Position numbers and translations under genes: made by a program. From contig OZ038452.1 of the NCBI GenBank assembly GCA_964036195.1, positions 10,658,704 through 10,722,703 on the forward strand: a stretch of 64,000 nt of DNA, written 5' to 3'. Shown in pieces: positions 1 to 64,000 of this stretch. The notes beneath the pieces were generated by a model, which was given only the letters and a program-made list of their open reading frames with translations, did no database searches and had not been told where the DNA came from. How positions within the stretch are numbered: position 1 is the stretch's first letter; the number at the start of each line of letters is the position of its first letter. This DNA is from Sphaerolaimus hirsutus (taxonomy: Eukaryota > Nematoda > Chromadorea > Monhysterida > Sphaerolaimidae).

Positions 1-337
1 GCATAACACCTGGAAAAGTGACATATGCGCTACTGAAAAAGGTGAGATAATTTACTAGGAAAAAGGAGAGAAGTGATTAATTTAAGTGACAGTATAAAAG
101 ACATTCGCTTGGCATTTTTCTCGTCAGGGCTTACCTCCAAATGTAGAGTTTTTCGGCAATTTCGACCCATGATTTATTTATGCAATTAACCATTGTTTCA
201 AATGACTTCCTATTTTATGATTGACTTTAAGACTTTTGACGCCACTTTGACGCCTTTTGTAACTTGTGAGGAGACACTTTTAACGTTCGTTTTCCTAACG
301 GCCGTTGATTTTCACGAACTTTCCTTTGCTCTTTGCT

Positions 338-799
338 TACCGTATTTCCTCGAAATACCCCCCCCTCGAAATACCCCCCCCCCCCCTCGTTTGACCCCAC
401 CCCCCCTCTCGGGACCACTATGAAAAAATCACCCCCCCCCCCTCGAAATACCCCCCCCCCAAATTGAGTGTAAGGGGAACGTACATGACAATAACTGTAG
501 TTTGTGTTCTGTGTACTGCAGAACACACGTTAAAACAATGTCGGTGTCACGTTAGAACAGTGTACATACCATCTACATACTAATATTAGTCTACAGAACC
601 TTATAAATGGCAGTTTTTGTTGCATTTTTCGACGTCTGGGTACGTTTCAGACGACAATTTCGTACTAGGTTTTCAAAAATTTTCTTGTGAAATAATACCC
701 CCCCCCCTCGAAATACCCCCCCCCTCGTTTAACCCCCCCCCCTCTCGGGACCACTATGAAACAATCACCCCCCGGGGGGTATTTCGAGGAAATACGGTA
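338..799. mobile_element. Poly-C/TA element (CCGTATTTCCTCGAAATA family)
   Basis: TACCGTATTTCCTCGAAATA followed by C-runs at one end and the inverse at the other, flanked by TA. The interior has the family's conserved GAACGTACATGACAA and GCAGAACACACGTTAAAA stretch. TA flanks suggest a Tc1/mariner-type nonautonomous element. Confidence 0.68.
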
Positions 800-1228
800 G
801 TTTATAAGAAGATGCTCGAAGGCGAAGCATGTTGTTGCGCAAATGCAAGCCTTTTTGCGACGCGTTTAATGGAATAATTCAACTTTTATTCTGAAAATGC
901 TCAGTGAATGTTCTAAAACAGCGCACTACACGCGCTGTAACTTAAGCATTAGAAATTTTATTATCACCTTCTACGAAACACAATAGTGAACGGAAATGCT
1001 ATAAATATTTACTCTGCCTGGCACGATCTTAGCTTGTTCCTTCAAGAAGTCGGTATTTGAGCGCAATCAATATTTTGGCGATGTTTATTTTGTTAGCTTA
1101 AGCTCCATAGCGTGCCATCTGCGCTCGCGAGAAGCTTGAGAAATGCGCGGATCAAAATTTACTCCTACGTGAACGCGTACTTTTGCTCTAGTGAATTACT
1201 TTACCATTTCGTAATACTTACCGTATTG

Positions 1229-1488
1229 GCGCCACACAGACTAGTTTTCATGGTTCCAAAATGAAAACTGGTTCCCATCCCAATTCAAAGCTTGCTGACG
1301 AGTAAGACTACGCACAATTGTACACATATACTTCATAAAATAAATACCAGCTTTGTACATTGCGCTGCGCATACCACATGATTCAACACTTTTGGATTTG
1401 AAGGTCGTTCGTCGGCTCCTCAGCAAGCTTTGAATTGGGATGGGAACCAGTTTTCATATTGGAACCATGAAAACTAGTCGGTGTGGCC
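1229..1488. mobile_element. Fold-back with CACACNGACTAGTTTTC ends
   Basis: ACTAGTTTTCATGGTTCC and a GAACCAGTTTTC... left arm are mirrored at 1410-1478. Related ends occur at 26515 and 48673. Confidence 0.68.
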
Positions 1489-1703
1489 ACATTACCTCCA
1501 ATTGTAGCTGCCTGTATTCACGTGCCTGTATTTACAATTCATTTCATCACTTTCTGTGGACCTACGATTAGGGGGTATCTGCAATCAGAGGGATGCACGC
1601 TATTTATCATTTTAGCCGACTTTCGCAACCATCTGACCCTACCAAACAGTGAACAACAATGCAATCCATTTGATCAAACTGGAATGTAACACTATTGGTT
1701 ACC

Positions 1704-1885
1704 AGGGGGCAATCCCGCACCCTGTAAATTGTATGTCAAGACTAAGAGTCAAATGTCAAGTAAAACCAAAAATACTTAATTACTGAACGTTTGACGCCTT
1801 TCATGGCAATTGACAAATTTGCATGACATTTTATATGACATTTGACACATGACTTTGCACTTTACAGTGTGCGGCTTGAAATTGA
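1704..1885. mobile_element. Degenerate introner-family copy
   Basis: The left end GGGGGCAATCCCGCACCCTG is intact. The right end TTTACAGTGTGCGGCTTG is diverged. The inner arms carry repeated TGTCAAATGTCA-type motifs. Confidence 0.5.
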
Positions 1886-3159
1886 AATAGGTTGACATTG
1901 CACCCGCAAGTAGAATATTTATTTATTTGCTATTATTGATTACTCGAAATTAATACTGAAAACGTAAATACGTCAAAAATTGTGCCAACACGCCAAACTA
2001 TGATCGAAGCAGAAGAAAATATTCAGAAAAAAATCTGAATTATCACGTTTAAACCGCTTTCAACCTTTGAACGTCGGCTGTTAAATTTGACCGTACTCTG
2101 AATGCCATAAATATATACATGTAAAACAGTGATCCCATTCAGGCCGGGGTCATTTTTATGACTTCAACCAGATTAGTGTCGCTGCTGCGCTGCACCAAGT
2201 TCACCCGCGCACTGGCACGCATCCGTGAAGACCCGTTTACATGTTTGCATAAATTGTTCCTAGTTGAAGGGTAGCTCATTGTTTCTGGTCACCAGCATAT
2301 TGTCGTTTTCGCAGCTGGTTTTGTCTGGTCAATTAATTCGCAGGTTTCAATTACGAGATGCGGCTTCAATTTTCAAAAAAAATTTATCGTCTCATCATAT
2401 CATCGTTATATTCTACTGTTTAATCTTTTACGAGATCGGATGTCATCTACTGGTAGTTTCGCACGAGTGTGTTCCACTTTTCATCCCTAACGGTTTACAT
2501 GTTCACGGTTTTCATCTAAAATGCTCCATTTTACCTGCTAAAACATACGGTTTTCAAGCCGCAGCCATGTTTTACTAGTGATGGAAAGGCGCTGGGGTAG
2601 TTACACCGAATATAATACACGCATTTGCATGTGCAAAACAGAGTTTGCAAAACTAGTTTGTATGCGTATAACAACAAAGCTCTAAACACTTAGCGTTCTG
2701 AAAATCTCTGGATATTTATAAATTTAAAAGAAAAAATAATTTATTTTCAAATTTTTATATTTTCTTCAGTTTTTCCAGAGACATTTTACTTAATTATTTA
2801 ATTTGTGATTTAATTATATTTATTTGATGAAAAAAAGGAAAAATGCATCATTTCTGTTTATTTATTTTTTCTCTGCGTTTTTGCAGTGAGATTTCATGGA
2901 TCAAATCAACAAAAATAGAACGCGTGGGAGGATAATTAACCCTGGCGCACTCACATGTAAATACCGTATATACTGGAATAGTTTCCTTGGGTTGATAAAT
3001 TACCTCGACTTCTCCGAGGGGGACGATTTCATGGGACACTTTTCAAGGCGAGCAATTATTCTGACGTCGAAGTTTTCGACCATTGCATAAACACATTACC
3101 TATTTTACATATTTACATTCAACCTGTAAATATCTGCTGTCACTGTAAATATGAGATGA
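1886..3159. other. No gene or clear repeat seen
   Basis: AT-rich sequence without codon bias. The start of a TAGTGATGGAAAGGCGC repeat remnant is at 2576. Confidence 0.5.
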
Positions 3160-3255
3160 AATAAACCCCCCTTGAAATACCCCCTCATTTAACCCCCCTC
3201 AAAATTCTCACTCTGAAAAATAAACCACCTGCGGGTATTGCGTTGAAATACGGTA
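3160..3255. mobile_element. Partial poly-C/TA element
   Basis: Only the right half is present, ending GAAATACGGTA. Confidence 0.5.
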
Positions 3256-3827
3256 CGTTTTGCATCTTTTCACAGTGGGGAAAACTGTTCAAGGGAAGTG
3301 AACTAATCTGGGATTTACGGTAACTGTGCGCTGCGCTTAATAACACAAATACAATTTCCACCACTGCATGTCTATTGTCTGGCGTCATAAAATGTTTCAT
3401 TTCGCAGCCCGTGGTGAATCTGTAAAACAGGAGACAAATCACCAATTAGGGCACATTTCTAAATATAACTCAAATGTAAATACGTGCGTGTGAAAAAAAC
3501 CCTAGAATACCATCTCGCTCGGGTACCACAGTATCGGCATGTGGGTGGATTGAGCGAGTGCTGGAGAAGTTACATATTTAGATAAAGAAGTGCTGCTGTG
3601 AAGTCCAACTGGCTAACTGACAAGAAAAGTGGTATAACGTGCATTGTAATTTGTAAGTGGTGAGTTGAGTGGCAAGCAAACCTGTAAATTTACATTTCGT
3701 CGCTCACATTTCAGTCTTTTCCACTTGTGTTACCACTTCACAACTTAAATTATTATCACTGACCTTTTTTCAAGTCCCTTCGTCAGTTTCAGAATTGACC
3801 ACTGCTTGAAGTGAATACTAAACTATC

Positions 3828-3943
3828 GGTTTAGTATTTCCTCGAATTATCCCCCGGGGGTGATTGTTTCAGAGTGATAATTTTGAGGTGTGTTAAACGA
3901 GGGGGGGGGGGGGTAGGTATTTCGAGGAAATACGGTAGGTATA
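3828..3943. mobile_element. Short poly-C/TA element
   Basis: TAGTATTTCCTCGAATTATC ... TATTTCGAGGAAATACGGTA; the internal conserved block is deleted. Confidence 0.6.
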
Positions 3944-4529
3944 AACGTATAATGAATTCTCATAACATGTAAAATAACCGAAAGTTTCTGCACTTCAAAC
4001 CACGAATATTATTGAGTTACGCTACTTTAAGTTGGTTTCACTTCACTTACAAAGTCTGTTCAAAATTTTGTTACTCGCTTGTCCTGATATTTGTCCATTC
4101 ATTCGATTTTGTGTAGTAAATTTCAGTTTCTTTAGCCGTTTAGCTTTTTTGCTGATCACATTTCCACCAGTGCTGTGATTGCCGCCGCCCCACTCTGTCA
4201 TTCTACTGATCGTTTTTGCTGCGTGCCCCGTGCCCCGTTGTGTTTCAGTTAAAAGCGCATGTGGTGCCGCACATTTGTTGTGACATTGGGTTTTCATTGG
4301 CGCCAACTGGATGTCAACTGGTTCGGTGTCAACCCGATTCGGTGTCAATGTAGGTCGCAGGACAATTTTCAAGTGCACCTGCGGCAAAGTCAAAGGGGAA
4401 TACATAGCTATATCGCCTGTGCATTTGAACATGGTTTCGCAGCCCATAAACTAAAATGTTTATGAAAATCAGTCGGCCCAGTTGACATCCGGATGTCAAT
4501 AAGTTTTTATACATTTAAAAACCTTCGTT

Positions 4530-4654
4530 TTTTATGTTCGTCGCGGCGACATGCCTTCACTTTGTGTGCCCACCGCGTATTTACGCAGCGCAGCGCATAC
4601 AGTGCCGTGCTCGGCGCCGCGCCGCCGCCCGCTGCACTCGGCAATGAGCAGCTG
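4530..4654 (+). other. GC-rich patch with a donor, possible noncoding 5' exon
   Basis: This is a CpG-rich island in AT-rich surroundings that ends CAGCTG|GTAAGC, a good donor. It lies 2.5 kb upstream of the start codon. No frame is convincingly coding. It could be a promoter-proximal untranslated exon of the main gene; that is inference from composition and the donor only. Confidence 0.25.
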
Positions 4655-5263
4655 GTAAGCTCCGCTCCGCACTGTTTTTATCATTATTTGCATGCGGCGC
4701 ACGCGGACCGACCAAGATGCGGCCCTTGGAAATCTCAATTTCGTGCCCGCTCGAAATCGGCAAACTCATTTCATTCCCACTCGTATTTCTTGAATAAACC
4801 GTAGTGGTAAATTTACATGATTTACCCGCACAGTGGGGCCCAGACCTAGTGCACCGAATACAAACCACGCAAACATATATAACCATTTAGCCCATTACTG
4901 CACTCACCCTATACAATGCGGTCATTGGATAAATTGAGCAGAAATTGTGAGTAATGGTATTCGTAGAAACTAGGCAGAAAGTCGTTTAGGGTAAATGGTG
5001 GAATTGATTGTATTTACCTAAGAAGGTTACGTCTTGCACGTGTCACTGTTTCGACTCGAATTAGTATGCTAAAACCGACTCGAGAAATCAAACCCGACCC
5101 GACACAACTGATATGTGTATTAAAGCTTCATTCAGCTATCAGCATTGTTTTGCCGAGTGAGTTTTATCGTTTAAGGTTAAAGGTTTAAGGTTTTAGTTTT
5201 TCCCTATCCCAGCCGACAAAATTCTTGAAGTCTGACCAGAATTTTTCTTTAAAAATATGCAAT

Positions 5264-6017
5264 TACCGTATTTCCTCGAAATCCCCCCCCTCGAAATCCC
5301 CCCCTCGCAATACCCCCCTCAAAATGGACACTATGAACTTATAAACCCCCCCTCGAAATACCCCCCCCCAAATTTAGTATATAGAGAACGTAAATGACAA
5401 AGGCTGCGGTTTGTCATCTGGGTAATGCAAAACACACGTTAAAAACGATGACTCTGTTATGTGAGAACAGTGATTATACGTCTACACACTTATAAACACC
5501 TTCCCGGACAAGTTCACCACCCATTTTTTTATTTCACTTCAAATGCAATATCTCCGTCCATGGGGGTGTTATAAAGCTGAAACTTTGTATATATAAAGCT
5601 GTAAGACCCCTCTACTCCCCAACAATGGGGGAGGTGCGGCGACTCACTACAGGGTGGGTCGCCGCACCTCCCCCCATTGTTGGGGAGTAAGGGGGTCTTA
5701 CAACTTTATATATACAAAGTTTCAGCCTTATAACACCCCCATGGACGGAGATATTGCGTTCGAAGTGAAATAAAAAAATGGGTGGTGAACTTGTCCGGGA
5801 AGGTGTTTACAAGTCTTTAGAGTTTTATAAATGGCGATTTTTGTTGCATTTTCGACGTCTGCGTACGTTTCAGACGACAATTTAGTACTTGGTTTTCAAA
5901 AAATTTCGGCGAAATAATAACCCCCCCCTCGAAATACCCCCCCTCGTTTGACCCCCCCCCTCAAAATTCTCACTCTGAAAAATAAACCCCCCGGGGGTAT
6001 TTCGAGGAAATACGGTA
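5264..6017. mobile_element. Poly-C/TA element interrupted by a perfect-looking fold-back
   Basis: Outer ends as in the family. Comparison with 10168-10626 shows the extra block 5493-5816 was inserted between ACACTTATAAA and TCTTTAGAG. Confidence 0.7.
5497..5813. mobile_element. Fold-back element, arms about 150 bp
   Basis: AACACCTTCCCGGACAAGTT ... AACTTGTCCGGGAAGGTGTT; almost the whole element is one inverted repeat with a short centre near 5645-5655. It should form a stable hairpin. Confidence 0.75.
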
Positions 6018-6265
6018 GATAGATAAGTTTTAATTGTTCATTTGCAATCGCATCTTCCTTAAGCTTGAGGTGCGGTTTCAGCAGACGTTGTTGCGAAAAA
6101 TAATTTTTTTTGCTCAACGATTTGAATAACTCTTCTTCAGTGGGTTGGCCATCGTATCGGACGGTATTTCAACCAGTTTTGTACCTATTTATTTGACATA
6201 AATTGCTATGCCTTACTGTTGCACATGGAGTCACTGACTAGTTATCGCCCAGTGACTTAATCCGT

Positions 6266-6456
6266 GTGCGGACGCTAAACTGTAAACTGTGTGCTGGTAA
6301 ACACAAATCGGCTTTGAACGCATTTGAGTTTACTGGAATGAGTTATTCTTTATCCCCATAAACTGCAGTTGACAGACACCTCATTTTGGTAAACTCACAC
6401 GCATTCAAAGCCGATTTATGAGTTTACCAGCACACAGTTTACAGTTTAGCGTCCGT
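6266..6456. mobile_element. Fold-back, GTAAACTCA family
   Basis: GACGCTAAACTGTAAACTGT ... ACAGTTTACAGTTTAGCGTC with GTGCTGGTAAAC inner arms. Confidence 0.65.
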
Positions 6457-6546
6457 ATCCCCAATATATTTTTATTCATCAGCCTCAAAAAGTGGCAACA
6501 ACTCCCCCGTAAGATGATAGATAGCCATTTACTGCAGACCTGGGCT

Positions 6547-6766
6547 GGGGCCAGTTCCGCAAATTGAGAAGTGAGAAGTAAAATGGCAAATTCGAAGTGA
6601 AATGGCAAAAACGTAGAGAATTAAGAAGTAAAATGGAAAAATCGAAAAGACATTACTTTTTTTACTTCGCTTCTGCCAATTTACTTGCCATTTCACTTTA
6701 CTTTTGCCATTTTACATCGTTTTTGCCAGTTTACTTCTCACTTTTCAACTTGCGGAACTAGCACCA
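6547..6766. mobile_element. MITE with GGGGCCAGTTCCGCAA ends
   Basis: GGGGCCAGTTCCGCAAATTG ... CAACTTGCGGAACTAGCACC; the inside is GAAGTGAAATGGCAAA-type repeats. Confidence 0.6.
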
Positions 6767-7143
6767 TATCAGTTTTTGGTGGAAATGCGGTAAATGTTGC
6801 GGGTCCGATTTGTATTCAAATTTTTCGTGCCCTCAATACATCATGACTCATGAGTCCTGCGATAACTCCACATTGCTCAACATAACCAACTTACCTATGT
6901 GAATATCTCTTAACCGAACTTAATTTAAAAACACAGACAACAAACCCTACTCACACTCACACTGAATGAAGCCCTTGCCACATTCCCTCCCACACTAAAT
7001 ACCTCTATACAACCGTGACGTGTCCAAGCAGTGCAACTGCGAAGAGCTGCCCAGCCATATCCAGCCGACCACCAAAGAAACCTGTCAGCAGCCAAAAAAT
7101 ACGCTTCACATCGCTACACTGCACAATCGCATCACTTGGCACC

Positions 7144-7348
7144 ATGCCAGTGTACACGCCCACGTTGGGCAGACATCAGCGCGACGCCGCGGCGACGGTA
7201 AGCGACTGTGAAGAGAGGCAGTCGCTGCTGCCGCCGCCGTATGTTGCCGTCGGTGTGGGAGGCGATGAGGATGTGGATGGCGATGTTGAGGATGATGATG
7301 AGGCCAATTTCGTCGTTGGTGCGCCTGCTGGGCGCTCGTATTCTGATG
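7144..7348 (+). CDS. Exon 1 (start codon, acidic N terminus)
   Basis: The first in-frame ATG (7144) sits in context gcaccATGc and begins MPVYTPTLGRHQRD. The reading continues through a GTAAGC at 7198 that looks like a donor but is followed by convincing coding sequence (CEERQSLLPPPYVAV, then an acidic run). Three donors of the same phase (1) are possible, ending the exon at 7348, 7357 or 7360; the first has the best flanking bases. No transmembrane segment or signal peptide is present here. Confidence 0.65.
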
Positions 7349-10300
7349 GTGCGCTCAGTGGTTTTTGTGGGGTTTGAGACATGATCATGGTTTTGGTTTG
7401 CCTGAGGTTTTTTCCGCACTTTGCTTCTTGTTCTAAATGTAGTGTTGTTAACGCTTTGTTTTGCAGCTACCTATATACACGATTTCGGTTCCATCCGCGA
7501 CTTTTATGGCGTTTTGTTGCAACTAATCATGCAGCACGTCGTTTTACTGCCGCTTGATCATTTCCATCATTTCAAGGGCATTCACCTCAATCTATTCAAG
7601 CCTCACCACAGCACCGGGCTCCGTGATGAACCTGCTGTGTGTGCCGCAGTCGCCAATGGTCGCAGTGCACCGGCGAAGGCGCGGCACCCTGGCAGTCGCA
7701 GGTACAGCTGCTCTACTGCCGCTTCACACAACTTGGCACAGGTCCAAAAATGGCACTTGCCGTGAAACACGCTGTTGCTGTCCCGTTCAAATGTTGTCTT
7801 CTGCAGTGCACTGCACAGTTCTACGGTGCATGATCGTGATGGTACTTTACGTTGTGTGCGTTCAGTTGTGGACTGCGATCGATCCTATGTTTCTAAATAA
7901 ATTATATCAATTGTTTCTGCAATCGTATTTAGGCAGTAGTAGCCTTTGCTCTGCTTACTTCATTCAGCGACAATTCACAGCGCGTCGGCAGCCAGCTGTA
8001 GCGGCGCGCGCGACAGTTACTTGGACGCGCCGCCATCTCCATTCGCCGAAGAGACCACCGGTGGAAACGTGGACAGGTCACGCAGCGACTTGTTGGACAT
8101 CAGGTGGACTGTGCGCGGCAGAAATGCGTCCGGTCCATTCAACGCGCTGAGACACCATTTGGCCGAGTCGGGTGGCGTTTCCACACTCGATTGTTGCGCT
8201 TGTTTGCGTTCTCTATTAGACTTTGATGTATGGTGCCAGAAAAGTGACATAAAATGGACGCTGGGAGTTTGCGTTCACATTTTTGCACGCAAAAATGACA
8301 TTTTTTCACTTTATAATTTTCACTATTTTTTCCGGGATCGGGATCCCGGACATGCTAGCCTAGCTGGAAGCGCGATAGTCACAGCATAAAATGGGTGTGT
8401 GATGCGCGGTGAAGTGTCCTGAAGTGACTTCACGCAGACGCGCAATGTCAGCGTGAAGACACTTCACTGCATTCCAGATGCTTCACGGCACTTCACGAAC
8501 CATGCAAAGTATGCTGCAAATGTTTATGAAGTGCACTTCACGAATTTCAGTCTTCGTGAAGCTAGGTGAAGTGAGTGGAAGACACTTCACCGAAAACTTC
8601 GTGAAGTGTGTGGAAGTGGGTGGAAGTGTCTTCACAGAGCTCACTTCCACTCACTTCAGGAACCCATATTTTGCTGTGAGTACTGGGGGCAGTACCAGAT
8701 CCTGTAATTCCCTGTAAAATGTCAAATTGGCAAAAGTCATGTAAAATGCCCAGAAAAATATTAAATGTCACGCAGTGTCAAAAGTCATGTAAAATTCCCT
8801 GCAAAATGGCAAAAACTCGGTTGCCATTTTACATGGCATTTTACATGACTTTTGACACTTTGCGTGACATTTGACATTTTACAGGGTCTGGTCTGGGATT
8901 GGCACCTTGACTACTACTGCTGCATATGATGCAGCACCTTTGCAAAATAACCATCGCCAGTTCGGTGGGTGGAAAACCGGTTTAGGTTGTCAAATCATAT
9001 GCGCGCGAGTGTCGAAACGCCTCCCTTGCATGCTGCGCAAACGTCGACCCAATACCAAACTAATCGGCGGTGCTGACGGACACCTCGCAAACCATGGCGG
9101 CGGCGGTTCACTGCCAGCTGTGTTCTTTTTTGGCAACGATTGTCCAGCGTTCAGTGATGGGGGAGGTGACCACGGTGGATTTGGCACTGTGCCATGCACT
9201 GACGATTTGGCTCAAAGCAAAGAAAGTGGGGCGGGAAGAACGCTGTGTGACTTCTTTCGCAGCTGCTCTCAATGCACAGCGATCTATATGGCCGGTCCCT
9301 GCCAGAAGAGCAGTACAGATGGTTAGATGGCGTGGGCTTGCTTCTTTGATTGCTTCTTGTAAAACTTTTCGGAATATTTTGCCAGTTCCGTGTTTGCATG
9401 CTGCAAAAGCGCCAAATGTCGTCGTTCAGTCATGCTTCAACCAGCCGCAACAATTTAGCGCGTTTAGAAAGCGCATGGCCTAGTAAACTTATCGCTTTAT
9501 CGCAATTCGTGAGCACTTTGCAACGTTTGCGGGGGCAATCAAACGCGGCAGGAAGTGCTGCGCGCGCGTGTATCTGTTTGCAGTGCGCCGCTTCCTGTGC
9601 GCCGCGATCGGTATGTCATGGCAACGCTTTCTGTGGTCTGTTGTCTTCCTGTACGTCCAGTGGTTGGTGGCTTGGTTGGGTTTTATTGCGCTAGTCTTGT
9701 TTGTAGATTTGCACATCGTAAGCAGTTCAGTGGAACTTGGCACATGTGTGTCATATGTGTGATATATTTAATTAGTTGGCTCTTATGCTTGATCTGTTTC
9801 AATTGTTTTGTTATGAATATACTATATTTCCACGAAATACCCCCTGGAATCACCCCCTTCTAATAATAATCCCAGGACAAAACGAGTTGAGGAAAGTTTA
9901 ACCCCCTCGAAATACCCCTCGTTTTTGAACGAGGTACATGAGATCATGTATGCAATGAACATGATGTATTAACTGGGGCTAATTTACATCTGCGTGTTTA
10001 CTAGTTTTGGTTAAGTAAAGCCTAGCCATTACTACGATCCTTCACGAAAATTTCTGGCGAATTAATAACCTCCCTCCCCTCGAATAAACCCATCCTGAAA
10101 ATTTGCTGGCGAACCAATAAAACCCGTGGGGTATTTCGAAAAAATACGGTACGTTATTTTTTTACGTATACCGTATTTCCTCGAAATACCCCCCCCCCCT
10201 CGAAATACCCCCCCCCTCGAAATACCCCCCCTCAAAATGGACACTATGAACTTATAAACCCCCCCCTCGAAATACCCCCCCCCCCAAATTTAGTGTATAG

Positions 10301-13300
10301 AGAACGTAAATGACAAAGGCTGCGGTTTGTCATCCCGACAATGCAGAACACACGTTAAAAACGATGACTCTGTTATGTGAGAACAGTGTTTGTACGTCTA
10401 CACACTTATAAATGTCTTTAGAGTCTTATAAATGGCGATTTTTGTTGCATTTTTCGACGTCTGCGTACGTTTCAGACGACATTTTAGTACTGGGATTTCA
10501 AAAAATTTCTGGCGAAATAATAACCCCCCCCCCCCTCGAAATACCCCCCCCCCTCGTTTAACCCCCCCTCAAAATTCTCACTCTGAAACAATAAACCCCC
10601 CGGGGGTATTTCGAGGAAATACGGTATGTAAGTTTATCTTTACTGGAGGTCTTAACTCACGAATAAGCTGATTTAAAATTCGCACGAACATCATGAGATG
10701 TTTAGCCAACAAATAAGTCATAAAACCGCGTCGGTAATATCAAATCTTTCATGTGTGACATTCATTAGCTTTAAAGTACCTTTGCTGCAGCATGTTACCG
10801 TCACGAAAACGCAATTATTTCTGGACACGATGACATTTGGCCGAAGTGTCATTTTCTGAATTTGAAGGTGTTTGAATTCAACGCGTATTCACGCAGTTGT
10901 ATTTAAATACAACTTTGCCGACCTCTTCAGCTATTACATTTTTCTCGGCATTCCCCCGATAACGCAGTGAATTCAGTCGGAATATAAAAATATATGGTAA
11001 ACTGCAGCACAGCTGCACCTTGGCTTGTGAACCCATTGCCCTGTCCTGTTTATAGTGCTTTTGAATTTTGATGGCCTTAGCACCCAAAAGTGGGGGAATG
11101 CATGCGCACTGGAGCGGTGCATTTTTAGCTCAGCATGCGACTTTTCACTTGACGATGACTTCACTTGGCGGCTGGCGCATGAATGCTCCGCTGGTCACCT
11201 CTCCCTGTCTCCATGATAAGACATATTCCATGGAAATTGGTGCGCGCCCCACTCCACCTTCAAGTGCGCCGCGCCAATGCGGATAAGTTGTGCAATTTAT
11301 TTGCACCGACAATTTTTTTTTCGGGCTGCCCGATTAATTGTTACCTATATACTACGATGCCAATCGGAACTAGGTACATTGAAAGGAATAGAATTAAATT
11401 TCGGAAAAATACTACGAATTAATCAGCTAAATATCGGGCTAATTGATTTTCGTCGGGGACACTTAACCCGTGTTGCCGACTGAGCCAGTGTTATTTGCTG
11501 TTTGAAAACTGTAAATACATTTGAAAAATTGTGAATTTTTTTTCTATAATCACCAGCAATATTGCGCAAATTTTTCAATGTGATTCTTTTAATGCTCTAT
11601 AGTACAAAAGTTATTACAAAAGACGAATGTCAGTGCTGTAAGTAAAAAGTTGGCTTTCCGCGGCAGCGCATCCATCTGTGCAATAAAAATGATTGGCGTT
11701 TTGCCGGACGTTCGGTTCCCCTGACCAACTGCCCATTCTCATGCCGCTGCATCTTTTCACGTAATTTCTAAAGCCCCAAATAGTCATATTGTCACAAGAT
11801 TGACTGAAACTTCGGGTGTTTTTGGTTCCGTATGTTTCAATTTTCATGCGGGCGTTCTATCGCATTTGTGACGTGGTGCGGCCAGTGGTCCGCCGCAGAG
11901 TTGAATATTTTGTTTGAAACTTTTTCAAATTGTCGCTTTAACACTGCACGTCGTTTCTCATCGCTATTTTCAAGGAACCACGACGCTTGCGGCTTGCGCT
12001 TTTACCGTTAAATTTTGCACGGCATTCCTAAATTCTTTGAATAATCCAAGATCCACAGCTAGGGTGTCAAATTTCCGTTTCCGCTTTTCCGCAGAAAATT
12101 TTTTTACCCATCCGCTTTCAGTTTTCCGGCAGCTGAAAGTATTTTACCTTTCCGTATTCGGTTTTCCGCCAAGCGTTAAAAATTTAGCTTTCGGTTTTCA
12201 GTAAAATATTTTTGACACCCTACCCACAGCCGATGGATCTATAAAAAACTACCGAGTATGAAAATGTGGTCAAACCAGCAGCCTTTTGCCACGCATAAAG
12301 TTGATTCAAAGATTTTAATTCATCACCATTTATACGGCTAGTTACACAGGTCCCGGCCGGGGACCGGGACCCGGCAAAAATAAAAAAATACAAAAATTAA
12401 AAATTGGCGTGTATAGGTTGTTTGCATGTTAATTAGGTGAATCATCACCAAATTAGCATGCACAAAATTTTTGCAAGACGGTTACACCTGCCAATGCATA
12501 TTTTTTTGGGCAGGTGTATAAAATGTTGCGATTCAACTCAAATTTGGCATGCTTGTACTCCTTCGTTTAGTGAGTACGCATGCCAAATTTTAGCTCCGGG
12601 CGGTTACCGGGGTTTTTTTAATTTATACTTTAAATTTTTTCGATCACTATATTTTTGTATAGTGATCGAAATTTTGCCGGGGTCCGGTCCCCGGCAATTT
12701 TGAAATGGCCCCGACCGGGGTCAAACGTCCCCGGTGAGGAACTTTTTTTTCAGTAAACAAATGATTTTTGTCCCCGACCGGGGTCGTTTGGCCCCGGTAC
12801 CACACAAAAATTTGTGGTACTTTTTGGGACTTTGTGGTAATTGTCCCCGGTCGGGGCCATACGACCCCGATGAGAAAAAATATTTTTTCAGTAAGTATTT
12901 TTTGTTATTTCACTGAAATATGCATGGTCGGGCTGAAAAGTCCCTGGACTGTGCTCGCCATTCGCGCTAGGGGTAAGCTACAGTCATAAAATTCTAAAAC
13001 GTATACATATCAGGTGTTTTGAGTTTTCACCCAAAGTTTCACCCCTCTAGCTCCACCCACTGCGGAACTGTGGGGGTTACAATTTCGGTCATTGTACTGA
13101 TGTACACATGGTGCTCTATCTCAACGCTGCTTTAAGTTGTGATCATGAAACTTTGGCCAGTGTAAGCCAGTGTGTTGGCAATGTGCTGATAGTATTCAAC
13201 ACTTTCATCAACATCATTGCTATTAAGGTAAAGTTAATAGGTATGCAAATCAGTGTGATGTGCAAGAAACGTGTGAACTGTGATGGATGTTTTGGTGATC

Positions 13301-16300
13301 ATCTGAGATCATGTTGTATTGCAGTGATTTTAATGTTGTTTTGAAATGTGCAGTAAATAATTATATACATCAAATTTCATTTGTGTTGTGACCAAATAGT
13401 TTTGGTTGCTCAAATAATCCCCCAGTCCTGAGATTAGGGCGTCTATTCAAGGTGTTCATTTTGTATGCCTTATCTGGACATTGATTTTGAAGCTTAATAA
13501 GGTGGTCATTATGGGCTGTTTATGAGCGGTTGACGATTAAAATGATCAGGACAGCATGCAGATTCAATTTTTGTGGTCGGATTAGTGATGTGTAAATTTC
13601 ATATGCTGATTAGGTCCAGTTGAATGAAAACGCATGCAATTTCAGAACTCAATATCTCAGCTATTTCTCAGCCGATTTTCACCAATAAACACTTAAAATG
13701 ATCAGAATCACCTGGAGCTTCCATACTTATGTTCTGATTATCAGCTGCCACTCCTAGACCCTGTAAAAGACCCTGAAAAGTGTCAACGACCCTGTAAAAT
13801 ATCATGTGTCATGTAAAATACCATGTAAAGTGTCATGTGTATCCAAATCTTATTTTATCATATCCAAATCTTATGTTTTTGTATCCAAATCTTACTTTAC
13901 ACATAAGATTTGGATACAAAAACATAAGATTGGGATATGATAAAATAAGATTTGGATACACATGACACTTTACAGGGTATTTCACATAATACATGACATT
14001 TTACAGGGTCTTTGACACTTTTCAGGGTCTTTTACAGGGTATTTTACATGATACATGACATTTTACAGGGTCTTTGACACTTTTCAGGGTCTTTTACAGG
14101 GTCTTTTACATGACACATGACATTTTACAGGGTCTTTGACACTTTACAGGTTCTTTTATAGGGTCTGGGAGTGCCCCCATCATGTGGTCTATGCCCTTTC
14201 TAGTTTACACACTATTATTATTTTGCATATGGCCTGCAGCAACATCTTTTGATCTCCAAATGATCGAGATTGTGATTTATGATGATCTGTGGTGCACAGC
14301 AAAAATTACTTTGAATGGCTATGTCAGTGACAGATTGTTGTTAGAATTGTTTTTCACAATGGGGTATTTATTGTGGCATAAACTGTATTTTCCAATGGGA
14401 CACATTTCTCAATGGAAAAAAGTTCACATTTATGCGATTGAGTAGTCAATGTTTGATTACCGTTTTTCCTCGAAATACCCCCATGGGGTGATTGTTTCAT
14501 AGTGGTCCCGAGAGGGGGGGGGGGGGGGGGGGTTAAACAAGGGGGGGAGAATTTCGAGGGGGGTTATTATTTTGCCAGAAATTTTTTCAAATCCTAGTAC
14601 AAAATCGTCGTTTGTGATGTACACTGGGGTAGAAAAATGCATCAATAACTGACATGTATAGACTCCTGTAGACTAATAGTAGTATGTAGATGGTATAAAC
14701 ACTGTTCTAACGTGATTACGACATTGTTTCAACGTGTGTTCTGCACTACGCAGAACACAAACTGCAGTATTTGTCATGTACGTTCTCTTTATACTAAATC
14801 TGGGGGGTATTTCAAGGGGGGGGGGGTGATTGTTTCATAGTGGTCTCAAGATAGGGAGGGGGTCAAACAAGGGGGGAGGGGTATTTCGAGGGGGGGGTCG
14901 AGAAAATACGGTAATCAAGTGGAGCATTTGATGTTTGCATGTGTTTTACTCTGCTCCAACACATGGTTTCTGCATGGTAGTTTTACAAAGTGCAGAAAAC
15001 TCCTAACTTACATGTTTCATTGTCAAAATTGAAACAGCTACTCAATTGAGCACTCAATAAATTCCACTTTGAATACCCCCACCCCCACTTGAAAAACTGA
15101 ACATTGAAAAACCTCCCTCTAAATAACTCCTCTATAAAGTTGGCCTTGAATGATGATGTAAAAAGCGCCAGACTTTTGGCACTAAGCGCCAAAAGCGCCA
15201 TGGCACTTTTCAAGGCGCCAAAAGCGCCATAGCACTTTTCAAGAACACTGCGCCAAGCACCAATGGTGTTAAAGGATGTTGGCGCCAAGTGCCAATGGCG
15301 CCAGCGCCAACAAATTTTGCTGTTCCTCAAGTGCAGCAATGCTAATGCAGTGCTATTTACTTGTGTAAGATGCAAGATTATGCCTAATTGAGTCAAGTTT
15401 TCTTCTTTTTGTGATGTTATTTTACAGCTGAGAGTTCCGGTTGACAATGGCAAGCCATCGTGGAAAAAAGTGCTTCAATTTGTATAGATAATGTCATGTG
15501 TCACATAAAAGACTCTGTTTAGTGTCAAATGTCATGTAAAATACCCTTTAAATTAAAGTGTCATGTTTATCTAAAACCTTTTTTATAGTATCCAAAACTT
15601 ACTCTTTTACATAAGATTTGGATACAAGAACAGAGGGTTTGGATATGATAAAATAAGATTTGCATACACATGACACTTCACAAGGTTTTTTACATGATAT
15701 TTAACACTTAACATAGTTTTTACATGACACCTGATTATGGTTGGTTGTATAAAAATTATTTGTGTACAAATAGTATAAAAATTGTATTTTACCGTATTTG
15801 CTTGAATAATCCCCCTGGGGGATTATTATTTCGTCAGACTTTTTTGAGGGGGGAACTATTCAAGGGGGGAATTATTCGAGGGGGGGAATTATTGTTTTGT
15901 CAAAATTTTCAAGCATGTTTCTATCAACACATTTAATGAAATATGCTTTATTAACACAAGAACGTGCCATTTTTGTTAATATTGGGTACAAACAATTGAT
16001 CAAATCTTTTAAGGGGGGAATTATTCAAGGGGGAAATTATTATTTCCTCACTCGTCTTACACGGGGGGATTATTCGAGGGGGGGAATTATTCAAGGGGGG
16101 GAATTATTCAAGCAAATACAGTATATTAATTTTCTTCTTGTTTCATTTTATTTTATTTTATTCTTCAATTTTCCATTTTATTTTTATTTTATTTTTATTT
16201 TTTCTGAGATTTTGCCAACCATGCACCTGACATTTTACAGGGTCTTTTACACTTTACAGGGTCTGTTACAGGGTCTGGGACTGGCACCAGGTACATTGCA

Positions 16301-19300
16301 TATAAACATATAATATCGACAATAAAACTTGATTGTCAACACAACGCAACACCATGCATTTGAACATCTCTCATCTGCCCATTATTTGGGAAAGTGTTGA
16401 ATATCCTTGCAATTGCATGAACATGTATACCGTATTTCCTTGAAATGGAAAGTGATGGAAAGGCGCCAGCAAAAATGGCGCCAGGCGCCAAGGGCGCCAT
16501 GGCGCCATTCGGAAAGTGGGCGCCAAGCGCCAAGGGCGCCACAGAAAAAGGGCGCCAGGCGCCAAGGGCGCCATGGCGCCATTCAGAAAGTGGGCGCCAG
16601 GCGCCAGGGGCGCCACGGAAAGAGGGCGCCAAGCGCCAAGGGCGCCATGGCGCCATTTGGAAAATAGGGCGCCAGGCGCCAAGGGCGCCAGGATAAAAAA
16701 GTGCCTACAACACCATGCGTGTGCTAAAAATGTTTCTACAGCACCATTGTACGCGCATTCTCTTCTTAATTCGCGTTCTCCAGGATGTAATGAACAAAAA
16801 CAAGGCTAGCAACAAAAAAATTTTTTAATAAAATGCACATGACGAATTCAAACGCAGTGGAAATTGTCATTTGACAACAATCCATTCATTACAAATAGAC
16901 CTTTCCAAACAATGTTTCCTAATTGCAATGATTTAAATCCGTTTATTTTTGATTTTGCAAGTTAACGATCCATCATTCTTGTCTTCTGATCCGTCAGACA
17001 GATCTGATGAACCGTTGGACGAAAGATTTCCACCCACTCACACAACTCCGTCCATTTTTCTGGCGAATTTAGATCATCCACGGATGCGTTTTTCATTTTT
17101 TTTTCGTTTACACAGCTCTCACCGTGAAACCCTGCTGGCGCCTTTTTGGCGCCCTTCTAAAGCAGGGCGCCAGGCGCCAAGGGCGCCACGGAAAAAGGGC
17201 GCCAAGCGCCATGNNNNNNNNNNNNNNNNNNNNNNNNNNNNNNNNNNNNNNNNNNNNNNNNNNNNNNNNNNNNNNNNNNNNNNNNNNNNNNNNNNNNNNN
17301 NNNNNNNNNNNNNNNNNNNNNNNNNNNNNNNNNNNNNNNNNNNNNNNNNNNNNNNNNNNNNNNNNNNNNNNNNNNNNNNNNNNNNNNNNNNNNNNNNNNN
17401 NNNNNNNNNNNNNATTTACAAAATTCACAACTATAAATAACAATCGTTGCGCGCAGACCGACCCAGGGCCCGTACGTTCTGCACGGCGGGCGACAACAGA
17501 AAACCTCGCCCCAGACGTCAGCAGGTGCCAATCCCAGACCCTGTAAAAAGCCATGTAAAATGTTAAATGTCATACAAAGTGTCTAAAGTCACGTAAAATG
17601 CCCTGCAAAATGGCAACCGACTTGCCATTTTGCAGGGTATTTTACGTGACTTTTGACACATTGCATGACATTTGACATTTTACAGGGTCTGGGACTGCCC
17701 CCAGATCACGCCGCTAGTGGAGCACGAGCCACTGGGAAGCTTGAGGAAAGATGCGGCTTTTTGTGCATCTGGTGACGTAACCTTTTCTCTCGATTCGAGG
17801 GCTGCAAGCACGGACACGGCTATTGGCCCCATGGGTGTGTTTTGGCTTAAATGACGACGTGAAGCGTCGCAACAACTATTGATGGAAGAGCATTGTTGTC
17901 CACTGTCGAGTATATGGTGCATCAGACTTACCTAAGCATAAAGGTGGACTTACAGCATAACGATCAATAGGAGGTGATGCGACAAATTCAACGTCACTGA
18001 TAGATGACTTATTTTCATTTTTTCAAGTTGTTTATTTAAAGGTCATGTTTCATAATCAATATTTTACAAAAATTTATCATGTGCGAGATGTGAAACTCGA
18101 ATAAGAATGAAAAACGTTCGATGAAAAATGGTCCGCCGTCAAATCAATTTTGCGGTGATGCCCTAAAATCAATTTGTCGGCAGTCATTGGATTGCAGCAG
18201 AGTTGGAAAAACGTATTTACGTTTACCCGAAATACCCGGTTATTCGGGTATTTATACTTACGTTTACGTTTACGCTTTCCAAAAATACCATTACGTTTTG
18301 TTACGTTTTCCTGACCAAAATACCCGGGTACTAGGGAAAACGTAAAAAAACTTGTGATCGTTCACACGTGCACATGTTCAAATCGGCTGCACCACCTGCA
18401 GCCAACAATATTCTTATGTTTTTGCATGAATGTAAAATGTATAGGTACAAAAAAGCGGTGAATAAAAAAGTCACTGCACGCTTGCACTTACACATGAATA
18501 CTGGGTACATATTCATAAATGTGTTCAAATGCTGAACACAGAAACCTTTTTGTTTGTTATTGGAGGCTTGCGTTTATAAATTTTATTGTGACGAATTCCG
18601 ACGACGCACTTGCAACAACTGTGAGTACGGTACCTAGCACACGTTGTGAAATTGGCAGGGCGAGTGCAAGCTCTGGTGCCAATCCCAGACTCTGTAGGAT
18701 GCCCTGTAAAATGTAAAACTTCATGCAAATGTCAAAACTCATTTGAAATGCCCAGCAAAATGGCAAAAATTTGCCACCTTTCAGGGCATTTTGTATAACT
18801 TTAGACACTTTGCATGCAATTTGATATTTTACAAAGCATTTTACAGGGTCTGGGACTCCCCCGGAATCACCAGCGTAGTTGATTTGGCCACACTTACAAC
18901 AGAAAGTGGTACAGATGCAGCGATTGACCCATCTCAATGTGAAAAAATGATATTTTGCAAAGCACAATGGCAAATACAGTGTATAATTTTTTTTTACGTT
19001 TACGTTTTTTTTACGTATTCCTTGGTATTTTAAAAATACCTTACGTTTTAGTATTTATACTTTTGATTTGGAAAAGGTATTTACGTTTACGTTTACGTTT
19101 TCCAAAAATACCGGTATTCGCACAACTCTGGATTGCAGTCGATAACCATCGACAAATTGATTTTAGGGCATCACCGCAAAATTGATTTGACGGCGGACCA
19201 TTTTTCATCGAACGTTTTTCATTCTAATTCGAGTTTCACATCTCGCACATGATAAATTTTTGCAAAATATTGATTATTAAACATGACCTTTTAATAAACA

Positions 19301-22300
19301 ACTTGAAAAAATGAAAATAAGTTATCGTTCAGTGACGTTGAATTTGTCCCATCACCTCCTATTGATCGTTATGCTGTAAGTCCACCTTAATGGCGCTGTG
19401 CACACTAGTTTATCGCCAGTTTTTGGTAAACTCATGAATCGACTTTGACCGCATTTAAGTTTACCAGAATGATGTGTCTGTCAACTGCAGTCGATTGGGA
19501 TTACGAATAACTGATTTCAGTAAACACAAATGCGTTAAAAGCCGATTTATGAGTTTACCAAGATCTGGCAGTAAACTAGTGTGTGCACCGCGTATTTAAC
19601 GACACACACATAACTTGTCCAGCCGCAGTTGCGTCTGAAAATTTACCTATTGCACAACTGATCGACTGCACCCCCCGACACGCAGGCAGCGATGAGGATT
19701 CTCCAACCGCAGGTGCCGTCGAGTACTACAACAGGTCGTTCTTGCCCGCACGCCCTGCAAACAGGTCAGCCGTCCCGGTTACCTATTCTTATCTGTGTTG
19801 GATTTTTACTTGGATCAAATCCGATTACCGTATATACTTGAATAAGACCCCCCCTTGAATACCTCCTCCCCCTTGAATAACTCCCCCCTCAAAAACACTG
19901 ACTAAAAAATAACCCCCCCCCCCCTCGAATAACTCCCCCTCTTGAATAAGTCCCCCCTCTGGGTGAGAAATATGCTATAAAATTTACGAAAATGATCGAT
20001 GAAAATACAAAAGAATGTTAATGTATGGCAGCGACAGCAGATACATGACATGTACGCAGTGTATAAACACCTTTTTGTTGTTGTTGAACTTTTAAATACA
20101 TGGATTACATGAGTTGACAGAATGCATTCATACGATGAATTCAGTCCAAGTTTCTGAGGAAAAAATCACTCCCTCCCTTGAATAACTCCTCCCCCTTGAA
20201 TGAGTCCCCCTCAAAAACTCTGACGAAAAAATAACTCCCCTGGTGTCTTATTCGAGGATATACGGTAGTTCACTACCGCCCAAACTTAAACCAAAATTGA
20301 TATTTGCATACTCCGGAGTCCGGACATGTGAGATCTCTGAACACGTGAAATGACAAAAAAATTTTTAGGGTGTGCCAGCTATTATTTTTCGACTAGACTC
20401 CGCGCACATAAATACATTGATATCGAATGGGGGACACAAATGTGGCCCAGTTTGAAATACTAATCTAATCTAATCTCAAGTCTAATCTCAAACCTTTCCT
20501 ATCCTGTCTAATAATATACTCGGCATACATGATACTCTACAAGTTTGGTCCATCATGCGACTCTTTGTAGAGTATCATGTATGCCGAGTTTTACCTGTCC
20601 AATCATCACCCGCAGTTCGGCCGCCGCGTGCGCCTCGTCCCAGTTGAGCACTCGGCCGCCGCCGGGGGCGCGTCGCGTCGCGTCCAGCGCGTCCGCTCCC
20701 AAGTTCCTCGACGCGAACATGCGCGCCCAGCAACAACTGGCTCTGGGCATCGCGCCCGCCGGCGCCGGCAGGCAGTTCAGGAGGAGGACCACCTTCTCCA
20801 AGGCCGCCGCCACTGTCGCCGCTGCGGTGCGCTTCACTATTGTTCAGGGTTTACGAAATAGCGATCTGCGATTGCTGTGTACGGTTGTGCTTGACGGATG
20901 AAAATTGAGAGATTTGTGACGATGATTTGGGTCGACGCTATTCATTTCTTCTTAACTCTGCAGCACATTTTGCACAAAAAACGGGCACTACGTAAAATGT
21001 TTATAGCTCAGAATGCAATCATCTGTCGCATTTTCGGCGGATAGGATTTTTTAATTGTGTGCAACGACATCTAGAGTTGGTAAATCCAGACTAAATCTCC
21101 AAGATCAGTTCTCGCACTGACCAATTCCATTCGTGAACTGCAGTCGCGCACTCACTCAGTACCGTCTATCGTCGCTGACGGGCGTGGCGCCGCGGACCAC
21201 CCTGCTGGCGCAGCAGCGGCAACAGCAGCTCGACGGCGAGGCCGAACTGCAGCCGGACGCCCGAGGCAGACACCCGCCGCTCCACGAGCACGCCGGCGCC
21301 AGTGTGCAAAGTGAAGCGGGTGCGTTTTTGGGCATCTTCGTTTTTTCGTTGTGGCGCCTTGAATGGCGCCACAATTGGTGTCTGTGAGGGATGCGGGTGA
21401 CGGATGTGTGTAGGGTGATCATCGTGTGTTGTGTTTTTAGGTGGTGTGTAGGCTAAATAAATACTTAGGTGGTGAGTAGGCAGACGTCGGATCATGGGTT
21501 TTGTATTTAGATTTTGAACCCCTGTGGGTGTTCAATATTTTACTGTATTTACCGCAAATTATTCCCGTGGCGGATTATCTTTTCGTCAGACTTTTGAGGG
21601 AGGAACTATTCGTTGGGATATTCAGAGGGATTATTATGTTGTAACAATTTGTAGGCTTGTATCTATCAATTAATTTAATGAAAAAGGTAGATATACTTTA
21701 TTGAATCGGGGGGGGGGGGGGGTGTTCATCGGACTGTAGCCAATTAGCCAAATCATAGGTATTTCGAGGGGGGGGGGTAAATTCAAAGAAGGTATTTTGA
21801 TGAAATACTTGAAGTAATTTTGTACGCATACTTTGCGGTCCGGCGAGTATACCTACCTACCTATGTACGTCTAACGCTGTCTGTGTTTTATTATCTCTCT
21901 ATTTTCCACCCATATGAATATGTTTCGCAAGTCTCTAAAGCCAACTGCATTCACGTGCACGCAATTTGTTCGGATCGAGTGTCTTAAGCTGGGTCATCTC
22001 GCGGGGGCACTGTGAATACTCTCAATTGGCTACTTGTTTGATTGGCAGCCGTTCTGCGCTCAGCGCCAACTGTTGAGACCACTTTGTGATATCTTATAGT
22101 GACAAGTGTGGCGTGCAGATTGCACTGACGCGGTGTGTTCGATGGAATGACATTGAGTTAGGTGCTGTTACTGAGTTGACTGATAGGACGCGACAGTTTT
22201 TGCTGGCCAGAACTTGCCGTTATGGGTGTCACTGTCAACTCCGCCACGTGTCACATGACAATAGAATATTTATGTAGTACAATAAAATTGCTGTCGCGTA

Positions 22301-25300
22301 ATAGCGTAAGCTGATACTTTTCTTAGATCTTTTTATCACTAATACCCATAGTTGTTAAAACATATTTACATTTACCCAAGATACCCGGGTATTCTGGGTA
22401 TTTATACTTACGTTTACATTTAAATTCCGGGTATTTATACTTATGTTTACATTTACTACAAATCGCTTAACTATCTATGTGGAGCAAACTTTGAGCATTT
22501 TTAGCCCCAATTTTTACTCAACATTGCTAAATAAAATTGACTACATCAATTTTCGAACAATTCTCATGTGCAAATGATCAGCCCAATCTAGCTAAAATTT
22601 TGTGTGAATGTAGGGCCAACATTTCTTTACATTGTCCCCAAATGGCACCCCCAGCACCCGCCCTGGTCAGCCGTGACTGCCTTCTACATATTTATTTCGA
22701 TTTTTTTTCTGGCAAATATAATTGGAAAATTTTGGAATCCCACACAGAATATTGCTGCGGGAAAGCGCGCTGCCATTTTTGGCATGCTGCCAACACAAGC
22801 ATTGGATACACTTGTGCTGGTAGTTTTGTGATGGAAAAAAATCACTAATGGCTCGCTCAGAGCCGCACAGGTTGCAGGGTGATTTTTAACTGCCGCTGTC
22901 CCCCCACTGCTGCTGCCTCACAAAAATTCATCCTAAATTGCAGATATCAGCCACTTAATGACATTCAAACATATTAAGAAGTTTATAAGTGCAAACATTT
23001 TGATTGTGATTGCAAAAACCACAAATTTACACTTTCTGGGAATGACCTCTTCATCTGTCTGGCCCATTTACACAAAATACAGGACACATTTCCAGTTGTC
23101 CCCTGGTATATCTTTAACAGATAATTGTTGCCTGAATTCAATGGGCACTAGATGTGCATGCAGATGCTGCAGAGGCCGATCACGCTTTTATGGAAATGCT
23201 GTCTTTGAACAGTGGTATTTCCACCGATGGCCATAAATGCAAACTTTGTGCAACAATGTGGTGCAGGACCAGCCACATGTTGCTCATGGCACTTAGGAAG
23301 CCAATCCTGGCCACCATGTGCTGTATGATAAGCCTGGGGCTGTGTAAGACACATTAGTTCCAATATATGTTTTGTTCAAAAAAATATTTCAGGTTTGATC
23401 TTCAGCAAAATTTTGGTGTGGGGATTGTGTGGGTTGTGAGGGGGTCGAAAAGTTGCAGGAAATTACCATTTCAAATGTCCCAAAAATCAGTGGCCTAAAC
23501 CATCCCCAACCTATTTTATAAATAAATCAAATTCCAGCCTGAACAAAATTTTTTATGGTTTTTCCATTTATTTTTACCAGAAAAAAGTGAGAAAAAAAAA
23601 TTTTCAGCAACAAGGGTGGCCTGAGGGGGTGCCACTTTGGTTATATATAGTATATACTTTAGGGCACCCTCACACTCAGTGACAGCCTGATGGCTTGCTT
23701 GCGTGATTTTTAAAATGTTATTTTGTGAATTTTCCATTTATATATTCCACCAGTTTACTATCCTGAGGCTACTATCCCCTGAGCCCTCTACAAATCGCTT
23801 AACTCTATATGTGGAGCAAATTTTGAGCAATTTTAGCCCCAATTTTACTCAACATCGCTAAATTTGCTCAATTTTGTCAATTTTGTTATATTAGGTTGTA
23901 AACTAATGAAGTGTCTTTTTTTGCCATCTCATACAAATATACATTTGTGCTTTCCATTGTGTTGTACGTTGACCGATTTTGATGCCATTTGAGTATGTTG
24001 TGGTTTGGGGTCTGGGCTATGATGAAATGTTTTTGTTTGCTCAAATAATCCCCCAGTCCCGAGATAAGGGGGGTCTATAAAAAGGTGGTCATTTTATGTG
24101 GCCAATATGCACATTGACTTTGAAGCTTAATAACTCAGCCATTTCTGGGCCGATTCGGATCGTTCAACACTTAAAATAACCATGACAATCCGCAGATTCA
24201 ATTTTTGTGGTCGAGTTAGTGATGTCTTAATCCCGTATGCCGATTTGACCCGGTTTTTGAACATGAAAAATAATCGTAATTATAATTTTTCAAGACGATT
24301 TTTTTGAAGTTGCTATCATATACTATAGACAAAAAGAATAAATCTGGCCCAAAAATTATTTCAATATCTCTCTTCAGTCAAAAGTTATATAACTTTAAAC
24401 ATTCGCCCCCCAACAATAAATAGAAAAATCTGCATGACGAGCAAATGCATGTGACTTCAGAAATCCATATCTCGGCCATTTCTCAGCCAATTTCCACCAA
24501 TGAACACTTAAAATGATCAGAAAAACCTGTAAGTTTGATTTTTATGCTCAGGTTATCTGTATTCATCGTTCTTGATTAGTTATTTACATGTATGGGAGGC
24601 AGAAGTTTAAAGTTCTATTACTTTTGATTGGAAAGAGATATTGAAATAATTTTTTTGGTAAATGAATCCCCATTGTCTAAAGTATATGATAGCATGTTTA
24701 GAAAAATTTATTTTTGGTGTTTAAAAACTGGGTCAAATCGGCATACGTAATTTAGACATCACTGATCCGACCACAAAAATGGAATCTACTGGTTGTGCTG
24801 ATCATTTTAAGTGTCGAACGATCCAAATTGGCCCAGAAATGGCTGAGTGAGTAAGGTTCAAAGTGAATGTGTAGATTGGCCATGCAAAATGACCACCTTT
24901 TTATAGACCCCCTTATCTCGGGACTGGGGGATTATTCGAGGAAACAAAAACAGTTCTTCATAGCCGAGACCCCAAACCCCAACATACTCAAATGGCATCA
25001 AAATCGGTCAACGTACAAAAGAATGTGGGATGCACAAATGTATATTTGTATGAAATCGAAAAAAGACACTTCATTAGTTTACAACCTAATATATATATCA
25101 TATAAATTTTGCCCCGGCATATTCCCAGAATAATTTTCAGCTATTTATCTATCCACAGGAGGGATTCACTACCTATCAGGCCCCCGCGAGGGTCAAAAAC
25201 GTGGAAACTCCTGATCCATTGTCTGCGAACAGGCCCAGGCCCGTTGTGGGTGTCCCACTAAATTGCCTAGCTTTCTATCGATCCCAGAGGTTGCTTCTAT

Positions 25301-28300
25301 CTATCCCGAGGCAAATTTGTTGGTAACTATTTACCCTCCCCGATCAGCCAGCTATCTAGCAATCGATCTACTTTAATTTGCACTTTACAGGGCATGGGAT
25401 TGGCACCTAGCGTCTCAACATGTGTAACAATCTATTATAGGTACACTTATAATAACAGTTTTTAGTACTTACTCAAACTGTTCTTGCTGGCAAACCACAC
25501 CATGTTCTCAAATCATAATCACCTTTATTCCAGGAATGTTTTATGTCTGGCGGCACACGCACGCACACGTTGAAATCTGAACTCTTTGTTTTTCATAGCC
25601 TCGTTGGCATGATTTTTTGTAGCGAAATCTCACAACATTATGTCTGTCCGGTTCCGGTGTGCGGTCCAGTTAGTCTGGTTCGTACTACTTAAATATAGAG
25701 ATAGTAGTGTCGCGCCGTTTATTCAAATTCTATATTCACTGGCGGAAATTGTCCATCCTATATTTCTCCAAGGCAATTTGACGCAACTGGATCGTAATCT
25801 ACGTGTCTAATGTTGTCCGATTTCCCGCCGCCGCGCTAGCAGCGGTGCGATGCGCACGCCCGCTTTATACTCACGTCGACACTTTTGCCGCGTGATTTCG
25901 CCCAATACCCGCCGCGCATGTAGCAGCGCTGTGCATAAAGTGGTGTGTATGCGCACAGTGTTGCGTCAGAGCGATATTAATACCAGTCCACAGTGGCACC
26001 GCGCTGCCGTCGAGCGATTTAATCTCGTTGAAAATGAAATTGCGCTCCAAGTGGCTTACAAGTTCACGCATATTTTTGAAAAGCGTCCACGCATGAGACT
26101 AGGTAAACGTCATACAGTTAATCTGAACAACCCATTATTGCTTGAACATGGACAGTATTGTTTCATTACAAGTCAGTTTTTATTCTAACAGATACGGCGT
26201 GATTAGCATTCGAAAAATAACCCGTGATTTATATTTTCGAAAATCACAATAAATATAAATAACCCGTGATTTATATATATAGTTTTATATTTTTCAAATT
26301 CTGAGTGATATATTTATATATATTTTTCAAATTCGAAAAAAATCACTGAGAAAATCACTCACATTGTGGTGCAAGTATTGCGCTTCATGACTAAAACATG
26401 TAATTTGTGCAAGTGAATTTTGAATTTTGCAAGAGAATTTTCTCCTGAAAATCTCTCATCTGCTCATGTAGAGCATTATTGAGTTAAAATAGTGTTTGAA
26501 GCAGGTAAATATTGTGCCTACACACACTAGTTTTCACCATGACTTTTTTGAAAACTGAAATGGCCAAAAATGGTGATATGTCACCATCCAGTTTTCCACA
26601 ATAGAATGCTGCAGATGTTCAGTTTTCACAAATAGCGTGAATTTCAGTGGGGTTGTTTTGGCAAGTCACTAGTTTGCCACTGTGTTTACCTAATGTGAAA
26701 ACTCAAATGATGACAAATGGTGATATCACCATCACTTAGTCTTCATTATGTGTGTGACAAAGATGTAAACTGTTTTGGTAACTTTTTATGTCATCCTGCT
26801 ATGAATTGTATTGTCATGTTTTAGTGTATAAAGCATCTCTCTATCTTACAACATACTTTTCTGAAAAAAAACATAACATTGAATCAAAAATACCTGCTTG
26901 ATGTCATCAAAAATGATCTACAGTAATTGAAAACTCACTTCACCACTTTTGACAGCTGGCAACACTTGGTGACATCCACCAATGTTGCCAGTTATCAAAT
27001 ATGGGTGACAACTGTGGAAAACTGTCACCATGGTGTCACCAAAATGTTACCAAAATTTTGCCAAACATGTAGCTCTGTGCCCTGAGTTTTCACAGCTCAC
27101 CACTGTTGAAAAAGCAGCTTTTTAAAACACTAGATGATTGCATGAACTACTGCATTTCCTCTAAATACCCCCCTCAAAATGGACACTATGAATTTATAAC
27201 CCCCCCGGTTTAACCCCCCTCAAAATTCTCACTCTGAAAAAATAAACCCCCTGGGGGTATTTCAAGGAAATATGGTAAGTGAATTTGCACTAAACTTCCT
27301 CGGCATACCTGGCACTGCTGCAAGTACTAAGCACCTATTTAGCCAAACATCACTGCCACAACCAGGCACTATAGGTTAAGTGCAACATGTTTGAAGTGCA
27401 AAATGTTTTTGAAGTTGTCATTGAGGTTGTAGGTTGAATTTTTCTGTTGTGATATTTGTGTGATATTTTCACTTGTCAATAAATACTGCTTGTGAAACAA
27501 TAATAAATAGATTGTGGGATGTTAGAGTACATTTTTGTGCTTGCAAGTGGTAAATAAAGCCCACAATTTTGCTTGTAATTGAAATAGACCGCAAGTGATT
27601 TTCTGTGATTTTTTTTGAGCTTAGAGTTATTTTTACAGTGATTTAATTATATTTTCTGAAGGCCTTGAGTGATTTATAAATATTTATATTTTTTTCAAGT
27701 TTGGGGTGATATATTTATATATATTTTCCAAACAATTGGTGATTTTTTTGAATGCTAGGCGTGATTGATAAACCTACGACTGCACACACTCAATTAAATC
27801 TATAGTAATTATGATTTGCTGTTCAGTGACGGCAGCAATTCATTAAGCCATTGCGCTGGCATTTCCTTCCCCCGCTGTAGTTACCCGTTCCTTTGCCCGG
27901 AGCCAAATTCAACTGGCCCGAGCCCGACAGATTTCTCGGGCAGTGCGCTTCATACTGTCAACATATAAAAGGGCGCAATTTCATGCGGATACTCGCGTGT
28001 CGGGCGCCCTACGTTCTTATTGAATTGAATGTGTCCCCTAGCATCTAAATAAAACATATACCTACTCGGCATACCACAAAGTATGTGCAGAATCCTACCA
28101 TAAATTTATGAATAAAATCTTCCAATAAATTCCGTAATTATTTATTCCATAGTAAAAACGAAATAAATATTATGATGAAAAACTGTATATTTGTTGGTTC
28201 ATTATTCAGATGGGTTATGGTAGATTTCCATGCCAAGTGTGATGTCCGCCGAGTACAGCCATGACGCAAATGTATCCAGTGCTACCTCTACCCCGTGATC

Positions 28301-31300
28301 GTAGTCTTCCATCACCGAGCACAAGCCACCACTCGGTTTAGAAAAAGGATTGTATGACCATCTTATCTTTCATAGGTGATAAAATACCACAATAAGCCAG
28401 GCGGCCAATTGGTAGTGCATCTAAGGTTTTATTGGCATCCATGTATGCTTTTTCCTTTCCAATTGCGCGGTAATTCTGGACGCAATATGTCTGATGCTTT
28501 TTAGGCATTCCCATTTTGGCATGGCTTTTTATTCGAGCCAGTGTAGGGGCCAGTTCCACAAGTGGCAAACCAAAAGTAAAGAGTACAGGTATTTTCAGTT
28601 CAAAGTAAAAAAGAGTAAAGTAGAGACTTAATTGAAGAGTAAACTCTGAAGTAAAGAGTAAATTGAAGAGTAAAGTGTCAAGTAATTTGCCACTTGCGGA
28701 ACTGGCCCCAGGCCTCAGCGGGCCCCTTTTGTTGAGCGAAACAGCTTTACCATGATTGTATTGCTTCGTGTGGCGACAGTAACCATAGTTTTCCTTATCT
28801 TGCAGCTTGCATTGTCGTGCTACTCTCAACTTAGTTCTATCAAATGGCCGTTTTATCCTGATATCAGTATGAGAGTCCCCCGACCCGACACGATTAGCAG
28901 GACTCAACAAGTAAGAATATCAAACTTGTTTGTCACCCACCTCAAAACTCAATTGCTTTCACTATCTAAGAAGTTAATGCGTACCGTATATTTATCTTTG
29001 AACGAGACTCCCCTTGATTAACTCCCCCCTGCTGGCTGGGTGAGGAAAAAATAACTCCCGCTGAATAAGTCCACCCCACCCCACTTGAATAACTCCCAAA
29101 TTGGAATAACCTCTGTGATGGATGGAAGGGATGTTGTAAAAAAAAAGTTATCAATGATGTCAAACAGACCAAATATAGCCACCCCTTGGCTGTGCAAATG
29201 CAGTGCAAAGTGTTGCATGTTAGCCAAAGAAAATACAAAAGAATGTTAGCCGACGGCAGCATCAGAAGATTACCTAAACATTGTAATTATAAAAAAAAAA
29301 CTTCCCGTTGAATCACGCCTCCCCCCCCTTGAATAACTTCCCCCTCAAAAACTCTAACGCACTAATAACTTTACTCTTAACTTTACTCACCACTTTTAAA
29401 ATTACTTTGAACTTGCCACTTCTCATTTTACTTGACTCTTAATGATTGCAAATCCAAATTATTCACCTAGTGTTCGCTAAACACCACCCTCAATCTGACA
29501 AAATTTAATTCTTTTGAAGGTTTTTGGATCCCTTTTCCGAATCCCTACCTTATGAATTCCGAATTCTGATGCCTAGGTATGAGTGACTTCTGTTTAAAAA
29601 CTGAACCCTAGCCGTACTTCACGCTACCTAATCATTTGAGCACCAGAAGTTCCTTTGCACATCACCGAATTAATCATTTATCCGGTTGTTGCAGATGCCC
29701 TTCCCCTACGCACTCACTACCTAAATGTATTTTCTCCAGTTTTACGTTTCAGTTGCTCACATTTTTTAGTGTGAAATGGTCAGAAGGCATTCTACCCAAA
29801 ACGGGGGCTTTTTCACCGGCCGACACATGGATCCAGGTAAATCGAGGAACTTTGGTCACTGTTTACCGTTCAAAAAATAAATAAGTATATAGTCATAACT
29901 TCGAGTTGTTTTCCAAGTTCCGTATTCGTGTGAATGCGGCCATTTCTGCCAAACATAACAGTATTCACAGCAACTTCAAAAAAATTTATGCGTATTTATG
30001 TCACATCAGCAACACATAAATTTTTGCTACCAATTTGACATACCGTATTACCTCGAATTAACCCCCCCCTTGAATTAACCCCCCCCTCGAAATACCCCCC
30101 CTAAATTTCGGCTGAGGAAATAATAAACCCCCCCCTCGAAATACCCCCCCTAAAATTGAGTGTAACGTGAACGTACATGACAAATACCACAGTTTGTTAT
30201 CTGTACAATGCAGAACACACGTTAAAATTGATGATCAAGTGACGTTAGGGAAGGGTTTTTGTGTATATACAGTTATATATGCCTATAAACACATATACAT
30301 CTATGTAAATGTTTGATTTTTCTACGTCTGCGTATGGGGAATTTCCAAAAATTTCTGGCGAAATAATAGACCCCCCCCTCGAATAAACCCCCCCCTCGAA
30401 TTATCCCCCCCTCAAATTTTGCTGGCGAAATAATAAACCCCCTGGGGGTATTTCGAGGTAATACGGTAAATGTATTTTATGTGAATGTGACTAAAAAGCA
30501 TTTAAGTCAAATAAGGTTCCAACCGGTGTCTTGAGAATCTGTGTATGGGTGAAATGCTGCACTAAACCATTATCATAAATACATACTGTATTACCTCGAA
30601 TTACCCCCCCCCCTTTGAAATACCCCCTAAAATTCGGCTGAGGAAATAATAACCCCCCCCCCTCGAAATACCCCCCTAACACTGAGTGTAAAGAGAACGT
30701 ACATGACAAATACCCCAGTTTGTGATCTGTACAATGCAGAACACATGTTAAAACTGGTGATTGAGTGACGTTAGGAAAGGGTTTATGTGTATATACAGTT
30801 TTATATGCCTATAAACACATATACATCTATGTATTGGTTCGGTTTTTCTACGTCCGAGTATGGGGAATTTCCGAAAATTTCTGGTGAAATAATAGACACC
30901 CCCTCTAATAAACCCCCCCTTGAATTATCCCCCCCTCAAATTTTGCTGGCAAAATAATAAACCCCCTGGGGGTATTTTGAGGTAATACGGTATGCATTTA
31001 TGTTGTTTGTATGTGTATCTTCTACTTTTTGTTTACTTCACAACAATGTCAACTTAACTTCAAATGATTATATGACAAGATTGAATTTAAAACAAATCAA
31101 ATTCTTGTATGTCACATAAACATTCTGTATTACATATGTGACATAACAAATAATATTCTTGTATGGCACATAAACATTCTGTATTACAAATGTGAGACAT
31201 AAAAAATGGAAACTGTGGCACATAATGGTTGACTTGGATTATTTTTGGTTCATCTTTAGAGCCATCTTTTACCATAAACATTTTTACATTGGTGACACTG

Positions 31301-34300
31301 ACAATAATTTGTGACACACACTTGACACAATTTTTACAGTAAGCTCTGCCAGCATGTATACAAGATATTTATGCACCATAACAGTTTTACTTGTCTTACT
31401 ATGCCACATAGTTGAACAATCATATGTATTGAAGTGCTTAAAAAATGTTGATGTTTGATATTACTGTGAAAAATGTGTCACATGTGTCACCACACCAGTT
31501 ATTGTCACCAGTTATGGTCACACACTATTTGAAAAGGGTTTCTGCAGAGACAAAATTTTGTTATCACACATCAACATTTCTAAAAACACTTGAACACATG
31601 GTTGTTCAACTACATAGCATATCATGCTTAACTTATAACACATTTTTATGAATTTTGTTTTGTATATTTGTATGCATGTATCATACATTAATTTGTCAGC
31701 AACAGTGTAAAGAACATTCCAGAACTTGTACTCATACTTGCACTTGTACTCTCAATAGCTGGATGAATGATCTTTACAGAGTTGAAATGTCATGTACATG
31801 TATTTAAAAAACTGTGTATGGGAGCAAACCAATGTGTGTGGCATGGGGAAAACGAACCCTAGCATTCCTGCATTTTTTTGCTTGTGTGTGTGTGAGTGAA
31901 TGTTGGCTTTCCAGAACTATACATTGCTTTACAGTGCAAACATTTTTTTACATGAGAGAAATAATTTTTAGATGTCAAATTCAGCATTCACACCAGTTTT
32001 ATGAGAAGAAAATTTTATTACATTTTCTGAAAAATGCACCTTTTTGTGACACTGAATGCAATGCTGAAGAATTGTTTTTCAATGAGAAATCCAGAATCTT
32101 GAAAAATTATGAATATTATGAGTACTGTCAGTTTTATATGGACTTATTAAAATTGATCTTTACATTGTATCTTTACTGACATGATGATAACATAAATATT
32201 TCAATTTCATATGGGAATTGCAATGTGTACAATGAAAAATTATTGACAATTCCAGAAAAGAATAGAAAATTTGCGATACACAGACTTTCCCATGACACTG
32301 GATATTATGACAAATAAATTTTTTTGTTGTGATCAGAGGTTACAGCCACAGTTCTGATTTGTCTCAACAAAAATTTATGTGAGTTTATGTGGGATTTATG
32401 TATTGATGTAAAATTTATGTGACATTTATGCACAGTAAACAAATGGGCACATAAACTCACATAAATTTTTCTGAAGTTGCTGTGATTGATGTTTGCGCAT
32501 TTTTCGCTTGACGGGATCTGAAATGAGCAGCGAGCGATAATGCACGCTTGGGTTGTATCCCAGACCAGCGGCCTTTTGTTATTTCCTTCGTTTTGATTTT
32601 ACACGGTGTCCCATTTTAATATGCATCGGGAAAACTCTTTCCCGCTTCACAGCAAAAGGGACGTATTAAAATATTATTATACACTCCAACTCCAGTGACT
32701 ACCGTATTACCTCAAAATACCCCCAGGGGGTTTATTAGAGGGGGGATAATTCGAGCAGGGGTCTATTATTTCGCCAGAAATTTTTGGAAATTCCCCATAC
32801 TCAGACGTATCAAAATCAAACAATTACATAGATGTACATGTGTTTATAGTCATATATGACTGTATATACACATAAACCCTTACCTAACGTCACTCAATCA
32901 TCGGTTTTAACGTGTGTTCTGCATTGTACAGATCACAAACTGCGGTATTTGTCATGTACGTTCTCTTTCCATTCAATTTTAGGGGGGCGGTGGTATTTCG
33001 AGGGGGGGTTATTATTTCCTCAGCCAGATTTTAGGAGGGTATTTCGAGGGGGGGGGGTTAATTCAAGGGGGGTTTATTCAAGTGGGTTTAATTCAAGGTG
33101 ATACGGTATATACCTTGCACGCCTGGTTCACCTTGGAAGCGTGCCAGCCGTATTGAACATACGAGATTTTCGTAAAAAGACGAAAAATTCGACGAAAAGC
33201 TGTTTACATTTACCTAAATAGGTATTCAGAACAAAAAAAAATTTTATTTTGACAAAATCGAATGCTTGAATTATCAATGGCACGCTTCCAACGTGAAACA
33301 TAAATAACTGCGCGTGCAGAATGTTATGTAGCCGGTGTATAAATACATTGATAATAATTTGCAACCTGCGTTGCTCCGTTTGGTATCACGCTTCAGACAC
33401 TGGTCAAGCTTAAAATCTGCTCAGGCGCGTGCGCAGCTGCGTCCCGCGGCCACTTCCCGAGTGCCCTTTATTTTCAAGTACACTCTCCCACAAATAAACA
33501 TCAATCGAATATACGGGGCGTGTGCTGTGCGCAATTCAATTGTGTATTTTGCGGTGCCCTGCAGGCCGCATTGACGCAGTGCACTGCAGTCGCTCGGTGC
33601 TTTTGTAAATCCGCACGCATAAACAACTCTGCAGCTACACATTATGCCCCGTGCTGTAGTTTAAGCAGTAGCTGTCACTGTACTCTTCTGTCAAGATTGT
33701 CCGCAGATCATACATTAGAACTGGAGGTAGAGAATGCATGATTCTCTTGCGTGAAATTGCCAGCTGTTGTCTGACCGTTAAATGCACAGTATGCCCTCGC
33801 GGCCATAATATTGAAACGCAAGACTGTCACGTGGCATAAACTCAGAAACATGCCCAGAACTTATGACGCTGGCGGCCTTTAGGTAAAAAGCACACTCAAC
33901 TGACAAGTAAATACAAGTTATGTGCAAGTCTATTTGTGCAAGTTATGTGCGTCTTGATAAATACAGACTTTGCTCTTGCCCTACTGTCTACAACGTGTTT
34001 TCGCACATGTTTTCCGCGAGAACCAGAACCAACTACCAAGCCACGCGTGACGATAATTCCCTAGTTGCACGCATTTTTTCAGTGTCGCTGAGCAATTGCT
34101 ACTGTAGGCACAGGCAGGGCTCGCAATTATCGCACTGCATGCCAGCGCACTTGAACTAGGTACCTATATGTGCAAAATGTGATTGGGAATTCTATTGACT
34201 GGAAAGCTCATTTTTAAAAACGCGTGGTCAGGTGTTTGGTTAGCATGGTGAACGACATTTGCACCGACATTATTTGTTACGCTTTTAATTGGTATGTGGC

Positions 34301-37300
34301 CGCATAGCTCAGGGGTTAGAGCGTCTGTCTAGTAAACAGAAGGTCGATTCCCTCTGTGGCCTGCTTTTGCATTCCGCAATGTGTGGATTTGTATGCGATA
34401 TAAATACTTTTGCCAGTGTTCGCAAATGCACTCGATCTGACTCAGCGGGTCCTTGAAAAGTTGGTTACTTTTTCGATCATATTTCTGCTTACCGTAGCTG
34501 TTGAACACTTTCTTGCAGAAAGGTAATAAATTTTTGGCTGCCTGAAAACGGAAAGGTGAAAATTCTTCAGCTGCCTGAAAACAGAAAACACAATGCTAAG
34601 GAGAACTTCGGATAACGGAAAGTTGATAACCGAATTTCTGCACTTTTTAAGTGGTACCGGTAAATTGAAAAAAAAACCCTCCCTCGACAAACAAAAGACA
34701 AACGAACGTTCCCGTCTTCAATTTTAATTCAATTTTTTACGCATTTGCTAAATTTTTAAATTCAATAGGTTAAATAGTTTATTTCCACAGGCATTTTCTT
34801 AGGCATTTTTAGTTTCACTGGAGTACGGTATTCAATTCAGACTCTCAAGTGTCAAGTTATGCACGTTTTTCTTGCGGGCGGCACACAACATAATACCGAC
34901 AGCAACAGCGAGGGACACCAACAATTCACGATCGCGGAAGACTATTGAGTCTTGTGGCAACAATGCGGTCTCAAATTCAATCTTCCGTTGGCGATGTCCC
35001 TAGGCGACATGGGCACGTTTTGATCAATGTAATAGTCTGGTATGAACTCTGAGCTATGCCGTCACTTCATGCCACTTTCGTTGTTTATTGGGCCAATCAC
35101 AGTTGTTAAAATGTATTTACATTTACTCTGAAATACAATAACTCGAGTATTGGGTGAATACATATTTACACTTTCCCGGTCATGTCCGGCACCCTTGTGA
35201 TTTTACTTGTGACAAGGGTGTCAAATTTCCGTTTCCGTTTTCCGTTTCCGCCTTTCCGCAGGAAAATTTTGTACCTTTCCGTTTTCCGTTTTCTGGCAGC
35301 TGAAATTTTTTTACCTTTCCTTTTTCCGTTTTCCGTAAAAACAATTTTTTGACACCCTACTTGTGATCCTAGCACCCGCGCAGTTGGAGTAAAGGCAACT
35401 CAAGTGAAATCAAAAATAGGCTGCCGGACCTGACCGGGAAGGTATTTACATATACCTAAAAAAGTACCCGTACTTACCTGTACGTGTACGTGGAGAGAAA
35501 ATGTATTTTTTTGTTGCTAAAATAAAGAAATCTTGAAAAAAATCATGTTGCTTTCCTATAAAAAGGACTAAATGGTCATCAAAAACAACATCTGTTATGT
35601 CTTCCAGTGTAAAAATCGCTCTCATGTGTAAAAAAGTAGCTTTTACATTTTTCATAAAAAAACCACTTTTACATTCTGTACTTCTGGCGCTTGGCGCCAT
35701 TTTGCTCTGGCGTCATTGGTGCTTGGTGCTGCGGCTTCACGCCAAAGTTCTGGCGCTTTTCACATCACTACTCATTAGTCATGAGTATGGGTAAAAAAGT
35801 AATTTACATTTTCTGTACTCGGGGGTGAGTAAAAAGGTATTTTACATAGAAATACATATACTTTGAAAAAAGTTCCGTAATTTTAACAACTCTGAGACCA
35901 ATGTGTGAGCAGAGCGGAGCACTGCAGTGACGCATATGCTTGGCAGCGCCGTGCTAAGTTCTGTGTGTCCTGCAGGCTACAGAGGGCAGCTCAGCTGTTA
36001 TTTTGGCGTTCTCCTAGATGAATATTAATGACGATTTGAAAGTGACAACGGGACAAGATCAGGTGTGAATCAAAACATAGGTATATATTATTCAGCGCGG
36101 TACTCTTGCCAAAATGGAGTTGTGGACCATGACATTTTAATTTGAGCTCTTTCCCAGCTGAAATTGGAATTAACGACTGACATGGGCCAGCCACCATAGT
36201 TAACCAGATGAATATGTAAAATGGTATAAATATATACTTGACTATATATCCAACGTTAGAGCATAACGTCGAAGGCGCTATGTAGGTAGGCATTCTCATT
36301 TTCAGCTGCCTGCAACACGTCGCCCATTGCAACTGAGTAAGCAACTAAAATTAGCGATCCTCTCCATGCATAGCGCCAGGCGCAAACTGAATGAATATTT
36401 CATCAGTTTCGCGCTAACTCAGCCATCCGAACAAACAATAGAAACTTGTGAACTGAGGCTCTCCGGCCCGTGGCTGTCTTTTCCCCATGAGCGGGCGATT
36501 CATTAAGCCTCTGTACTCTTCTCGCCTTGGACGGGACTCGAGTGTTTTCTTTTCTCCAACTAAAAAATGTGGCTGTGGGATTCAAATGATAGTCTCGGCT
36601 CATCTGAAGAGTGTCAGTTGTCGTTTTTTTAATTTTCAAGTGTCCGATTTCTTGATGCATTCGCGGCTTTCCGTTCAGCGCGGTAATTTTCATGATCCTT
36701 TCGGGCAGCATAAATAGTGGCCATTTTGCATAAATAGTGCCGATTGAAAATTGTGGTAGGTAATATTTCACAGTCTGCAGAGGCTCCATTGACATTATTG
36801 GCTCCATTGATTGAATTACAGCTTAATTCATTACTCAAGAATAGTGCGAATTGACACGAAAAAAAGCGCGCCTCACACTTTACCCACACTAACTGCAGTG
36901 CACGAGTTCACCACAGCGCCGACTAGCGCGGCGCAAACGCACCGCGCCGCCACGCTCGACGGGCCGTCGACTTCCCGGTCTCGGGCCACGCCGCGCCAAG
37001 TGACCAACTCGGAGATCTGCGCCAACCCGGTGCCAATCCCGGACCCTTTAAAGAGCCGTGTCAAATGTGAAATGTCATGCAAAGTGTCAAAAGTCATGTA
37101 AAATGCCATGGAAAATGGCAAACCTACGTTTGCCATTTTCCAGGGCATTTTACCTGACTTTTGACACTTTACGTCACATTTGTCGTTTACATGGCTTTCT
37201 ACACGGTGCGGGACTGCCGCCCGGAGGACCTGGCACACGCGCTGGGCGGCGATGGCGATCAGCCGGTCGCCGGTGCCGCTGCCGCAGCCGCAGCCGACAC

Positions 37301-40118
37301 GGACGGCAGCCATGCCGATGGAGAGGCCGCCGCGCTCATGGTTGGACTGGGGTCGCTTTTTTTTTGGGGGGGGGGGGGTGTCTTGTGAAGGTGTGTGTTG
37401 CGGGTGCGGCGCTGGTTTTTCTTCAGTGATCGCTATTGCTTGGATATGTGAATAGTGCCTCGTTCGAAACTCATTGTAAAATGGAGACAGTTACCTAAAT
37501 AACTAGGTAGGTAAGTATTTACCTAGATGCGCATAAATTTAGACATAACATACCGTATTACCTCGAAATACCCCCATGGGGGTTTCTTATTTCGCCAGCA
37601 AAATTTGAGGGGGGTTAATTCGAGGGGGGGGGGGGGTTATTCGAGGGGGGTTTTATTATTTCGTCAGAAATTTTCGTAAGGATCGTAGTAAATAGTAGGC
37701 ATTTGCATGCCCAAAACAGGTAAAAAATGTGTCCAAACAGGATATATTTGGACATAAAAACGTAGAAAACTACACAAACTAGTCTATGTGCAGCTGCAAT
37801 GCAAATTAACAGTAATATACATCATGTACATTGCATACATGACGTATTTATTATGTACATGACGTACATCATTCCGAAGGGGGGGGGGGTATTTCGAGGG
37901 GGGGTTTATTATTTCCCCAGCCCATTTTGAGGGGGGGGGGTTAATTCGAGGGGGGGGGGGTTAATTCAAGGGGGGGATAATTCGAGGTAATACGGTATAT
38001 GCTGTGAAAAATGTGCAAGTTTTCGCGCAGGCAGTCACTGTATTCAAACTGTGGCTTCCATCAGTTGTTTTTTATATTCAGTTGTTTGATACAGTCCACC
38101 CGCAGAGTAGCCCGTAACAACTAATGTGCCATTAACAATGCCGTATAGCTTTGAGCGAAACTTCTGTGTGTCTAGCCAAATGATAATTTTTTCTTTGTTT
38201 GGAAGTCCCGATTATTCTGCACTATTCTTCACACTAGTCAGCTCCCAGATAAGTATTGGCTTGTCGGGAAAGTTTTTGTTCCGTTTCAGCATAGGTAAAT
38301 ATATCGCTTCCTTTGGATCCTTCCGGATTCGGACACTTTTACTTTTACATTTTGACTTTTACATGATAGTTGACAAATTTTTATGTTATTTTAGGTGGTG
38401 CATATATGCATGGATGGGCATAGCATAGTGAACTAGTAGTGAATACCTTCGGCCGGCGGTGACATTGTTTTTTACGCTTTTAATTGGTGTGTGGCCGCAT
38501 ATTTAGCTCAGGGGTTAGAGCGTCTGTCTAGTAAACAGGAGGTCGAGGGTTCGATTCCCTCTGTGGCCTGCTTTTGCATTCCGCAATGTGTGGATTTGTA
38601 TGCGATATAAATACTTTTGCCGGTGTTCGCAAATACACTCGATCTGCCTCAGCGGGTCCTTGAAAAGTTGGTTACTTATTCAATCATATTTCTGCTTACC
38701 GTAGCTGTTGAACACTTTTTGCAGAAAGGTATTTATAAATTTTTGTCTGCCTGAAAACGGAAACGTGAAAATTCTTCAGCTGCCTGAAAACAGAAAACAC
38801 AATGCTAAGGAAGGTTCCTTCGGAAAACGGAAAGTTGATAACCGAATTTCTGCACTTTTTAAGTGGTACCGGTAAATAAAAAAAACCTCCCTCGACAAAA
38901 AAATTACAAACGAACGTTCCCGTCATCAATTTTAATTCAATTTTTTACGCATTTGCTAAATTTTTAAATTCAATAGGTTAAATAGGTACATATTTCCACA
39001 GGCATTTTCTTAGGCATTTTTAGTTTCACTGGAGTACGGTATTCAATTCAGACTCTCAAGTGTCAAGTTATGCACGTTTTTCTGGATACGTTATGGATGG
39101 GCATAGCATAGTGAACTAGTAGTGAATACCTTCGGCCGGCGGTGACATTGTTTTTTACGCTTTTAATTGGTATGTGGCCGCATAGCTCAGGGGTTAGAGC
39201 GTCTGTCTAGTAAACAGAAGGTCGAGGGTTCGATTCCCCCTGTGGCCTGCTTTTGCATTACGCAATGTGCAATTGCAGTTTTTTGTCTGTTTAAAAAAGA
39301 CGCCATTGATATACCTACTTCGATCATGCGGCACTGGCCGGCCCTGTAAAGTTTGTTTTGTTTCGATCGTTTCGATCATAAATATACTAGCAGGATTCTC
39401 TCCGACCTTCGGTNNNNNNNNNNNNNNNNNNNNNNNNNNNNNNNNNNNNNNNNNNNNNNNNNNNNNNNNNNNNNNNNNNNNNNNNNNNNNNNNNNNNNNN
39501 NNNNNNNNNNNNNNNNNNNNNNNNNNNNNNNNNNNNNNNNNNNNNNNNNNNNNNNNNNNNNNNNNNNNNNNNNNNNNNNNNNNNNNNNNNNNNNNNNNNN
39601 NNNNNNNNNNNNNCATGCTAGCCATGTTTTTAGAAAAGCAATATGTAATGTACCAACAATACAAACAATAACAATACCAAATTCCAAATCATGACATGAT
39701 CCATGTGGGTTTTTTTGATACAGTGACTACAGGGGTTTCTGATATTGCTGATGGTAATTTGCACTGCATCGTGTCACTACATTACCATAATTTAAAAAGA
39801 ACCCTTGTGCTTACAATATTTCAAATAATGGGGTCTTATTATGTGGCATAGATAATGCACCAGTTTTGACACGACATTACCATAGGTTGAAATAGAAAGC
39901 AATGGGAAAAACTGGCAAATAATTAGATGGTGGACGCCGCAGGCTTTATTGTCAAAGGGATTCATAATTGATGTGGTAACAAGTGTCCATTAGTATTTGT
40001 TAAAGTATAGTAAAACATGATAAACCTGACTGAAGGTTGGAGAGAATCCTGCTAGTAACATTATGTAAGCACTATTCCATGCCCAACTTCACTTCAAGTC
40101 ATGAACAATTGATGAGAG

Positions 40119-40164
<46 letters not shown>

Positions 40165-43100
40165 ACAAGTTGACATAACAATTTATTCTTTGGTAGAAAT
40201 CAATACTTATTATGCTTATCAGATCACTGATGGCTCCACAGTAATTCTATTGCTATTTACATAGCATTATAAAGTACTGCCACTTGTCTGAAGTTTGAAA
40301 AATGGGGTCATTAAAAAAACAACATTTTTTCCATCCCTATGCCCATCTACACAAACATCAGCACCCCCATTTTATAGGCAAGTGACAGCAGCAGGGGTCT
40401 TGTGATTTGGACCCCCACAGGGGTTTGTATAGATAGTAAATTGCTCCTCCAGAGCATAAATACTGAGAACATTTTTTGGGTCACAGGGTTTCAATAGATT
40501 GGCTTTTCAAGGTTTAGAAGGTGAGTGAAATTGAATTTAGGGGCAAAATTTCTCAAAAATACCTCCAAAAATTTCTCAAATATTTTTCTTTTGGGCGGGG
40601 GGGGGGGGGGGGGGGGGGGGGTCCAGGAGATGGTACCAAAAAATTGTCTCCAGTTTCCTTAAAAAAAAACGTTGTTTAAAAAAACACAAGCATCAAACCA
40701 TTTTTTTAATAAAAAACCTTGTTTAAAACAACGCAAGCATCAAACTGATTTTTGAATAAAAAATGTTGTTTAAAAAAATTCAAGCATCAAACCATTTTTT
40801 AAACTGGGGTCGTTGAAAAAAAACAACGTTTGTACCATCTCTACTGTTGGATAGATGGATAGAGTTGGGCACTTTTTTGGGTAGGGGAAGTGAACCCACA
40901 CCCCTCCATTGTAGACCCCTGCCAGCATAAATAGCTGGAGAGTTCGAAGGGGGGAATAACCTCAACCCCTTTACTAGACTGCTCGACAACACAACAAAAA
41001 ATTCCATCAACTTTCTACTTGAATGTCACATGACTGCATACACAGTTCACATGAATATTTATGTCTGTGATTATTGAGTCGAGACTAATAAAAATTTCTA
41101 TTGGCCAATAAGAAACAGTTTTAATACTCACATAATGTTCAATTGGCATAATGTTCAATTGACAACATTTTCACAATGTTCAATCTTCAGCACCTGTATT
41201 GATGACCACACACTCACATTCTTCCCCCACAATGTGCCACGCGCCCGATTCCTCATTGGGTGGCGTGTGAGACAGAACACGGTAAAACTCCCGGACCCTG
41301 TAAAATGCCCTTACTTTTATTTTTTATCGGATGTTTGACATTTTACGGGGCACTTTAGATGACTTTTCACACTATGCATGACAGGGATGTATCCAGGATT
41401 TTTGAGCGGGGGGGGGGCTGCTTGTTTACGGAGGCCGGCGAGGGGGGGGGGGGCTCAGCCCCCCCCCCCTAAATTTTTGCCACATAGTGGCGGAATGGCG
41501 CCATGGCGCTGGCGCCATTAGTAGGCGCCACGCCATAGCGCCATTGGCGTTGGCGCCAGCGCCCTGGAACATTGTATATGTATGTATTTAAATATACATA
41601 CAAAACAGCAAAAAGTACAACATTGAGTGTATTTATAACGATTTGCAGCCACATGAAGCAAATATGATGACAATACCTTATGTCTGGTGAAGTATGCGCT
41701 TGCGCGCAAAAATTTTTACGCTGACGTTGAAAAAGTTGCATTTTCTGTCATATTCTGGTTTCGCCACGGGAAGGGGGGTGGCTGCAGCCCCCCCCCCCCT
41801 GGATACGGCCCTGATGCATGACACTTGACATTTTACAGGGTGCAGGAATGACAGCCGATAATGGAATTATTTAGTGTCAACTTTCCGTTTTCCGTTTCCG
41901 CTTTTTGGAGCCAAAATATCTACCCCACCTTTCAGGGGTCCGAATAGGGGGGGGGGGTATGGTTGGGGAACCGAACCGACCCGAACCGAACCGAACCGAG
42001 AACCGAGCACTATTTTGGAACCGAGAACCGGAACCGACCTTGAGAACCGAACCAGAACTGAGAACCGGCACTTATACCCGGAACCGAAGTAAATACCCGA
42101 AAGAACCAAAATTTTCTAGGAATCTTCAAGTTTTTAAACAGCGTTTTGTCAACACCTACATCTAAGCCTTTAAACAGCAGCTGAACATCTTGGTGCGTGT
42201 TCAGAATTGCAAAATTCAGCTGTTTGCAAAATAATTGCGCGGGAGCGTGTAATTTCACATATACTCCAGTGACATTACACCTTACAATGAAATCTACCAT
42301 ATCCCACCTGACTAAAAGAACAAACATAGAAAAATTCCATCATATTTATCAAATGTTTTTGATAAAGATGATGAAATTTTTTATGTATGTTTGTTTATTC
42401 AGATGGGATATGGTAGATTTCATTGTAAGGTGTAATGTCGCTGCAGTATACACATTATCACTGGTAGTAGTTTTCATTGGTTTTGTGGCAGTTTTAAGCA
42501 TAGTAGTTGGCAAAAGTTATTTATGTTTGTACTCAAAATGATACGCGTACTCACTCGCGTACTACATAAATACATTTACTTTTCCTCCAGAGATAAATAC
42601 CAGTACTCATTTACTCGTGTACTTTTTAAAAGTACGCGAGTACAGAAAATGTATATGTTTTATTTTACACTTTTTTAAATACCAGTATTATTATAACAAC
42701 TCTGAATTCTGCATTCTACCATGAAAAAATAAGCTGTGATATGCTCCTGTAGTATGAAATATCCAACCAATGTACTTACACATGTAAACTTTATTGTTTT
42801 TCTTGTATATTGTTTTATTATGGTTCAGCCGATTATTACCCGATACCCGGTTATTTTATTACCCGGAACTAGTGATGGAAAAGCGCCATGGCGCTGGCGC
42901 CTGGCGCTAGCGCCAAAGCAAAAAGCGCCATGGCGCTTTTGGCGCTTGGCGCCTTTTTGCTGTGGCGCCATTGGCGCTTGGCGCTGGGGTTTGGAAAAGC
43001 GCCATGGCGCTTTTGGCGCTTGGCGCTATGACGCCATGGCGCCATTGGCGCTTGGCGCTAGTGTTTTAAAAAGCGCCAAAAAAGCGCCATGAAGTACTCA

Positions 43101-46100
43101 AAATTCATCATTATTTTATGCAGAAAGACCTGTTAAGTATAATTTACATAAGTATATGTGCTACTGTCAGTGTATTTCTGGATTAACATACCCTATTCTT
43201 GATTACTTTATAAATAATTTCCTTGTGATTGCATGGGTATTCAACATTAAATGTCCCATCTAATCAGAATTATGTAAGACTTTATGTGACTATTCATCAG
43301 ACTCGTAACACTCTTCACATAGGTTTTAGCTCAATCGCTATACTGAGCTCGTTCCTTGCAGTTTTGTTTGAGCAGAGTCACAGGACCCTGTAAAGTGTAA
43401 AGTTGACTAATAAACATCATCCAATATTTCATAAATACAACTTTGTTAAGTGTCATGCGAAATGTCAAAAGTTCAATCAAAAATTTTTCTTTTTTATTTT
43501 GATTGACATTTTACATCACATTTACTTCTTCACATTTGACACTTGATTTTACAGGGTGTGGAATCACTTTCTGAAGCCATTCCAACAATGGCAATCCAAA
43601 ATTTGCAACCTCAAAATCCTGTGTTCAAAAGTGACTAGCAAAACTCGAAACTGCAATATCCTAGTAGAAAAATCGCAAGTATTCCAAAAAAAAATTTAAA
43701 ACTTCATTTGAAAATTATTTTGGGAGAAAAACAACTAAATTCCAAAAGTAATTTTAAAAAACACCTAAAAAATCTTAGCACTTTTTACAGATGGTGTGCT
43801 ATACTTAGCCCAAACACCCAGCTGCAAAATATCAGGACAAAAAGAACAAAAATGACTGCAGTTGACTTGTATCTTGCGCCAAAAACAAATTAATAGCAGT
43901 GCATCAGCATTGCTGCAAATATGAGAAGCAAAATTTTTTTGGCGCTGGCGCTATTGGCGCTTGGCGCCAATATCCTCTGGCGCCGTTGGCGCTTGGCGCC
44001 GTGGTCTAGAAAAGCACCATGGCGCTTTTGGCGCTTGGCGCCATTTTGCTCTGGCGCCATTGGCGCTTGGCGCTGGGGTTCGGAAAAGCGCCATGGCGCT
44101 TTTGGCGCTTGGCGCCAAAGTCCTGGCGCTTTTTCCATCACTACCCGGAACCAAAATTTTGATCATTTGAGAACCGAACCAAAACCAAGTTTAAGAACCG
44201 AACCGAGAACCGGAACCGAAAATTTTCAGGAACCGAGAACCGATACCCGAACCGAAATCTTTTGGAACCGAGAACCGGAACCGAAAATTTTGAAATTCCC
44301 AACCCTAGGGGGGGGGGGGGGGGGGTTCAGTAAACATTACCCAAGATCGCATGCCTTGACTGTGGCGAGCATCAATTTTGCTAAATCCACGAGCAAAATC
44401 CAGACAGTAGAAAGCGAGTGAGTTAGTAGGTCACGGCTGTAGCGTGTAGCGTGTAACATAGCGTGTAACTTTCGAAGCTGTTACGAAACTACCTTTATTG
44501 ACAGGACACTGCACGTGCAAATTAAAAGTGTCCGCATTCTGTGTGAAATCATTCACAAATCGGGTACAATGACCCTATGAACTTCGCGCCTCCTATCTTT
44601 TGCATTGGGCATACTTTGCATGTGGCATACTTAGCACGCAGTTCACTCGAAAACATAAAATGTTCAGATATTTCAGCACTGTTAAAGCCGTGTCAGTACA
44701 TTAAGGCCCCTTTCACACCTTTTTTCTGTGACGACTCCGACAACATGAAAAAGTAAATTCCAGTAAGTATAATTCCAGTAAAAAGTTCCATATTCATTAG
44801 ATAAAATGGCCAAGTATACATACCGCCTAGGCGTATAAATTTATGCATGTTAAATTGCAGATGAATCGTTGATTGTCGTTCAAGAGTTATAGACATTTGA
44901 AAATTTTTGCCATTGTCGCCAATGTCGGGCTCCGACAATGGTTAATGTTTTTTTAAACGTCTGTAACTCTTAAACGACAAGCACGATTCATCTGCAATTT
45001 GACATACAGGACCGATCACTCACATCCGACCATTAGCAATTTTTTTAGAAAATTATTCACCACCCCAGAACTAGGGTATTCCATGAAAGATAAGGTTCAA
45101 ACATTTGCCTAAAAAAGTACCCCCGCTGGAACCCACCTTGGGCCATGTAAACGGCCCATATATTTTTTATATTCTATTTAGCTGATCACTCAAGTCCGAC
45201 TGCGAGTGATAATCAATTAAACCCTGCTTTTCAAGGCCGAATTTTGGCCTGAAATACAGAACATGTTCATGGCGAATTGCCAAATGCAACTTCAATGGCT
45301 TTTTAGCGATAAAAATAGGATAATGATATTTTTTAGTTTGTATTGATTTGTATGGCGGAACGCACTTCGTCAGAATTTTTATCGCGGCAATTTTAAACGC
45401 TGCAAAATGAAGCTATGAAAACGCTTCCACATTTAAGAGAAAGCCAGAGGCATTTTTGGAAACTTTCCCCTCTCAAATGCCAAATAATGCGTGTGAGGCG
45501 AAATTTGAAGATGTCTCTTATTTCGTTCTGGGAAGAAAATTAGTACTGAGGGAAATGTAGCGAGGTTTTTTGAATTTCACCTCGCATTTTCTCAAATTTG
45601 ATTTATTTGGCATTTGAGCAGTGAAAGTTTTAAAAATATGCCACTGGCTTTCTCTTTAATGTGGAAGTGTTTTCATAGCTTCATTTTGCAGCGTTAAAAA
45701 TGCTACAATAAAAATTCTGACGTAGTGCGTTCCACCATACAAATCAATACAAACTGAAAAATATCATAATCCTATTTTTATCGCTAAAAAAGCCATTGAA
45801 GTTGCATTTGGCAATTCGCCATGAACATGCTCTGTATTTCAGGCCAAAATTTGGCCTTGAAAAGCAGGATTTTAGTTGATTATCACTCGCAGTTGGACTT
45901 GAGTGATCAGCCAAAAAGAGCATAAAAAAATGTGGGCTGTTTACACGGCACAAGGTGGGTTCCAGCCAGGAGGTGCCCATATACCTTTTTAGGCAAATGT
46001 TTGAACTTTATTTTTCATGGTACAGACCCGGCCGATATGCCCTAGTTCGAGGTTGGTGAATGATTTTCTAAACAAATCGCTCATGGTCGGATGTGAGTGA

Positions 46101-49100
46101 TCGGTCCTGCATATACGCTTAGGTGGTATGTATACTTGGCCGTTTTATCTGATGAATATGGATCTGTTTACTTGAATTACTGAACTTTTTCATGTTGTCG
46201 GAGTCGTCACAGAAAAAAGGTGTGAAAGGGATCTTTTTAAATCCGACGATACATATAAAAGATCCGGTTGGTCGACTTAATTACGTTTTATAGCCTTAAG
46301 AATTTTACTGGGCTACATCAACACGGTTATGTGTCCTTTGTTCCACTGATATAAATATTCAAATCAGACCTACAACTTCAAATTAAAACACTCTACGCAA
46401 AAGACACTAGTCAACAACGGCATATCTGAAAGGCGGGGCGCTATGGTTATGCAGTTTGCATTGCTAGAGGCCAGTGATGACAAGTTTTCCACACCCAGGG
46501 CACGTGTACATATTTTTTTTCAGTCCGGGGGTTGGAGCAAACGAGATGTGTGGGGCCAGTCTCCACTGCAAGCAGTGCACTGCGCAGAGCAAGGCCTGTG
46601 CATCGGTCATCCGTATCTGAGTTGACTCAGACCCTCAGACATTGCCTACTAGCGTTTTACGCTGCCCATTGTGGCCCAATGTCAAATCCGGCAGTTATTT
46701 ATTTCACTTTTAAGTGTATTGAGCATTGTTTGAATCTGAAAAACCATCTAGGTATAATTTTACAATATTATGGACTCTAAAATGACCCGGCGCCGACGTG
46801 TGTAGGGTGAGATGAATGCGCGTGTTTTCAGCGAAGCAAAAGTGCGTAAACGCACAACTTTCTGATATTCAATCAAACCCTTATTTAAATGCAGACTTCA
46901 AGCACGTGAATGCTGAATACCGTATTTCCTCGAACTACCCCTAGGGGGTTCATTTTTTCATAGTGGAAATTTTGAGAGGACGAGGGTATTTCGAGGGATG
47001 TTATTAATTCATAGTGGCCATTTGAAGAGGGGTACACTATTTCGTGAGGGGTATTTCGAGGGGGTATGTCGAGGAAATACGGTAGATTAGATAGCAATCG
47101 ATCGGTTACACATCAACGTTGGAAACAGAAATTTCGAATAATTATGGATTTTGTTTTTTCTCGCGAATCATAGAATTTATATTTGTTAGGTACAGGTAGA
47201 GGAGGTAATATCTAGAAACTCGAAGTAAGTTTTGCGATTTTTTCACGCGAAATGCAATTAATCGCACGTAAATTGGGAGGCAGGGCACCGCAGATCAGAC
47301 CCATCAGATAACAGATGCATCAAGTGCAAAATATTCGTCATTGATATTTCAAAAAGCATCTTGGAAAGTCCATTCTGAAAAGCTTTGCATTGCCCATTCG
47401 AGTTGAGTTTATTTAGACAGCCTACTTCCAGAATTTTTAACGGTTCATGTAATTTCATGTGGCAGCTTTTTTCAATCATAAGAGAAATGTTCGAAACTAT
47501 TATTTGCATAATTATTATCATAAATAAAAAAATTATAAAAATCATTACATTTTTGGAACCCCCGCGGCCTTTGGTGCACATTTGTCTGGGAGTGTGACGC
47601 ATCAATCAGGTGGCTGTGCGCTTGCGCTTAGCGCCAGCATCTGCACGTCGATTCAGCCGAGGTTTTTTCTACCTTCATCTGCATATCCGTCACAGCATCA
47701 CTAATGGATACTCTCGTATGCTTGTATGCAAATAAGTGGCCAATTGGTCTCGTTGTTTGATTGCCGCTGCGCGACGTGCGTATTTCCACAGACTTGAGTG
47801 CGGGCACTGAATTTCCATTGTCCACCGCTAGTGACTGATGAGGCCGGGGCGGCACTTATGAGAGTGCGCTACAAGGTTGGAAGGAGCGTCGCGCTGGCTG
47901 CTCGCGCGCTGGCGTGCAGAAACGTGATCACACTGACGTAGGCTCCCTAAGCATGTAAACCCGCTCAGCATGTAGTCCCGTTGCAGGGTTCTCCAATGGG
48001 GCTGCCCCCAGCCAAATCGGCCACCTATCTATGTATCCCGGAGGTCCACTCCGCTGTCTATCTATCCCGAGGCGAATTTTTGGGCTACATTCCCCTGACT
48101 CAAATGACTTTCATGACTTTCCCCTGACCCTGACCATGTTGATGTGGCGCCATTGGCGCGTGGCGCTACTCATGGCAAAAGTGCCATGGCGCTTTTGGCG
48201 CTCGGCGCCAAAGTTCTGGCGGTTTTTACATCACTACCCCTGAGCCCCCCCCCTCAAATCGTTCAGCTTTCTATCTATTTATGTAGAGCAAACCTTTGAG
48301 CGATTTTTCCCAAGTTGTCACTCAAAATTGGTTACTTTTGTTCCATTTTGTCAATTTTCACCTTTCACATTTGGTATATAAATACATACCTACACATCGT
48401 TGTATACTTATTTTTAGCTATATTTTACCTACATGCCGAGCGGGCTTACATGTCCACAGGCACAGGGCCATCACACTCGAGCTGATAAATTTCAAAATGT
48501 CCATCGCGAAGCGAATAACTGCCCCGTTTAGATCGATCCGGAGGCGGAGTCGGGCGAACGGGACGATAACTCTTCGAGCGGGATGAACTTTTTTCCCGGC
48601 GGGGTTCGACGGCCGCCGAGCCAAGTGAGTTCGCTGTGTGCTTTTGCGGTGTGTTTTTACTTAGTGATGTATTGGCCCTAGACACAGTTTTCACCATGAC
48701 TGATGTGACAACTGAAATGGCGACATGGCGACATCCAGCTTACTCCTTTTGTATGCTATATGTGTTTTAGTTTTCAAATTTTCAAATTTTAACTTTCATA
48801 AATTTAAATTCCAATTAAAATAAAATCAAATCATTCAACCGTGTTCATTAATTTGCATTTGAACAAATTTCAGTTTTCACACGAAGTCACGGTGAAAACT
48901 AGTGTGTGTAGGCACATTGGGAGAGGTTTTGTGTGTTTTCACTTATCTTGATGTACACCTGGCGCCAATTCCGCAAAAGGGAAGTGAAAAGTGACGTAAA
49001 AAGTGAAGTGAAATGCGAAGTAAAGAGTGAAGGTTGAAAAGCGGAGTGAAAAGCCAACTGAAAAGCCAAGTGAAACGTGAAGTGAAAAGTGAAGTGAAAA

Positions 49101-52100
49101 AAATAAAAATGTAAAGGATCAAGTCTGACTTAGAACGCAATGTGTTCTTATGACGGTCATGATGATTTAGTGGGAAACGTGTCGATTTCTCGCTTGCGTC
49201 CGAACTTGTTACCCTGGATTGAATTGAAAATGTTACCCTAGTCAAAAAACTTCCCTTCAAAATTTCACCTCGTTTTTCACTTCACTTTCCACCAGAGTTG
49301 CGAAAGTGTATTTACACTTACACGCAATCGTCATGTTGCTCATCGCTTTTACGAGCAGTTCAAAACCGGGTCGTGGGGTATTAGAGTGTTTATATCGGTG
49401 TTACTGGCAATGTTGTCTGCCGCGTTCACGTTATTTCTTTTCACTTACTTTAGAAATTTTCTTAATATTCCTACAGTTTGTATCGTTTTTCTCCAACGTT
49501 CCCATATGCTTATGCGCTATGTCAAAACTCACCTGTGTAAGGCCGCAAAGTAGAAGTAATCGATGGATGTTCAATGTGTGTTGTTTTATTTACTTGCATT
49601 AGACTCTAGAGGTCCGAGCCGAGTAAACTTTATTTGATTTGATTTGACTTTCATAAAATACCCATACACTTTTTTTACACTTTCCTGGGCAAAATAACCG
49701 GGTACAGAAAGTGTATTTTCTTTTTTCAGATGGCCCTGTTTTATGCTTTTGAGAAAGCATAAAATAGGGTCATGTACAAAAAATGCATTGAATGTAGAAA
49801 ATATGGCAAATGTACAAACTAGCCTTTGATCTACTACCTTTGATCCGTACTCATGGTATTCTACAGTTTCATCACACTTTTGTAAAAAGTACAAGATCAA
49901 TGGAAATTCACCAGCTGGACACAAAATCTACTTTTGCATTGACATTTGCTGCATGTCCATCTTGATTTTAAACAGTGTGTATCGCATTGCTTAATCAGTA
50001 AAATATCAACACTGAAAAAGTGCCATTACTAGGGAACTTCATAAATACCACTACAGTATTTGTTACAGTCTGAAATGTTTCATAAAAGGCCGTAAAATGT
50101 GAAATAATGCATGAAAATGATAAATCAATTGATCTAAAGGTGACAACAGCGGTGTTTTCTAATGCTCAACAGTGAGAGCTCTTTCTAAAAAAAATTTTTA
50201 CACTTACACTTTTTATTACACTTTCCTAGGTATTTTTAAAATACCTTACACTTTTGGTATCCATACTCAAAATTTGGAAAGTGTATTTACACTTACACTT
50301 ACACTTTCCAAAAATACCGGTATTTTAACAACTCTGCTTTCCACTTCACTTTTCACTTCACACTTTGCGGAATTGGCCTCTGGAGTGGAGTGGAGAGTGA
50401 GGAGACCACGCCTAAAGCAGGAAGTGGGCGGGGGGCTGGCGGGCCCAAGCCCCGCTGCCCGCTATTTAGACATTCACATTTCGGCAGATTTCGAAAAATA
50501 AATCACCAGTATCATGTTCCTAATCACTCACCCCCACCCAGCCCACGTGCGGGGACAGTAGACCCGGCTACAATTACCACCCGGCGCCCACGACGGCGGC
50601 GGCGCCCGGCGCCAGTCCCTTCGCCGCCATGGCGGCCGGCACCGGCCCCCTGGCGAACAGGAACGCCCTGCCGCCGCCCACGCACAGCGGACACGGGCAG
50701 GTATGCGAGATCATATGGGGTCTTTTATATGGTGCCGGTTTTATGCGGAAGGTTTTTTTGACACAGTTCTAGTGCAGTGCCATGGACGTTGGGCGGTTTA
50801 GCTTCTATTGGAAACAAAAATACCGTAAATCCTCAAATAAGTCCCCCCCCTCGAAAAACTCCCCCCTCTAAGCAGGCTGAGGAAAAAATAACTCCCCCCC
50901 TCGAATAACTCCCCCGTATTTTATGGGTGGGAAAGAAGTCCACGTATAGAAAAAAGTATTTATGTATACGTTCATTAAATTACGGTAGATCTCCTTGCCG
51001 CTCGTTAGGGCGGACGTGCGGAAAGAGCAGCCAAGCGTTCGCGTCCCGCCGGTTGCATTGCAGATTTCTCAAATGGATATGGCACATATTTACATGTAGG
51101 TATTGTGAGTATATTGGGAACGTGTTCGTCTGAACCAGTCGGCCGCAGTGGTGATCATTACTCGTCGTAATTTCGGCACTGCCGCACGACGAAAGCGAAC
51201 ACGGTTTCATTATTTCGACGGTAATACGCGTTGCCGCCAGCACTGTGCACATTGCCAGTGCCCTACGCTCTATTCACCACCCCTCACCCCACAGACGAGC
51301 GGCAGCATGCCGCCCGTGTCGTCCAGCGGCGGCGGCTTGCCCAACATGGGCAACAGCGTGGCCGGCGGCCAGTGTCACCCTCAGAACCAGCCGCCGCGCA
51401 GCAACGCCAACGGGGGGCCGCACGCGATGGCGCACGACGCGTCGCTGGCGCAGACGCACACGTTTCTGGGGCCCGCGGATGATGGCAGTTACGTCGCAGA
51501 GAGGTGAGTGGGTTTTGGTTTTGGACAATTGACTTTTGGACAATTGACTTGAGGTGAGTTTTGGATTGTTGATTGTTGAGTTTGGGCTATATATTTTATT
51601 TCTACTTTATTCATTTTAAACTGGTGGAAAATATAAATGAGAAAATCACTTTATTGTATTTTACAGATCCCACATGCAAGCTGTCAGGCTGTCATCTTGT
51701 GTGAGGGTGACCCCAAGTGTTCACTATATATAACCTAGGGGGCACCCCCCTCAGGCCACCCTTGGTGCAGAAAATAATTTTTTAATCATTTTTTTCTGGA
51801 AAATATAAATGAGAATTCCATACAAATTTTTGTTCCCAATGAAATTTAAATTTAAAAAAAAAAATTTTCTAGACACCTTAGACAAAAAAGTTTTTTGACA
51901 TTGGTAGAGTGTAAGTACGTGCAACTTTTCTACCCTCTCACAAACCCCAGAAGCCCCACACGATGATGGCATTGTTGATCAAATAAAAAAATTTTTTGGA
52001 CAAAAACATAGGTTAGAAAAAGTGGACAATCCACTATCCCAAGCTATTTATGGAGCACATGGGGGCCAGAATTGGCTCGCTCAGTGTCACAGGCAACATT

Positions 52101-55100
52101 TGGCTGCTCCTGGGCACCGTTTTTTCACTGTATGTATTTTTTATAGCAAATGATAAAAACAGCCCTGTGTAAAGAGGGTACTCGCGTGACAGCGCGTCCA
52201 GCGCCTGCAGTGTCATGATGCAAATTACAAAATACTTGTGCCCATTCAATGTGGGCACTAATTATCTGGAAAAAACCTATAGAGGCTGATGGGCAATGTG
52301 CCCTGTATCTAGTGTGACTGGGCCAGACAAATAAAGAGGTCATGTCCAGAAAATCAAAAATCACAGTTTTTTTAGTTACAACAACAAGTTAGGTAATCAC
52401 AAAGTTTAAAATCACTGTTGACATGGCTTTGTGGCACATGTCTGGGGTAATTTTTGCGTGGGGGAGTGGGCTGGGGGTCAAAATATACCCCCTACTTACC
52501 AGTGGGTCAAAAGATGGCTTTGGGCAAGCCACAAGGAATCTTTATTTTTTGAAAAAGCACCAACACAAGTGTATTCATCACTTGTGTTGTCAGCACACCA
52601 AAAAAAGGCTGCACACTTTACCGCAGCCATATTTTGTGTGGTTTTTTGAAAATTCTCATTTATATTTTCCGGGAAAAAATTGGCACAATTTTTTTCATTT
52701 ATCTGTAGCAGAAGAACATAGGGGTGCCACTTGGCATATATGTAGGCAAATGTTGTGGGCACCCCCACAACAAAGGGCAACCATATTGGGCTGCATGTTT
52801 CCCTGTGATATTGTTATGAAAAATGAGGTACCTGATTTCTCATTTAAATGTTCCACCAGTTTATAAAGATTTGCTATCTTCGGACAATACTTTCCGAATG
52901 GCACACATTACAATGCATTACGACTTCTCGCTACGATTCACTCTCTATCGTGTTTTTTTCATTCTCCTAAAAGCCACCTTAATTGTCTGCTTCACACGTG
53001 CTATTCACATTGCTGTTTTCCATTCAATTTCTTCGCATTGCACATTTTTCTCCGTTCAAAGAGGCCCATTATTTTTAATTTCGTGCAATCATTTTCATTT
53101 CACTTTCTGAGTATTGAACGGTTCAAGCATACCTTTCTGTTTACTGCGCTCTATTGTATGTAACATCATTGAATAACTTTTAAATTTATCACCACATCAA
53201 CGATTTAGTGTGGCCGTGGCGTGAAGGTAAATACAACGGAGAAATCCCATCAAAATCAAAAGCCACGATTACGTTTGAACGACTCTGACACACGCAAAAT
53301 CCTCATAACGTTAACTTTTTCTGACACGAGCATAACGCCACGGCGGATGCAACGCATTTTGTTACATTGTGAACGACACAGTCGTTTGAAATTTAGTTAG
53401 CCCGACGATACTTTTTTCGGGCAGTTCAATTCATTACAAGGCGACTGAGTCTTGCAGCTACCCGATTCATCGCAAATAATAGCGCTGCACACACTATTTT
53501 ACTGACGGTAAACTAAGAATTTGGTAAACTCATTTTTCAGCTTCTGAGTTTACCTGAATGAGCTGTTCGCCAACTACACTAGACGGAGATTAAAAATAAC
53601 ACATTCTGGTAAACTCAGATGCGCTCAGAAGCTGAAAAATGAGTTTACCAGATTCGTAGTTTACCGTTAGTAAACTAGTGTTTGCAGCGCCAATACCCTG
53701 CACGATCAACTTCGGCCCTGTTCGGCAACCATGTGTAAAATATATACAATGTACAAATGTATACAACCATGTAGGTATATATCATATTTTTCACTTTTTT
53801 CTTCCTTTTTCCCATCTATGCCTTGAAAAAGTCTATAACAAAGTCTATCTGAAATACGTTTTCTGTACTCGAGTACTTTCCGTAAAAGCGAGTACAGGTA
53901 CTTTTTCAAAGTATACATAAATGTATTTACTCAGTACTCAAGTATACATACTCTTTTTGAGTAAACATAATTACGTTTCAACAACTATAGTATGGACTTC
54001 AACGCAAAAGTACTTTCAACAAAAAAAATATTTAAAAAAGAAAAAGGCGGAGTCACGTACAAGCGACGAATGTTTTTTTCCTGAAACATTTTTTCTTTTT
54101 TTGCTGGAAAAATTTTTACTTTAAAAACGATGACGTCATGATGGAGTGTTTCCTACAGAAAAATGCATATCATGCAATGTGCCGAGTATAATGGGTCGAA
54201 AAAACGTGTCGCTTCAGTTAAATACCGTCCCAGGTGTCAGATTCAATTCAATTCTTTACTTAAATATTTGCCATAATAAGAATAAGCATTTCCCTTAATT
54301 TAACGTAAGGCGCCTGAGTGTGTCTTCCGCTCGTAATTGGATTAGGGCCCTGGTGCCGTTCCCAACCCAATGGTTGACAGTATTTGATGTTGAGTGGCAG
54401 ATCGAGCTCATTTAGCTGGCTGGCGCGCCACATTTATTTACTCCATGCACCTTGCTCAATTCAAAATGGACGGCTAAAGGCTGTAAATTTGATGTGCCGT
54501 CGCTTGAAGTGACATCGATGGGGGAGTGCAGTTGATCTGTACCGAGATTTCTCGGTCAACATAAATAGATACTACATAATTGTAAATAAATATCGGAGTC
54601 ATTGTTAAAATTCGCTTCCAGACTATTATGCGTCTTATCGAGGTTGGGAATTTCTACAAAATTATTACGAAAAATCGGGAATCCAATTTCGTAAAAAAAA
54701 GAATCAAGACTGAAATAATGAGAAAATATAATTTTGGTTGATTTTTTTAGCGAAATTAGGCTAGCGAATTTTTCTCAAAATTTAACGACCGACCTGGGGC
54801 CAGTTCCGCAAGTGGTAAAGTAAAGAGGAAAGTAAAAAGTAAAGTAAAACGTAAAAAGACACGTAAAAATCAAAGAGGAAAGTACTTTACCACTTGCGGA
54901 ACAGGCCCCAACGGTCATCACATCTCAGCGCAAATTCTCCGCCGCCCATTATGTGAAGAGCGTTGACGGTTGGCACCAGCGTAGACAGAACACTGTACCC
55001 CGCACAGAACTGAACGAACTAGCCGTCCAAAATTGAAACCGTATCGCGTCCGTGTGTACATACCATAATTCATCGAAAATAGCCCCTCAATGTGTTATCG

Positions 55101-58100
55101 GGTGCGACACGTTGTGCGCCATAGTTTCTACTGACATACCGCAAACTGCCACTAGTTTTATGCATTTTAGTTTACCAAAAAGAGAGGTCTGTGAACTATC
55201 TATCAACGGCGAGAGCAATGTAACGTGTCGATAAAAAAACTTACCTATACTGGTGGCTTCTTATTCCGATTGGTTTTATTACATTGTAAGGTGTGCGGCA
55301 CGCCGAGTAAAATGATACCTATCATTTTGGATGAAAAATAATCCCCAGGAGTATATTTCGAGCCAAGACGGTAAATACCCCGTTAAGTGGTCGCGCCGCG
55401 CGGCGCACTGTACAACTCATGCAATAAGCAGTGCGATGCAACGTTGCCGGCGCTGGACCAGTGCACAAGTAAACCCGGTGCACAAGTAACAATGTCCGGG
55501 GCCAAGGTAGACCCGGTGCTTAGGTACGGCTCCCATACTTGAGCACTGGGTCTTCATGGGCATCACAGGGGTTCAGTATGGGGGGTTGGAGGGGGGTTGG
55601 GTTACCCCCCAAACGCTCCAGCTATATCTACATCTAGCGATTTTTCTCCCTTTTTTATTCTAAAGCTTGAAAAACTCCATATATTGAACCCTGCGACCCC
55701 CCACCTTCAAAAACAACATAAATACTACTTTTGCTACTTGTGTACCGGGTTTACTTGTGCACCGACACACCCCCAACGTTGCCGCGGTGTCGATTCCTGG
55801 CGCGGCTTGTGGCTCGGCGCTTGGCTGGCGGCAGTCGTGATTGTTTATTTGATTAGGCGGTAGAAGTTTGCTGGCGTTGAAACCTGGCGGTGGACTGAAT
55901 ATTTGCATTTTTGTATTAAAAATAGAATCGTTTAGCAATTAGAATTGATCCTGCGGTGTCAAACCGTGTGCTAAAACAAAAATCTGTTCTGGTGTATTCA
56001 ATTTTTTTGTACGTGGAGTAAAGATATGTGTGGAGTAAGAAAATAATGTGGAGTAAAGAGTGACTAGGTAGTTGTGTCCATTTAAAAATTGTCGCATCAA
56101 CATTACAAACATTTCATAATTACTGCACGCTGCCAGAAAATATTCAAAGAGTGCAGTGCAGTGCTTTCTGTCTGCCCTCTGGTCATTGCATTGGCCTCCA
56201 TATGCAACCATGTTTGTTTTCTGCTAGAAAACATCGGAAATAATTAGCTGCATGCCACTATTTTATTGAATTCGCTCAGCTGTCCTGCTTTCATGCATTT
56301 GTTTTATGCCTGTGTATCCATCGAACTGTGATCTGGCAGTCTGAAATTTGCATTACTGTTAGAAATTGACGGGTTTCCTATTGCGAATTGAAGCTGCAAA
56401 ATTACGTCGCCCTTTGAAAGTGACCTTGCATCCGTTCATTCCCAATTTGCGAGATTAAAGATCGTTTGGTTATCGTCCACCATCATTGACTCAGCGATCG
56501 AATGCATGTCTCAGATGTCACATACGTCCTCCCGTGTCTTCGCAGCGCAAACTCGAACGAACTCGGCATCGGGTGACATCACAAAATCAAAACCATTTCG
56601 CCGCCGCGCGTGTCCATGGACCGGCCGACTAGCATATCCTATTCCATCGAGAACTGCGCGGAGGACATTGAAGCGGCACGTGCCGCCAACGTGATGCAGC
56701 GTCACGGCGAGAATAATCACCGCGCGTCGACTTGCAGCGTGCACAGCGCGGCCGGCGGCAACGGCGGCGCCCAGCCACACCACCACTACTCGAAGAGGGT
56801 GGGCAGCGTGTCGGGCCAGTCGGGCAACGTGGAGGTGCACGGACCCGCCATTGAACTGACTTTGGCCAGCGATAGGTAACCGTGTTTTTTGCAACTGCAC
56901 TGCGACCGCCCTATACGTTACATTCGTTCCGACCGGCTCTCGTTGCATTGTTCAGCTCTTTTCAGAATACCGAATTATCCGATAGTGCGAACGAGTTCGA
57001 GCAGATCTCAAATATTGCACCACCAAAATTCCGAGGACGCCCCCTTGGCGAGGGTGAAAACGCAAAAGTCCAAAGCGAGAAACTTGTCGGTGATCGGCAC
57101 GTCGATTTCCGGCAACATTCTAACCGACATCGTGTCCAGATTTGGGCCGCACCATATTTCGCATTGTGACGGCGAAAAACAGCCGATTTTCGGCGTGAAG
57201 AAGCGGCACAGCGTGGACACCGAAAAGTCTGGCAACTATCAGACGTATGGAACTCTGGTCTCCGTGACGGAGGCAGATATACCGTCGCCGCCCGGCAGGA
57301 CGCAGGTGTACGCCCGGAAACGGATGCAAAGTGAAGGGATGTTTTGCGTAGCAGTGTCCTGTGGAAATACCTATATGTGTTGTGTACACTTTTACGTTTT
57401 GTCGTAATTTTACACAACGCAAATTGGGTAGCTGTAATCGGAGGTTAACTATAAATGGTCACGATAAATTAATAAACTCTGAAATTAACGAAAATGTTTT
57501 CGAATTTGGCATACCTATTTGTTTGCCACCGTTAGTGCTCATTTGATGGTGGGGGGGGGGGCGAAATATTCGATTAGAACTCAGTCGGTATATAACCCGT
57601 CAAATCCAAATATCCTCACTACACTTCACATCCGCTTTTGGGATCGCCACAGAATCAGGCACCGATTCAACCAGTGGTGCACAATCATCAAAACAAACCG
57701 TTAAAGACACCTAGAAAAGTAACGGCTAAGATAATCACTCACAGCGAGTCGGGTCCAAAATTAGACCTATCCCCGCCAAAAATCCAAATTTCTATGGATT
57801 CCGACATGCCGAGACAAAAAGGAACCGATGGCAATGGAAAAGACGTCAGAAAATCTGAAATTAACAGAGCGAAACCAAAGCCCCAAGCGGAAATACTCGA
57901 TTGGACTGATCCACCAACTTGGGAAATGGATAAAAGTGATTCGCAGCCGAAGTTCGGTCAGAGGTGTGTTGCGAGCTGTGTGCCACGGGGGCAGTCCCAG
58001 ACCCTGTAGAATATCCCGTAGAATGTCAAATATCATGCAAAGTGTCAAATGTCATGCAAAATGGCAAACGTACGTTTGCCATTTTGCAGGGTATTTTGCA

Positions 58101-61100
58101 TGACTTTTCAGACTTTGCATGACATTAGACATTTTACAGGACGTTTTACGGGATCTAAGATTGACACCTAGTGAGAAACCCGAGAAGCTCCGCGAACAGT
58201 CCTTCTCAATCGCAGAACGGTAGCCTTCCGCTCGGCGCCGTTCCCCTTCCACGACCCCTCGGCGGCGATCACGCCCACGGTGGCCGAGCCGGCGCCCAAG
58301 TTCGAGCCGGTCGCGCAGCGCGACAACCAGACGGCCGCGGCGGCGGCGGGCGGCAAGCAGCAGCGATGCGTCGCCATCGGCTTGGGCTTCGACCAACTGC
58401 ACGGCGAACGACGGCAGCAGCAAGTGGGCAGCGTCGGCGGCACCCCGGACAACGGCGGCGACGGCTTTCAGCAGGCTGGCGCCCACGGCGGCGGCAAGCA
58501 CAGATTCGACGACGCCGCGCCCGTGCGCAGGGTGGCTAAGGCGTGCGTTTTGGACTTTTCCGGATGCGTTTGCAATGTATTTTAATTTATTAAATTTGAA
58601 TAATGAGTGAACTGTGCACATACCAATAACCATGTGCACGAACTTGCGTCCGTCTTCCAATAAAGGTATGACATGACAACCAATGGGTAATCGCTGTTTT
58701 TGTCCATGTGGCAATCCCAAGCCCTGTAAAGTGTAAAGTAAAGTGTCAAATGTAAAGTCAAATGCAAAGTAAAGTGTCAGTTGTCATGCAAAGTTCAGTA
58801 ATAAAATCTTTTCTTTTTTTGTTTTGATTGACACTTTACTTTGCATTTGACTTTACATTTGACACTTTACTTTACACTTTACAGGGCTTTGGATTGCCCC
58901 CATGTGATCGTACCCTGCGGCTAAGTGCTATGTAAATAGTATTTAGACGTGTGTACTTTCATAAATTATTTACTTTATGTACATCATATTTATGTGGACT
59001 GGTGCCAGCAATTGGCACAAAAAATGCAGTTTGAGCGGTCTGTGCACCTTGCTGCGCGTCAGGTATGGCGTGTGCGTGATTACCTAATCTCGCTGGGTCT
59101 GTACGCCATTTCGTTTTCTTGTCGTATTTAGAAGTGCCGATGCATTTCTATTGGCGTCGTTTGGGCGTTTGGTATTGGGTTGGATTGGATGGGTATGTCA
59201 AAATATGGAATGGCACGAGGAATTGCGCCAAGAAAACAATTTATGTCAACATGGATCATGGATGCATATAATAATGCATCAAATTTCATCGGGCTGTTGC
59301 TTCATGTCAATGAATTTTTTGCGTTGTGCTATAATAATACCTAAAGGTGCTAATTTTTGCAATTGGTTCGCGAGATACGTCAGCATAGATAAGGGCTGTT
59401 GCATGCGTCGATGGCACAAAACCTCACTGCGCCATTTTGCCCTCAGCTTTATTCAGCTCATCAATTTTTAACCATTTTTTTATCATGCATACCTACATAT
59501 ATAAATGTATATTTCGCATTTGACCTCCAGATACAAAAACATTTTACATTTTTAGTTACTACCAAATATTCACCTACAAAACACATTCATTTCCACTTTT
59601 GCACCTTATCATCGCATCAACTTTCATCTCACAGCCTACATGAAGCGAGCGGTCACTTTGGTTTCTGATTTCCGGCGCGGCGGCCGCTGCAGTGCGGCGC
59701 GACTGCGCAGATGCGCCGTCGCTCCTATTGAGACGATTCAATTCGATTTCCATTCATGATGTTTCCATGTACGCGCGTCGAAATGGCCCTGGGCGCTGGT
59801 GACGCGCGTGGGTGGGAGAATACCCTGAATACTTTGTTTTGCGATTTGATGGACCTGTCATTTCGTTGGAGTGGTTCTTGGCGAACGCCATGGGCAGGCT
59901 GCCAGTTGTTTACACAGATTTTCCGCCCAATCCGAAACTCGACGTGCGGTGCGCGCAGCTGGCGACCGCTACAAGTGGAACTACCTTTATCATCCCGTCA
60001 TGTATTTATGGACTAGGCACAATATTTACTTTACATGCTAAATCAATACACGAGACGACGTTTAACTGTATTTTGCATGATAATACCAAATTTATTCTCA
60101 CTTCCCTCACCGTGCCTGTTTTGAACAACATCGTTGACTGATATAAGGATCCGCACGCGCACGCAAAAATTGGCAGCTTGCCAAAACCGAATACCACCGT
60201 AGTTGTTAATAACATCCAAATCCGTCGTTGTACGAAATTTGATGGTTTGATCGTTTGATTTCCAGCTATCTTTTTTAGATATTTAAGGAAGGAAATTTCA
60301 CCGTTGAAAACGCGCGGTAATCGAACTTAATTGGACACTTCCAGGAAAAAACGCTATTTTTGACTTTGGCGCTTTAACAATTATTAAGCTGAAAATAAAT
60401 TTGCGAACCCCTAAAGTCCTGGAGGATAGTCAGGAGCCGTGTAAAGTATAAAGTCAAGTGTCAAATGTCATGTAAAATATCAACCAAAACAACAAATATC
60501 TTATTACTGATATTTAGACACCTTGCATGAAAATTGTCAAATTTTGTATGAAATTTGTCATGACAATTGACAAATCTGTATGACATTTGACACTCAACTT
60601 TAAACTTTACAGGGTTCGAGACTGGCACCAGAACCCCTAACAATATTTTTCGTCTATCCATCCCGGAGTGACCGCAAAATCTACTGAACCGCAGCGCAGT
60701 GCAGTGTGTTCAGCAACCATTGACATCACCATTCGTCAGCGTCACATGCGCATCACATCCGTCGCCCAAATATACTCAGCTTCTTGTCAGCCCAACTCAA
60801 TTCGACTTGTTATCATACGTCCCATTGTGTGCACTTATCCATTCAATCGCGACGCTGCACGCGGGCGCAATTGCAGTGCAGCATAGTTGTTAAAACGTAT
60901 TTACGTTTACTCAAAAAGTACGTTTACTCCAGTACTGAGTAAATACGTTTATGTATACTTTGAAAAAAGTACCTGTACTCGCTTTTACGCATACTTTTTG
61001 AAAGTACTCGAGTACAGAAAACGTATTTCAGATAGCCTGTTTACAGGCTTTTTCAAGGCATAGATGGTAAAAACATTGAGACCAAGTGAAAAATAGGGAA

Positions 61101-62985
61101 AAATTGCAAAAAATAGTTGAAAATAGGTAAATAACGCATGAAATAGTTAATCCGAAGGTTTAAATGGTGACAATAGCATGAAAATTAGTGATTTTTAGTG
61201 AAATTTGGGCAAAATTCCTAAATAATACTCACTTTTCCATTTTCAGGGGGGGAAAGTATTTCACTCATGTTTACTCACGTGTAAAAGAAAAAACTTTAAC
61301 TTTACGTCTTCTGTACTCAGGAGGTGAGTAAAAAATAAATAGTTTACGTTTACGTATACTTTGAAAAAAGTTTGGTACTTTTAACAACTCTGCAGCGCAG
61401 TGGATGTAGCGCGGCTGGCATGAGCTCGGGACAGTGGACGCCAGAGGAGGACGACAATGAGACCAGCGCCGGTTCATTGAAGCCGCCGCACATTGGCAGG
61501 CGCCAGATTGGGCTCGAATCAATGTGGCACCAACCATGCCTATTTACGTTTTCTGCGCGCAACAATTTTGAAGCATTTTGATCTTCCCGGTGTGAATTTG
61601 GATCAATTTCGATGAAGACACAAAAATATTCATGTAATAGACAACACCTGGGGGCAGTCCGAGATCCTGTAAAATGCCCTGTAAAATGTAAAATGTCATG
61701 CAAAGAGTCAAAAAAGTCACGTAAAATGCCCTGCAAAGTGGGTTGCCATTTTGCAGGGCATTTTACGTGACTTTTGACACTTTCCATGAGATTTGACATT
61801 TTACCGGGCATTTTATAGTGTCTGGGATTGGCACCAGAATCCGTCTCGAATAGTCGAACTAAATACAAATAGGTAGTCAATATCCAGCCACATTGATCGA
61901 GCCCCCCGGCAGTGGCGCAGGGGCTCGTTCGACATAACCGACACGGTCAATCAATTTCTATCGAGCCCTTCGCCGGCTCATTCGCACCACGCGGCCACTC
62001 TAGTTCCCGGTAATCCGGGCAGATTTCTGTGCCGCTCGCCCGTCGCGCCGCAGTGCAACAGCGGCGGTGCGATGCAGCATGATGAAAGCGACCACGAAGG
62101 GGATGGGGCCGATGATGAGGGGAAGGGTGACAGTGCCGGTCGGTGTGGATTGTGGACGTGGTGGCGTTTTATTGAGGTTTCTTTTATGAAGCTGCAGTTT
62201 ATAGAAAGTGACCGCACTGGGGGCAGTCCCAGGCCCTGTAAAATGTAAAATGTCATGTAAAATGCCCTGCAAAACGGAGTTGTTATTTTGCAAGGCATCC
62301 ATCTTACATGAAATTTGACACTTTACGTGACATTTTACAGGGCATTTTACAGGGTCTGGTATTGGCACCTGATCTTGCCAATGGTAGTCGCCACTCCACT
62401 GACATTTTCCAATAGCGCAATATGGTTCAGTATTTACTTACAATTGAGATTGATTTAGCTGTTGATGTATTATTTCGATCAAACATTGCATTATCCACGA
62501 CAATCTTCACAGCCAAATTATTTCCTCAAATCCATCCTGCCACAAAAAAACCGGCTTTCGCAGCGGCAAGTGCCGCGCCGCCCGGCCCTCCCGCCTCAGC
62601 GGTCCGTTTAGCCCAAGTGCTCACAGCGAACGCGCGTCGCAACTGGGCCCTTCTAGCGGCGGACATGGGCACGACCACCTCGACGGCGCCGTACGGCCAG
62701 AGCGACGTCAGACAGGACTACAGCTATTCCAGCGTGGGGCTGCAGGGCCACGCGCAGTCGCAGGTGTCCCACGGCGGCAACATGGACCCGCACCTGGACG
62801 GGGCTGGGCAGCCGGGGTTTGGATTTGGCTGCCTCATGTCTGGAAGGATGGCAGTTGTGTCGCCCAAGTGTGCTATGGTTTTTTTGGGATTGACGATTTT
62901 TGCACTGCCGTTTGTGGTGGGTGCGTTCGTACTGGCGTATGCGACGGTTTCGCAGTATTTTACACTTTCCAAACATACTATGTAA
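7144..62985 (+). CDS. 20-exon gene for an unrecognised low-complexity, tail-anchored membrane protein (about 1287 aa)
   Basis: Proposed join: 7144-7348, 7612-7701, 7968-8171, 17457-17524, 17705-17834, 19623-19764, 20616-20826, 21160-21319, 36899-37029, 37227-37340, 48532-48624, 50542-50700, 51295-51503, 56633-56875, 56966-57305, 57653-57963, 58216-58531, 61396-61523, 61888-62138, 62627-62985. All 19 introns are GT-AG, all phases agree, and the sum is 3864 nt. Exons show strong G/C bias at third codon positions, unlike the AT-rich introns. The N terminus is not a signal peptide; an acidic patch (DEDVDGDVEDDDEANF) follows. Most of the protein is disordered-looking, with Ala, Gly, Gln and His runs. 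One hydrophobic helix sits at about residues 1251-1274 with roughly 13 residues after it, which suggests a tail anchor. I do not recognise the family. The model is inference from splice signals and codon use. Individual donor choices, and the join of exons 13 and 14, are the weakest points. Confidence 0.72.
7612..7701 (+). CDS. Exon 2
   Basis: Acceptor ctcaccacag precedes the exon and donor CAG|GTACAG follows. It is phase 1 to phase 1, 90 nt, reading PGSVMNLLCVPQSPMVAV followed by a basic RRRR patch. The third-position G/C bias supports this frame. Confidence 0.68.
7968..8171 (+). CDS. Exon 3
   Basis: Acceptor cttcattcag and donor TCGG|GTGGCG bound a phase 1 to phase 1 exon. It reads ARDSYLDAPPSPFAEE, then SRSDLLDIRWTVRGRN and ALRHHLAES. 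This is one of the more complex, less repetitive stretches of the product, so it is a good part for homology searching. Confidence 0.72.
8398..8662. repeat. CTTCAC/GTGAAG palindromic array
   Basis: About twenty GAAGTG or CACTTC words in both orientations with no fixed period. It fills the region between exon 3 and the first introner copy. Confidence 0.55.
8685..8906 (-). mobile_element. Introner-family copy, antisense, in intron 3
   Basis: GGGGGCAGTACCAGATCCTG ... GGTCTGGTCTGGGATTGGCACC. Arms carry the family motifs CCCTGTAAAATG and CATTTTACAGGG. It sits just after a CTTCAC-rich array. Confidence 0.68.
9822..10151. mobile_element. Diverged poly-C/TA element
   Basis: TATATTTCCACGAAATACCC ... 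GGGTATTTCGAAAAAATACGGTA; C-runs are shorter than usual, suggesting age. Confidence 0.55.
10168..10626. mobile_element. Full poly-C/TA element
   Basis: Complete ends and the conserved interior; it is the uninterrupted relative of the 5264-6017 copy. Confidence 0.7.
10627..12050. other. Intronic sequence, nothing recognised
   Basis: Moderately AT-rich. Open frames are short and lack third-position bias. Confidence 0.5.
12060..12222. mobile_element. Short hAT-type MITE with TAGGGTGTCAAA ends
   Basis: TAGGGTGTCAAATTTCCG ... TTTTTGACACCCTA, flanked by TCCACAGC / CCCACAGC. The interior alternates TTTCCG and TTTTCC motifs. Confidence 0.7.
12345..12960. repeat. GGACCGGGACC-type repeat block
   Basis: GGTCCCGGCCGGGGACCGGG and several CCCCGACCGGGGTC units spaced by T-rich sequence, plus a hairpin CGATCACTATA...TATAGTGATCG at 12640-12668. 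Confidence 0.45.
13743..14178 (+). mobile_element. Long introner-family copy with internal duplications
   Basis: Ends are CTGCCACTCCTAGACCCTG and CAGGGTCTGGGAGTGCCCCC, flanked by ATCA. The centre (13850-13965) is a palindrome of ATCCAAATCTTA units. To its right a block containing CATTTTACAGGGTCTTTGAC is repeated about three times, so the element has grown by tandem duplication of its terminal motif. Confidence 0.62.
14459..14913. mobile_element. Poly-C/TA element, inverted interior
   Basis: TACCGTTTTTCCTCGAAATA ... GTCGAGAAAATACGGTA with the conserved interior on the opposite strand and G-runs of up to about 19. Confidence 0.65.
15155..15312. repeat. GGCGCC palindrome array
   Basis: Repeated AAGCGCCA and TTGGCGCC-type units in both orientations. 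Open frames across it give Ala/Lys/Trp-rich translations that are artefacts. Confidence 0.55.
15490..15730. mobile_element. Degenerate introner-family copy
   Basis: Contains diverged GTCATGTAAAATACCC and TTTTACATGATATTTAAC motifs and the same ATCCAAA palindrome centre as the 13743-14178 copy. The outer ends are no longer recognisable. Confidence 0.4.
15791..16124. mobile_element. Poly-C/TA subfamily with TTGCTTGAATAATC ends
   Basis: TACCGTATTTGCTTGAATAATC ... GAATTATTCAAGCAAATACAGTA. A second end type, with a different interior. Confidence 0.6.
16216..16288. mobile_element. Solitary end of an introner-family copy
   Basis: Three successive TTTACAGGGTCT motifs end in GGGACTGGCACCAG. No matching left end was found; sequence upstream is a TTTTA-rich tract. 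Confidence 0.45.
16436..17213. repeat. GGCGCC palindrome array, interrupted and cut by the assembly gap
   Basis: Dense GGCGCCAAGGGCGCC units at 16460-16692 and again at 17140-17213, where the sequence breaks into N. The intervening 16700-17130 is ordinary AT-rich sequence. Confidence 0.6.
17214..17413. other. Assembly gap (200 N)
   Basis: The exact length of 200 suggests a placeholder. It breaks a GGCGCC array 43 nt before exon 4. Confidence 0.95.
17457..17524 (+). CDS. Exon 4, directly upstream of an introner intron
   Basis: Acceptor gttgcgcgcag leads into a phase 1 exon that joins exon 3 as ...AES-D-RPRARTF. It ends CGT CAG CAG at phase 0, immediately before GTGCCAATCCC of the inserted element. 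The exon begins only 43 nt after the 200-N gap, so upstream sequence is incomplete. Confidence 0.66.
17525..17704 (+). mobile_element. Introner copy forming a complete intron (sense)
   Basis: The element starts GTGCCAATCCCAGACCCTG and ends GGGTCTGGGACTGCCCCCAG. Its two halves are inverted copies around a central palindrome (17605-17635). GT at its first base is the donor. The trinucleotide CAG occurs just before the element and as its last three bases, so the acceptor AG looks like a target duplication. Removing the 180 nt rejoins CGT CAG CAG to ATC ACG CCG in frame. Confidence 0.75.
17705..17834 (+). CDS. Exon 5, directly downstream of an introner intron
   Basis: Begins at phase 0 right after the CCCCCAG end of the element and reads ITPLVEHEPLGSLRKDAAF. 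Donor ATGG|GTGTGT gives phase 1. An earlier donor (exon end 17771, TCTG|GTGACG) has the same phase and would shorten the exon by 21 residues. Exons 4 and 5 were probably a single exon before the element inserted. Confidence 0.66.
18198..19130. mobile_element. hAT-type nonautonomous element, TSD GATTGCAG
   Basis: Ends CAGAGTTGG and CACAACTCTG are inverted, and the 8-bp duplication GATTGCAG lies at 18190-18197 and 19131-19138. An 8-bp duplication and CA-starting ends fit the hAT superfamily. The inner sequence is GTATTTACGTTTAC repeats; no transposase is seen. It was inserted into the centre of a fold-back element. Confidence 0.72.
18675..18863 (+). mobile_element. Introner-family copy inside a hAT-type element
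   Basis: GGTGCCAATCCCAGACTCTG ... CAGGGTCTGGGACTCCCCCG. It is nested in the 18198-19130 element. Flanking sequence lacks convincing coding bias, so there is no evidence that this copy is spliced. Confidence 0.62.
19395..19592. mobile_element. Fold-back, GTAAACTCA family, next to exon 6
   Basis: GCGCTGTGCACACTAGTTTA ... AGTAAACTAGTGTGTGCACCGC; shares CTGTCAACTGCAGT and AGCCGATTTATGAGTTTACC with 6266-6456. Confidence 0.68.
19623..19764 (+). CDS. Exon 6
   Basis: Acceptor acttgtccag and donor AACAG|GTCAGC bound this exon. It enters at phase 1 and leaves at phase 2, exactly what exons 5 and 7 require. It reads ASENLPIAQLIDCTPRHAG, then SDEDSPTAGAVEYYNRSF. It starts about 30 nt after a fold-back element (19395-19592). 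Confidence 0.66.
19826..20266. mobile_element. Poly-C/TA subfamily with TATACTTGAATAAG ends
   Basis: TACCGTATATACTTGAATAAG ... CTTATTCGAGGATATACGGTA. It lies in the intron between exons 6 and 7. Confidence 0.62.
20616..20826 (+). CDS. Exon 7 (Ala/Arg-rich)
   Basis: Acceptor atcacccgcag, donor GCTGCG|GTGCGC. Almost every codon ends in G or C, which fixes the frame. It reads an Ser/Ala-rich start, then PKFLDANMRAQQQLALGIA and a basic QFRRRTTFSKAAATVAAA end. Confidence 0.72.
21160..21319 (+). CDS. Exon 8 (Gln-rich)
   Basis: Acceptor cactcactcag opens the exon at phase 0 and reads YRLSSLTGVAPRTTLLAQQ, followed by a Gln/Asp/Glu stretch and HPPLHEHAGASVQSE. Donor GCGG|GTGCGT gives phase 1; an alternative AAA|GTGAAG nine bases earlier has the same phase. 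Confidence 0.68.
21540..21816. mobile_element. Degenerate poly-C/TA element
   Basis: TACTGTATTTACCGCAAATTATTC on the left, G-runs at 21709-21721 and 21771-21778, and a damaged right end GATGAAATACT. Confidence 0.45.
22484..23830. repeat. Dispersed 1.3-kb repeat, copy 1
   Basis: Bounded by CTACAAATCGCTTAACT at both ends (22477 and 23790). The core shares motifs such as the TTATATATTCCACCAGTTTA end with 51615-52866. Confidence 0.5.
23889..25099. mobile_element. Large fold-back element
   Basis: TTAGGTTGTAAACTAATGAAG ... CTTCATTAGTTTACAACCTAA with arms of roughly 600 bp. The left-arm motif AATCCCCCAGTCCCGAGATAA also occurs near 13420 and, in the 63579-64000 element, near 63850. Confidence 0.7.
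25378..25410. mobile_element. Solitary end of an introner-family copy
   Basis: CACTTTACAGGGCATGGGATTGGCACCTAG matches the right end of antisense copies, with no left partner nearby. Confidence 0.4.
26195..28545. other. Intronic sequence with weak terminal repeats
   Basis: GTGATTTATA-rich blocks near 26220-26350 and 27600-27770 face each other, with TAGCATTC at the outer edges; a very diverged element is possible. One short poly-C element (27153-27277) lies inside. Confidence 0.35.
27153..27277. mobile_element. Short poly-C/TA element
   Basis: TACTGCATTTCCTCTAAATACC ... GGTATTTCAAGGAAATATGGTA. Confidence 0.55.
28546..28710. mobile_element. MITE with GGGGCCAGTTCC ends
   Basis: GGGGCCAGTTCCACAAGTGG ... 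CCACTTGCGGAACTGGCCCC. Confidence 0.65.
28983..29370. mobile_element. Poly-C/TA subfamily element, right end unclear
   Basis: TACCGTATATTTATCTTTGAAC with several ATAACTCCCCC blocks; the right end is diverged and abuts a TTTACTC-rich fragment. Confidence 0.45.
30042..30467. mobile_element. Poly-C/TA element
   Basis: TACCGTATTACCTCGAATTA ... TATTTCGAGGTAATACGGTA, conserved interior present. Confidence 0.65.
30586..30993. mobile_element. Poly-C/TA element, close relative of the preceding copy
   Basis: Same ends and interior as 30042-30467, in the same orientation about 120 bp away. Confidence 0.65.
31103..31205 (+). repeat. Tandem duplication, about 50 bp unit
   Basis: TTCTTGTATG followed by ACATAAACATTCTGTATTAC occurs twice in a row. 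Confidence 0.5.
31206..32699. other. AT-rich intronic sequence, nothing recognised
   Basis: Several ACACATTTATG-type words but no coding signal. Confidence 0.5.
32700..33107. mobile_element. Poly-C/TA element, inverted interior
   Basis: TACCGTATTACCTCAAAATACC ... CAAGGTGATACGGTA. Confidence 0.62.
34220..34885 (+). repeat. Dispersed copy of the tRNA-Thr duplication unit
   Basis: Homologous to 38430-39085 from GCTTTTAATTGGTATGTGG through CAAGTTATGCACGTTTTTCT, with small indels. It carries the T-arm-deleted tRNA. Confidence 0.68.
34298..34361 (+). pseudogene. tRNA-Thr(AGT) pseudogene, T-arm deletion
   Basis: Acceptor GGCCGCA, D-arm and anticodon loop CTAGTAA match the copy at 39176, but eight bases of the T-arm (GAGGGTTC) are missing between two TCG repeats. 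The B-box promoter is therefore broken. Confidence 0.75.
35214..35359. mobile_element. Second copy of the AGGGTGTCAAA MITE
   Basis: AAGGGTGTCAAATTTCCG ... TTTTGACACCCTA with duplication CTTGTGAC / CTTGTGAT. It is nested in the 35098-35894 element. Confidence 0.7.
35683..35765. repeat. Small GGCGCC array
   Basis: TGGCGCTTGGCGCCATTTTG and similar units, inside a hAT-type element. Confidence 0.5.
36899..37029 (+). CDS. Exon 9, directly upstream of the second introner intron
   Basis: Acceptor cactaactgcag; enters at phase 1 and ends at phase 0 at AACCCG|GTGCCAATCCC. It reads HEFTTAPTSAAQTHRAATLD, then a Ser/Arg-rich stretch and QVTNSEICANP. A 15.6-kb repeat-filled intron separates it from exon 8. 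Confidence 0.7.
37030..37226 (+). mobile_element. Second introner copy forming a complete intron (sense)
   Basis: GTGCCAATCCCGGACCC opens the element and GGGACTGCCGCCCGGAG closes it; the inner arms are inverted repeats around a palindrome at about 37114-37140. The internal GTAAAA donor found in other copies is mutated here to TTTAAA, leaving the outer GT as the only donor-like site at this end. Removal keeps phase 0 and joins two exons with the same strong G/C third-position bias. CCCG flanks both sides. Confidence 0.72.
37227..37340 (+). CDS. Exon 10, directly downstream of the second introner intron
   Basis: Begins at GAC CTG after CGCCCGGAG and reads DLAHALGGDGDQPVAG, a poly-Ala run, then DTDGSHADGEAAALM. 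The donor ATG|GTTGGA is only moderate but keeps phase 0 with exon 11. Bases CCCG occur on both sides of the element between exons 9 and 10, and the ancestral reading was probably NPEDLAHAL. Confidence 0.66.
37551..37996. mobile_element. Poly-C/TA element after exon 10
   Basis: TACCGTATTACCTCGAAATACC ... AATTCGAGGTAATACGGTA; interior differs from the common type and has a TACATCATGTACATTGC stretch. Confidence 0.62.
38411..39165 (+). repeat. Tandem segmental duplication carrying the tRNA-Thr copies (unit about 683 bp)
   Basis: GGATGGGCATAGCATAGTG and the following tRNA promoter region occur at 38411 and again at 39094. The stretch after the tRNA, containing TCAGCGGGTCCTTGAAAAG and GGCATTTTCTTAGGCATTTT, also matches 34220-34885. 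So there are three related tRNA-containing units within 5 kb. Confidence 0.7.
38493..38568 (+). pseudogene. tRNA-Thr(AGT)-like copy with 4-nt insertion
   Basis: Same sequence as the 39176 copy, with a perfect T-stem GAGGG/CCCTC. Four extra bases follow the acceptor stem (GCATATTTAGCTC instead of GCATAGCTC), which should disrupt the core and shift the A-box spacing. Confidence 0.65.
39176..39247 (+). tRNA. tRNA-Thr(AGT)
   Basis: A 72-nt cloverleaf: acceptor GGCCGCA/TGTGGCC, D-stem GCTC/GAGC, anticodon stem TCTGT/ACAGA with loop CTAGTAA (anticodon AGT), B-box GGTTCGATTCC, and a TTTT run three bases after the end. One A-C mismatch sits in the T-stem (GAGGG/CCCCC). It is the best of three copies here and the only one with normal length. 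Confidence 0.85.
39386..40064. repeat. Inverted repeat whose left arm is cut by an assembly gap
   Basis: ACTAGCAGGATTCTCTCCGA before the N run matches the inverse at 40040-40064. The gap lies inside a hairpin, which probably caused it. Confidence 0.6.
39414..39613. other. Assembly gap (200 N)
   Basis: Also exactly 200 N, inside an inverted repeat. Confidence 0.95.
40120..40162. repeat. TA microsatellite
   Basis: Continuous TA dinucleotides of about 40 bp. Confidence 0.85.
40596..40621. repeat. Poly-G run
   Basis: GGGC followed by more than 20 consecutive G. Confidence 0.85.
40662..40806 (+). repeat. Three tandem units of about 50 bp
   Basis: Each contains GTTTAAA, CAAGCATCAAAC and a T-run. 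Confidence 0.6.
41280..41853. mobile_element. Introner-family copy split by a hAT-type insertion
   Basis: Left part (to 41381) has ACTCCCGGACCCTGTAAAATG; the right part (from 41814) has TTGACATTTTACAGGGTGC. The two halves are separated by a 432-bp element flanked by ATGCATGA. Confidence 0.58.
41382..41813. mobile_element. hAT-type element, TSD ATGCATGA
   Basis: Ends CAGGGATGTATCCAGGA and TGGATACGGCCCTG are inverted. The 8-bp duplication is exact (41374-41381, 41814-41821). Inside are G-runs, C-runs and a GGCGCC array at 41488-41566. Confidence 0.75.
42265..42450. mobile_element. Fold-back with ACATTACACCTTACAATG ends
   Basis: ACATTACACCTTACAATGAA ... TTCATTGTAAGGTGTAATGT; a related arm occurs at 28190-28260. 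Confidence 0.62.
42871..43092. repeat. GGCGCC array with TAGTGATGGAAAAGCGCC start
   Basis: Starts CTAGTGATGGAAAAGCGCCA; units GGCGCTTTTGGCGCTTGGCG alternate orientation. Confidence 0.6.
43380..43566. mobile_element. Introner-family copy
   Basis: ACAGGACCCTGTAAAGTG ... GATTTTACAGGGTGTGG with inverted arms. The outermost bases are diverged. Confidence 0.55.
43936..44144. repeat. GGCGCC array ending CTTTTTCCATCACTA
   Basis: Same units as 42871-43092; the right end is the inverse of TAGTGATGGAAAAG, suggesting that this pair is the terminal repeat of the family. Confidence 0.6.
44703..46243. mobile_element. Very large fold-back element (1.5 kb)
   Basis: CCTTTCACACCTTTTTTCTG ... CAGAAAAAAGGTGTGAAAGG. 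The arms run nearly the full length, including CGATCACTCACATCCGACC at 45012 against its inverse near 46085; the centre is near 45500. No coding sequence is visible. Confidence 0.72.
46918..47083. mobile_element. Short poly-C/TA element
   Basis: TACCGTATTTCCTCGAACTACC ... TGTCGAGGAAATACGGTA, with few C-runs. Confidence 0.58.
48142..48237. repeat. GGCGCC array
   Basis: GTGGCGCCATTGGCGCGTGG through TTTTTACATCACTAC. Confidence 0.52.
48532..48624 (+). CDS. Exon 11 (short internal exon)
   Basis: Acceptor gccccgtttag and a good donor CAA|GTGAGT bound 31 codons in phase 0. It reads IDPEAESGERDDNSSSG, then MNFFPGGVRRPPSQ. The exon is too short to stand out as an open frame; it was found from codon bias plus the splice sites. 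Confidence 0.62.
48673..48922. mobile_element. Fold-back just downstream of exon 11
   Basis: GACACAGTTTTCACCATGAC ... GTCACGGTGAAAACTAGTGTG. Confidence 0.62.
48961..50381. mobile_element. MITE with GGCGCCAATTCCGCAA ends, split by a hAT-type element
   Basis: Left part 48961-49292 and right part 50337-50381 (ACTTTGCGGAATTGGCC) rejoin as one GTGAAAAGTGAAG-rich element if 49293-50336 and one target copy are removed. Confidence 0.62.
49293..50336. mobile_element. hAT-type nonautonomous element, TSD CTTTCCAC
   Basis: CAGAGTTGCGAAAGTG ... TTTTAACAACTCTG, with an exact 8-bp duplication at 49285-49292 and 50337-50344. It interrupts an older element with ends GGCGCCAATTCCGCAA. The inner sequence is ACACTT-rich; no coding sequence. 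Confidence 0.75.
50542..50700 (+). CDS. Exon 12 (Pro/Ala-rich)
   Basis: Acceptor cccccacccag, donor GGGCAG|GTATGC, phase 0 to phase 0, 53 codons. It reads TCGDSRPGYNYHPAPTTAAA, then PFAAMAAGTGPLANRNALPP and HSGHGQ. Nearly all third positions are G or C. Confidence 0.72.
50820..50987. mobile_element. Short poly-C/TA element after exon 12
   Basis: TACCGTAAATCCTCAAATAAG, C-runs, and a right end TTACGGTAG. Confidence 0.52.
51295..51503 (+). CDS. Exon 13 (Ser/Gly/Asn-rich)
   Basis: Acceptor caccccacag and strong donor AGAG|GTGAGT. It reads TSGSMPPVSSSGGGLPNMG, a Gln/Asn-rich middle, then HDASLAQTHTFLGPADDG and SYVAER. It ends at phase 2. The splice signals here are the clearest in the gene. Confidence 0.75.
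51615..52866. repeat. Dispersed 1.25-kb repeat, copy 2
   Basis: AAACTGGTGGAAAATATAAATG at the left and CATTTAAATGTTCCACCAGTTT at the right are inverted ends. It begins shortly after exon 13. No convincing coding frame. Confidence 0.55.
53484..53693. mobile_element. Fold-back, GTAAACTCA family
   Basis: GCGCTGCACACACTATTTTA ... GTAAACTAGTGTTTGCAGCGC; internal TTTTTCAGCTTCTGAG arms. Confidence 0.68.
54794..54910. mobile_element. MITE with GGGGCCAGTTCC ends, compact copy
   Basis: TGGGGCCAGTTCCGCAAGTGG ... CACTTGCGGAACAGGCCCCA in only 117 bp. Confidence 0.68.
56633..56875 (+). CDS. Exon 14 (possible alternative start at 56616)
   Basis: As an internal exon it starts after GACTAG and reads ISYSIENCAEDIEAARAANV, then a His/Gly-rich tract and HGPAIELTLASD, ending at phase 2 with AG|GTAACC. 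The acceptor lacks a good pyrimidine tract. An in-frame ATG at 56616 (tccATGG) is preceded by an in-frame stop at about 56577, so this may instead be the first coding exon of a second gene or promoter. The frame itself is secure from codon bias. Confidence 0.62.
56966..57305 (+). CDS. Exon 15
   Basis: The acceptor ctcttttcag supplies the single base that completes the split AGA codon after exon 14. It reads IPNYPIVRTSSSRSQIL, KARNLSVIGTSISGNILTDI, VSRFGPHHISHCDGEKQ, GVKKRHSVDTEKSGNYQTYG, and a VTEADIPSPPGRTQ end. Donor CAG|GTGTAC is phase 0. This and exon 16 have the most ordinary amino-acid composition in the protein and are best suited to profile searches. Confidence 0.78.
57653..57963 (+). 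CDS. Exon 16 (Lys/Pro/Asp-rich)
   Basis: Acceptor atcgccacag, with a second phase-compatible acceptor 6 nt later. It reads APIQPVVHNHQNKPLKTPRK, SGPKLDLSPPKIQISMDSDM, then EILDWTDPPTWEMDKSDSQ and PKFGQ. Donor CAGAG|GTGTGT is phase 2. The short intron after it is mostly an antisense introner. Confidence 0.78.
57985..58171 (-). mobile_element. Introner copy, antisense, in intron 16
   Basis: The plus strand reads CGGGGGCAGTCCCAGACCC ... GATCTAAGATTGACACC, the reverse of the sense copies. It fills most of the 252-bp intron between exons 16 and 17. The plus-strand end CACCTAG supplies a second AG acceptor. Confidence 0.7.
58216..58531 (+). CDS. Exon 17 (Ala/Gln/Gly-rich)
   Basis: Acceptor tctcaatcgcag restores the split arginine codon and opens TVAFRSAPFPFHDPS. 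Then follow EPAPKFEPVAQRDNQTAAAA, CVAIGLGFDQLHGERRQQQ and a Gly-rich end. It closes CGCAGG|GTGGCT at phase 0. An earlier acceptor at the introner edge (CACCTAG, 58168-58174) opens a protein-like stretch, EKPEKLREQSFSIAER, that hits a stop after the overlap; see findings. Confidence 0.72.
58711..58900. mobile_element. Introner-family copy with 6-bp flanking duplication
   Basis: GCAATCCCAAGCCCTGTAAA ... TTTACAGGGCTTTGGATTG, flanked on both sides by CATGTG (58705-58710 and 58901-58906). It lies in the 2.9-kb intron between exons 17 and 18. Confidence 0.65.
60431..60630. mobile_element. Introner-family copy
   Basis: AGGAGCCGTGTAAAG on the left and CTTTACAGGGTTCGAGACTG plus GCACCAG on the right, with TGTCAAAT-type inverted arms. 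Confidence 0.55.
60882..61392. mobile_element. hAT-type element abutting exon 18
   Basis: CATAGTTGTTAAAACG ... TTTTAACAACTCTG, flanked by CAGTGCAG (60874-60881) and CAGCGCAG (61393-61400), a 7/8 duplication. The exon 18 acceptor AG lies inside the right duplication, three bases from the element. Confidence 0.7.
61396..61523 (+). CDS. Exon 18
   Basis: Acceptor aactctgcag, directly at the edge of a hAT-type element. It reads GCSAAGMSSGQWTPEEDDNE, then TSAGSLKPPHIGRRQIGLES. Donor TCAAT|GTGGCA is phase 2 and weak, but it joins exon 19 cleanly as an isoleucine codon. A NAG-type alternative acceptor 5 nt downstream would break the frame. Confidence 0.6.
61649..61835 (-). mobile_element. Introner copy, antisense, in intron 18
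   Basis: It begins TGGGGGCAGTCCGAGATCCTG and ends TCTGGGATTGGCACC on the plus strand, with inverted arms around a gap-free centre near 61740. It is followed by AG, giving an unused GGCACCAG acceptor. Confidence 0.7.
61888..62138 (+). CDS. Exon 19
   Basis: Acceptor caatatccag, one base before a codon boundary. It reads HIDRAPRQWRRGSFDITDTV, NQFLSSPSPAHSHHAATLVP and an acidic HDESDHEGDGADDEGKGDSA. Donor GCCG|GTCGGT is phase 1. The open frame runs on to 62250 but loses codon bias, so the donor was placed before that. Confidence 0.66.
62218..62369 (-). mobile_element. Introner copy, antisense, in intron 19
   Basis: Begins GGGGGCAGTCCCAGGCCCTG and ends CAGGGTCTGGTATTGGCACC. The open frame of exon 19 continues into its left end, so before the donor at 62139 was fixed the element could have been spliced from CT|GTAAAA. 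Confidence 0.68.
62627..62985 (+). CDS. Exon 20 (C-terminal membrane helix and stop)
   Basis: Acceptor gtgctcacag, phase 1. It reads NARRNWALLAADMGTTTST, QDYSYSSVGLQGHAQSQ, GAGQPGFGFGCLMSGRM, and then a hydrophobic helix beginning MVFLGLTIFALPFVVGAF and running about 24 residues. The last residues are SKHTM followed by TAA. A single helix this close to the C terminus fits a tail anchor or a type II protein; nothing in it identifies a family. Confidence 0.75.
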
Positions 62986-63171
62986 CAGACCTCAATTATC
63001 TATCGGTCACTTACACGCATCCGTATTGTATAAATCCTCACATTTCGTTATTTTTCTGTGAATAATACAACATTGCGGATAAGAAAAAATTATTTTTGCA
63101 TACACGTAAACATTTCGACCAAACTCGCCATAATACGCATTCCGTTTGACGCACCGCTTTTAACACAGCGT

Positions 63172-63394
63172 AGTGATGGAAAAGCGCCATGGCGCTGGCG
63201 CCTGGCGCTAGCGCCAAAGCAAAAAGCGCCATGGCGCTTTTGGCGCTTGGCGCTAAAACGCTCTTGCGCCATTGGCGCTTGGCGCCGGGATCTGAGAAAG
63301 CGCCATGGCGCTTTTGGCGCTTGGCGCCATTTTCTGGTGGCGCTATTGGCGCCTGGCGCTGGCATTTTGAATGGCGCCAAAAAAGCGCCAACCG
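63172..63394. repeat. GGCGCC array downstream of the gene
   Basis: GTAGTGATGGAAAAGCGCCA through GGCGCCAAAAAAGCGCC; nearly the same as 42871-43092. It lies about 190 nt after the stop codon. Confidence 0.6.
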
Positions 63395-63461
63395 TGATTA
63401 GAAAAATGGTTATAATACTGTGAAAATGCACAATCCAGTTGATCAATTTTGAGTACAACTA

Positions 63462-63467
63462 AATAAA
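63462..63467 (+). promoter_or_regulatory. Candidate poly(A) signal
   Basis: AATAAA lies 477 nt after the stop codon, just past a GGCGCC repeat that would fall in the 3' untranslated region. Such hexamers are common in AT-rich DNA, so this is weak. Confidence 0.25.
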
Positions 63468-63578
63468 TATTGATAAATATAGGTAAGTAAGGGTGTTAGG
63501 AGACATTAATACAGGGGTGGGCATCTTCAGTTACCGCTGGGAAAATGCGATAGATTGAGCTACGGTTGAGCTATCCGA

Positions 63579-64000
63579 ATGAAATTTTAACACAATGGAG
63601 TAGACTCCATAGGACACCTATTCTGAAGTTTGCAAGGCAAACGGCCACATTTTGGGTGAATTGTGGAACACACGGTTTTTAGTGTAATTTTGTGACTTGG
63701 CGTCACCCATAGGATAAATCGAGGGTGGCATTTGAGGGGGGGGGGTCACCGGTCGTTGGTGTCGTCCCATTCTGTCGTACATCGGCCGATTTTGATGCCC
63801 TTTGAGTATGTTGTGGTCGCGCCTACTACCAAATTCTTTTTTTACTCGAATAGTCCCCCAGTCCCGAGATAAGGGAGGTGAAGTCACAAAATTACACTAA
63901 AAACTGTGTGTTCCACAACTCCTCCAAACTGTGGCCGTTTGGGTTGCAAACTTCAGCATAGGTGTCCTATGGAGTCTACTCTATTGTGTTAAAATTTCAT
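63579..64000. mobile_element. Fold-back at the window end
   Basis: ATGAAATTTTAACACAATGGA ... TGTGTTAAAATTTCAT, arms about 130 bp with GGACACCTATTCTGAAG. The element may continue beyond the window. Confidence 0.65.

Follow-up and report, generated by a model that had tools for sequence, protein, structure and literature searches.

The origin of new spliceosomal introns is an old question, and a 2022 nematode study, in the portions drawn on here, still debates why the sources of gained introns go unfound (PMC9169325). In the sections used here of another 2022 publication, a survey of introners, these elements are recorded in just two animal groups and in no land plants (PMC9860276). No report of introners in nematodes was found in the literature searched, whose scope mostly left out subscription papers. 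The family described below, from the nematode Sphaerolaimus hirsutus, is a new one of the known introner kind and, judging from its sequences, probably supplies new introns in a group for which no such supplier had been known. Its copies are well preserved, number in the hundreds and are partly ordinary MITEs, partly putative introns; with CAG versus CTG insertions as a built-in control, the family makes intron birth directly testable in an animal.

Among the introners described, those of Chrysochromulina sp. take their 5' splice site from the element, while the 3' site is co-opted at insertion (Gozashti et al. 2022, PMC9860276). The present family would divide the work in the same way, the element bringing the donor and the insertion site giving the acceptor. 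However, the Chrysochromulina introners, as portrayed in the parts of that survey considered here, duplicate 4 bp and lack terminal inverted repeats, whereas the duplications seen here are of 3 bp and mostly CWG, the inverted repeats are long and the host is an animal (PMC9860276). The introners of Symbiodinium microadriaticum and Aureococcus sp. also resemble this family in that they are short elements with target duplications, many copies of which lie flush with introns; terminal inverted repeats are common to the Symbiodinium introners and to the family studied here (PMC9860276). Unlike the latter, the Symbiodinium introners get their 5' site from the duplication, and those of Aureococcus bring both sites and add 12 nt to the transcript, according to the same parts of the survey (PMC9860276).

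In the same way, the introners of Amoebophrya carry inverted repeats at their ends, with a predicted hairpin joining the exon boundaries, and direct repeats of 3-5 nt at these boundaries (PMC7789003). Most of them use non-canonical splice sites and, in the excerpts of the study relied on here, they have no family-specific repeat motifs, whereas the copies described below belong to one family with canonical GT-AG ends (PMC7789003). As for the target, the NuwaI group of PIF/Harbinger-like (PHIS) transposons, which occurs mainly in animals, makes a 3-bp 5'-CWG-3' duplication (PMC4482050). The present family shares this duplication, the one character on which a kinship could be based; NuwaI families were identified via their transposases, as outlined in the parts of that paper used here, whereas this family is known from non-coding copies (PMC4482050).

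Anatomy of the element and its copies across the genome

The window, i.e., the whole stretch of 64 kb of DNA that was analysed, carries a copy of the family, c4, which measures 177 bp from tip to tip (17525..17701, + strand). It begins with GTGCCAATCCC and ends with GGGACTGCCCC. On inspection of the sequence, its two ends (GTGCCAATCCC against the reversed GGGGCAGTCCC) form an inverted repeat that is imperfect, tip positions 2, 4 and 7 being mismatched. The preliminary description of this locus had reported an element with inverted-repeat ends and CAG on both sides, and this is indeed what is present: c4 lies between two CAG copies (17522..17524 and 17702..17704, both +) that form a 3-bp target site duplication. 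Two inner arms (17551..17616 and 17622..17687, both +) are 91% complementary, and the predicted fold of the stretch reaches -121 kcal/mol (z -15.4). The left CAG would be the end of an upstream exon and the right CAG the 3' splice site of a putative GT...AG intron of 180 nt (17525..17704, +), a layout which, at other copies, restores conserved proteins.

Used as a query against the 348-Mb assembly, c4 gave 4031 initial candidates, 40 of which were scored, and 77 copies were aligned tip to tip. As is typical of MITEs, the copies are short, numerous and dispersed, with inverted-repeat ends and a target duplication; that they are non-coding was judged from the 177-bp length. The genome-wide search for the element ends, which the preliminary description had suggested, yielded 399 copies that have exact tips and lie between two CAGs (none with a reversed-pattern control) and 263 that lie between two CTGs, i.e., in the opposite orientation. 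Similarity among many copies, as represented by the 399 CAG...CAG ones, stops at the boundaries of the putative introns, as it does in introners. An intron gain caught in a single gene, as first proposed, is thus too narrow a view of these hundreds of copies, and the gain can be called recent only in a relative sense, c4 being 93.2% identical to the family consensus.

A CWG target is CAG when read from one strand and CTG from the opposite one, so that both classes would be equally frequent if neither insertion nor retention were biased. The excess of CAG over CTG (p 1.4e-7 for the difference) would reflect orientation-dependent survival rather than a preference at insertion, but an insertion bias could produce it instead.

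The flanks were inspected more closely in copies picked by likeness to c4 (L002-L030), 28 of which are usable with both tips located, L023 having been dropped. Nineteen of these 28 have identical CWG flanks, the duplication by which NuwaI is recognized: 12 are CAG/CAG and 7 CTG/CTG, the others being CTG/CAG (5), CAG/CTG (1) or different (3). Coding-like flanks are present in the CAG/CAG, CTG/CTG and CTG/CAG classes, with only seven CTG/CTG copies assessed; CTG insertions in exons therefore exist. The middle base disagrees between the two sides in L003, L014, L019, L028 and L029 (CTG left, CAG right; L019 and L028 are related copies) and in L010 (CAG left, CTG right), among the same 28. If the right-hand triplet turned into CAG, an acceptor would arise.

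The coding character of flanks was assessed with a codon model, for which 28 copies located elsewhere, picked via homology or by eye, served as training set; in left-out tests, the model found the correct frame among six for 25 of the 28. The coding threshold was set at the 95th percentile of the null distribution from the window. Of the 399 CAG...CAG places, the first 50 in list order comprise 36 that score as coding in the GT-first sense, 6 that do so in antisense and 8 under the threshold; related copies (L057/L058/L059 and L049/L072) are included in these 50. For the 27 places outside the training set, the corresponding numbers are 16, 5 and 6. Three copies of 120 bp or more lie in six extra 10-kb stretches, and L050 is the sole coding-like one; L094, taken from an arbitrarily placed stretch, is the same copy as L050 and is not independent of it. 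The length of open reading frames was ruled out as evidence of exons for the family, the exact join giving the longest frame among three in 13 of 30 cases, where chance would give 10.

Status of c4 and of the other copies in the window

Exact excision of c4 joins 17441..17524 (28 codons in frame, +) to 17705..17857 (+; TGA end at 17855-17857) in an open frame of 77 codons, in which each part would be a coding stretch, both without homologue. It had been claimed that a coding frame reads straight through once c4 is removed. The frame is open, but this has no statistical weight: junction-spanning frames of at least 77 codons were obtained in 36% of 20,000 random window joins and in 70% of 4000 GC-matched joins, so that openness alone carries no evidence, and frame length was discarded as a sign of exons at c4. 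In the codon model, the sense frame expected from an intron ranks first of six at the c4 flanks, with 10.0 bits (p 0.021 when compared with random positions of the window and p 0.13 with GC-matched ones; p 0.04 with GC matching when its margin to the second-best frame is demanded as well). The exons 3 and 4 that the preliminary description also has joining in phase could not be recognized in the sequence; a gap of 200 N (17214-17413) lies just upstream.

It is possible, albeit unlikely, that c4 is an ordinary non-coding MITE, since any copy inserted on CAG with its GT tip first reads CAG|GT...CAG|, in or outside genes. The copy c11 (62220..62368, - strand) has this very look in the same window, with CAG/CAG and GT...AG, and its flanks are not coding-like by the codon score; an intron-like appearance alone is therefore no proof. 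The chance-level length of the c4 frame is also what a non-coding copy would give, and the flanks do not reach the coding threshold in nine of the 11 copies of the window to which it was applied. Likewise, the search for homologues of the c4 region, with 163 candidates, found none at E <= 0.1, and no Pfam family matched the joined product. Pfam gave no family for the frames of 13000-22999 on both strands either (stops entered as X, without positive control). What argues against a non-coding c4 is that its flanks are coding-like in the exact frame and on the strand predicted by the intron model, and that sense-direction coding signal is the rule among the 50 CAG...CAG places mentioned above. 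The support that c4 itself lends to its intron status is modest; on these sequence data its exon status is likely, and c4 can be regarded as a rather probable spliced intron.

Elsewhere in the window, Pfam searches found nothing in the frames of 32001-41999 (+) and of 54001-63999 (both strands), and nothing in 20 single open reading frames except an SR1P match far below the cut-off; a PDB search with the 62416-62982 frame gave no significant match.

In total, 11 fairly complete copies of the family, in both orientations, were tabulated in the window, and a profile scan delimits 12 stretches with a length of 120 bp or more, among which are badly decayed ones. The seven copies with at most 5 mismatches in both tips all start with GTG and end with C, and none of the seven has GT at the opposite tip. 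Identical 3-bp flanks are found in four of nine copies, as against 11 matches in 72 when the left flank of one copy is paired with the right flank of another (binomial p 0.036); the duplications also include CAT/CAT and CCG/CCG. Only c4 and c6, both in the sense frame, pass the codon threshold among the 11 copies. The latter (37030..37220, +), which has a CCG/CCG duplication and lies within coding-like sequence, scores 38.7 bits. The nearest AG ends 6 nt beyond the element, and an intron at 37030-37226 would keep the frame with the loss of one codon; c6 is likely a second introner of the window with these limits.

By contrast with these two copies, the codon score does not find coding-like flanks for c2 (8687..8905, -), c8 (57988..58167, -), c9 (58708..58900, +; CAT/CAT) or c10 (61651..61834, -; CTG left, CAG right). 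The flanks of c5 (18676..18862, +) are also non-coding by this score and its right end lacks an AG. They are unlike those of c4: a single ancestral insertion in an exon that was later duplicated was considered for c4 and c5 and ruled out, the alignment of their flanks being no better than that of shuffles. An inverted duplicate of 164 bp, 95% identical, flanks c5 on either side (17937-18100 and 19229-19392).

Conserved proteins interrupted by the element

The products submitted to homology tests, 25 from other copies plus that of c4, were chosen by eye. Matches were obtained for 18 of the 25 (15 of 19 from the first 50 places and three of six others), c4 being without match. In several cases, exact excision gives an alignment without gap across the junction: PRP8 (108 aa, E 7e-72), ABC-F (83 aa, E 7e-39), VMAT2 (the VMAT-like L022; 91 aa, E 1.5e-34), HSP60 (75 aa, E 8e-27) and POLRMT (56 aa, E 4e-20). 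In all of these an exon is interrupted and exact removal of the element restores the protein, as expected of introners. For the family, these gapless alignments lend good support to the mechanism put forward in the preliminary description, in which the GT would come from the element and the AG from the duplicated CAG. Similar introns in unrelated genes would also point to gain rather than to an old intron.

The 15 products from the first 50 places that match a solved structure or a domain are L017, L031, L033, L034, L037, L041, L044, L045, L046, L048, L050, L058, L066, L074 and L076, with L017, L037, L041 and L046 below Pfam's own cut-off. Pfam matches span the junction in L034, L041 (just below the cut-off), L025 and L076. 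The matches of L017, L031, L033, L044, L045 and L048 are one-sided at the junction, and that of L037 is weak on each side; in the product tested for L017, the first 13 residues come from another frame and the match is confined to the part after the junction. No match was obtained in this set for L036, L056 (tested with its right flank only), L071 and L078. Among the L002-L030 products, L022, L025 (dynein-like) and L015 (homeodomain) match across the junction, while L007, L011 and L029 are without match. L015 is a CTG/CTG copy and thus has no AG at the duplication; a 1-nt shift of its inner ACAAG acceptor is such that use of this acceptor would add 18 nt, in frame.

The PRP8 gene bears on whether the interrupted genes are functional, because three nearby pieces of it carry the element (L057, L058 and L059, contig C1, 22.17-22.19 Mb). 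These neighbouring copies, and the changed left flank of L057, whose element is identical to that of L058, are what would be expected if the elements sat in decaying duplicates of genes, with the interrupted copies (PRP8 and HSP60 among them) being unspliced pseudogenes and intact copies elsewhere fulfilling the function. This is quite improbable, given that the joined proteins show neither gap nor stop over the stretches tested and that the same pattern recurs in many unrelated genes. Furthermore, the elements of L058 and L059 are 94.7% identical (5.3% of positions differ), but over 107 PRP8 codons the two copies show four synonymous differences and no replacement. The absence of replacements despite this divergence indicates that PRP8 is under selection with the element present, unless L058 and L059 are haplotypes; they could be unmerged haplotypes.

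Precise excision is frequent in PIF/Harbinger-type elements, and DNA elimination occurs in some nematodes. Precise somatic or developmental excision of the element from the DNA instead of RNA splicing, which accounts equally well for an exact removal leaving one CAG, is nevertheless very improbable, as it has no need for a GT tip or for a preference for CAG, yet CAG prevails over CTG (399 vs 263).

Proposed route from transposon to intron

The best explanation of the whole, and a very probable one, would be that a CWG-duplicating hairpin MITE gives rise to introns when it lands on a sense-strand CAG with its GT tip first; c4 is probably among these. Within this explanation, splicing itself and the existence of a gene at c4 are what we infer. 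The family would be a non-autonomous DNA transposon family of hairpin MITEs whose insertion duplicates three base pairs of target, in most cases CWG, the left tip of the element starting with GT and its right tip ending with CCCC. When the insertion occurs in a sense-strand exon CAG, GT tip first, the upstream exon would end in one CAG copy, and the other would serve as 3' splice site. From the resulting CAG|GT...CCCCCAG|, the spliceosome would take out the element together with one CAG and leave the mRNA unchanged. Such copies would persist in genes as new introns, and elsewhere they would be ordinary MITEs. That the family consists of introners, with putative splicing, appears highly probable.

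The splice signals of c4 are of unequal quality when compared with splice-site consensus sequences. The putative 5' splice site is the GT at the element tip (17525..17526, +), whose context, CAG|GTGCCA, is weak: 8.5% of the GTs of the window score as high. An internal acceptor-like motif, TTTTACAG (17684..17685, +), lies in the predicted hairpin stem and outscores the CAG duplication as acceptor; its use in c4 would leave 19 nt more in the transcript and put it out of frame. It is retained in 25 of 28 coding copies and in 46 of 50 others, which gives no sign of selection against it in the coding copies.

Predicted folds of 62 CAG/CAG copies suggest how this motif might be avoided. The median probability of being unpaired is 0.00 for the internal acceptor, over the 55 copies that possess it, 0.5 for the half-open CAG acceptor and 0.37 for the donor GT, which is mostly paired. 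The hairpin could therefore hide the inner acceptor and bring the GT and the CAG together.

A wider reading can be held with moderate confidence: a CWG-targeting hairpin transposon would mass-produce introns in a nematode, with orientation-dependent survival and with a hairpin that masks the acceptor and aligns the splice sites, even PRP8 being hit. Insertion into CWG is possible in either orientation, of which only the CAG one gives a ready-made intron, so that survival in genes would depend on orientation. If this wider reading is true, introns have been placed even in PRP8, at the core of the splicing machinery.

Besides the family, the window contains short repeats rich in GGCGCC (CGCCAAGGGCGCCA), clustered at 16456-16700, 42886-44116 and 63187-63390. 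A further repeat, in which TTCGAATAA-like motifs are bordered by C or G runs, occurs in both orientations at 15800-16110, 19830-20250 and 37550-37990. In the assembly, a match to a Pfam family that bears the name of C. elegans fits a nematode host, to which TTAGGC telomere repeats also point; these stand at two contig starts, L084 and L088 (two of 14 contig ends, one of the 14 being N).
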